Origin: a virus
DNA: 24,466 bases
Strand: one strand, 5' to 3'
IMG/VR virus record: IMGVR_UViG_3300028173_000644
Span: 1-24,466 of that record
Shown piece by piece: positions 1-24,466 of this stretch (positions within the stretch are counted from its first letter, which is position 1; each line of letters opens with the position of its first letter). The notes beneath the pieces are model-generated. The model searched no databases and had not been told where the DNA came from. It saw only the letters and a list, made by a program, of their open reading frames with translations. The position numbers were made by a program, and so were the translations under genes.

Positions 1-2042
1 GACTGATTCGGGATCTCCCCCCGCACCGTCGGGCTCGCCTGCATCCACGCGAGTTCCGATTCTTTGCGGGCGTCCGCCTCGGCGATGAGTCGGGCGCGCT
101 CCTCGGCGCCCTTCTTGAGTACGGGTAAAGCGACGCACCTGCAATTATGCGTTATGATGCCGTTGGCCGCATACCATCCCGTCGCGGTCTCGAGGTTGTA
201 GACATGGCCCGCAAATACACAGCTACCTACGCGGAGAACGCGCACCGCCTCAACCTGGATGGGCGCAACCTGCGAGAGATCGCCGAGGCCCTGGGGGGCG
301 GCGCTGACAACGTCGGCAAGTGCCTCCGCGCCCATGGGTTCGAGTACATCAGCCCCAAGCGTACGGCGCCAAACGCCAAGGACTACGACCGGACCGAGAT
401 GGCCGTTCGATACCAGGCTGGCGAGAGCGTCAAAGCTCTGGCGGAGTTCTACGGAGTGCAGAGACAGACGGTCACGAACGAACTCAAGCGTCGCGGCGTC
501 GAACTTCGCGGGCGTAGCGAGGCCATGTTCGTCCGCATGGCCAGTACTACCGAGGAAGAACGCAAGCGCCTTACCAGCGCCGCGAACGAGGCTGTCAGGG
601 GCCACGAGAAGAGCGCGGAGTGGCTCGGCAACATCGCCAAGTGCGGGCGTCGGCGCGTCGGCAAAGGCGAGAAGGAGTTCGCGGGATTCCTCACGGCTCA
701 TGGAGTCGAGCACGCCAGGCAGGTCCCAATCGACTCGTACGAGATCGACATCGTCGTCGGCGCCGTCGCCGTGGAAATCCACAGGGACGCTTCCGGACCG
801 CTCGCAAGCGCACACAGACGAAAGCGCGTCGAACACCTGCTGAATGCAGGCTACTCCGTGCTCTACGTCGGCTTCCGCTCTGTCGCTGAGATCGTGGCGA
901 ACGCGGAACACCTCATCGCCCACCTCGACGAGATGCGCCGGGATCCAGCCGCGCCGCGTGAGTACAGGATGGTTCGGTGTCGCACGAAGCGTTTCACCCG
1001 TGGCCGTAACGATCTCGGCCAGATCACCGCTGAACCATCGCCGGTACGCTACTCGTGCGAGATGACAGAGCGACACGTCGGTGTCACCTGGTAGGCACTG
1101 CCAGAGCTCCCCGGGGTGCCCACGGTCCCCCGCATCGGAGGCCACGGGCGGCTGGCTCCACTTGTAGATGTTGCCATCCAGGTCGGCATGCTCCTGGCGC
1201 ACCCTCGAGTCCCCCACCGTACTCCACTGATACTCCTCGACCCCCAGCGACTCCATGCGCTGCTGGGCGATGGCGGCTGACAGGTTCGCGGTCTGGTCCC
1301 TGGCCAGAAAGCTCGCCTTGTTCCACGTCAGATCGAAGCGCTTCTGATACTCCTTGGCCAGGTCGAGGGTCGGCTTCCCTGCGGCGACGGCGCGCATGAC
1401 CTCGTCCGCTGTCCGCTCCAGGGCGTCGAGGCCCTTGTCCAGCATGGAGCGGGAGAAGTCCACGTTGGCCAGCACCCATGCCCTGACGTCCTGGGAGGGG
1501 ACGTGGGTGGCGATCGGGATTGTGAACAGCCGGGACAACTCCCGGTCCGTGGCGTCCGTGGTGTCCTCGTCGATCTCCCTGCCGATGAGTTCGAGGCCGG
1601 GGACGTCCGCCTCGACAATGTCGTCCAGCATCCCGCGCACGGCCTGGATCACGGCGGGGACGGAGGGCCCGGCGTCCATGCGGCGCGGCAGGATGACCCC
1701 GTCCACGCGCTTGGACAGGTCGCCCTTGAGCTCCTCCACCTGCTTGGACTGCTCGCGGATGGAGGCACGGGCGACGCGCATCACCAGGTCGAAGACGAAC
1801 TGCCACCGGGACTGCAGTAGTTCGCGCTGCATGGTCTCCAGGCGGTCGGAGAAGCGGGGGACGCGGCCGGAGAAGGGGCCCCCGGCGCGCTTGGCGTCCG
1901 TGCGGCCCAGGAGCATCCGTCGGTCCCTGGCCGTGATGCGGGCACGACGGCGGAGGGCAAACTTGGCGGCGGCATCGACGTCTGCGTGGACGATGCGGGA
2001 GCGTCCGGAGACCCAGCCGCCCTTCACCTGGTAGATGGGCAC
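1..2042 (-). CDS. Mu F-like minor head (head morphogenesis) protein interrupted by an intein; 3' end outside window
   Basis: The minus-strand frame is open from a GTG start (2040-2042) to the window edge. A GGAGGAGG ribosome binding site sits just upstream. The N-extein is 315 residues. Its last ~90 residues carry the signature of Mu gpF-like minor head proteins: an ARDQTANLSAAI helix, then SLGVEEYQWSTVGDSRVR, a DLDG segment and HPGELWQ. After the intein the frame resumes as CRCVALPVL, the conserved CRC motif of the family, and at least 47 C-extein residues are present. The family acts in procapsid assembly and lies next to the portal, as here. Cys1 of the intein follows HPGELWQ and the +1 extein residue is the first Cys of CRC, so splicing would restore the motif exactly. 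The start overlaps the preceding 68-aa gene by 19 bases. The family call rests on motif recognition, not alignment. Confidence 0.9.
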   Translation of the reverse strand, partial: MPIYQVKGGWVSGRSRIVHADVDAAAKFALRRRARITARDRRMLLGRTDAKRAGGPFSGRVPRFSDRLETMQRELLQSRWQFVFDLVMRVARASIREQSKQVEELKGDLSKRVDGVILPRRMDAGPSVPAVIQAVRGMLDDIVEADVPGLELIGREIDEDTTDATDRELSRLFTIPIATHVPSQDVRAWVLANVDFSRSMLDKGLDALERTADEVMRAVAAGKPTLDLAKEYQKRFDLTWNKASFLARDQTANLSAAIAQQRMESLGVEEYQWSTVGDSRVRQEHADLDGNIYKWSQPPVASDAGDRGHPGELWQCLPGDTDVSLCHLARVAYRRWFSGDLAEIVTATGETLRATPNHPVLTRRGWIPAHLVEVGDEVFRVRHDLSDRAEADVEHGVACIQQVFDALSSVCACERSGSVPVDFHGDGADDDVDLVRVDWDLPGVLDSMSREESRELLLAFADAPTPALGDVAEPLRALLVAPDSLVRGAGKALAFFLGSTGHADEHGLATPAKFDAATLEFVRDRLSLHSVELRQSFDALASLVSNGHLGPVVVLGVWRRTLGADVLEPMGAEALADVVSAAPQGLGDLSQVAPIQVEAVRVLRVGSCVFAGHVYNLETATGWYAANGIITHNCRCVALPVLKKGAEERARLIAEADARKESELAWMQASPTVRGEIPNQ
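144..1097 (-). other. Intein (Hint protein-splicing domain) inside the Mu F-like head protein, 318 codons
   Basis: Block A is visible as Cys1 in CLPGDTDV. Block B is TPNHPVLTRRGW, with the TxxH core at residues 40-43 of the intein, followed by HLVEVGDEVF. The C-terminal blocks F and G read VYNLETATGWYAANGIITHN, ending in the His-Asn pair with Cys as +1 extein residue. These are the residues needed for standard (class 1) splicing: Cys1, block B Thr and His, penultimate His, terminal Asn and Cys+1. The 318-codon frame has no stop. The middle (about residues 90-290) shows neither LAGLIDADG nor HNH motifs. It contains a VDFHGDGADDDVD stretch and otherwise Ala/Leu/Asp-rich sequence that does not look like a known nuclease. 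A nuclease is encoded on the opposite strand of this same region. Confidence 0.93.
204..1094 (+). CDS. Putative homing endonuclease (Vsr/EDxHD-like) encoded antisense within the intein
   Basis: This is a 296-aa protein from ATG 204; a GAGG site at 192-195 lies 8 bases upstream and favours this start over the in-frame ATG at 147. Residues 22-45 (LREIAEALGGGADNVGKCLR) and 75-101 (SVKALAEFYGVQRQTVTNEL, then GVELRGRSEA) look like two helix-turn-helix segments, typical of homing nuclease DNA-binding arms. Residues 154-222 resemble the Vsr-like fold: Glu156, YEIDIVV with Asp182, then VAVEIHRD with Glu191, His193 and Asp195, and the strand YSVLYVGF. This fits the E-D-x-H-D pattern of the EDxHD family (I-Bth0305I type). 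The stop codon TAG (1092-1094) lies opposite intein codon 2. Codons are in exact register with the intein codons of the minus strand. That frame is often open by chance in GC-rich DNA, but the domain likeness argues for a real gene. Confidence 0.8.
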   Translation: MARKYTATYAENAHRLNLDGRNLREIAEALGGGADNVGKCLRAHGFEYISPKRTAPNAKDYDRTEMAVRYQAGESVKALAEFYGVQRQTVTNELKRRGVELRGRSEAMFVRMASTTEEERKRLTSAANEAVRGHEKSAEWLGNIAKCGRRRVGKGEKEFAGFLTAHGVEHARQVPIDSYEIDIVVGAVAVEIHRDASGPLASAHRRKRVEHLLNAGYSVLYVGFRSVAEIVANAEHLIAHLDEMRRDPAAPREYRMVRCRTKRFTRGRNDLGQITAEPSPVRYSCEMTERHVGVTW

Positions 2043-2230
2043 GGGGCCTCCTCCTGCGCCCTGTACTGCACCACCTCGCCGTCTGGCCGCAGCCAGATCA
2101 GCCGGGCCAGACTCTGGCGCACGGCCGGGGGCAGGGCGGCCCACCTTCGGCGCAGGTCCTCGATGGAGTCCACCACCTCACGCACGGGGGCAAGGTCCAC
2201 GGTGAGGCAGACGGTGGAGTCGTTGGTCAC
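2024..2230 (-). CDS. Small hypothetical phage protein, 68 aa
   Basis: It starts at GTG 2230, overlapping the portal stop in a GTGA junction, and ends 19 bases inside the head-protein gene, so it is translationally coupled on both sides. The protein is mostly helical in appearance (VREVVDSIEDLRRRWAALPP) and has no recognised domain. Its position between portal and Mu F-like genes suggests a structural accessory or chaperone, but nothing in the sequence shows this. The gene call rests on the tight junctions and a plausible composition. Confidence 0.7.
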   Translation of the reverse strand: MTNDSTVCLTVDLAPVREVVDSIEDLRRRWAALPPAVRQSLARLIWLRPDGEVVQYRAQEEAPCPSTR

Positions 2231-4284
2231 TCCTCGCCCCCGTCCTTCCGATTCGCCAGGAACGGGAAGGTGGCGACGACACGGTCACCGCGCCGCAGCT
2301 CCAGGCGGGAGGCGATCCAGCCCGGGGACTTGTCCTCGTCGCGCTCGGCCACCCAGTCGCGCTGTAGCTCCAGCAGGCGCCCGACGTCCTCGGGCCTCAT
2401 GGTCTCGCTGTATCCCAAGGTCTCGTGGGCTCGGTAGCCGGGGAACTGCTTGGCGCTCACCATGTGGGCCAGAGCGCGCAGCAGCTTCTCGTTGAGCTCG
2501 CGGAGGGTCCAGCCGTCGTGCTCGAGCACCGCGGCCGTTCCCAGCACCTGCAGCCCGGAGGTCGCCATGCGCTGGGGGCTCATGGTCTCGGCGATGGGGC
2601 GGGCCAGGGCTTCCACCTCGCCGTCCCTGGCTGGGTCCACGTCGCCCAGGTAGAGCACGGTGACGTGCGGGGGCTCGTCGTGGGCCAGCGGGCCGACGAT
2701 GGCCTCGGCCTTCCTGCGCCACTCTGCGTGCTCCTCGATGCCTGCCTGGGGGACGGGCACCAGCAGGCACAGGGAGTCCTCGCTGGCGTCTGCTCGGTCT
2801 TGGGCCTGCTGGGCGGCGATCTGCTCCTCGATCATCCTGCGCGCGGCCTCCTCCGCCGCGGGGTCATCGGGCGTCGGGGTTCGCGCGGGCTTGGGATCGT
2901 CCTCCACCGGCTGCATCGAGTGCCTGTAGCCCCCGGGCTGGGCGTAGCGCTGCTTCCTGATCTCGTCCGGGGTCAGCACCCCGTCCATGATGGCGGCGGC
3001 GTCGGCCTGGGTGTGGACGAGCCTGATATCGGCCTGCTCCTTCTCGGACAGATCGCCCAGCGGCAGGAAGTCGATCGACCACTCCTTGGGCAGCGCGTTG
3101 CGCTCGACGTGGTAGAGCACGGTCACAAGCTGGCGCAGGGGCGGCTCGTAGCGGTCGATCTGCCAATCGGCCACGGCCTGGTACCAGAGGGATTGCCAGC
3201 TGCTGCCGTCGGTGTTCAGCCCTCCGGGCGCCTCGCCGAACAGCAGGGTCACGGGAGCCCCGAGCATCAGGGAGAGCTCCAGGCGGGCGTGGTCGGAAAT
3301 GTCCTTGTAGCCGCTGGGGTTCGCGGCCACGCGCTGGAAGTCGTCGCCCGGGGTGAGCAGCACAGACTGCGCCACCGACTTCATCATGTTGAGCTTGCGG
3401 ATCTGGCTGATCCAGTTCGCGCTCTCGTCGCCCGAGGTACGCGTCGGCGCGATCTTGAACACGGCGATTGATAACTCCTGGGCGATGCGAGCCCCGGACG
3501 CCCCGGTCTGGGACAGGTTCCGGATGGAGTCCCACAGCATCTGTCCGATCGGGTCCGCGCCCCACGCCGCCGAGTAGCCCTGGTTGGCGAACGCGAGTTC
3601 GGAGGGGGGCAGGTCGTCGCCGTAGAACCGGAGCAGGCGAGAGGCGTGCACGTCGGTCAGGGACCGGCGGGGCTTGTCCTGGGTGCTGGAGTACCCCGTC
3701 CGCCTTGGCGACAGGTGGTAGTGGGTGGGCATCCCCAGGGGACCGGCCTCGATATCGCTGTTGTAGCGAACCGGGAAGATCTCCCGACGATCGAAGATCT
3801 CCAGGCGATGGATACGCTTCACCTTGTCAGGCCGAAGCGGCTTGTTGAGCGGGTCCGGGTCGTCGGTGACCATCAGAACCAGACACTCACCCATGGCGCG
3901 GCCCCATGTGTCGGCGCGGCGGAACACGCGGCGGACGTCAAGGTCCCGCATCGCCTGCTGTAGGGGGCGTTCCTCGTCGCTGTCGTCGGAGATGGCGCAC
4001 CACTTCGCGGTCGCCCAGGACGGGTGCAGCTGGCAGATCCGCCGGTAGAGCCCGCCGCGGAGCATGGCCACGAGCTCCTCGGCCGTGAGGTAGTCCCGTT
4101 CGATGTTGGGACGGGCCTGGGCCCCGGAGTCGCGGTAGCCGCCGAGCCCGGAGATGGCGTTGCTGACAGCGGCCCCAGAGAGGTTCTGCTCGCTGGAGTA
4201 CGTCGAGTCGGCGCGCAGGCTCGGGGGGGCGACAGGGGCGGGTGGGCCGATGACGAGGTCGCGAAGTCTTGAGCGGACGGACAT
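2227..4284 (-). CDS. Phage portal protein (DUF1073/Acb1-N family) with C-terminal 2H phosphodiesterase-like domain
   Basis: The protein is 685 aa. The start is ATG 4284 (MSVRSRLRDL), chosen because AGGAGG lies just upstream; the longer frame to 4311 has no such site. Residues ~30-470 match the DUF1073 portal family: AGPLGMPTHYHL, SRLLRFYGDDLPP, LELSLMLGAPVTLLFGEAPG, GLNTDGSSWQSLWYQAVADW. Portals form the dodecameric DNA channel at the capsid vertex, and the terminase and head genes flank it as expected. The last ~170 residues are a separate module with two His-x-Thr motifs, HVTVLYLG (His540) and HETLGY (His620). This is the arrangement of 2H phosphoesterases, including the anti-CBASS enzyme Acb1, whose name is attached to this portal family. 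Between the two modules lies a Pro/Ala/Glu-rich linker. The portal role is well supported; enzymatic activity of the tail is inferred. Confidence 0.9.
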   Translation of the reverse strand: MSVRSRLRDLVIGPPAPVAPPSLRADSTYSSEQNLSGAAVSNAISGLGGYRDSGAQARPNIERDYLTAEELVAMLRGGLYRRICQLHPSWATAKWCAISDDSDEERPLQQAMRDLDVRRVFRRADTWGRAMGECLVLMVTDDPDPLNKPLRPDKVKRIHRLEIFDRREIFPVRYNSDIEAGPLGMPTHYHLSPRRTGYSSTQDKPRRSLTDVHASRLLRFYGDDLPPSELAFANQGYSAAWGADPIGQMLWDSIRNLSQTGASGARIAQELSIAVFKIAPTRTSGDESANWISQIRKLNMMKSVAQSVLLTPGDDFQRVAANPSGYKDISDHARLELSLMLGAPVTLLFGEAPGGLNTDGSSWQSLWYQAVADWQIDRYEPPLRQLVTVLYHVERNALPKEWSIDFLPLGDLSEKEQADIRLVHTQADAAAIMDGVLTPDEIRKQRYAQPGGYRHSMQPVEDDPKPARTPTPDDPAAEEAARRMIEEQIAAQQAQDRADASEDSLCLLVPVPQAGIEEHAEWRRKAEAIVGPLAHDEPPHVTVLYLGDVDPARDGEVEALARPIAETMSPQRMATSGLQVLGTAAVLEHDGWTLRELNEKLLRALAHMVSAKQFPGYRAHETLGYSETMRPEDVGRLLELQRDWVAERDEDKSPGWIASRLELRRGDRVVATFPFLANRKDGGEE

Positions 4285-4311
4285 GAGGCCTCCTGGCCAG
4301 AATGATAGCAC

Positions 4312-5910
4312 CTAACCCAACATGTCGAACCAAGACCGCTGCGAGACCTGCCCCTCGTCCTCACGGGTCCAGCGCATGTGCAGCTGGCTGCTCGCGTCCA
4401 TGTCATCGTCGTTGGCGCCCAGCGGGAAGGCGACGATGTTCTCGATGTAGTCGCCGACCCAGTGCGCGATCTCTGGCGCTGGGAGGATGATGGCGCCGGC
4501 CTCGGCTGCGCGCTGCAGGTACCTGGCTCTCGCCGCCTTGGACTTGTCCGAGCCCGGGGTGTCCTTGTTCGGATGGAACCGCACCAAGGCCACGCCCATG
4601 TAGTACGGAGACCTGGCGTCCAGGTAGTTCGTGCCGTTTGCCGTGTCCTCTACGAGGCAGCCCCCGGAGGTCCGGACGATGAACCTGGACCACTTGGCGA
4701 TCATCGCGTCCATGGCGAGGAAGTATTCGATGGACCCCATGCGGGCGTAGGTCCGGTCGAGCAGATAGCGCTTGCCGTCCTTCCTCGCGTGGCACTGGAT
4801 GGCGTTGTAGTCCGCCTCGATCGTTCCCTTCTTCGCGGCGTCCGCGGTGACCCAGACCTCGTCAGCGGTGGCGGCGATGTCCTCGGGCTCGCAGTGGTAG
4901 CGCTCGCGGAACCACTCGCGCTTGACCGCGCCGCCCTCGGACGGCGTCGGGTTCATCTCCAGTTGAGCCTCTGCGTGCCGACCCAGGGCCCGGCGGAGCT
5001 CGGCGATGACCTCGTCGGTGTGACGGGCCGGATGCAGGCGCTCCCCTGGCGTCGTGCGGGGATCGTCCTCGGAGGCGTGCTCGTGCTCCGGCGCGTAGTG
5101 CATCGGCAGGCACAGGACCTTCCAGCCGCCCTCCCGCAGGGCATGGCCGGCGGGGTCGTTGACGTGCAGACGCTGCATCACCAGGGTCTTCGGGGCGTCC
5201 CGGGGGTCGTTGACGCGGGTGGTCAGGGCCTGGTCGATGATGATGTGGGCCTCGTGGCAGCGCTTCTCCACCGCCTCCGGGCCGCCGAGGATCACGGCCT
5301 TGACGTCGAGCGGGTCGTCGATGACCATCTTGTCGCCGCGCTTGCCGGTGACCCCGGTGCGCAGGGTCAGGCACTGGCGAAAGCCGCGCGAGGTGTTCTC
5401 GAAGTTGCGCTTCTCCTGCTGGTCCTGGGCGAACACCCAGGGCTTGGAGTCGTGGCGCCGGCACCACTCGGCGAGCAGTTCCTGATAGGTCGGATCCTTG
5501 AGGGCAAGGCGGGTGCGGCGGCTGTCCCTGGTGGACAAGTCATCGTCCCCGGTGAAGAACAGGCTCCGGCCCCCGGGGTTGAACAGCCACTCGTAGGCGG
5601 GGGCCATGACCGAGACCAGGATGGACTTGGCTGTGCCCGGGGGGAGCAGGATCAGCAGCTTCCGGTACTCGGGATCCCCCAGCATCTGGCGGTGGAGGTA
5701 GTGGCAGACCACGGACATGAACGGGGCCCACTCGAGGTCCCGGGGCTCGACAACCGGCCACATCAGGCGGACGAACGCCTCGAAGGCGCCGTCCCGCTCG
5801 TGGCGGAGGGCCTTCTCCATCAGCCGCGCTCGGATCTTCGCCTTCCTGCGCCTGGCCTTCTCGGCGCGGATCTGCGCCCTCCTGGCCTGGCGAGGGGTGG
5901 GCTCCTGCAC
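4312..5910 (-). CDS. terL: Terminase large subunit (packaging ATPase/nuclease)
   Basis: It is a 532-aa protein starting at GTG 5910, with GGAGGAG five bases upstream overlapping the end of the small-subunit gene. The N-terminal ATPase has a terminase-type Walker A, LLPPGTAKS (residues 89-96), and a Walker B, MVIDDP (195-200), with Asp-Asp in place of the usual Asp-Glu. TLVMQRLHVNDPAGHAL looks like the coupling motif segment. The C-terminal RNase H-like nuclease shows acidic clusters at WVTADAA (Asp357), CLVEDTANG (Glu421, Asp422) and GANDDDMDA (about 498-506). Length and motif order are normal for the family. It pumps DNA into the procapsid through the portal encoded next, 27 bases downstream. 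The highly basic first 30 residues may contact DNA. Confidence 0.95.
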   Translation of the reverse strand: MQEPTPRQARRAQIRAEKARRRKAKIRARLMEKALRHERDGAFEAFVRLMWPVVEPRDLEWAPFMSVVCHYLHRQMLGDPEYRKLLILLPPGTAKSILVSVMAPAYEWLFNPGGRSLFFTGDDDLSTRDSRRTRLALKDPTYQELLAEWCRRHDSKPWVFAQDQQEKRNFENTSRGFRQCLTLRTGVTGKRGDKMVIDDPLDVKAVILGGPEAVEKRCHEAHIIIDQALTTRVNDPRDAPKTLVMQRLHVNDPAGHALREGGWKVLCLPMHYAPEHEHASEDDPRTTPGERLHPARHTDEVIAELRRALGRHAEAQLEMNPTPSEGGAVKREWFRERYHCEPEDIAATADEVWVTADAAKKGTIEADYNAIQCHARKDGKRYLLDRTYARMGSIEYFLAMDAMIAKWSRFIVRTSGGCLVEDTANGTNYLDARSPYYMGVALVRFHPNKDTPGSDKSKAARARYLQRAAEAGAIILPAPEIAHWVGDYIENIVAFPLGANDDDMDASSQLHMRWTREDEGQVSQRSWFDMLG

Positions 5911-5912
5911 GG

Positions 5913-6662
5913 CTACTCCTCCACCCCGTAGGCCCCGTCCTGCTCGTGCAGGTCGATGGCGTCCGCGCGGCCGTCAGCCTCCAGGGCGGCCAGTTCTGCG
6001 TCGAGCTCGGCGTCGGTCTTGTCCTCCAGCCCGTGGGTGACCGTGACGCCTCCAGCGTGCTCCACCGTGCTGCTCTTGCCATGGCCGGTGCGGTCGAGGG
6101 CCATGGTGGCGAGCAGGCGAAGTTCGTTGTCGTCCATCGCTCCAGCGTCCAGGCGCTCCTTCAGTTGTGCCAGGGCCTGGCCTGCGACCTCCCGTAGCGT
6201 GCGCCTGACCTGCTCACTGTGCTCGTCCAGGGCGTCCTCCAGCGCTGCAGCAAAGCCGGGCTGTCGCTTCCACTTTCGGATCGTCCTGGGCACGACGCCA
6301 GCGAACTCCGCGGCATTGATGTTGCTCTCTCCCACGGCGAGGGACTCGAGCGCGAGCCGCTGTTGCGGAGTGAACCTCACGTCCTCTGGATCGAACCGGA
6401 CCACCGGAAGACGTTCCTCCCGCTCCGTTCGTTCGTTCGTTTCCCGTTCGTTCGTTTCTCCCGCGTTCGTTCGTTCGCCGTTCGTTCCGTTCGCTTCCAC
6501 CCCGTTGCGCCTCTTGTCGCGAAACACCATGGCCCGGAGCTTGGCCCGGGGATGCCCGGTGCGGCTGGTGACCACCGAGTACGGGATCGGCTTGGGATAC
6601 CCCTGCCGCTTCCCAAGCATATCCAACACCTGGTCTCGTTCCTTGGCGGACATGCGGGCCAT
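5913..6662 (-). CDS. terS: Probable terminase small subunit
   Basis: The gene sits directly upstream of terL and starts at ATG 6662 in a TGATG overlap with the helicase stop, with GGAGGGG eight bases before it. Residues ~94-137 (FTPQQRLALESLAVG, then NINAAEFAGVVPRTIRKWKR) form a helix-turn-helix of the kind small terminase subunits use to recognise packaging sites. A predicted helical oligomerisation region follows, then an acidic tail. Residues 57-84 are an unusual Thr-Asn-Glu-Arg repeat, produced by a tetranucleotide tract in the DNA. This is probably a disordered linker between a first DNA-binding region and the helix-turn-helix. The call rests on position plus the helix-turn-helix. Confidence 0.82.
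   Translation of the reverse strand: MARMSAKERDQVLDMLGKRQGYPKPIPYSVVTSRTGHPRAKLRAMVFRDKRRNGVEANGTNGERTNAGETNERETNERTEREERLPVVRFDPEDVRFTPQQRLALESLAVGESNINAAEFAGVVPRTIRKWKRQPGFAAALEDALDEHSEQVRRTLREVAGQALAQLKERLDAGAMDDNELRLLATMALDRTGHGKSSTVEHAGGVTVTHGLEDKTDAELDAELAALEADGRADAIDLHEQDGAYGVEE
6426..6494. repeat. CGTT tetranucleotide repeat tract within the small terminase gene
   Basis: On the plus strand the tract contains clusters of 4, 3, 3, 2 and 1 CGTT units separated by short TC or CC interruptions. On the coding strand it reads GAAC/GAACG and gives the Thr-Asn-Glu-Arg repeats. A 4-bp unit makes the tract prone to slippage frameshifts. In several phages the packaging site lies inside the small terminase gene, so this is a candidate recognition site, by inference only. 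Confidence 0.75.
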
Positions 6663-8023
6663 CAGCAGTACCCCTCCCCGCCGCCGTACGGGCCTTCATG
6701 CCGCCGGCCAAGGTCCGAAAACGTCTGATACTCCCCACTCCACCCCATCTCGACCGTCCCCTTCGGCCCGTGCCGGTTCTTGCTCACGATGACCTCGGCA
6801 AGACCGCGCTTCTCGGTGTCGGGGTTGTACTCCTCCTCGCGGTAAATGAAGATCACCATGTCCGCGTCCTGCTCGATGGCCCCTGACTCGCGGAGATCCG
6901 CCATCCTGGGGCGCTTGTTCTCGCGCATCTCAACACCGCGGTTCAACTGGCTCAACAGCAGCACGCAGATCTTGAGCTCCTTCGCCAGCAGCTTGAGTCC
7001 GCGACTCATGCCGGCCACCTGCTGCTCTCTGTTCTGCCGCCTGTCCTCTGCCTCGAGCAGCTGCAGGTAGTCCACCACGAGCAAGCCCAGGTTCGGCTCG
7101 CGGGCCTTGAGGCGCCTCGCCAGGGACCGCAGGCGCGAGACGGTACAGGACACGTCGAGCCAGTGGATGGGCAGGCCGTGTAGCGCCTCCGCCGCGTCAG
7201 CCATCCTCGCGTGATCGTCCGTGCGGCTGGCGAGGATGCCGTTTCGGATCGAGGTGGTGTTGACCCTGGCCTCGGATGCGAACTGTCGATCAACGCACTG
7301 CTCGGCGATCATCTCCTGGTTGACGACGGCGACGGTGATGTGCTCGGAGGCCTTGCGGGCGATGTTGAGCGCAAGGGCGCTCTTGCCCATGGCGGGCCTG
7401 GCCGCAAGGACGATCAGGTCCCCGCCCCGTAGACCTCCCGTCTTCGCGTCGAGCTTCGGGAAGCCCGTGGACGTCCCCGCCACGGCCTGGTGCATCAGGG
7501 CCGCGGTCCGCTCCGCCTTGAGCTGGTAGCAGCGATCCACCACGTCGGCCTGCGTCCGCCACTCGTCGCGCACGGAGGACCCGGCTAGCCTCTGCAGCGC
7601 CTTCTCGCCCTGGGCCAGCACGTCGGAGACGTCCTCGCCCTGATAGGCGCCCTCGAGCAACTCGTGGGCGGTGACGATGGCGCGGCGGCGGAGGGCCCGG
7701 TCCCGCAGGAGGGCGGCGTAGATCTCGATGTTCTGGGTGGACGGCACGCCCTCGGGCAAGCCGGAGATGTACGCGGCGCCCCCGTAGGTCTCGTGGCCTC
7801 GCTGCACGGCGAGATCCACGGCGACCAGGGAGTCGCAGGTGGGGCGCTCGCCCTTACCGTTGACCTCGGAGATCAGACCCCAGAGCTGTCGGTGGGCCTC
7901 GCGGTGGAAGTCCTCGCCGTTGACCTCGTCGCGGAGGATGAGCCAGCAGGAGGGGTCCAGGAGGCAGGCGCCGAGGATGGCGCGCTCTGCGTCGAGGGAG
8001 GAGGGGATCTTGCGTTCGGTCAT
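6662..8023 (-). CDS. dnaB: Replicative DNA helicase, DnaB family
   Basis: It is 453 aa from ATG 8023, which overlaps the preceding stop (ATGA) and has GGAGG eight bases upstream; an in-frame ATG at 8038 is less well placed. Residues 1-110 are the DnaB N-terminal domain (SLDAERAILGACLLDP, HREAHRQLWGLI). The RecA-like ATPase begins near 185 (STGFPKLDAKTGGLRGGDLI). Walker A is ARPAMGKSA (208-216) and Walker B is LLVVDYLQL (314-322). LLLSQLNR (356-362) and the later MADLRESGAIEQDADMV motif are classical. It would unwind the phage fork, recruited by the initiator encoded further upstream in the same operon. Length is normal for the family. Confidence 0.97.
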   Translation of the reverse strand: MTERKIPSSLDAERAILGACLLDPSCWLILRDEVNGEDFHREAHRQLWGLISEVNGKGERPTCDSLVAVDLAVQRGHETYGGAAYISGLPEGVPSTQNIEIYAALLRDRALRRRAIVTAHELLEGAYQGEDVSDVLAQGEKALQRLAGSSVRDEWRTQADVVDRCYQLKAERTAALMHQAVAGTSTGFPKLDAKTGGLRGGDLIVLAARPAMGKSALALNIARKASEHITVAVVNQEMIAEQCVDRQFASEARVNTTSIRNGILASRTDDHARMADAAEALHGLPIHWLDVSCTVSRLRSLARRLKAREPNLGLLVVDYLQLLEAEDRRQNREQQVAGMSRGLKLLAKELKICVLLLSQLNRGVEMRENKRPRMADLRESGAIEQDADMVIFIYREEEYNPDTEKRGLAEVIVSKNRHGPKGTVEMGWSGEYQTFSDLGRRHEGPYGGGEGYC

Positions 8024-8229
8024 CTGCTCATCCTCCATTCGTACAGCACCCGCGCCTCACGCTCCGCGCCCTCTGCGAGGCATCGTCGCTGGTGCTCGTT
8101 TCGTCGTCTCATCGTAGCCGAGATCCGCTGTCGTCTCCGCTGCTCGCGCAGGACCGCCACACAGGCATCGTGGGCGTCCCATTCGCAGGCGAGGCGAGCG
8201 AGGATGGCGGCTTGGTGGGCGGGAGTCAT
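8020..8229 (-). CDS. Small hypothetical protein, 69 aa
   Basis: ATG 8229 overlaps the upstream stop in an ATGA junction, and its own stop overlaps the helicase start in another ATGA. The protein (MTPAHQAAILARLACEWDAH) is strongly basic in its second half, with runs of Arg and Gln, and looks wholly helical. The frame continues upstream to 8358 but without a good ribosome binding site. No domain is recognised; a nucleic-acid-binding role would fit the charge but is not shown. Confidence 0.6.
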   Translation of the reverse strand: MTPAHQAAILARLACEWDAHDACVAVLREQRRRQRISATMRRRNEHQRRCLAEGAEREARVLYEWRMSR

Positions 8230-8350
8230 GGGGCGGTCCCGAACAGCCCGCACTGCCCATCCAGCAGCCCAGCCGATGGCTCGCACCGCAACGACGGCAG
8301 AACCGCCGCGATGTACTCGCGCCCGTCCTGGTCGGGCTCGATGCATGTAG
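8226..8350 (-). CDS. Possible short gene of uncertain start
   Basis: The minus-strand frame ending at TGA 8226 reads EYIAAVLPSLRCEPSAGLLD before stopping in an ATGA overlap with the next gene. This is the junction style of every real neighbour. No ATG, GTG or TTG with a ribosome binding site is seen between the stop and the divergent HNH gene that begins at 8397; the frame runs on antisense to that gene. It may be a gene whose 5' end was displaced when the HNH gene inserted. The end is better supported than the start, which I place only approximately. Confidence 0.35.
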
Positions 8351-8367
8351 CGTTCCACTGTTTGGCG

Positions 8368-8396
8368 TGGTATACTCCACCTAACGGAGGAACGAT
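8368..8396 (+). promoter_or_regulatory. Extended -10 promoter and ribosome binding site of the HNH gene
   Basis: TGGTATACT at 8368-8376 is an extended -10 (TGn plus TATACT). No convincing -35 is seen 17 bases upstream. GGAGG at 8386-8390 lies six bases before ATG 8397. The endonuclease gene therefore seems to have its own promoter, opposite to the surrounding operon. Confidence 0.45.
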
Positions 8397-8861
8397 ATGC
8401 GTCAATGCCAAAACTGTGGAAAGCCGATCAGAACCAGAAACGCCAAGCGGTTCTGTTCTCATGCCTGCTACGCGGAAAGCCGCCGCGGGTCGTTGGGGCC
8501 TGGCAACTTCAAGCCGGGCAAAGTCCCGGCCAACAAGCTTCCTGTTGGCTCTGTGACTTTCAGATCGCGCCCTGGGCGCAACCAGGCGGCTCGGGCGTGG
8601 GTCAAGATCGCTGAGCCGAACGTGTGGAGGCTTCGCGCTCAGGTTGTTTGGCTGTCCGCTGGGTGTAAGATTCCGGACGGTATGGTCCTTCACCACGTCA
8701 ACGAAGACAGGACGGACGACAGGCTCGAGAACCTCGAGTGTCTCACAAAGGCTGAGCACCTCGCCGTCCATCGCGAGGACCACGCAGCGAAGCGCAGGGA
8801 GGGCCTGCTCCGAGCATGGAAGAGGCGGAAGGCTGACACTCATGCGAAAAGCCCCTCCTGA
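8397..8861 (+). CDS. HNH homing endonuclease, free-standing
   Basis: This 154-aa protein starts at ATG 8397 behind GGAGG. The N-terminus has a four-Cys zinc site (C4, C7, C20, C24: CQNCGKP and FCSHAC). Residues ~94-126 carry the HNH core: DGMVLHHVNEDRTDD with His99 and His100, then Asn112 in RLENLECL, then His121 and His125. This matches the HNH_3 homing type found widely in phages. It is transcribed against its neighbours and overlaps the 3' end of the methyltransferase gene by 22 bases. That is the usual picture of a mobile nuclease gene inserted between phage genes. It would make a double-strand or nicking cut in DNA lacking the insert. Confidence 0.92.
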   Translation: MRQCQNCGKPIRTRNAKRFCSHACYAESRRGSLGPGNFKPGKVPANKLPVGSVTFRSRPGRNQAARAWVKIAEPNVWRLRAQVVWLSAGCKIPDGMVLHHVNEDRTDDRLENLECLTKAEHLAVHREDHAAKRREGLLRAWKRRKADTHAKSPS

Positions 8862-9559
8862 ACCCCATCCGATTCGGCCTGAGCCAGTCGTCGGGCAGCG
8901 ATCTCGAGGTATGCGGGCTCACGCTCGATCCCGATGAAGCGCCGACCCTCACGCAGCGCCCCAACCCCCGTGGAGCCTGACCCGCAGAACGGATCAAGCA
9001 CGCGCGTTGCTCCGGTCCACTTCACGAGCTGGGCGCACAGATCAGCCGGCTTCTCTGCTCCGTGGTGGGCATGGCTGCCGTACGGCCAACGATGCCGGAT
9101 CACAGCGGGCAGTGTCCTTGGGATGATCTCTGGATCGTGCTTCCAGTCAGGGCCACGGATGAACCCGATCATCTCGAAGCCAGCACGGAACGGAGAGCCG
9201 AGCCCGATGCTTTCACGGTCCCACACAAGCGCCTGAGACTGACGCCAGGCGCTCGCGGTCTGTCTGTCGATCCCACCAGCGATGGACCCGTGAAGAGCCG
9301 CTATCATCCTCCAGTCCGAGAACAGAAAGCCGCAGGATCGGCCGTCGAGACACGCCGAGATCCTCTCCCACGCACCACGGAACCAGTAACTCCAAAACTG
9401 GGTATCAGTCGCGGAGTCGCGCCCGCTCGTGTTTCCGCCCGCGGTCGCGTACGGGGGATCGCTTACGATCCCGTTTGCGCACACGCCAAGCTGAGGCAGG
9501 ACGTCGAACAGGTCTCCACTGTAGAGCGTCCACCGCTCGCCGGAATCAAACGGCTTCAT
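8840..9559 (-). CDS. DNA adenine-N6 or cytosine-N4 methyltransferase, DPPY type
   Basis: The 239-aa protein starts at ATG 9559 with GGAGG six bases upstream; the adjacent GTG at 9562 is an alternative. The catalytic motif DPPY is at residues 34-37, and the S-adenosylmethionine site DPFCGSGST is at 189-197. The catalytic-motif-first order is that of the beta class. No target-recognition domain of notable size is inserted, as in short phage enzymes such as Dam-like and CcrM-like proteins. It would methylate phage DNA, most simply against host restriction. It is one of three methyltransferase signatures in the window. The target sequence cannot be read from the protein. Confidence 0.93.
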   Translation of the reverse strand: MKPFDSGERWTLYSGDLFDVLPQLGVCANGIVSDPPYATAGGNTSGRDSATDTQFWSYWFRGAWERISACLDGRSCGFLFSDWRMIAALHGSIAGGIDRQTASAWRQSQALVWDRESIGLGSPFRAGFEMIGFIRGPDWKHDPEIIPRTLPAVIRHRWPYGSHAHHGAEKPADLCAQLVKWTGATRVLDPFCGSGSTGVGALREGRRFIGIEREPAYLEIAARRLAQAESDGVQEGLFA

Positions 9560-9761
9560 CACGAGCCTCCCACCACGTAGCGACTTCGTGGGCTGCGTCC
9601 CATACGTCGTCGGGAATCTGCTCTTCTTCCCAGTTGCTCACATCGGCCCATGCCTCCCCGAGTTTCGTTCGCTTCACCTCCCCGCAGTCGTCGTACTCGT
9701 CGCTGTTGAACCGAAGTTCGTCAGCCATCCAGCGTTTCATTTCTGTCCATTGGATTCTCAT
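9546..9761 (-). CDS. Small acidic hypothetical protein, 71 aa
   Basis: ATG 9761 overlaps the stop of the 27-aa gene upstream (ATGA), and the 3' end overlaps the methyltransferase start by 14 bases. The protein is rich in Asp, Glu and Trp (MRIQWTEMKRWMADELRFNS, then EEEQIPDDVWDAAHEVATWW). Small acidic phage proteins are sometimes DNA mimics or enzyme inhibitors, but no specific family is recognised. Its coupling to the methyltransferase suggests joint expression. Confidence 0.7.
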   Translation of the reverse strand: MRIQWTEMKRWMADELRFNSDEYDDCGEVKRTKLGEAWADVSNWEEEQIPDDVWDAAHEVATWWEARDEAV

Positions 9762-9841
9762 GCTTGCTCCATCGTCGGATAGATGCTCTCGGCGTAGGCG
9801 CGGTGAATGGTTCCGCGGCGGAGGTCGTAGCGGTCAGGCAT
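9758..9841 (-). CDS. Microprotein, 27 aa, coupled on both sides
   Basis: ATG 9841 lies inside the last codons of the upstream replication gene. A GGGAG plus G-rich stretch precedes it, and its TGA overlaps the next ATG. The sequence begins MPDRYDLRRGTIHRAYAES. It is too short for family assignment. The call rests on the conserved junction style and ribosome binding site; it could instead be only a coupling element that carries ribosomes to the next gene. Confidence 0.5.
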   Translation of the reverse strand: MPDRYDLRRGTIHRAYAESIYPTMEQA

Positions 9842-11315
9842 GACACCCCCCCCACTCCCGCCGGTACGCCTCACAGAGCCTCTTCTCCCGCTCCCTGCGG
9901 GTGTACTGGGTGACCTCGCCGACCCACCGCCGGCCGCCGCAGCTCGAGACAGCCCGGGCCAGGGCGGCGTGGGTCCTGTCGTCCTCGTGCCAGCGGTCGA
10001 AGTGCTCGCCGTGGCGCACGACGATGGCCAGGGCGTGCGCGAAGGCCTTCTCGGGGGGCAGGACGTAGCCGTTGTGGGCATGTGTTTCCGATCTGGAAAC
10101 ACCTCGCCGCCGCCTCTCCCAGTCCTTCGCCTGCTCGTGGTACCCCCCGCGGTTCCGGGCTCGGATGACCGTCTCGGGGTTCTTCCTGGTCTCGCGCAGG
10201 AACACGGCATCGCCGTCGCCCTCGCGCCCCTCGGAGATCCAGCGGGCGATGAGGGTCCACGACTCCCATCCGCCCATCTCCTTCGCACCAGCGGTCAGCC
10301 ACTTTCTCCACTGCGGCTTGAGCGCCCAGGAGCGGCCCACCGCGGCGTTGATGGCGGCCCAGGCTACGTCAGGTAGTCCTTGACCAACGGGCTCGTCTCT
10401 CTCATTTTCGGGCGCTTTCCGTGCTGGTAGACGACCCTGACTGTCACGAACTCCCTCGTCGCGTCGCACCACCCCTGTTCCACCATTCGTATGCTCCTGC
10501 TGAGCGCTGGTTGCCCCTCTACATCCGTGACCCATTGCTGTCTGTGCGGGCACCACGACTGGCCCACTTGGCGGATCTGTCGTTGCTGCTGATTCGTGCT
10601 GGTGGTGGGCATGGTCCTTCCTTGTGGCGCTGGCTTCGAATCTGCGGTTTGCTTCTTGGGGAGGCCTACGGGCCGACCCCTTCTGCCGTCGTTCATCGGA
10701 CGAGCCGACAGCGGCACCCGCGTCAGCGGGTGAGGCCCCGGGAGGGGCCGGCGCTGTTGGTGTTCTTGTGTCTGGGTGTAGGTGTGTAGGTGTGTCTAGA
10801 CGCGCGTGGGGAGAATCGCTGGAGAGCGGCTGGAGAGCGGCTGGAGAATCGCTGGAGGAATTCCGTCCATTCCCGGCGTTCGTCCGTTGCGGGTTTGGAG
10901 AATCGCTGGAGAGCGGCTGGAGAGCGGCTGGAGAATCGCTGGAGGGGTCGCCCCAGACGTCCTCCTCCTTGAGCGCCTTCCTCGTGGGCCAGTCTGTCCA
11001 TCCCCACCGCTCACGCAGCGCTGGCCTTCCCGGCCTGTTTGCTCGCCCCATCCGCTCCTGGTCTGCCCACCACCGCAGGTCCATCCAGACGGCCTCACGC
11101 GGCCACGGCTTCTCGAGGCTGGCGGCTACGAGCGGCCACCAAGCCGCGTCACATGGCACCCAGGGGCGCCTCCGTTGCTGTCTCATGTCGCTCTCGCTGG
11201 TTCGCCCTTGCCTGCCGCTGATGGAGGAGATGGCCTCCATGCCCCCAGCCGCACCACCGGTCATGACTCCGGCGGTAGGCGGCTGGTCCAGCGAGGATGG
11301 GCATGGAGGCACCAT
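9834..11315 (-). CDS. Replication-initiator-like protein with winged-helix N-domain and repeat-encoded linker (possibly more than one gene)
   Basis: The ATG at 11315 follows GGGGAG of the junction repeat; a later ATG (11186, MRQQRRRPWVPC) is an alternative start. The first ~130 residues contain a Trp-rich winged-helix-like region (AAWWPLVAASLEKPWPREAV, then RERWGWTDWPTRKALKEEDV). The linker holds two copies of SSDSPAALQPLSSDSP encoded by DNA iterons, then a Pro/Thr-rich stretch. The C-terminal ~165 residues (LPDVAWAAINAAVGRSW, GGWESWTLIARWISEG, FLRETRKNPETVIR) look like a helical replication-protein domain. The architecture recalls lambda O, whose gene contains the origin. Between about 10370 and 10612 this frame has AT-rich third positions while another frame is better, so the single 493-aa protein may really be two genes or an overprinted linker. 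Confidence 0.6.
   Translation of the reverse strand: MVPPCPSSLDQPPTAGVMTGGAAGGMEAISSISGRQGRTSESDMRQQRRRPWVPCDAAWWPLVAASLEKPWPREAVWMDLRWWADQERMGRANRPGRPALRERWGWTDWPTRKALKEEDVWGDPSSDSPAALQPLSSDSPNPQRTNAGNGRNSSSDSPAALQPLSSDSPHARLDTPTHLHPDTRTPTAPAPPGASPADAGAAVGSSDERRQKGSARRPPQEANRRFEASATRKDHAHHQHESAATTDPPSGPVVVPAQTAMGHGCRGATSAQQEHTNGGTGVVRRDEGVRDSQGRLPARKAPENERDEPVGQGLPDVAWAAINAAVGRSWALKPQWRKWLTAGAKEMGGWESWTLIARWISEGREGDGDAVFLRETRKNPETVIRARNRGGYHEQAKDWERRRRGVSRSETHAHNGYVLPPEKAFAHALAIVVRHGEHFDRWHEDDRTHAALARAVSSCGGRRWVGEVTQYTRREREKRLCEAYRREWGGCHA
10364..10612 (-). CDS. Out-of-frame 82-aa gene overlapping the initiator linker
   Basis: The ATG at 10612 has AAGGAAGG four to five bases upstream, a strong ribosome binding site. 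The protein has two similar segments, SWCPHRQQWVTDVEG and GWCDATREFVTVRVV, which look like a duplicated Trp-Cys-strand unit, and ends KRPKMRETSPLVKDYLT. About four fifths of its codons end in G or C, as in the true genes here. The overlapping initiator frame ends about half its codons in A or T over the same stretch. The frame is also open further upstream to 10717. I recognise no family. Either it is a separate gene or one half of a frameshifted product. Confidence 0.6.
   Translation of the reverse strand: MPTTSTNQQQRQIRQVGQSWCPHRQQWVTDVEGQPALSRSIRMVEQGWCDATREFVTVRVVYQHGKRPKMRETSPLVKDYLT
10715..10749. other. Two adjacent short inverted repeats beside the iteron region
   Basis: CACCCGC-gtca-GCGGGTG (10715-10732) is a perfect 7-bp stem with a 4-base loop. 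It is directly followed by a GGCCCC/GGGGCC pair with a short loop. They lie between the GT-rich tract near the iterons and the 82-aa gene. They could form a transcript hairpin or an origin structure. No T-run follows, so a simple intrinsic terminator is not supported. Confidence 0.4.
10764..10797. other. GT-rich, cytosine-poor tract next to the iterons
   Basis: The plus strand here is almost entirely G and T, with repeated GGTGTGT and GTGTAGG units and very few C. It sits 10-45 bases from the first iteron block and encodes a Thr/Pro/His-rich linker in the initiator frame. Strand-asymmetric, easily melted tracts beside iterons are typical of origin unwinding regions, so this is a candidate melting element. 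Confidence 0.35.
10810..10944. repeat. Eight 11-bp iterons in two identical 48-bp blocks (candidate replication origin)
   Basis: Each block is A-B-B-A plus GGAG, with A = GGAGAATCGCT and B = GGAGAGCGGCT. Block 1 is 10810-10857 and block 2 is 10897-10944, so the block starts are 87 bp apart. An 11-bp period places successive sites on nearly the same face of the helix, as initiator-binding iterons do. They lie inside the gene of the presumed initiator, as the lambda origin lies in gene O. Confidence 0.8.
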
Positions 11316-11320
11316 ACAAT

Positions 11321-11350
11321 CTACTCCCCTCGGGCGCAAGCGGCAGCCTC
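11321..11350 (-). repeat. Junction repeat copy A (stop codon plus ribosome binding site)
   Basis: CTACTCCCCTCGGGCGCAAG at 11321-11340 continues identically with copy C to 11350. On the coding strand it encodes the last residues Ala-Cys-Ala-Arg-Gly-Glu and TAG of the zinc-ribbon gene. It also supplies GAGGGGAG as ribosome binding site for the initiator ATG at 11315. Confidence 0.85.
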
Positions 11351-11497
11351 ACGCTCCGCGCGCCGCGCCATCGCCTTCTGGTGTCGCTCAGGGCCGTTCT
11401 CGTCACGCCACCACCCGCACAGGCAGAACTGGCCGCGAATATGGAACCCGGCGCGCTTTGTCTTGGCGCCACACTTTGGGCAGCAGGGGTGAATCAT
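11321..11497 (-). CDS. Small zinc-ribbon protein, 58 aa
   Basis: ATG 11497 overlaps the methyltransferase stop (ATGA). The protein begins MIHPCCPKCGAKTKRAGFHI and has CPKC followed by CLCGWW, a four-Cys zinc ribbon. A basic helix follows (RRAEREAAACARGE). Its tail is encoded by the junction repeat shared with two unrelated genes, so the last eight residues are not part of the fold. Likely a nucleic-acid-binding accessory protein; no specific family is identified. Confidence 0.75.
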   Translation of the reverse strand: MIHPCCPKCGAKTKRAGFHIRGQFCLCGWWRDENGPERHQKAMARRAEREAAACARGE

Positions 11498-12162
11498 CCC
11501 TGTCTCCACAGCCGAGCCATAGCCATAGTGTGCCGCTTCGGGTCGATCTCGGCCCCGAGGTAGCGCCGACCCGTAGCGAGACAGGCACGGGCCATGGGGG
11601 CGAGGCCGGCGTAGAGATCGAGCACGAGGTCGTCTGGCTCGGTGAACGCCTCCACGAGCGCTGACAGCCATTCTGCGGGCTTCTCGCTGTGGGCCTGACG
11701 AGGGGACCCGTATCCGTTCCGGGCGCAGCCAAGCGGCTTGGGGGCGCCCTTGACGTACAGCAGCAGCGGCTCTGTATCGCCGCGCCAATGGAAGCCGACG
11801 CCGAGCCCGCTGGTCTTGTGCCACGAGCCGCCCGACTTGTACCGCCATCCGATCTCGTGTCCAGCCGTCAGCCACTCCTCGAGCTTCGGCCAGGTGCACC
11901 AGCAGAGCAAGTAGGCGTCATCGGCGGCGCTGTCGTAGGCGGCGCGAAGGTGGGCGCCGATGTCGGCCATTGTGAGTAGTCCGTACTCGTCTTCGGCGTT
12001 GCCCTGGACCGCGGCGTTGTCGTATTGCCACGGCGGATCCGCCATCACAAGCCGCGCTCCTCGGCACTCGGTCAGGATCTCGGCCACGTCGCAGCAGCGC
12101 AGGTCGATCCCGGGCTTGGTCGGGTGCGCGCGTTGACCCCATAGGTCAGCCTGTTTGCTCAT
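11494..12162 (-). CDS. MT-A70 family DNA N6-adenine methyltransferase
   Basis: The 222-aa protein starts at ATG 12162 with AGGAG eight bases upstream. DPPW (residues 42-45) in LVMADPPWQYDN is the MT-A70 catalytic motif. Later WKTSG-like and RHSEKP-like elements appear as GGSWHKTSGLGVGFHWRG and RQAHSEKPAEWL. The C-terminal VLDLYAGLAPMARACLATGR is the cofactor-binding segment. Phage members usually methylate adenines to evade restriction. It leads the sub-operon that continues into the zinc ribbon and the initiator, and a promoter candidate lies upstream. Confidence 0.92.
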   Translation of the reverse strand: MSKQADLWGQRAHPTKPGIDLRCCDVAEILTECRGARLVMADPPWQYDNAAVQGNAEDEYGLLTMADIGAHLRAAYDSAADDAYLLCWCTWPKLEEWLTAGHEIGWRYKSGGSWHKTSGLGVGFHWRGDTEPLLLYVKGAPKPLGCARNGYGSPRQAHSEKPAEWLSALVEAFTEPDDLVLDLYAGLAPMARACLATGRRYLGAEIDPKRHTMAMARLWRQG

Positions 12163-12302
12163 GTTTCAACTCCTGGCGGTGTTCCGTCCCTCCCCGCACC
12201 CCCCGGGGATCAGCCGAGGGGCCCTGGCACGGCCAGGCAGGGAGTTGATGGGACTCGCGGCTTGTGGCCGCACGGTGAGCATACCACGATGGCGGGGTGG
12301 GG
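12163..12302. other. Intergenic leader of the methyltransferase-initiator operon
   Basis: This 140-bp gap holds a promoter candidate at its far end and a perfect inverted repeat CCTGGC-acg-GCCAGG at 12223-12237. The repeat would form a hairpin in the leader transcript about 60 bases before the start codon. A weak reading frame across the gap (12146-12334) has no ribosome binding site and does not look like protein. Confidence 0.5.
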
Positions 12303-12306
12303 TCAT
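12278..12306 (-). promoter_or_regulatory. Promoter candidate for the MT-A70-initiator operon
   Basis: On the minus strand, ATGACC, a 17-base spacer and TATGCT with a TGG extended -10 are present. The -10 hexamer and spacing equal those of the two promoters in the 18.1-18.3 kb control region. The -35 overlaps the last codons of the sigma-like gene. Confidence 0.5.
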
Positions 12307-12662
12307 CCCCAAAGCCTCCCCACGTCCAGCGCATCCGGCATCGGAGAGAAGGCGTCAGCGTCGTCCCCGATCTTCACCCAGCGCCAGTCAAGCCGGTTCC
12401 CAACCCCGCGCTCGTACCTCAGCCCCATGTGGTACTTGAGCCGCCGGATCGCTCGCGTCCGGATATCGGCCACTCGCGCATAGGTGAGCCCTACGCCTCC
12501 GTCCATCCTTGGGCACGTCGCGGCTGTCTGCCGCTGCGTGAGGCCGTGCATCCAGCACAGGATGACGTGGCGGTCCTGCTCGTCGTCCAGGGTCGCGAGG
12601 GCCTGACGGGCAAGGTAGACGATCTCCTGTGGGGCGAGGCGTGGGTAGGCGTGGAGGGTCAC
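12303..12662 (-). CDS. Sigma-70 region 4-like helix-turn-helix protein, 119 aa
   Basis: The GTG start at 12662 is chosen because GGGGAG of junction repeat B lies five bases upstream. Residues ~20-75 (LATLDDEQDRHVILCWMHGL, TQRQTAA, then TYARVADIRTRAIRRLKYHM) follow the pattern of sigma-70 region 4. In that domain a Gln-rich recognition helix is followed by a basic helix, and it binds -35 elements. The sigma region 2 core-binding part is absent, so this resembles small phage regulators of late transcription rather than a full sigma factor. The last ~40 residues are unassigned. It precedes a promoter that could be one of its targets. Confidence 0.55.
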   Translation of the reverse strand: MTLHAYPRLAPQEIVYLARQALATLDDEQDRHVILCWMHGLTQRQTAATCPRMDGGVGLTYARVADIRTRAIRRLKYHMGLRYERGVGNRLDWRWVKIGDDADAFSPMPDALDVGRLWG

Positions 12663-12664
12663 AG

Positions 12665-12684
12665 CTACTCCCCTCGGGCGCAAG
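12665..12684 (-). repeat. Junction repeat copy B
   Basis: The same 20 bases as copies A and C start exactly at the stop codon (CTA on the plus strand). Similarity extends about five bases further with a single extra G, which shifts the upstream frame so the preceding residues read Pro-Pro instead of Ala-Ala. It gives the ribosome binding site of the sigma-like gene. Confidence 0.85.
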
Positions 12685-13027
12685 GCGGCATGGGATTCAC
12701 GCGCAGCGAGGACGTGTCCATGCCGAGTTGGCGCGCGACGAGGATGGTGTGCATCCTGGCGTCTTTCACGATCTCGTTGACCCCGTGCGGCAGGCTCGGA
12801 TCGTTCCCGCACGCCCAATACTGGCTCTTCCGGCTACCGATCTCGAGCATGACGATCGGCTGCCTCGTCTTGCGGTGGCGGGGCGAGATCCAGTCCAAGG
12901 TCTCGTGCTTGCTCGATCTCACGGAGATCCGATACGGGCCGATGGTCGCCCACGGTGCCCACGTATGGCCGCGCCAGTGGAACGCCGGAAAGTGGCGCTC
13001 GACAATGGATTTGTAGGTTTCGCGCAT
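12665..13027 (-). CDS. Hypothetical protein, 120 aa
   Basis: ATG 13027 has GGAGAG five bases upstream, formed by the end of the Cys-rich gene. The protein (MRETYKSIVERHFPAFHWRG) has a globular look with several Trp and beta-like stretches (TWAPWATIGPYRISVRSSKH), then NEIVKDARMHTILVARQLG. It ends PPCARGE, the last residues coming from junction repeat B. No family is recognised. The frame is open further upstream to 13189 without a better start. Confidence 0.7.
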   Translation of the reverse strand: MRETYKSIVERHFPAFHWRGHTWAPWATIGPYRISVRSSKHETLDWISPRHRKTRQPIVMLEIGSRKSQYWACGNDPSLPHGVNEIVKDARMHTILVARQLGMDTSSLRVNPMPPCARGE

Positions 13028-13029
13028 CG

Positions 13030-13359
13030 CTACTCTCCGCATCCAGCACAGCAGGAAGATCCCCGCCCGATGCAGTCGCGGCCCTGGCTGGTGAAGCCGT
13101 AGGAGTCGCACTCGCTCGGGTGCAGGCGGTCCTCTGGGATCTGACTCATACGCCCGGCCACGCTGTCGCAGTCGGGCGAGCATACCCACACGCCGTCAGC
13201 GATCTCTGCGCCGTCAGGATGCGACGGGCACGAGTAGTCCCACCCGTCAATCTGCGCCACGTCGGCCACTGGCTCGGCTCGCTCGCAAGTATGCACCGGA
13301 GACCCGCAGACACAGCATGGCACGATGGGGGCGGCGGGGTCGCAGCATGTGGGGATCAT
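13030..13359 (-). CDS. Cysteine-rich protein, 109 aa, probably metal-binding
   Basis: ATG 13359 overlaps the upstream stop (ATGA) and has AGGAGG five bases before it. Fourteen Cys residues are spread over the length: IPTCCD, VPCCVCGSPVHTCE, DYSCPSH, WVCSPDC, SECDSYG, RDCIG and SSCCAGCGE. Several CxxC-type pairs suggest two or three zinc sites. No defined family is recognised. It lies in the run of small accessory genes upstream of the regulators, and a nucleic-acid or protein-interaction role is only a guess. Confidence 0.72.
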   Translation of the reverse strand: MIPTCCDPAAPIVPCCVCGSPVHTCERAEPVADVAQIDGWDYSCPSHPDGAEIADGVWVCSPDCDSVAGRMSQIPEDRLHPSECDSYGFTSQGRDCIGRGSSCCAGCGE

Positions 13360-13607
13360 CTCTTCCTCCTGGTTGTCTCGTTGATCTCGTCGTCCTTGAA
13401 TCTCTCGAGCCGCGCAAGACGCAGGCGCCCGACGAACAACGAGCACCGCTCACGGTCCTTGTCCGTGATCCGCGGCTCGTCCAGAACCGGCGGGCGGACG
13501 TGCTCACCTTCGTTCATGCGCTGGACCTCGTCCACGAGGTCGCCGACCCTGCCGGCCCGAACCCGTCTGTCGTAACGGGTGAATCGGGCGTGGATCGTGT
13601 CCGCCAT
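13356..13607 (-). CDS. Hypothetical protein, 83 aa
   Basis: ATG 13607 has GGGGAG six bases upstream, supplied by junction repeat C. The protein is basic and charged (MADTIHARFTRYDRRVRAGR, then VGDLVDEVQRMNEG) and ends in a basic tail, NETTRRKR. A helical, possibly DNA-associated protein would fit, but no domain is recognised. Its stop overlaps the Cys-rich gene start. Confidence 0.68.
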   Translation of the reverse strand: MADTIHARFTRYDRRVRAGRVGDLVDEVQRMNEGEHVRPPVLDEPRITDKDRERCSLFVGRLRLARLERFKDDEINETTRRKR

Positions 13608-13610
13608 TGG

Positions 13611-13640
13611 CTACTCCCCTCGGGCGCAAGCGGCAGCCTC
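13611..13640 (-). repeat. Junction repeat copy C
   Basis: It is identical over 30 bases to copy A. It forms the end of the truncated cytosine methyltransferase gene and the ribosome binding site for the 83-aa gene whose ATG is at 13607. Confidence 0.85.
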
Positions 13641-13754
13641 CAGGGTCCTGCACGCCGCCTCGTTCCATTCCACGCAGAGCAGGTGGTCCATGCCTGCGCG
13701 TTTCAGGCCGATGGCGGCGCCGCCTGCCCCGGCGAATAGCTCGAGGACGTTCAC
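13611..13754 (-). pseudogene. Truncated C5-cytosine DNA methyltransferase (N-terminal 47 aa)
   Basis: It starts at GTG 13754 (TAGTG overlap), with GGAGGG seven bases upstream. MNVLELFAGAGGAAIGLKRA is motif I of C5-cytosine methyltransferases (FAGAGG, residues 7-12), and LLCVEWNEAACRTLEAA is the next conserved segment. A full enzyme needs about 250 more residues, including the Pro-Cys catalytic motif, which are absent here and in the downstream frames. The reading frame ends inside junction repeat C. This looks like a remnant cut at a recombination junction; a short expressed peptide cannot be excluded because its ribosome binding site is intact. Confidence 0.85.
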
Positions 13755-13954
13755 TACTTCACCCTCCGCGCCCCGTGCGGCTTCCTCTCGCGCCCCAGCT
13801 CGTCGAGACACGCCCACCCCGGCGCGCGCCCGCAGTACGGACACGCGACGGACAGCGGCCCGTCGGTGAGCTCCGTGCAGTCGAGGGCCAGGGCGAGGCG
13901 GAGGAGGAGATCGCGGGTTCGGGCGTCGGGGGTTTGGAGGTGGAGGGCGGTCAT
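13754..13954 (-). CDS. Mini zinc-finger protein, 66 aa
   Basis: ATG 13954 overlaps the previous stop (ATGA) with GAGG just upstream. Residues 39-49 read CPYCGRAPGWAC, the CxxCGxxPGxxC zinc motif seen in many actinobacterial and phage small proteins, followed by a His and basic residues (KPHGARRVK). The same motif occurs in the next gene upstream, so the two are probably paralogues. The function is unknown; a nucleic-acid-binding accessory role is likely. Confidence 0.75.
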   Translation of the reverse strand: MTALHLQTPDARTRDLLLRLALALDCTELTDGPLSVACPYCGRAPGWACLDELGRERKPHGARRVK

Positions 13955-14262
13955 TCCTCGCCGCCTTCCATGCCCGCCGCAGCATCCAGGATGGCGGCCC
14001 TCTTGGTCTCCCACGCGTCCAGCCGCGCCTTGTGCCACCTGTGCTTGCCCAGGGTCTGGCGATTGCACGGGACGCCAGGAGCGGCCCCACAGCGGCTACA
14101 GGGGCAGGACAGGACACCCTGCTCCAGTAGCTGGTTGAGCCGCGCACGGACGAGCCGGAGCCGTTCCTCCTCCTCCCATCGGGCCTGGGCTTCTGGGGAG
14201 ACGGAGCCGCTCGCGAGGAGGGGCGCCATCATGAGGAGGGGCAGCATGCTTCGCCGGGCCAT
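13951..14262 (-). CDS. Mini zinc-finger protein, 103 aa
   Basis: ATG 14262 lies in a TGATG overlap, with GGAGG upstream. It begins MARRSMLPLLMMAPLLASGS, a short hydrophobic stretch, then an Arg/Glu-rich helix. Residues ~63-74 are CSRCGAAPGVPCN, followed by HRWH. The Cys-x2-Cys-Gly-x2-Pro-Gly-x2-Cys core plus His matches the neighbouring 66-aa protein. The hydrophobic start is too weak to call a signal peptide with confidence. Confidence 0.75.
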   Translation of the reverse strand: MARRSMLPLLMMAPLLASGSVSPEAQARWEEEERLRLVRARLNQLLEQGVLSCPCSRCGAAPGVPCNRQTLGKHRWHKARLDAWETKRAAILDAAAGMEGGEE

Positions 14263-14771
14263 CACTCCACCTCCCCCTCGATCTCCTCGACGACAGGCGC
14301 CACCCCCCGAATGCTCCTCGCGATCCCCAACGCCACGCGCCGCGTCACCCTCGCACGGCCCCTGGAGTTGCGCGGGCTCCAGAGTTCGACCGTGCCGTCC
14401 TCCAGTGTCTCGACGGCGCACCTGCCGTAGTCCGTGCAGCCGCCATGCTCGATGGCGTGGGCGATCTCGAGCATCTCGTGGCCGTCACCCTCGATATCGG
14501 AGTAGTCGAGCAGGCGACCGCTGAACCGAAGCGCCGAGCCAGGAATTCCGTCCCAGTTGACGCGCTCGACCCAGTGCCGGCCCTCGTGCTCGGCCCACTG
14601 GATGCTGTACCAATCCCAGTCGGGGTCCTCGTTGGGGACGCATGCGGCGTCTCTGTCGGATGCGCTCATGTCTGGCTCCTTGCTCGGGGAAATCGGCATC
14701 AGATCGTCCAGGTCTCGGTAGAACGAGCCGGGGGCGAAGGCGGGGAGGTGTTGCGTTCTGGTGGGGGTCAT
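14262..14771 (-). CDS. Hypothetical protein, 169 aa
   Basis: ATG 14771 has GGAGG five bases upstream; an internal ATG at 14669 is an alternative. Acidic and aromatic residues dominate the middle (DWDWYSIQWAEHEGRHWVER), followed by a possible beta-rich part (CAVETLEDGTVELWSPRN) and an acidic tail. No family is recognised. It is coupled to the zinc-finger gene downstream. Confidence 0.7.
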   Translation of the reverse strand: MTPTRTQHLPAFAPGSFYRDLDDLMPISPSKEPDMSASDRDAACVPNEDPDWDWYSIQWAEHEGRHWVERVNWDGIPGSALRFSGRLLDYSDIEGDGHEMLEIAHAIEHGGCTDYGRCAVETLEDGTVELWSPRNSRGRARVTRRVALGIARSIRGVAPVVEEIEGEVE

Positions 14772-14830
14772 GTCTGCCTCCACGCCCGCCAGCACCACGG
14801 GCCGGCGGGCGTCGTCGAGTCTCTGCTCAT
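14768..14830 (-). CDS. Possible 20-aa coupling peptide
   Basis: A frame begins at ATG 14830, overlapping the stop of the DUF2303-like gene (ATGA). It ends at a TGA overlapping the next ATG at 14771. It is rich in Trp, Pro and Arg. Both junctions match the local style, so it may carry ribosomes across the gap. It is too short to judge as a protein. Confidence 0.3.
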   Translation of the reverse strand: MSRDSTTPAGPWCWRAWRQT

Positions 14831-15654
14831 CCCAGCCGAGGAACGATCTGCGTCTTGGCGCGACCCTGGCCCACTCGGCAGCCCGTCACGGCGACCAGGC
14901 CCTGGCGCAGCGCGTCGGACACGTCGCAGAGCGCGGAGTGCTCCACCAGCGGGCGGGAGGGCATGGTGAACTTGAAGATCGGGCGCCCCTTGTCGTCCTT
15001 GTCCATGCTCAGCAGCAGCTCGCAGGCGTAGGAGCAGCCCTCGCCGTCGATCTCGACGCCGCGGAACCACGGGATCTCGATGTTGACCACGTCGGGCAGG
15101 GTGACGCTCATCTGCTCGCCGCGGCTCGCCGACTGCACCACGGTTCGGCCCTTGCTGTCCACCTCGCTCACCCACTCCTCTTTCGCGGTCAGCTTGAGGG
15201 TGAGGAACTTGGAGAGCAGGAAGTCTGCGCCGCCGTCGTCGGTGACGGCTCCGCCGAATCCGCGCAGATGCTCGACCACCTGCTGCTGGGTCTTCCACGC
15301 CGCCATGCCCAGCCACGCCTTGCACGCTGGATGAGTCACCAGGGAGAGCGTGAGCATGTCCTGGTACCGCTCGCCGGGGCTGGTGTGGCAGGTGACGCTC
15401 GAGGAGGAGCCGTCCACCAGCACGTCGCAGGGGCTGCTCTCGTGCCGGTCGGCGATGAAGGCGCAGAAGTCGGACAGGTCGGTGAAGACGTGCTCGACGA
15501 CGCGGGCCTTGGGGCCGGTGATGTGAGTCTCTCGCCACTTCTCTCCGTCCCGGAGAACGTGGATCTCACCGTTGCCGTCCGGGGAGGGCAGGACCTTGAC
15601 GGGCTCGTGGTTGTCGCGGATGGCGGTCAGGATGCTGTCGATGAGGTTCTTCAT
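14827..15654 (-). CDS. DUF2303 (YfdQ-like) phage protein, 275 aa
   Basis: ATG 15654 starts MKNLIDSILTAIRDNHEPVK. The central part has the features of DUF2303 proteins found in prophages (YfdQ type): FCAFIADRHESSPCDVLVDG, HPACKAWLG, then LKLTAKEEWVSEVDSKGRTV and VNIEIPWFRGVEIDGEG, which reads as a beta-rich domain. The biochemical role of the family is not established; members occur in early and recombination regions of phages. It sits four bases downstream of the 104-aa gene, presumably in one transcript. The family call is by recognition of the overall pattern. Confidence 0.7.
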   Translation of the reverse strand: MKNLIDSILTAIRDNHEPVKVLPSPDGNGEIHVLRDGEKWRETHITGPKARVVEHVFTDLSDFCAFIADRHESSPCDVLVDGSSSSVTCHTSPGERYQDMLTLSLVTHPACKAWLGMAAWKTQQQVVEHLRGFGGAVTDDGGADFLLSKFLTLKLTAKEEWVSEVDSKGRTVVQSASRGEQMSVTLPDVVNIEIPWFRGVEIDGEGCSYACELLLSMDKDDKGRPIFKFTMPSRPLVEHSALCDVSDALRQGLVAVTGCRVGQGRAKTQIVPRLG

Positions 15655-15658
15655 GGTC

Positions 15659-15973
15659 TCACTCGTTGCTGGGGATGGCGAACAGGTTCTCCTGCTCGGG
15701 TTCGGGCTCGACGAACACGGCGCCGCCCGTGATGTGGGCCGGCTTGCCGTGGGTCTTCTTGTTGGGTTCCTTGGTGGTGACGAGTCCGTGGACGCTGGCC
15801 GTCCCGAGCTTTGTCATGCGGACTTCGACCTTGGCGGTGACGACGACGCTGAACACGTCGCCCTTGTAGTCCTCGCGCTCGGCGTAGACGTCAGCCACGC
15901 GGGACATGGCCTCCATGAATCCGGACGCGATGCCGGGCACTTGGTCGATGGTGAGTTCTGCGAGATCGGGCAT
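15659..15973 (-). CDS. Hypothetical protein, 104 aa
   Basis: ATG 15973 has AGGAG with a short spacer; the longer frame to 16159 is antisense-like and lacks a site. The sequence (MPDLAELTIDQVPGIASGFM) continues with a beta-rich stretch, DVFSVVVTAKVEVRM, and ends in an acidic tail. It pairs with the DUF2303-like gene. No family is recognised. Confidence 0.7.
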   Translation of the reverse strand: MPDLAELTIDQVPGIASGFMEAMSRVADVYAEREDYKGDVFSVVVTAKVEVRMTKLGTASVHGLVTTKEPNKKTHGKPAHITGGAVFVEPEPEQENLFAIPSNE

Positions 15974-15993
15974 GTTGCCTCTCCTGTTGTGCC

Positions 15994-16641
15994 CTATCGG
16001 GCGGTTTGAACTTGTTCGATTCGCCGGCCGGCGTCTGCAATCAGGCCGGCCTCGGCTTCGTTGTGATCCTCGATGAGCAGGCCGCCAGGAATGCGCCGCG
16101 CAAGGTCGATACAGTCCTGCTTTCCGCACTTTCTTGGCAGGCCAACAGTGGTCCGCCACTCCGCCACCGACAGCCGCGACGGGTAGAAGCCCAGCGCCCT
16201 GAACAGGGCCTGCTCCACGCGCCCCAGGTAGGCGCCCAGGCCGACCCAGGACTTGACCGAGCCCGAGCCCTTGCGCGCCGCCACGGGGCGTTCTGCGCTG
16301 CCTCTAGTGGCATGGCGGGCCCCACAGATGCGGGCGAGCTCGGCAGCTACCACCTCGAGCTCATGCCCGCCGCGCTCGTCCTGGGCGTCACGCCACCGCA
16401 CGACCCAGAACGCCACGAGTTGCCCGTCGTCGTCCAAGAGCGCGATCCCCGTCGTGGCGCCAGGGTCGATGCCGATGTGGTACCGCTGGAGCCTGGAGGG
16501 CCTGGGCTTGGGGGCGGGCTGGACCAACTCCTGCTGCTCGTGGCAGGCCTCGGCGAGGTAGCCGACTCCGCACGCCTCGCAGTGGTGGCGCTGGATGGCG
16601 GGCTCCCACTTGGTGGGGTGGCCCTTGGGGCAGTGGATCAT
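15994..16641 (-). CDS. RuvC-like Holliday junction resolvase with N-terminal zinc finger
   Basis: ATG 16641 overlaps the upstream stop. Residues 1-33 contain CPKGH, CEACG and a further Cys, a zinc finger. The RNase H-fold core starts at 54 with YHIGIDPGATTGIALLDDDG (Asp59), as in RuvC and related phage resolvases. Glu residues follow at GGHELEVVAAEL (about 94-101). The C-terminal DHNEAEAGLIA (192-202) matches the His-x-x-x-Asp-Ala-type catalytic end of RuvC. It would resolve replication or recombination junctions before packaging. Zinc-finger fusions of this kind are less usual than bare RuvC folds. Confidence 0.85.
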   Translation of the reverse strand: MIHCPKGHPTKWEPAIQRHHCEACGVGYLAEACHEQQELVQPAPKPRPSRLQRYHIGIDPGATTGIALLDDDGQLVAFWVVRWRDAQDERGGHELEVVAAELARICGARHATRGSAERPVAARKGSGSVKSWVGLGAYLGRVEQALFRALGFYPSRLSVAEWRTTVGLPRKCGKQDCIDLARRIPGGLLIEDHNEAEAGLIADAGRRIEQVQTAR

Positions 16642-17108
16642 GGCGCGGCCTCCAGGGCGGCGACAGCCACAACGAGCGCCTCTTCGCGAGACTGCGGTAT
16701 GACCAACGGAGACGTGTCCCAGAAAGCGTCAGGGGCAATCGCCTGGCCCTGCTTTCGGCCCGTGCTGTGCCTCACGAGCCAGCCAACGATTCCCCATCCG
16801 TCTTCGCCGATCCTGTCGTAGCTCGGATCGGTGTAGACAGGGCCGCCGACAGATTCCTCGATGAGTCCTTGCACGGCGCCGCGGGTGGCGTCGTCCCTCA
16901 AATCCGGCCACGCGTCGTGGAAGATCGCCGCGTTCTCTGGCCTGACCCGGTGGTCGCCGTCGCAGATCCCGCCGTGGATGGTGCCGCAGTCGTAAGACCA
17001 CGACACGCGCCGGCCTTGGTCGTCGAGCATCCCCGGCCGCCACGCGAACCGGGGGCACGCTACGAGCCGCTGACCGAGGGCGCGGGCTTGGTCTGGGGTG
17101 GGGGTCAT
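16638..17108 (-). CDS. Hypothetical phage protein, 156 aa
   Basis: ATG 17108 overlaps the upstream stop (ATGA). The sequence begins MTPTPDQARALGQRLVACPR, with FAWRPGMLDDQGRRVSWSYD, AWPDLRDDATRGAVQGLIEE and a C-terminal SREEALVVAVAALEAAP. This pattern is familiar from many phage hypothetical proteins, but no function is attached to it that I know of. It is coupled to the resolvase gene. Confidence 0.75.
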   Translation of the reverse strand: MTPTPDQARALGQRLVACPRFAWRPGMLDDQGRRVSWSYDCGTIHGGICDGDHRVRPENAAIFHDAWPDLRDDATRGAVQGLIEESVGGPVYTDPSYDRIGEDGWGIVGWLVRHSTGRKQGQAIAPDAFWDTSPLVIPQSREEALVVAVAALEAAP

Positions 17109-17320
17109 GATGCCCCCGTCTTCCAGTCCCCGTCCGCATCCAGATGCGGAGGCGGCCACCCGCGCGCCCTGATGTTCAGGTGGCGCATGAGCCGGTTCCA
17201 GACCAGGAACACGATCCTGAACGGGTAGGCAGCCAAGGACGCGCCCAAGACGGCCAGCAGGAAGGCGCCACAGAACGGCCAGAAGCCGGAGAAGGCGTAG
17301 CTGAGGTAGGCTTCGGTCAT
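17105..17320 (-). CDS. Small membrane protein, 71 aa
   Basis: ATG 17320 overlaps the previous stop. A hydrophobic segment at residues ~12-42 (FWPFCGAFLLAVLGASLAAY, then FRIVFLVW) could form one long or two short membrane helices. A basic stretch follows (NRLMRHLNIRARG), so the C-terminus is probably cytoplasmic. No motif identifies it. Candidates are a superinfection-exclusion or membrane-anchor protein; this is inference from topology alone. Confidence 0.7.
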   Translation of the reverse strand: MTEAYLSYAFSGFWPFCGAFLLAVLGASLAAYPFRIVFLVWNRLMRHLNIRARGWPPPHLDADGDWKTGAS

Positions 17321-17670
17321 GATGCCTCCACCGTCACGACCCGGCCCATGCCGAGGCGTTCGCATTCGCGGGCGATGGCCAGCACGTTGTCGATGCTGTA
17401 GCTCCGCATCATCGGCGTATCGGTACCGTCCGGCATGCTCGCCACCAGCGGCCAGATCGCCATCTGCTGCGGGATGCCTTGCCAGACGAGGGCGAGGGCG
17501 TGCTCCCATCCGGTCACGTCGGTCGTGCCCCACAGCGTTCCGGCGCCGATCCACTTGGTCTCGCCGGGGCGCAGGAATGCAGAAGCCACGACAGCGCCGG
17601 TCCCAGCCTTGTCGTAGAGTAGCAACGACTCCAGCCGCTCGCAGGGGATGAAGAGGATGTGGTGGGTCAT
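17317..17670 (-). CDS. Hypothetical protein, 117 aa
   Basis: ATG 17670 overlaps the previous stop (ATGA). The sequence MTHHILFIPCERLESLLLYD continues into a region that looks globular (GETKWIGAGTLWGTTDVTGW) and ends in a helix near NVLAIARECERLGMGRVVTV. No known domain is recognised. It belongs to the coupled series between the regulator and the membrane protein. Confidence 0.7.
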   Translation of the reverse strand: MTHHILFIPCERLESLLLYDKAGTGAVVASAFLRPGETKWIGAGTLWGTTDVTGWEHALALVWQGIPQQMAIWPLVASMPDGTDTPMMRSYSIDNVLAIARECERLGMGRVVTVEAS

Positions 17671-17897
17671 GGCGTCGCACCAAAGAACCGCGCGAGGGCC
17701 TGGGCCGCCGCGACCTGGGCGCGCTGCTCCATGACGGCCGCGAACACCTGCAACTCGGCGGGGTCGATGTCGAGCCCGTCGGCAGCGGTGTGGTAGTTGG
17801 CGAAGCCGTCCAGGATGGCGTCGTGCAGGACGCGGCGTAGCTTGTGATGGCTGAACTGTGGCGCGGCCGGGTAGGCGGTGTCTCCGTGGGGGGTCAT
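17667..17897 (-). CDS. Hypothetical protein, 76 aa
   Basis: ATG 17897 overlaps the regulator's stop (ATGA), so it is translated directly after it. The protein is helical, with HHKLRRVLHDAILDGFANYH and FAAVMEQRAQVAAAQALARF. No domain is recognised. Confidence 0.7.
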   Translation of the reverse strand: MTPHGDTAYPAAPQFSHHKLRRVLHDAILDGFANYHTAADGLDIDPAELQVFAAVMEQRAQVAAAQALARFFGATP

Positions 17898-18118
17898 CGT
17901 CTCGGCCCCTCTGCGTGCACGAGGTCCGCCGGGTCCATGCCGAGAATGACGGACAGCTTGCCAATGGCAAGGCGTGGAATGTCCGTCTTACCGGATACCC
18001 AGTTCCGGACCGTGCGCTCGGAGCATTGATAGCCGGCGTCCGCGAGCCGTCCGTGCATGGTCTGGACAGACCAATTCAGGGCCGCCATTCGTTCAGTGAT
18101 CTTGTCGGTGATGGTCAT
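17894..18118 (-). CDS. XRE/Cro-like helix-turn-helix regulator, 74 aa
   Basis: ATG 18118 has AGGAGG five bases upstream. The protein has the form of a small Cro/C2-type repressor: MTITDKITERMAALNWSVQT, then a helix-turn-helix in QCSERTVRNWVSGKTDIPRL and a dimer-like end, IGKLSVILGMDPADL. It is the first gene of the long minus-strand operon and sits at a divergent control region facing the ParB-like gene. That is the usual place of a phage genetic-switch regulator. No partner repressor with a cleavable domain is seen in the window. Confidence 0.82.
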   Translation of the reverse strand: MTITDKITERMAALNWSVQTMHGRLADAGYQCSERTVRNWVSGKTDIPRLAIGKLSVILGMDPADLVHAEGPRR

Positions 18119-18136
18119 CGAGCCTCCTTGCAGGGA

Positions 18137-18165
18137 AGCATAGCAGCACTATCGCGGCATGACAA
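18137..18165 (-). promoter_or_regulatory. Leftward promoter of the regulator operon
   Basis: Minus strand: TTGTCA at 18160-18165, a 17-base spacer and TATGCT at 18137-18142. This is a near-consensus sigma-70-type promoter. Transcription would start about 12 bases before the regulator ribosome binding site. Confidence 0.75.
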
Positions 18166-18249
18166 ATCTTTCCGGCGCAACCCTCGCGCGTAGATGCTGT
18201 CACGGTGGCGCGCACATTATCGGCGACGGCAATTTTCTTCCGTTTTCTC

Positions 18250-18278
18250 TTGCCACCCACGCCCCGGCTCTATATGCT
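18250..18278 (+). promoter_or_regulatory. Rightward promoter of the ParB-like gene
   Basis: Plus strand: TTGCCA at 18250-18255, a 17-base spacer and TATGCT at 18273-18278. It matches the leftward promoter in spacing and -10. The 72 bases between the two -35 boxes (about 18166-18249) would hold operators; I see no clear palindrome there by eye. Confidence 0.75.
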
Positions 18279-18311
18279 TCGTGGCGTACCCCAACGAACC
18301 GCGAGGACAGC

Positions 18312-19172
18312 ATGAACATCCTGGACAAGTCCCCCACGCAGCATCTCCACCCGATGCCGCACGGGTTTTCCCCCGACAAGGCGCGGGCCTACAAGTGGGC
18401 CGACGTGCAGCCGCTCGGCGAGATCCGAAGGGTGTCGAAGTTCGACCTCAACATCGACGGCAGATACCAGCGCGAGGCGGTCAGCGACGTCAAGGTCACC
18501 AAGATCGCGAAGTCCTGGAGTTGGCCGCTCTGCGGCGTCATCGCCGTCGCGCGACGGGCCGACGATACCCTCTGGGTCACCGACGGCGGCCACCGTGTCC
18601 GGGCCGCGTTCCAGCGTGGGGAGATCGATGAGTTGCCCTGCATCATCTCTCGCTATGCGGACCTCGCCGAGGAGGCCCAGGCGTTCCTGGACGCGAACCT
18701 GCTGACCTCCAACGTCAGCGCGTACCACAAGTATCGCGCTGGAGTCCAGGCCAACGACGCCACGGCCATCGCCACGAAGGCGATCATGGATCGGCACGGA
18801 TACACGATCGCGCGTGGCGGGAAGTACCGCGGCCCGGTCATCCACGCGATCGGCATCCTCGTCACAATCGTCAGGCAGGACGAGGAGCGGGCCGCCGCAG
18901 CCTTTGACGCGCTGGTCAAGATCAGCAAGCACGAGCACATCGGCTCCGAGGCGCTGAAAGGCTACTTCTGGCTCGCCGCTCGCGCCCCTGCCATTCTCAC
19001 GCCGAAAGCCGTCAAGCGGCTGCAAGACGTCGGGCTGCCCACGATCGAGGAGGCCATCCGCAAGGTGAAGATCGTCGTCGGCACGGCTGGCGCGAGGACA
19101 TGCGGCATCGGGATCGCGAACGCCTACAACCACCGCCTCCGTCGCAACAAGATCGACACGGCGACCCTCTAA
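18312..19172 (+). CDS. ParB-like (DUF6551-type) protein, 286 aa
   Basis: ATG 18312 has GAGG five bases upstream and is preferred over the longer frame to 18159, which would run through the promoter. Residues ~40-110 have the ParB/sulfiredoxin fold signature: DLNIDGRYQREAVSDVKVTK, then VARRADDTLWVTDGGHRVRA with the DGGHR motif. A helical region follows (SAYHKYRAGVQANDATAIAT, IMDRHGYTI). This matches DUF6551-type phage proteins. Its place as first rightward gene at the switch region suggests an early or regulatory DNA-binding role. ParB-fold proteins may bind CTP or act as nucleases, and which applies here is not visible. Confidence 0.8.
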   Translation: MNILDKSPTQHLHPMPHGFSPDKARAYKWADVQPLGEIRRVSKFDLNIDGRYQREAVSDVKVTKIAKSWSWPLCGVIAVARRADDTLWVTDGGHRVRAAFQRGEIDELPCIISRYADLAEEAQAFLDANLLTSNVSAYHKYRAGVQANDATAIATKAIMDRHGYTIARGGKYRGPVIHAIGILVTIVRQDEERAAAAFDALVKISKHEHIGSEALKGYFWLAARAPAILTPKAVKRLQDVGLPTIEEAIRKVKIVVGTAGARTCGIGIANAYNHRLRRNKIDTATL

Positions 19173-19330
19173 TGACCTACCGCCAGCCCATCCCCACCTC
19201 ACACCCCACAACGGGGACGGTATTCCCTCGACGGGGACGGGCTGGCACTCTCACCGGAACCCCGCGGCGACTGCCCCCAGCACCAATCCCGCCGGTGCGA
19301 GTCGCGGGGTTCCATCACTCTGGAGACGAC
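19173..19330 (+). promoter_or_regulatory. Structured intercistronic region: direct repeats and a long imperfect hairpin
   Basis: ACGGGGACGG occurs at 19211-19220 and 19231-19240, 20 bases apart. A large inverted repeat follows. GGAACCCC plus GCGACT (19256-19272, with a GCG bulge) pairs with AGTCGCGGGGTTCC (19300-19313), enclosing an inner GCACC/GGTGC stem (19280-19298). The structure ends 17 bases before ATG 19331. A frame through it from ATG 19172 is open, giving a 135-aa alternative to the next gene, but its sequence is Pro/Arg/Thr-rich and unlike protein. Confidence 0.6.
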
Positions 19331-19579
19331 ATGATCCACATTCACCGAGCCGCCGGAATCCTCGAGGCCACCGTGGGCCGTGAGCGGTCCGACGAACTTC
19401 TCTCACCCCTGATCGGGTCGTTCGTTCTGTCCCCGGAGGACTGCAAGCTGCTCTTGTCGGGCGGCGGCATCCTCAACAGCCACTCATGGGATAGCGAAGA
19501 ATCGCGGGCCCTGTACGCTCTCGAGCGTGGGATCCGGGACGTGGCTGACACGTTCACGACAGCAGAAGGCGAGGAGTAG
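19331..19579 (+). CDS. Hypothetical protein, 82 aa
   Basis: ATG 19331 has GGAG five bases upstream. The sequence MIHIHRAAGILEATVGRERS leads into DELLSPLIGSFVLSPEDCKL and ends in an acidic helix, RALYALERGIRDVADTF. No family is recognised. An in-frame extension to ATG 19172 exists but passes through the hairpin region and is not preferred. Confidence 0.72.
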   Translation: MIHIHRAAGILEATVGRERSDELLSPLIGSFVLSPEDCKLLLSGGGILNSHSWDSEESRALYALERGIRDVADTFTTAEGEE

Positions 19580-19581
19580 TC

Positions 19582-19878
19582 GTGACCTACATCCCCCGCA
19601 CCACCCACAACATGCGCCCCGAGTCGCCCCACGAGAACGACAGCGGCACCGCGGAGCGTCACGACAGGGCGGTCCGCCGCTTGCTGGGCGTCGGTCCCGA
19701 GCGCTACGTCGAGACCTACGGCCGCCCTCCCTGCTACGAGTGCGGAGAGGACAGTCACGCCGAGTTCGACGACGTCCTCGAGTCGTTCGTCGGCACGCCG
19801 GACCATCTGTGCTGGGAGTGCGCCGAGGCGTCGGACGAACTCGTGCAGGGTGACGACGGGGAATGGGGGCTGGCATGA
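19582..19878 (+). CDS. Small zinc-ribbon-like protein, 98 aa
   Basis: It starts at GTG 19582 with GAGGAG five bases upstream, two bases after the previous stop. CYECGEDSH and CWECAE form a Cys-x2-Cys pair of pairs 26 residues apart, a likely zinc ribbon. The rest is acidic (DDVLESFVGTPDHL, ELVQGDDGEWGLA). No family name can be given. Confidence 0.72.
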   Translation: MTYIPRTTHNMRPESPHENDSGTAERHDRAVRRLLGVGPERYVETYGRPPCYECGEDSHAEFDDVLESFVGTPDHLCWECAEASDELVQGDDGEWGLA

Positions 19879-20006
19879 TCGCCTCCCTCGTCGATTTCCT
19901 GTCCGAGCCCGCAGGCCTCGACCGGTGGTGGGCCTTCGCGGGCCTGATCGTCTGGGGGGCGTTGGTGGTGTCGATGTACGTCAACAGGCCGGGGAGTGGG
20001 TCGTGA
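19875..20006 (+). CDS. Single-span membrane microprotein, 43 aa
   Basis: ATG 19875 overlaps the previous stop (ATGA) and its own TGA overlaps the next GTG (GTGA). After MIASLVDFLSEP, residues ~18-37 (WWAFAGLIVWGALVVSMYV) form one membrane helix, ending NRPGSGS. Possible roles include a holin-like or exclusion peptide; the sequence shows only the membrane span and the double coupling. Confidence 0.65.
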   Translation: MIASLVDFLSEPAGLDRWWAFAGLIVWGALVVSMYVNRPGSGS

Positions 20007-20296
20007 GCAACCACCCCCTCGAGGCCATCCCCTGGGGCCGCCTGTCGCCACAGGAGCAGTTCGACGCCCACCTTGCCGCCCTGGCTCGCGCAGAGGCTGC
20101 CGAGGTTCGTGTCGCCGTGCTCGACGCCAAGAACGCCGTGCTGCGCGAGACCCTGGAGGGGTTGTTGTCCACCCTGCGACGGCTCGCCAACAACGCCGAC
20201 GCGACCATCGAGTCCGTCCAGGAGATCAGGCCCGCCCATGTGTGCACTGCGTGCACTGCGTGTGACCTCCCGAAATGCGCCTTCCTCCCCTTCTGA
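20003..20296 (+). CDS. Coiled-coil protein with Cys-rich tail, 97 aa
   Basis: It starts at GTG 20003 with GGGGAG upstream. Residues ~16-72 are a long helix with heptad-like Leu/Ala spacing (DAHLAALARAEAAEVRVAVL, LRETLEGLLSTLRRLANNAD). The tail has Cys-x2-Cys-x2-Cys-x4-Cys (VCTACTACDLPKC), partly encoded by a 9-bp duplication GTGCACTGC at 20242-20259. A dimeric coiled coil with a metal-binding end is suggested. No family is recognised. Confidence 0.68.
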   Translation: MSNHPLEAIPWGRLSPQEQFDAHLAALARAEAAEVRVAVLDAKNAVLRETLEGLLSTLRRLANNADATIESVQEIRPAHVCTACTACDLPKCAFLPF

Positions 20297-20321
20297 CCGT
20301 CCAACCCAAGGAGTGACCCCC

Positions 20322-21557
20322 ATGACCGCCATCGCCAAGCGCCCAGAGCGTTTCGTCGCCAACCTCTACAACCCCCGAATCGCCGTCAAACTGGGAGACG
20401 AGGGCTTCGCCCACCAGGCGTGCGAGTGGGTCCGCCTCTTCGCCGACGTGGACCTCTACTCGGCCAAGCAGCCCAACTACGAGGTGTGGGGCCCCGGCGT
20501 CGCCAAGTTCTGCAAAGCCCTGGGCGCCCGCGTGACCCCGCTCGTCGCCAGCCCTGACCCCGTGGCCAACGACTTGAAGCCCGGGTTTCGCTGCACCTAC
20601 GACGAGCAGAGCGGCGTCCTCATCAAGGTCGAGCAGGACGTCCTGCTGGAGTGCCGCCACCCCAAGACCGGCTCGCCCATCCACATCCTCGCGACGGGTG
20701 AAGTGGACGTCTGGCACGCCTACCTGGCCGACATGGCCAAGCTGGCCGGCGGCCGGGCCGACGTCGCCCAGATCGTCACCAGCAAGGTCAAGGCCCGCAT
20801 GGAGGAGGGCGACGAGCACGACACCTGGGTGTTCTACCCCTACAGCTTCGGGACCTGGTTGGCGCTGAACGTCAGCAAGCCCGCCGTGCAGGACAACCAG
20901 CGGAAGCTCCGCGAGATGGCCCGCCCGGACAAGGTCCGCGGCTTCGCCACCAGCAAGGGCGCCCGTCTGGCCCTCAAGCAGTCCAACCTGGTGCCGATGC
21001 GCTTCACCCGCAACAGCTTCCTGGAGGACCCAGCGGGCCGGCAGTACATCGACGTTCCGGTCATCTGCTGGGTGGCCTACGACAGCCGCGAGCGGATGCA
21101 AGACGCCATCGACGACATGCTGGAACGCCAGGGCGGCGCCATCGAAGCCACCTGGGAAGCCGTGGCGGACGACGCCGACCCCTTCGAGCAGGAGGAGGAG
21201 GGTGAGCCCGAGCGGGAGGCACTGGCCGACAGCGTGCCCGCCATCGCCCAGGACGATACCCTCCACGAGGACGCCATCCCCGCCGAGCGCCCACGCGAGA
21301 AGGTGAAGGTCAGCCCGACACCCTCCGAGCCCGTCCAGCGCGAGCAGAAGGCCATGCCGAAGGCTCGCCAACCCGCCGCTCCCGAGGACACCCCCTGCGA
21401 GCAGCTCATCACCCAGATTGAGCGCGCTGTGGGCGACGACGACGAGACCCTCAACGCCATCCTCGCCGCCTTCAACGTGGACGGACTGGGCGACGCCAGC
21501 GCCGAGACGCTGCAGGACATTCTCACCGAGATCCGCGCGACGCTGGGGCAGGGGTAG
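20322..21557 (+). CDS. Unknown conserved-looking protein, 411 aa, paired with the Rad50-like ATPase
   Basis: ATG 20322 has AAGGAG with a nine-base spacer. Residues 1-270 look like one folded domain: RIAVKLGDEGFAHQACEWVR, LYSAKQPNYEVWGPGVAKFC, EVDVWHAYLADMAKLAGGRA, TWVFYPYSFGTWLALNVSKP, ATSKGARLALKQSNLVPMRF. A Glu/Pro-rich disordered linker (about 285-360) and a short helical C-terminal domain (ITQIERAVGDDDETLNAILA) follow. I do not recognise the family. The gene ends three bases before the ATPase gene, so a partner role is plausible. Single-strand annealing proteins sometimes have this folded domain plus acidic tail layout, but the RecT, Erf or Rad52 motifs are not evident. Confidence 0.8.
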   Translation: MTAIAKRPERFVANLYNPRIAVKLGDEGFAHQACEWVRLFADVDLYSAKQPNYEVWGPGVAKFCKALGARVTPLVASPDPVANDLKPGFRCTYDEQSGVLIKVEQDVLLECRHPKTGSPIHILATGEVDVWHAYLADMAKLAGGRADVAQIVTSKVKARMEEGDEHDTWVFYPYSFGTWLALNVSKPAVQDNQRKLREMARPDKVRGFATSKGARLALKQSNLVPMRFTRNSFLEDPAGRQYIDVPVICWVAYDSRERMQDAIDDMLERQGGAIEATWEAVADDADPFEQEEEGEPEREALADSVPAIAQDDTLHEDAIPAERPREKVKVSPTPSEPVQREQKAMPKARQPAAPEDTPCEQLITQIERAVGDDDETLNAILAAFNVDGLGDASAETLQDILTEIRATLGQG

Positions 21558-21560
21558 ACC

Positions 21561-23636
21561 ATGCGCCGCCTCACCACACTCACTGTCACCGGCCGAGACG
21601 GCTTCAAGGGCTGGACCGGCACCGTCAAACTCCACGGCTGCGACGTCTTCGCCGGCCCCAACGGCACGGGCAAGTCCACCAGGCTGGAGGCCATCGTCGG
21701 CGGTCTGCGCGGGCTGTCCCGCAAGGCTGGCCCAGGCCCCGGCGTCTACGTCGGCCCCACGTCGGCCCGCCCCCGGTCCGCCAAGGTCCGCCTGGACTGG
21801 AACGACGGCCAGAGCCTGGCCAGGGACCTCTCCGTGGTGCAGGGCAAGAAGGCCACCGAAGCCAACATCCAAGCCGACATGCTGGTCGGGCCCCACGTCA
21901 CCCGCTGGGACCTGGGCGACTTCGCCAGCAGCACCGACAAGGCCAGGGCCGAGCTGCTCAAGGGGCTGGTGGGGGCTGGGAGTGAAGAGTGGGACGGCGC
22001 CCGCGTCTGGCGCTTCCTGGACGAGCGCATGGACGTCAAGGCCAAGAGCCGCGGCGCCGACTATCCGCTGGTCAGGCTCCAGACCGACCACGGCATGCCC
22101 GACGATGGCGAGTTGGGCCCCTGGCTCGACTCCGCCACCGACTGGGCCGGCACCCAGTTCACCGCCGCCAACAGCGACAAGCGCCAGGCCGGGCAGGCCG
22201 TCAAGGAGCTCCAGCAGCAGGCCCGCGAGCAGGCCGAGGCCCAGGAGGGCGGCAACCTGGCCCAGGTCCGACAGCGCGCCGGAGAGGTGGCCGAGGATCT
22301 GCGCCAGCTGGCGGGGCAGATCGCCACCGCCTCGCAGGCTGGGCAAGCCGTCAAGGCCTACCAGGAGCAGAGCCAGCGCCTGGCCCGTGCCATGGGCAAG
22401 GCCGGCGAGAACCTCGAGCGCGCCGAGGGGCGGGCCAGGAAGGCCGGTGAACGCCTCCAGCAGGCCCAGGAGCGGCTGGAGGGCCTCCAGTCCCTGGACG
22501 AGGCCAAGTCCAAGCTGGGCGCAGCAGAGAAGGCCACAGCGTCCGCCAAGGAGCAAGCCGCCGCCAGCAAGGCCAAGCTGGACACTGCCCTCCAGGGCTA
22601 CCAGACCCAGCGCGACACCGTGGGTCGGGCCGAGGAGGCCGTGGCCACCCTGCAGGCCCTGCTCGATGACGTGGGCGGCGGCGTCTGTCGCGCCTGCGGC
22701 GACGAGGACCCCGTCGGGCTCCGCGACCGCATCGACGCTGCCCAAGCCCGCGTGGACGAAGAGGCGGCCAAGCTGCCCAAGCTCCAGCTGCGCGGCAGGA
22801 TGACCCGCAAGGCCTGCGAGAGGGATGAGCAGGCAGAACACGACGCCAGCGAGCGCCTCCGCGTTCTGGAGCGCCACATCGCCCCTCTCGAGACCCAACA
22901 CCAGACCGCTCGCTCCAGCCTGGTCCGTGCCGAGGAGATGCGCGACCTGGCCCAGTCCGAGCTGACGCGCTGCCAGAAGGCCGCCGAGGAGGCGGAACTG
23001 GACCTGCAGGCCTTCCAGCAGGAGGACCCGCCCCAGGGCGCCGCCGGGGACCTGGACACGCTCCAGGCCAGACAGACGGCCCTGCAGCAGGAGCAGAAGG
23101 AGCTCCGCAAACAGGGCGAGTCCCTGGCCCGGAACGAGGGCGGGGAGCAGGCGCTCCAGCAGGCGCTGGCGCGGCGTGACTCGGCGGAGAAGCGCTGGCG
23201 CGCGGTGAAGGACCTCCAGGCGGCCCTGGCCGAGCTGCAGGCCGAGGTAGCCCGTGGGGCCTACGGGCCCATCCTGGACCACGCCAACAGGCTCCTCGCT
23301 GACGCTGACGTCCCGCTCCGGGCCTACATCGAGGATGAGGGCGACTTCGGGGCCGAGGTCAGGGACAAGCGCGTCCACTTCGCCAGCCTCTCCGACGGCG
23401 AGCGGGCCCTGGTGGCTGCCAGCTTCGCCTATGCCTTCGCGGCGGCGAGCGGGTCTCCGTGCCCCATGGTCATCCTCGACCGGCTCGAGGCCATCGACGA
23501 GGACCGGGTTGAGGGGTTCCTGCGGGCGTGCCGGGCTGCCGTCGAGGACGGGCGGATCGCCAACTTCGTGGGGGCCCTGCGCTGCAAGGCGGAGCCCGAC
23601 CTGGGCGACGCCTACACCCATTGGCTGGGCGAGTAG
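21561..23636 (+). CDS. Rad50/SbcC-like ATPase with a CxxC hook, 691 aa
   Basis: The N-terminus has the RecF/SMC-type Walker A GPNGTGKST (residues 32-40) after a small beta domain. Long coiled coils occupy about 205-370 and 390-565. At their turn CRAC (376-379) is a Rad50-type zinc-hook motif, allowing dimerisation through one zinc. The ABC signature SLSDGE is at 609-614 and Walker B MVILD at 636-640. The residue after the Walker B Asp is Arg rather than the usual Glu; the nearest acidic residue is Glu643. Lengths are shorter than host SbcC (about 1000), typical of phage versions. No SbcD/Mre11 nuclease is seen nearby. It probably remodels DNA ends in recombination or replication. Confidence 0.88.
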   Translation: MRRLTTLTVTGRDGFKGWTGTVKLHGCDVFAGPNGTGKSTRLEAIVGGLRGLSRKAGPGPGVYVGPTSARPRSAKVRLDWNDGQSLARDLSVVQGKKATEANIQADMLVGPHVTRWDLGDFASSTDKARAELLKGLVGAGSEEWDGARVWRFLDERMDVKAKSRGADYPLVRLQTDHGMPDDGELGPWLDSATDWAGTQFTAANSDKRQAGQAVKELQQQAREQAEAQEGGNLAQVRQRAGEVAEDLRQLAGQIATASQAGQAVKAYQEQSQRLARAMGKAGENLERAEGRARKAGERLQQAQERLEGLQSLDEAKSKLGAAEKATASAKEQAAASKAKLDTALQGYQTQRDTVGRAEEAVATLQALLDDVGGGVCRACGDEDPVGLRDRIDAAQARVDEEAAKLPKLQLRGRMTRKACERDEQAEHDASERLRVLERHIAPLETQHQTARSSLVRAEEMRDLAQSELTRCQKAAEEAELDLQAFQQEDPPQGAAGDLDTLQARQTALQQEQKELRKQGESLARNEGGEQALQQALARRDSAEKRWRAVKDLQAALAELQAEVARGAYGPILDHANRLLADADVPLRAYIEDEGDFGAEVRDKRVHFASLSDGERALVAASFAYAFAAASGSPCPMVILDRLEAIDEDRVEGFLRACRAAVEDGRIANFVGALRCKAEPDLGDAYTHWLGE

Positions 23637-23637
23637 C

Positions 23638-23665
23638 GGCCGTGGGCTCACTACCTCCCACGGCC
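23638..23665. terminator. Inverted repeat between convergent genes
   Basis: GGCCGTGGG (23638-23646) and CCCACGGCC (23657-23665) form a perfect 9-bp stem with a 10-base loop. It lies just after the ATPase stop and over the last codons of the convergent gene. No T-run follows on either strand, so it is a candidate two-way terminator only. Confidence 0.5.
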
Positions 23666-24043
23666 ACGCCCCGGCTCCTTCCTCGCCTCCATGGCGAGGT
23701 AGTCCAGGCAGTAGCGGTTGGATGTGGTGCAGTCGCCTCGGCGCCAGTCGATCAGCCCCTCCTCTTTGAGGACGCCGAGCGCTCTCGTCACCTGTTTCCG
23801 CGAGATCCCGCAGTCCTTCGCGATACGGGACAGCGATGGCCAGCACACCCAGCCTTCATCCGTTGGTTTGGCGCGGGAGATCAGCGTGTAGGCCACCAGC
23901 TTTGCGTGCCATGGGAGCGAGGCGTCGCGGATCCCGCTCATGGCTGCGAGACTGTGCCCGTTCTCGCATGTGTCCAGACTGCCATCTGCATCAAACACGA
24001 CAGCCCCCTTGCTGGCAAGGGCGGCCCTGTTCTGTGGGCTCAC
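23651..24043 (-). CDS. Winged-helix DNA-binding protein (HTH_36-like), possible initiator or regulator
   Basis: The 130-aa frame starts at GTG 24043; an ATG at 23941 (MSGIRDASLPWHAKLVAYTL) is a shorter alternative that keeps the whole domain. WPSLSRIAKDCGISRKQVTR, then LGVLKEEGLIDWRRG, is a winged helix of the type found in plasmid and phage replication proteins and regulators, where the reading head follows a WPS motif. The wing continues as TTSNRYCLDY, and the end is basic (KEPGRGRGR). It lies directly downstream of a cluster of AGTCCCTACC repeats that could be its binding sites. Confidence 0.75.
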   Translation of the reverse strand: MSPQNRAALASKGAVVFDADGSLDTCENGHSLAAMSGIRDASLPWHAKLVAYTLISRAKPTDEGWVCWPSLSRIAKDCGISRKQVTRALGVLKEEGLIDWRRGDCTTSNRYCLDYLAMEARKEPGRGRGR

Positions 24044-24083
24044 TTCCGTTGGCCCCTCCAGTGGTCTCCTTTGGGTGACTCAC

Positions 24084-24158
24084 AGTCCCTACCCTGGGGA
24101 CTGTCAGACACCACCATAGGGACTGGTAGTCCCTACCTATGGTCTGTGAGTCCCTACC
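24084..24158. repeat. Repeat cluster with AGTCCCTACC sites, upstream of the winged-helix gene
   Basis: AGTCCCTACC occurs at 24084-24093, 24128-24137 and 24149-24158. Inverted partners GGGGACTGTC (24096-24105) and TAGGGACT (24117-24124) give five half-sites. TAGGGACT-ggt-AGTCCCTA is a perfect 8-bp palindrome with a 3-base centre. This is an operator or iteron array. Confidence 0.75.
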
Positions 24159-24325
24159 CCTCATCGCGGACCGGAAGCCATGAGGGCAACCGTTTCCGTT
24201 TGAGATACACTTCACTTCGAGCATCGGAGCCTCCACGAAAGGTTGTCGGTGCTGCCCCTGGGGTCGGTGACACGGCTCCGGGGGCTCGCCTCACCATAGC
24301 ACACCCGCGCCCCACCGCCGGAACG

Positions 24326-24398
24326 TGCTACACTAATAGAAACCCCCGGCGCCGTTGCAGGGCACCAGGGGCAAGCACAGCGACCAAACACGCAGGAG
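24326..24398 (+). promoter_or_regulatory. Weak promoter and ribosome binding site of the last gene
   Basis: TGCTACACT (24326-24334) is a possible extended -10 with no good -35. AGGAG at 24394-24398 lies six bases before ATG 24405 and decides that start. Confidence 0.35.
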
Positions 24399-24404
24399 AT
24401 CGCC

Positions 24405-24466
24405 ATGCATGACAAGAATAGCACGCCCGCAGCCGTGCGGCTCAACCCCCACCAGCAAGCCGCCGT
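24405..24466 (+). CDS. Start of a gene running out of the window
   Basis: The first 20 codons begin MHDKNSTPAAVRLNPHQQAA after a good ribosome binding site. LNPHQQAAV resembles the opening Gln motif of superfamily 1 helicases (LNxxQxxAV), so a helicase is possible, but too little is present to decide. Confidence 0.6.
   Translation, partial: MHDKNSTPAAVRLNPHQQAA

Follow-up and report, generated by a model that had tools for sequence, protein, structure and literature searches.

The window analysed here is a whole virus record of 24,466 bases, and the question that it raises lies near its first base. A phage head gene starts at 2144 on the minus strand and leaves the window at 3; between 144 and 1097 it is interrupted by an intein, and the plus strand of the same DNA holds an open frame of 296 codons. 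Is this second frame a gene, and if so, what does its product do for the intein? The sequence-only reading had proposed a compact mobile element in which the protein-splicing half and the invasion half are fully antisense. The features concerned are the following.

1098-2144, minus strand: N-extein, a Mu-F-like minor head (capsid morphogenesis) protein (Phage_Mu_F, PF04233, E = 3.3e-18)
144-1097, minus strand: intein of 318 codons, Cys1 to His317-Asn318, followed by Cys+1 (translation, NCBIfam, AF2 Hint fold)
3-143, minus strand: C-extein (CRCVALP...), continuing past the window edge (translation)
957-980, minus strand: intein block B, TPNHPVLT, residues 40-47 (Thr40 and His43 invariant in the alignment)
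765-776, minus strand: intein FHGD motif, residues 108-111, exactly opposite Val188-Ala189-Val190-Glu191 of the nuclease (catalytic strand)
261-725, minus strand: intein residues 125-279, opposite the HTH/linker half of the nuclease (predicted to be disordered, AF2 pLDDT about 28-45)
144-254, minus strand: intein blocks F and G, GHVYNLET...GIITHN (alignment)
204-1094, plus strand: antisense nuclease gene, 296 amino acids (two HTH units, linker module, Vsr/I-Bth0305I-like catalytic domain)
192-195, plus strand: GAGG, ribosome-binding site of the nuclease gene, opposite Asn-Leu-Glu of block F
153-158, plus strand: TATGAT, possible -10 element of the nuclease promoter, opposite Ile-Ile of block G (p = 0.066 for this copy alone)
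222-332, plus strand: nuclease HTH unit 1, residues 7-43 (AF2)
390-491, plus strand: nuclease HTH unit 2, residues 63-96 (HTH_38, E = 1.9e-9; AF2)
651-944, plus strand: nuclease catalytic domain, residues 150-247 (3r3p, E = 3.8e-7; Z = 9.5-9.7)
669-671, 747-749 and 774-776, plus strand: active-site codons of Glu156, Asp182 and Glu191 (invariant or nearly so in 28 homologues)

All coordinates of the earlier reading hold. The intein is preceded by Leu-Trp-Gln and followed by Cys, the ATG of the nuclease gene lies at 204, its TAG (1092-1094) is opposite intein codon 2 (CTA), and the two codon registers coincide. We are confident that the locus is a mobile intein with a codon-aligned homing endonuclease gene on the complementary strand. 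This architecture is near certain and, judged from sequence comparison, a homing function is likely; splicing, DNA cleavage at the junction and the timing of expression are what we infer. Elsewhere on the minus strand, the window encodes a portal protein (PF06381) with a C-terminal 2'-5' RNA ligase/LigT-like 2H phosphoesterase domain in the same ORF (2227-4311), a DnaB helicase, close to the terminase gene, and a pair of separately encoded DNA methylases (6662-8038, 8840-9562 and 11494-12162), and a 1206-codon ORF (20226-23846) that has no match in Pfam.

Cys1, Thr40, His43 and Asn318 of the intein are invariant in an alignment of 17 homologues, while many relatives end in Ser-Asn or Arg-Asn instead of His-Asn. 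The C-terminal NCBIfam model TIGR01443 scores above its cut-off, the N-terminal model TIGR01445 matches with E = 3e-4 and the Pfam match to PF14890 (2e-4) is weak and below cut-off. In the AF2 model, residues 1-68 and 282-318 are confidently predicted and form a Hint fold, to which the splicing domain of the Mtu RecA intein aligns with a Z-score of 13.8 (107 residues, 1.4 Å). Residues 81-124 are also modelled with confidence and residues 125-279 are left disordered. Pfam and NCBIfam detect no nuclease family in the sense frame of the intein.

For the plus-strand protein, Pfam returns HTH_38 (2e-9) and a weak match to REase_MTES_1575/DUF559; single-sequence E-values to the Pfam nuclease families are weak. 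A profile of the family matches I-Bth0305I (PDB entry 3r3p) in hmmsearch with E = 3.8e-7 (domain 4.5e-7). The AF2 model (pLDDT 84.6) consists of two tri-helical HTH units and a Vsr-like domain. The structural match foreseen from the sequence is borne out, as Vsr (1cw0; Z = 9.7, 112 residues, 3.1 Å) and I-Bth0305I (Z = 9.5) are the top fold matches, followed by 3hrl (Z = 9.0). The Vsr fold does not imply a function in T:G repair. Tyr179, Asp182 and Glu191 are invariant in 28 nuclease sequences and Glu156 is nearly so; the E/D/ExH pattern that had been read from the sequence thus stands for its three acidic residues and fails for the histidine of ExH, His193, which is not conserved. The linker module has the sequence RSEAMFVRMA...AVRG. 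A free-standing HNH-like gene in another locus (L102, about 2388-3110; the HNH reading was made by eye) carries the HTH of the family together with its SEAEQLKWSQM module, and this shared linker module argues that the module belongs to the nuclease side.

In the window alone, the open plus-strand frame could be chance. The DNA is GC-rich and an open antisense frame by itself therefore says little here: antisense phase-0 also runs without a stop for 367 and 533 codons across other genes of the window, the longer stretch lying opposite the terminase gene. It is the relatives that decide. We assembled 72 nucleases from viral contigs, genomes, phages and plasmids, which fall into 41 clusters at 50% identity. 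In the same codon-aligned register, 40 of the 41 clusters have no antisense stop, members with 33-36% GC included; the sole exception, L019, has 12 in 297 codons. The extein codon usage of each gene predicts a total of 143.5 antisense stops across 27 representative inteins, and 0 are observed (log10 P given the amino acids -113.5, a pooled value that overstates independence, the loci being related). In L007, a mini-intein from which most of the nuclease has disappeared, two antisense stops have arisen. Homologous inteins with stop-filled antisense frames had been named as the finding that would speak against the proposed arrangement; instead, all intein homologues that carry the nuclease have this frame open. 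On this comparative evidence, the open antisense frame cannot be chance across the homologues, and together with the Vsr-like folds it strongly supports the compact, fully antisense element.

The whole-family alignments of 28 rows are too diverse for a pattern-based locus search, and sub-alignments were used instead; of two scans of genome contigs, the first returned nothing and the second four loci. With tblastn at E <= 0.01, the nuclease query finds 113 phage records and the intein query 131, many of the matches lying at the same places on opposite strands. The records come from Salmonella Jerseyvirus, Gordonia, Klebsiella, Edwardsiella, Aggregatibacter, Vibrio, Idiomarinaceae and other phages, and nearly all of the loci are annotated as head or hypothetical proteins. 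About twenty of the 113 were read in detail. A minority is of another type, for example the Burkholderia matches, which are to the HTH part, and three records from Acinetobacter; the one of these that was read has a free-standing nuclease. In Escherichia phage Snoke the intein is annotated and the antisense gene is not. An unannotated nuclease gene is hence present in well-studied phages of Salmonella, Klebsiella and Gordonia, within genes labelled 'inteins without endonuclease' or 'hypothetical head proteins'.

Selection is visible in both frames. Differences in the exteins fall mostly at codon position 3, those in the intein core at intein position 1, which is the wobble position of the nuclease; for the pair L022/L050, the counts at positions 1, 2 and 3 are 15, 1 and 3 in the core and 40, 29 and 105 in the upstream extein. 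In the core, dN/dS is 0.10-0.37 for the nuclease frame and 0.55-1.59 for the intein frame, and at blocks A, B, F and G it is 0.23-1.28 and 0.09-0.71, respectively; these are simple Nei-Gojobori counts that leave the overlap of the frames unmodelled and serve for contrast, not as absolute values. The balance at the splicing blocks is tilted to the intein in six of seven pairs and is the opposite in L022/L050 (nuclease 0.23, intein 0.71). The same division between core and blocks is obtained from 15 pooled pairs: pN/pS opposite intein residues 125-279 is 0.42 for the nuclease and 0.80 for the intein, and at blocks F and G 0.81 and 0.37. Constraint thus lies on the nuclease frame between the splicing blocks and, mostly, on the intein frame at them.

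At FHGD, intein Phe108-His109-Gly110-Asp111 lies opposite nuclease Glu191-Val190-Ala189-Val188. The codon of Val190 is GTG in all 30 cases in which the residue is Val (background 0.17; the test was chosen after the sequences had been seen and its p is descriptive), and that of Ala189 is GCC in 30 of 32. The mini-intein L007 keeps FHGD although most of residues 134-276 are gone. The frozen codons and this retention suggest that both strands make use of this stretch; alternatively, the DNA as such might be constrained. VDFHGDG had been taken for the mirror of the VAVE strand of the nuclease rather than a motif of the splicing side: it is indeed opposite that strand, but the intein side constrains it too.

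The beginning of the nuclease gene is likewise written into splicing blocks. Its ATG is opposite the His of GHVYNL, which is CAT in 24 of 30 cases, and the block F Leu codon opposite the ribosome-binding site is CTC 22 times family-wide, with 7.2 expected (chosen after the sequences had been seen, so that the p of 1e-8 is descriptive). A crude shuffle test for ribosome-binding motifs over a wide zone was not significant (Fisher 0.15). A sigma-70-like promoter opposite blocks G and F beats synonymous shuffles (p < 0.05) in 15 of 32 loci; combined over the 32, which are related and hence less independent than the test assumes, Fisher's p is 1.4e-16, and four control placements are flat. A perfect TTGACA-N15-19-TATAAT occurs in six of 106 loci. 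In five of them the consensus directly precedes the nuclease gene, although this count includes one contig twice and one pair of close relatives; the sixth, in L092, is on the other strand and elsewhere. From these codon patterns, blocks F and G appear to encode also the start, the ribosome-binding site and a family-wide sigma-70-like promoter of the nuclease gene, and the antisense promoter at block G makes independent expression of the nuclease plausible. The earlier idea that nuclease and head gene could be expressed in a mutually exclusive way is a hypothesis beside this.

Presence/absence polymorphism is observed in relatives of the window element. Gordonia phages such as Geodirt and Brandonk123 are contiguous across the junction at which Vivi2 carries the intein, and so are Salmonella phages such as vB_SenS-Ent1 and ER23 compared with VSe103, with 93-94% identity. 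Such closely related empty alleles indicate that the element is mobile. The inteins can be closer than the upstream exteins (96% versus 71% for L022/L050, 98% versus 88% for L012/L039), and unrelated inteins sit in exteins that are 97-99% identical; near-identical Gordonia exteins hold three intein types, those of Vivi2, Sedona and Lennon. Among distant pairs the divergences of nuclease, intein ends and extein are correlated at 0.51-0.56 and the three are not separable, so we claim no transfer history for the whole family.

In Gordonia phage Lennon and its relatives (L030, 1501-2580, minus strand) the same Mu-F site is occupied by a different intein, on whose opposite strand an unrelated, LAGLIDADG-like nuclease is encoded. 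Pfam and NCBIfam assign no family to this frame, which has the motif AAFIDGEG and matches annotated endonucleases of cyanophages and a Caulobacter phage in tblastn; by sequence, the Lennon type would be an independent, second origin of the antisense design. In Acinetobacter phage IME285 (L019, 455-2055) a free-standing relative of the nuclease lies tail-to-tail behind an uninterrupted, intein-free Mu-F gene, possibly the ancestral arrangement. The intein/antisense nuclease unit is also seen inside a dCMP deaminase gene (L028 and L103); the one in KX853510 is annotated as head morphogenesis, probably via intein similarity. L033 represents a second insertion site in the Mu-F gene, and in L060 (1832-4318, minus strand) the Mu-F head protein has an intein and a C-terminal ADP-ribosyltransferase domain (PF03496).

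We propose that the two ends of the intein, read from the sense strand, combine into a Hint splicing domain that would excise the intein from the phage head protein. Between them would lie a stop-free, mostly disordered insert whose sequence for the most part mirrors the nuclease. Transcription of the complementary strand would start at its own promoter opposite blocks G and F and give a Vsr/I-Bth0305I-like nuclease with two HTH units. The most likely target of this enzyme is the vacant insertion site in intein-free head genes of co-infecting phages, where it would cut, and repair of the cut allele would copy the intein in.

The family may work in this way while the copy in the window is past its mobile phase, a relic with an unexpressed or inactive nuclease that is retained because decay would break the head gene. 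The weak promoter match of the window copy points in this direction. The overlapping intein also partly blocks decay of the nuclease by stops or frameshifts, and its intact frame is therefore no proof of activity. Nevertheless, Glu156, Asp182 and Glu191, the ribosome-binding site and the start are intact, and near-identical copies in three other contigs are without sign of decay; we consider a relic unlikely. The same overlap admits a broader reading of the active element, in which frameshift decay of the nuclease would break intein and head gene, so that the element resists degeneration. Codon-on-codon antisense packing might then be a general, recurrent solution of inteins that locks the invader to the splicing element and spares it the decay to which homing endonucleases are normally prone. 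The occurrence of two or more unrelated nuclease families at a single site is in line with this, the 12 bp of FHGD and the catalytic strand being the tightest part of the lock; we put it forward tentatively, as a possibility that we rather doubt.

An antisense protein that is expressed but acts as a regulator, or as a nuclease that excludes competitors, would fit the two HTH units and a promoter that faces a late head gene, with whose transcription it could interfere. The closest solved relative, I-Bth0305I, is nevertheless a homing endonuclease, the nuclease is always found within the intein or, in IME285, beside the same target gene, and the pattern of intein presence and absence is typical of homing, which makes this explanation quite improbable. 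We give still less credence to an in-frame readable nuclease insertion with a non-splicing sense frame. The ShiLan domain, an HNH homing endonuclease encoded in the alternative frame of an insertion without stops in the host reading frame, shows that such elements need not be inteins (PMC11855218), but Cys1, TxxH and HN/C are present here, the Hint model reaches Z-scores of 13-14 with solved inteins and the intein frame is constrained at the splicing blocks in most pairs, and we reject it. That the plus-strand frame is open by mere chance in a GC-rich intein is, despite the long frames opposite other window genes, refuted by the stop-free lineages down to 33-36% GC, the constraint on the nuclease core, the invariant active site in a Vsr-like fold and the stops gained where the nuclease was lost, and has practically no probability left.

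The antisense arrangement of intein and nuclease is widespread and apparently undescribed. Our literature search, to which subscription papers were mostly out of reach, found no intein with an antisense endonuclease, and the novelty of an intein with its mobility gene on the opposite strand is provisional and relative to the literature searched. With about 220-350 codons protein-coding on both strands in some 40 divergent phage and prophage lineages, the family provides a large natural set of full antisense dual-coding genes, in which one can examine how a single sequence accommodates two proteins, and may help to explain in a new way why decay spares some homing endonucleases.

Compared with canonical large inteins such as Mtu RecA and Pfu PI-PfuI, the window element shares a Hint domain split by a mobility insert and the occurrence of empty and filled alleles. 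In the canonical inteins, however, the intein polypeptide itself includes a LAGLIDADG or HNH endonuclease as an in-frame domain, whereas here there is no such domain and a nuclease of a different family is encoded by a separate gene on the opposite strand. EDxHD endonucleases and I-Bth0305I are known from introns or as free-standing genes beside split ones. The Vsr-like catalytic domain with HTH DNA-binding modules is common to them and the window gene, which differs in being buried antisense in an intein and in that the His of ExH is not conserved. The ShiLan domain (PMC11855218) is likewise a homing endonuclease hidden in the second frame of a host-open insert, but it is an HNH enzyme on the same strand, outside any intein and with no detectable ribosome-binding site, while the window gene is antisense, inside an intein and has promoter and ribosome-binding signals. 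The nearest precedent is provided by the antisense endonuclease genes of nuclear rDNA group I introns, of which I-DsqI is expressed and cuts the intron-lacking site (PMC9548176). There, too, a self-splicing element carries its endonuclease gene antisense to the host transcript; the host is a non-coding RNA intron, whereas in the window both strands are protein-coding with aligned codons.

Follow-up and report, generated by a model that had tools for sequence, protein, structure and literature searches.

Organization of the portal locus

The analyzed window is the entire 24,466-nucleotide stretch of the viral record IMGVR_UViG_3300028173_000644 from IMG/VR. Its portal gene is located on the minus strand between the genes for the terminase large subunit and a MuF-type head protein. 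The features of the locus are as follows, in window coordinates and in the order of transcription.

4312..5910, minus strand: terminase large subunit, immediately 5' of the portal gene
2227..4311, minus strand: portal protein with a C-terminal 2H domain, 694 amino acids, GTG start codon (an internal start at the ATG at 4284 is also possible)
2998..4068, minus strand: DUF1073 portal domain (PF06381, Phage_portal_3), residues 82-438, E-value 3e-51
2776..2910, minus strand: linker rich in Pro, Ala and Glu, about residues 468-512
2257..2775, minus strand: 2H phosphoesterase domain, residues 513-685, assigned from PF13563, the structural model, fold matches and dN/dS
2659..2667, minus strand: putative catalytic motif 1, His-Val-Thr, residues 549-551, in a core strand (alignment; DSSP)
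2419..2427, minus strand: putative catalytic motif 2, His-Glu-Thr, residues 629-631, in a core strand (alignment; DSSP)
1..2144, minus strand: MuF-type head protein gene with an intein, directly downstream of the portal gene; it runs off the window, and the complete gene is found in a related contig (L005:6168-8381)

The interval 2227-2760, singled out in an earlier note on this DNA, is the 3' end of the minus-strand portal gene. Residue numbers in that note are lower by 9, since they were counted from Met10 (the ATG at 4284), so that its His540 and His620 correspond to His549 and His629 here. The portal part occupies approximately the first 460 residues and also matches phrog_146 (portal). 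The PF06381 match and the head-gene order TerS-TerL-portal-MuF place the protein in the DUF1073 portal family. Elsewhere the window encodes two DNA methyltransferases and a ParB-like/DUF6551 protein (8840-9562, minus strand; 11494-12162, minus strand; 18159-19172, plus strand).

The intein of the MuF gene is inserted in a conserved Cys-Arg-Cys site (WQ/CLPGDTD...GIITHN/CRC). An antisense ORF of 315 amino acids (147-1094, plus strand) spans nearly the whole intein, and its product, which has a helix-turn-helix match and weak matches to Vsr-like and DUF559 nucleases, looks like a homing endonuclease. The same arrangement was found in L029 (MuF at 5748-7952, plus strand; antisense ORF at 6780-7730, minus strand), where the antisense product is 49% identical; both frames are open over about 950 bases in the intein region. 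A literature search yielded examples of antisense homing endonuclease genes in group I introns and none in inteins. The MuF gene of L016 contains a mini-intein, and in L013 a free-standing HNH/AP2 endonuclease gene (9450-10112) lies directly 3' of an intein-bearing MuF gene.

Conservation of the C-terminal 2H domain

The suggestion of the earlier note that the portal protein ends in a separable 2H tail behind a Pro/Ala/Glu-rich linker is borne out by matches to both PF06381 and PF13563 and by a predicted 2H fold. The PF13563 profile (2'-5' RNA ligase superfamily, that is, 2H phosphoesterases) matches residues 526-674 with 33.1 bits at a cut-off of 27 (E-value 7e-8). The two HxT motifs reported before are indeed present, 80 residues apart, as HVT at 549-551 and HET at 629-631. 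By itself such a pair is weak evidence, as 0.61 HxT motifs are expected from composition and two are observed; a chance origin is excluded by the profile match, the fold and the conservation taken together.

Relatives of the tail were gathered by scanning 2.9 million viral contigs with successively enlarged alignments, reaching approximately 25% identity. Most of them score above the PF13563 cut-off, with a maximum of 62.8 bits, and two, L008 (24.6 bits) and L010 (25.0 bits), fall just below it. The only invariant columns in the alignment of 20 rows are Pro43, His44, Thr46, Gly51 and His124 (domain numbering), three of which are catalytic. In the numbering of the window protein, His549, Thr551 and His629 are invariant in all 20 copies, and Thr631 is retained in 19. 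The HxT/HxT tetrad is catalytic in Acb1 (PMC9117128), and the tetrad of the tail occupies the same positions, three of them invariant and the fourth nearly so. The sole relative with HEP in place of HET, where Pro replaces the second catalytic Thr, is L008 (2331-4364), whose tail may be weakened or inactive.

Purifying selection acts on the tail: comparison of the window with the 70%-identical L008 and L010 gave dN/dS values of 0.25-0.28 for the tail and 0.29-0.35 for the portal part. The 2H domain is genuine and its active-site residues are intact; enzymatic activity is predicted from the sequence and the model.

Predicted fold and nearest families

The AlphaFold model built from the 20 rows has a 2H fold (pLDDT 91.2, pTM 0.86), in agreement with an earlier model built from six rows. 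According to DSSP on the model and the alignment, both catalytic histidines are at the start of predicted core strands. The top fold match is PH0099 (1vdx; Z-score 18.4, 166 aligned residues, 2.4 A rmsd), followed by TT0787 of T. thermophilus (17.8), the CPDase of D. radiodurans (17.2), human Usb1 (16.2) and E. coli LigT (16.0). Two phage Acb1 structures gave Z-scores of 12.6 and 11.0, and the penguinpox cGAMP phosphodiesterase 9.6. Sequence profiles rank these families identically (PH0099, 7e-9; CPDase, 3e-7; Acb1, 2.5e-3), and the HxT motif register matches that of PH0099 and the D. radiodurans CPDase. In the structural comparison with Acb1 proposed in the earlier note, the 2H fold is predicted, and the Acb1 structures have Z-scores of 11.0-12.6, versus 16-18 for the LigT-type enzymes.

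On the basis of profiles and the model, the tail is assigned to 2H phosphoesterases of the LigT/ThpR-Usb1 type, a branch other than Acb1. We also considered a ThpR orthologue, which is excluded by the NCBI equivalog cut-off: the score against TIGR02258 (ThpR / RNA 2',3'-cyclic phosphodiesterase) is 20 bits, below the cut-off of 65.7.

Acb1 tails on related portals

The earlier note described the tail as Acb1-like. This holds for the superfamily and the HxT tetrad; the tetrad is also found in Acb1, being common to the whole superfamily and hence not diagnostic. Specific kinship to Acb1 is not supported: the LigT, ThpR and Usb1 proteins score higher by profile and fold, and the tail has no match to the Acb1 profile PF23474 at E<=1. 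The positive controls, T4 Acb1 and the portal tail of Rhizobium phage RHph_TM3_3_3, scored 203 and 114.6 bits with the same profile. A profile comparison of the window group with T4 Acb1 aligned only 17 columns with a probability of 8, a comparison of low power based on a single sequence. Membership of the tail in the Acb1 family is therefore disfavoured at the sequence level.

Nevertheless, the link between DUF1073 and Acb1 in databases, which the earlier note mentioned, has a real basis, since some DUF1073 portals bear true Acb1 tails, although the window portal does not. A search of phage records with T4 Acb1 retrieved the portal of RHph_TM3_3_3 (L051:1507-3330), in which PF06381 is followed by PF23474. 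Proteins annotated as portals in Pseudomonas phage phiPSA1, in further Rhizobium phages and in Pam3 have similar Acb1 tails; the Pam3 portal (PDB 8hds) aligns to that of RHph_TM3_3_3 through the Acb1 tail.

Exchange of tails among portals and head proteins

The portal tail is an exchangeable slot, and the 2H module is dispensable to the portal, because a close relative of the window portal has a different tail and because two close portals of Rhizobium phages differ in having one. The first case is L016, whose portal domain is 69% identical to that of the window and is nested in the same clade of the portal tree (support 100/100); where the linker ends, its sequence switches to an unrelated domain of approximately 100 residues. 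In the second, RHph_N28_2 has no tail domain, whereas its near-twin RHph_TM3_3_3 has a true Acb1 tail at the same position. In the portal tree, 12 of the 13 LigT-type tails fall into one supported set, which includes L016, and L047 is found elsewhere on a long branch; portals were sampled by their tails, and hence tail frequencies are not readable from this tree.

The 100-residue domain of L016 (GNAEKVLAWRDKHG...WKDAGLVAWLGWGGDTAKTW; L016:6501-6827) has a weak match to phrog_2859, a family of unknown function, and is also present in L035 (3116-5350), where it is followed by a 2H domain. The cyanophage Aphanizomenon phage CL131 has a DUF1073 portal, an inorganic pyrophosphatase and MuF in one protein (L054:2432-6253).

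Members of the same 2H branch also occur in other head proteins. In L033 (1188-2747) the 2H domain is N-terminal to an XkdF-type head protease, and L037 resembles L033 by eye; this fusion is not named in the available portions of two earlier surveys (PMC5512222, PMC9503650). In L038 the 2H domain is N-terminal in a head-module protein with HYGVKGMKWG motifs, encoded next to the terminase and the portal.

No relatives were found in the scanned bacterial genome contigs, hence neither a prophage copy nor a host is named. A tblastn search of cultured phages with single tails yielded no LigT-type 2H portal.

Possible function of the portal tail

We propose that the portal displays a LigT/ThpR-Usb1-type 2H phosphoesterase at its C-terminus on a flexible linker. 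About 12 copies would be anchored at the end of the portal directed towards the head interior, and the site of action could be the head interior, the cytoplasm before assembly, or a place reached once the domain has left the portal. The enzyme may cleave phosphodiester bonds (2',3'-cyclic, 3'-5' or 2'-5') of small signal nucleotides or of oligonucleotides, which would blunt immunity based on nucleotide signals (CBASS, type III CRISPR or similar systems). The conserved active site, the selective constraint and the exchangeability argue that the tail probably serves as an effector, one of a number of interchangeable modules on the portal, and not as part of the packaging machinery. A counter-signalling or RNA-end role, as envisaged in the earlier note, is plausible given the predicted 2H domain with intact active-site residues. 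We prefer a role against signal nucleotides because a proven anti-CBASS family occupies the same slot of sister portals and another nucleotide enzyme is found there. A portal-borne enzyme of this type, directed against nucleotide-signal immunity, is in our judgement the best explanation overall, and we hold it with moderate confidence. Against it, the solved structures closest to the tail are those of RNA 2',3'-cyclic phosphodiesterases and of the Usb1 RNase rather than of enzymes acting on cyclic dinucleotides, and the fold does not give the substrate; in addition, L008 has Pro instead of the second catalytic Thr.

The tail could instead act on RNA, by Usb1/ThpR-like trimming or by resolution of 2',3'-cyclic phosphate ends, for example on tRNA fragments produced by host anticodon nucleases or in clearing RNA from the prohead. 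We retain this possibility, with a smaller yet appreciable chance, because the closest solved structures are RNA enzymes; an RNase role for 2H-portal and 2H-MuF fusions is also favoured, by analogy with PBECR RNase fusions, in PMC5512222. However, the scanned proteins of the window include no RNA ligase or kinase partner, the authors of that paper likewise noted no linkage of such fusions to RNA ligases, and a true anti-CBASS Acb1 domain occurs in the same slot of the same portal family.

The tail could also have been repurposed for a binding or structural role, keeping nucleic acid or another head protein at the portal without turnover. The domain is attached to structural head proteins, some 2H proteins among the fold matches belong to large assemblies (the trypanosome mitoribosome, AKAP18), and L008 has lost one catalytic Thr. 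We nevertheless regard such a role as improbable: across 20 divergent copies nothing is better conserved than the HxT tetrad, whereas the remainder of the domain drifts, and a close relative replaces the whole domain, unlike a needed structural part. Finally, a true Acb1, that is, a dedicated nuclease for 3'3'-cGAMP and cyclic trinucleotides orthologous to T4 gp57B, is very improbable, for although the superfamily, the tetrad, a fold match and the Acb1 tails of other DUF1073 portals point to it, PF23474 matches the controls and not the window tail (E<=1), and LigT-type enzymes score better by both profile and fold.

Possible delivery into the cell

Portals remain at the capsid vertex. Therefore, contrary to what the earlier note expected, fusion to the portal does not imply that the enzyme is in the cell when infection begins. 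A portal-tethered domain would reach a new host only if it were cut off and ejected, and no cleavage site was identified. Alternatively, the domain could act late in the producing cell or be released by a head protease; in the relative L029, a head protease is encoded after MuF. We speculate that the DUF1073 tail could be a general enzyme berth in the capsid, carrying about 12 nucleotide-cutting domains from at least two independently acquired 2H branches, which are freed by the head protease, ejected with the DNA and present in the cell from the very onset of infection; as a whole this scenario is unlikely.

Significance

The arrangement of a 2H domain on a portal is already known. Fusions of 2H domains to MuF or portal domains were described by Iyer et al. 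in 2017, with proposed RNase or counter-signalling roles (PMC5512222), and a 2022 survey of NAD+-ADPr systems repeats the prediction for portal and MuF fusions and suggests head packaging and injection (PMC9503650). Literature searches for later work on portal-fused phosphodiesterases added no paper to these two. Our analysis adds a placement in the LigT-type branch, evidence that the tail is conserved and swapped, and a parallel in the Acb1 tails that occur within this portal family.

An active tail would mean that a nucleotide-cutting enzyme is permanently placed on an essential structural protein and that its amount per virion is fixed. The presence of two separate 2H branches, Acb1 and LigT-type, on one portal family suggests that this arrangement has been selected repeatedly. 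The idea that structural proteins carry counter-defence enzymes becomes testable, with Pam3 (8hds, Acb1 tail) as a ready model.

Comparison with known systems

The 2H-portal and 2H-MuF fusions of PMC5512222 and PMC9503650 share with the window the portal and 2H domains, the head-gene context and the proposed anti-signal or RNase role, whereas a sequence-level account of the LigT-type branch is absent from the available portions of both papers. Among other head proteins, ReqiPepy6 gp013 resembles the head-module proteins of the L038 type.

The LigT/ThpR enzymes (PH0099, 1vdx; D. radiodurans, 5h7e; E. coli, 5ldi) and human Usb1 are the best profile and fold matches and have the same motif register. 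In contrast to the portal-linked domain of the window, they are stand-alone cellular enzymes. T4 Acb1 (gp57B, an anti-CBASS nuclease; PMC9117128) has the HxT/HxT tetrad and the 2H fold in common with the tail and is likewise phage-encoded, but it is a stand-alone protein of 152 amino acids from a separate Pfam family. The portals of RHph_TM3_3_3 and Pseudanabaena phage Pam3 belong to the same family as the window portal and carry, at the same C-terminal position, a domain of the 2H superfamily with HxT/HxT motifs; their tail is a PF23474 Acb1, while that of the window is of the PF13563/LigT type.

Follow-up and report, generated by a model that had tools for sequence, protein, structure and literature searches.

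Short sequences at gene boundaries of phages

Conserved boundary sequences of lambdoid phages are reportedly short, lie at module edges and have been proposed as recombination points. In phage Island3, genes 67 and 68 have a common 60-bp 3' end that gives their products the same 18 C-terminal residues, while Brujita has one recombinant copy; the available part of the report reads this repeat as the outcome of homologous recombination at short boundary sequences (PMC3029335). Corndog gene 14 is bordered on both sides by a 17-bp direct repeat that is found once in the relatives, as described in the accessible portion of the source (PMC4351075). Start-associated sequences (SAS) of the cluster K mycobacteriophages have a 13-bp consensus and occur in 11-19 copies per genome across the cluster, according to the excerpt at hand (PMC3203893), and their function is said, in the sections available of two reports, still to need experimental proof (PMC3203893, PMC12699233). 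In those parts of the literature that could be consulted, it is still a matter of debate whether mosaic genomes arise through short common sequences or through illegitimate joining at random with later selection (PMC3029335, PMC3945230).

The repeat reported here belongs to an IMG/VR-type virus record, probably a fragment, which was analysed over its whole length of 24,466 bases (the window). The record codes for a terminase, a portal protein and a DnaB-like helicase; short repeats of the CGTTCGTTCGTTTC type are found at 6430-6492, inside the terminase small subunit gene (5913-6662). Three near-identical contigs (99.6-100%; L008, L009 and L010) span the window from position 1 to 7778, 8212 and 9839, respectively. 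Since all of them end within 7778-9839, the right-hand 14.6 kb are known from this record only. Protein searches that started from the repeat region and from its right-hand neighbour gave no second contig over the repeat region. They yielded either distant relatives (initiator-like gene, N6/N4 methyltransferase) or no relative, and among the sequences found there was none with the same gene order across this region.

Three gene junctions with a common stop codon and ribosome binding site

The 20-mer CTACTCCCCTCGGGCGCAAG, originally noticed at 11321, 12665 and 13611, is present there in three exact copies (Table 1). No further copy was found on either strand of the record at up to 3 mismatches, and 100 dinucleotide shuffles of the window gave 0 matches. 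The genes are encoded by the minus strand, and in their orientation the repeat reads CTTGCGCCCGAGGGGAGTAG. The original prediction saw a module made of a stop codon and a ribosome binding site; every copy does lie at a TAG, but on the coding strand the repeat ends, and does not begin, at this stop of the upstream gene. All three copies read TGC GCC CGA GGG GAG TAG, that is CARGE followed by the stop, and this tail, correctly predicted to be shared by unrelated proteins, is the sole feature common to the three upstream products. The GAGGGGAG of the repeat is placed 5-8 nt ahead of the next start at all three junctions, the spacing from GGAG being 8 nt in A (ATG 11315), 5 nt in B (GTG 12662) and 6 nt in C (ATG 13607). 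Translational coupling at these junctions is plausible from their geometry. All copies in the record (3/3) are found at stop/start junctions and none away from them.

Table 1. Repeat copies and neighbouring open reading frames in the window
Feature	Position	Strand	Description
Repeat copy A	11321..11350	-	20-bp core 11321-11340 and 10 bp common to copy C
Repeat copy B	12665..12684	-	20-bp core; five more matching bases past a one-base indel
Repeat copy C	13611..13640	-	Core 13611-13630 and 10 bp common to copy A, these 10 bp being part of the methyltransferase codons
Initiator-like ORF	9834..11315	-	Downstream of copy A; start ATG 11315 or ATG 11186
58-aa cysteine-rich (zinc-ribbon-like) ORF	11321..11497	-	Ends in copy A; no phage relative at E<=1
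N6/N4 DNA methyltransferase	11494..12162	-	Inside segment A-B; PF01555, E=1.9e-12
119-aa ORF (GTG start)	12303..12662	-	Starts after copy B; weakly similar to sigma-70 region 4
120-aa ORF	12665..13027	-	Ends in copy B; matches no family and has no phage relative at E<=1
83-aa ORF	13356..13607	-	Starts 6 nt past GGAG of copy C; no family match
47-codon ORF (GTG start)	13611..13754	-	Ends in copy C, where the N-terminal part of a C5 cytosine methyltransferase breaks off

The uninterrupted match is 30 bp long between copies A and C, as predicted, 21 bp between B and C and 20 bp between A and B. The one-base indel predicted for copy B just outside the core was also confirmed: with one extra C in this copy, five more bases (TGCCG) match leftward. 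It is conceivable that a good Shine-Dalgarno sequence overlapping a TAG stop was selected for at each of the three junctions, which thereby came to resemble one another, and for the Shine-Dalgarno and stop part of the repeat such convergence could explain the recurrence, GGAG-TAG-C being found in near form also ahead of the starts at 13027 and 5910. However, nine more bases to the left of this part are identical in all three copies, and such a triple match was obtained in 0/20,000 simulated sets of 24 junctions (a pair in 0.3%). The simulations refute convergence for the full tract, leaving it a negligible chance, and show that the three copies share descent.

Several other origins were discarded. 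An RNA switch or hairpin is contradicted by the lack of a common fold of the three copies (z-scores 0.01, -1.99 and 0.08), by an accessibility of the Shine-Dalgarno sequence within the range of other starts and by the lack of an Rfam match. An antisense or trans partner was dismissed because the window has 0 copies of the 20-mer in reverse orientation at up to 3 mismatches. Duplication of the segments A-B and B-C was rejected as well, the best similarities being exact matches of at most 13 bases and 90% identity over 20 bases.

A selected element of the SAS type, serving as the binding site of a factor from phage or host that jointly controls how the three downstream genes are translated, would account for the constant place relative to the starts, the Shine-Dalgarno sequence inside the repeat, the single orientation, the location in a non-structural region and the identity of the bases left of the Shine-Dalgarno sequence. 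The distant relative L088 also has a start-associated family of its own, CCAAGGAGAACAMCATGACCAC, at several starts (six match at up to 6 mismatches, two of them exactly). Against such an element stand the presence of three copies only, in one record, the unequal lengths shared by the pairs, the lack of a common RNA structure and the fact that no relative was found in which conservation could show. It is thus an unlikely explanation.

A second common start sequence, GGRGGCATCATGACC, is found at two gene starts of the window (17103-17117 and 17315-17329, minus strand), with weaker versions at 4279 and 18113.

A methyltransferase gene cut at copy C

The original prediction overlooked a truncated methyltransferase gene, namely the ORF whose end lies in copy C. 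Roughly its first 42 codons match positions 2-43 of the 324 in PF00145 (E=7.5e-9), and the match halts exactly at the left edge of the repeat. No other PF00145 match exists in the record, so that a gene split by insertion between repeats, which would leave a second piece, was rejected. In a scan of viral contigs all relatives of the fragment (29/29) run past the truncation point: in 28 the reading frame closes after 210-502 codons, and in the remaining one it stays open to the contig end at 170. A domain match that ends at the repeat, where all 29 relatives found continue, identifies copy C as a rearrangement junction. Judged from these comparisons, at least one repeat copy is the mark of a rearrangement. 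A tblastn search of the phages with the 47-aa fragment gave nothing even at E<=10; since viral relatives exist, this search is insensitive for so short a query.

The methyltransferase might also be the source of the repeat, the core being decayed coding sequence of this gene and copies A and B having received from copy C a piece of pseudogene with a chance ribosome binding site. The 10 additional bases that A has in common with C are indeed methyltransferase codons in C (LEAA, with LEAAG in L107), and at the equivalent position L120 agrees with the core along 14 bases with a single gap. The similarity of the core to 18 relatives is, however, not significant (P = 0.12 and 0.11 for DNA, 0.24 and 0.29 for one peptide frame); the in-frame reading CARGE had a slightly higher raw score. 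Such a descent of the repeat is improbable.

An assembly artefact was also considered, in which the metagenome assembler joined contigs through the common 20-30-mer. The length of the repeat is close to small k-mer sizes, and the region is covered by no second contig found. Yet a mis-join needs the 20-mer beside each flank anyway: the three left flanks, including the cut methyltransferase, would be real, and an error could lie solely in which left flank is joined to which right flank. This makes an artefact very improbable.

Genes following the repeat

The genes that receive their ribosome binding site from the repeat differ in how securely they are defined. The label sigma-like, given beforehand to the 119-aa ORF, is weak, the evidence being a PHROG 351 match at E=0.002 and a Pfam Sigma70_r4 match under its cut-off. 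For the predicted initiator, the GGAG of copy A is well placed with respect to ATG 11315, but the start itself is uncertain: the homologues in L088 and L089 begin at the equivalent of window residue 44, which is ATG 11186. The gene served by copy A is for this reason less certain than the other two.

The initiator-like protein family has no PHROG or Pfam match, and candidate relatives in GTDB genomes were rejected (83 pattern matches, 0 confirmed). The gene and its six viral relatives (L088, L089 and L091-L094) hold 4-8 copies of an in-gene 8-mer, mostly with a CCAGC- or CTCC-like core; those of the window are at 10802-10945. This array looks like a replication origin. In three relatives the gene is directly preceded by a hairpin that is rich in G+C and whose loop (GGTNGCTCC) is similar in each (L088 about 7950-8010, L089 about 9880-9950, L091 just upstream of 10000). 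The L088 and L089 hairpins have no Rfam match.

Repeats between start regions of other phage loci

Start regions were compared at 1,519 sites, defined mechanically, in 109 phage loci that are not a random sample, as they came from helicase, initiator and methyltransferase searches. Loci shorter than 4,000 bases were left out, as were L001-L003 and L090, which derive from the window, and two controls (L124, L125). Stretches of at least 17 nt are in strong excess within loci, being shared by 15/18,941 within-locus pairs, 3 of these 15 coming from the window that prompted the survey, versus 1/949,789 pairs between unrelated loci, a figure lowered by differences in base composition between loci. 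Within-locus repeats of start regions are present in 10/109 loci and their sequences are mostly unrelated, with the qualification that L110, L112, L115 and L117 are related contigs with much the same motif and that L017 is of low complexity.

A survey of 120 loci (1.31 Mb) gave 94 isolated repeat pairs of at least 17 nt, both strands counted. In 7 pairs from 5 loci both copies are at a Shine-Dalgarno/start site, while a random 20-nt stretch passes in 0.94% of draws. No repeat of at least 17 nt passed the start-repeat filters in HK620; five passed in the TM4 stretch, two of them holding the SAS. Taken together, these counts hint that private start-junction repeats are widespread.

In L092, two genes that differ elsewhere have the same 36-42 nt (7050-7085 and 7617-7652), which take in the Shine-Dalgarno sequence, the start codon and seven initial codons (MIAKIND).

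Probable spread of the repeat by recombination

It is probable that recombination placed copies of the repeat at three junctions within a single phage, and that they were kept for the working ribosome binding site that they carry. The tract of 20-30 bp comprises the last codons of one gene, the stop and a strong Shine-Dalgarno sequence that serves the gene after it. Recombination at short homologies, by deletion, insertion or patch-like copying, would have spread it. Each copy would be retained because the downstream gene gains a well-spaced and probably translation-coupled ribosome binding site, and the repeat could later serve as a crossover point. The absence of mismatches together with the unequal match lengths fits copying of a tract better than a motif of fixed length kept by selection. 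The methyltransferase cut at copy C, the well-spaced Shine-Dalgarno sequence at all three starts, the lack of a common RNA fold, the excess of start repeats within phage loci and published cases of like anatomy speak for this reading too. Common descent and the junction at copy C support the original prediction in part, as regards the junction repeat itself; its exchangeable cassettes, the segments A-B and B-C, are hypothetical.

Some observations weigh against spread by recombination. Among the sequences found there is no relative with or without the segments, and the direction and mechanism of copying were not observed. The tract might also serve some purpose in addition to its Shine-Dalgarno sequence. 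None of the ORFs scanned was recognised as a single-strand annealing recombinase; the ORF at 15994-16641 looks like a RuvC resolvase and that at 21561-23636 like an SbcC ATPase. The minimum for Red-beta recombination is about 30 bp in the portion of the source available (PMC3945230). The A-C pair alone reaches about this length, copy B sharing just 20-21 uninterrupted bases with A or C, which is short for a Red-type reaction.

As a more general and still tentative proposal, many phages might grow a private translation-start repeat, a ribosome binding site tract copied from junction to junction that provides incoming or rearranged genes with a ready-made start. The window would then have been caught soon after the spread, its methyltransferase cut by the same process, and the start-region repeats of the surveyed loci would result from this process too.

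Comparison with described systems

The window repeat can be set beside four described kinds of short sequence, as these are portrayed in the available parts of the reports. With the SAS it shares an internal Shine-Dalgarno sequence, a position a few nt before starts, a single orientation, an association with non-structural genes and, as in some SAS, an upstream stop codon. It differs in number, the SAS being present in 11-19 copies across a whole cluster and the window repeat in three, and in sequence: the SAS consensus GGGATAGGAGCCC has 0 matches in the window at up to 2 mismatches and 8 in the TM4 stretch.

Boundary sequences of lambdoid phages reportedly recur between different phages, whereas the window repeat was found in no other record searched. 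Its 17-mer has no match in any IMG/VR contig, its 20-mer none in GTDB genome contigs, and the 20-mer was found in 0/9 related records; the phages collection, queried with the 4.6-kb region only, gave no match either.

The resemblance to Island3 and Corndog lies in a direct repeat, tens of bases long, at the ends of genes, in common C-terminal residues of unrelated proteins and, at copy C, in the sign of a rearrangement. In Island3, too, unrelated neighbouring genes have a common 3' repeat and hence the same C-terminal tail, but that repeat is of 60 bp in two copies, and a near-identical relative has a single copy and lacks the gene, while the window repeat is of 20-30 bp in three copies. In Corndog a short direct repeat is likewise found at the stop/start junctions around a small gene; there presence and absence are seen among five phages, as compared to one record for the window. 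The repeat is thus of a kind already in print, to which the gene cut at copy C and the hint from the survey are added. A junction repeat in triplicate with a gene cut at one of its copies is a small concrete case for the view that mosaics form through short common sequences. Such repeats can be counted across phages, which suggests that the question of mosaic origin can be tested at scale.
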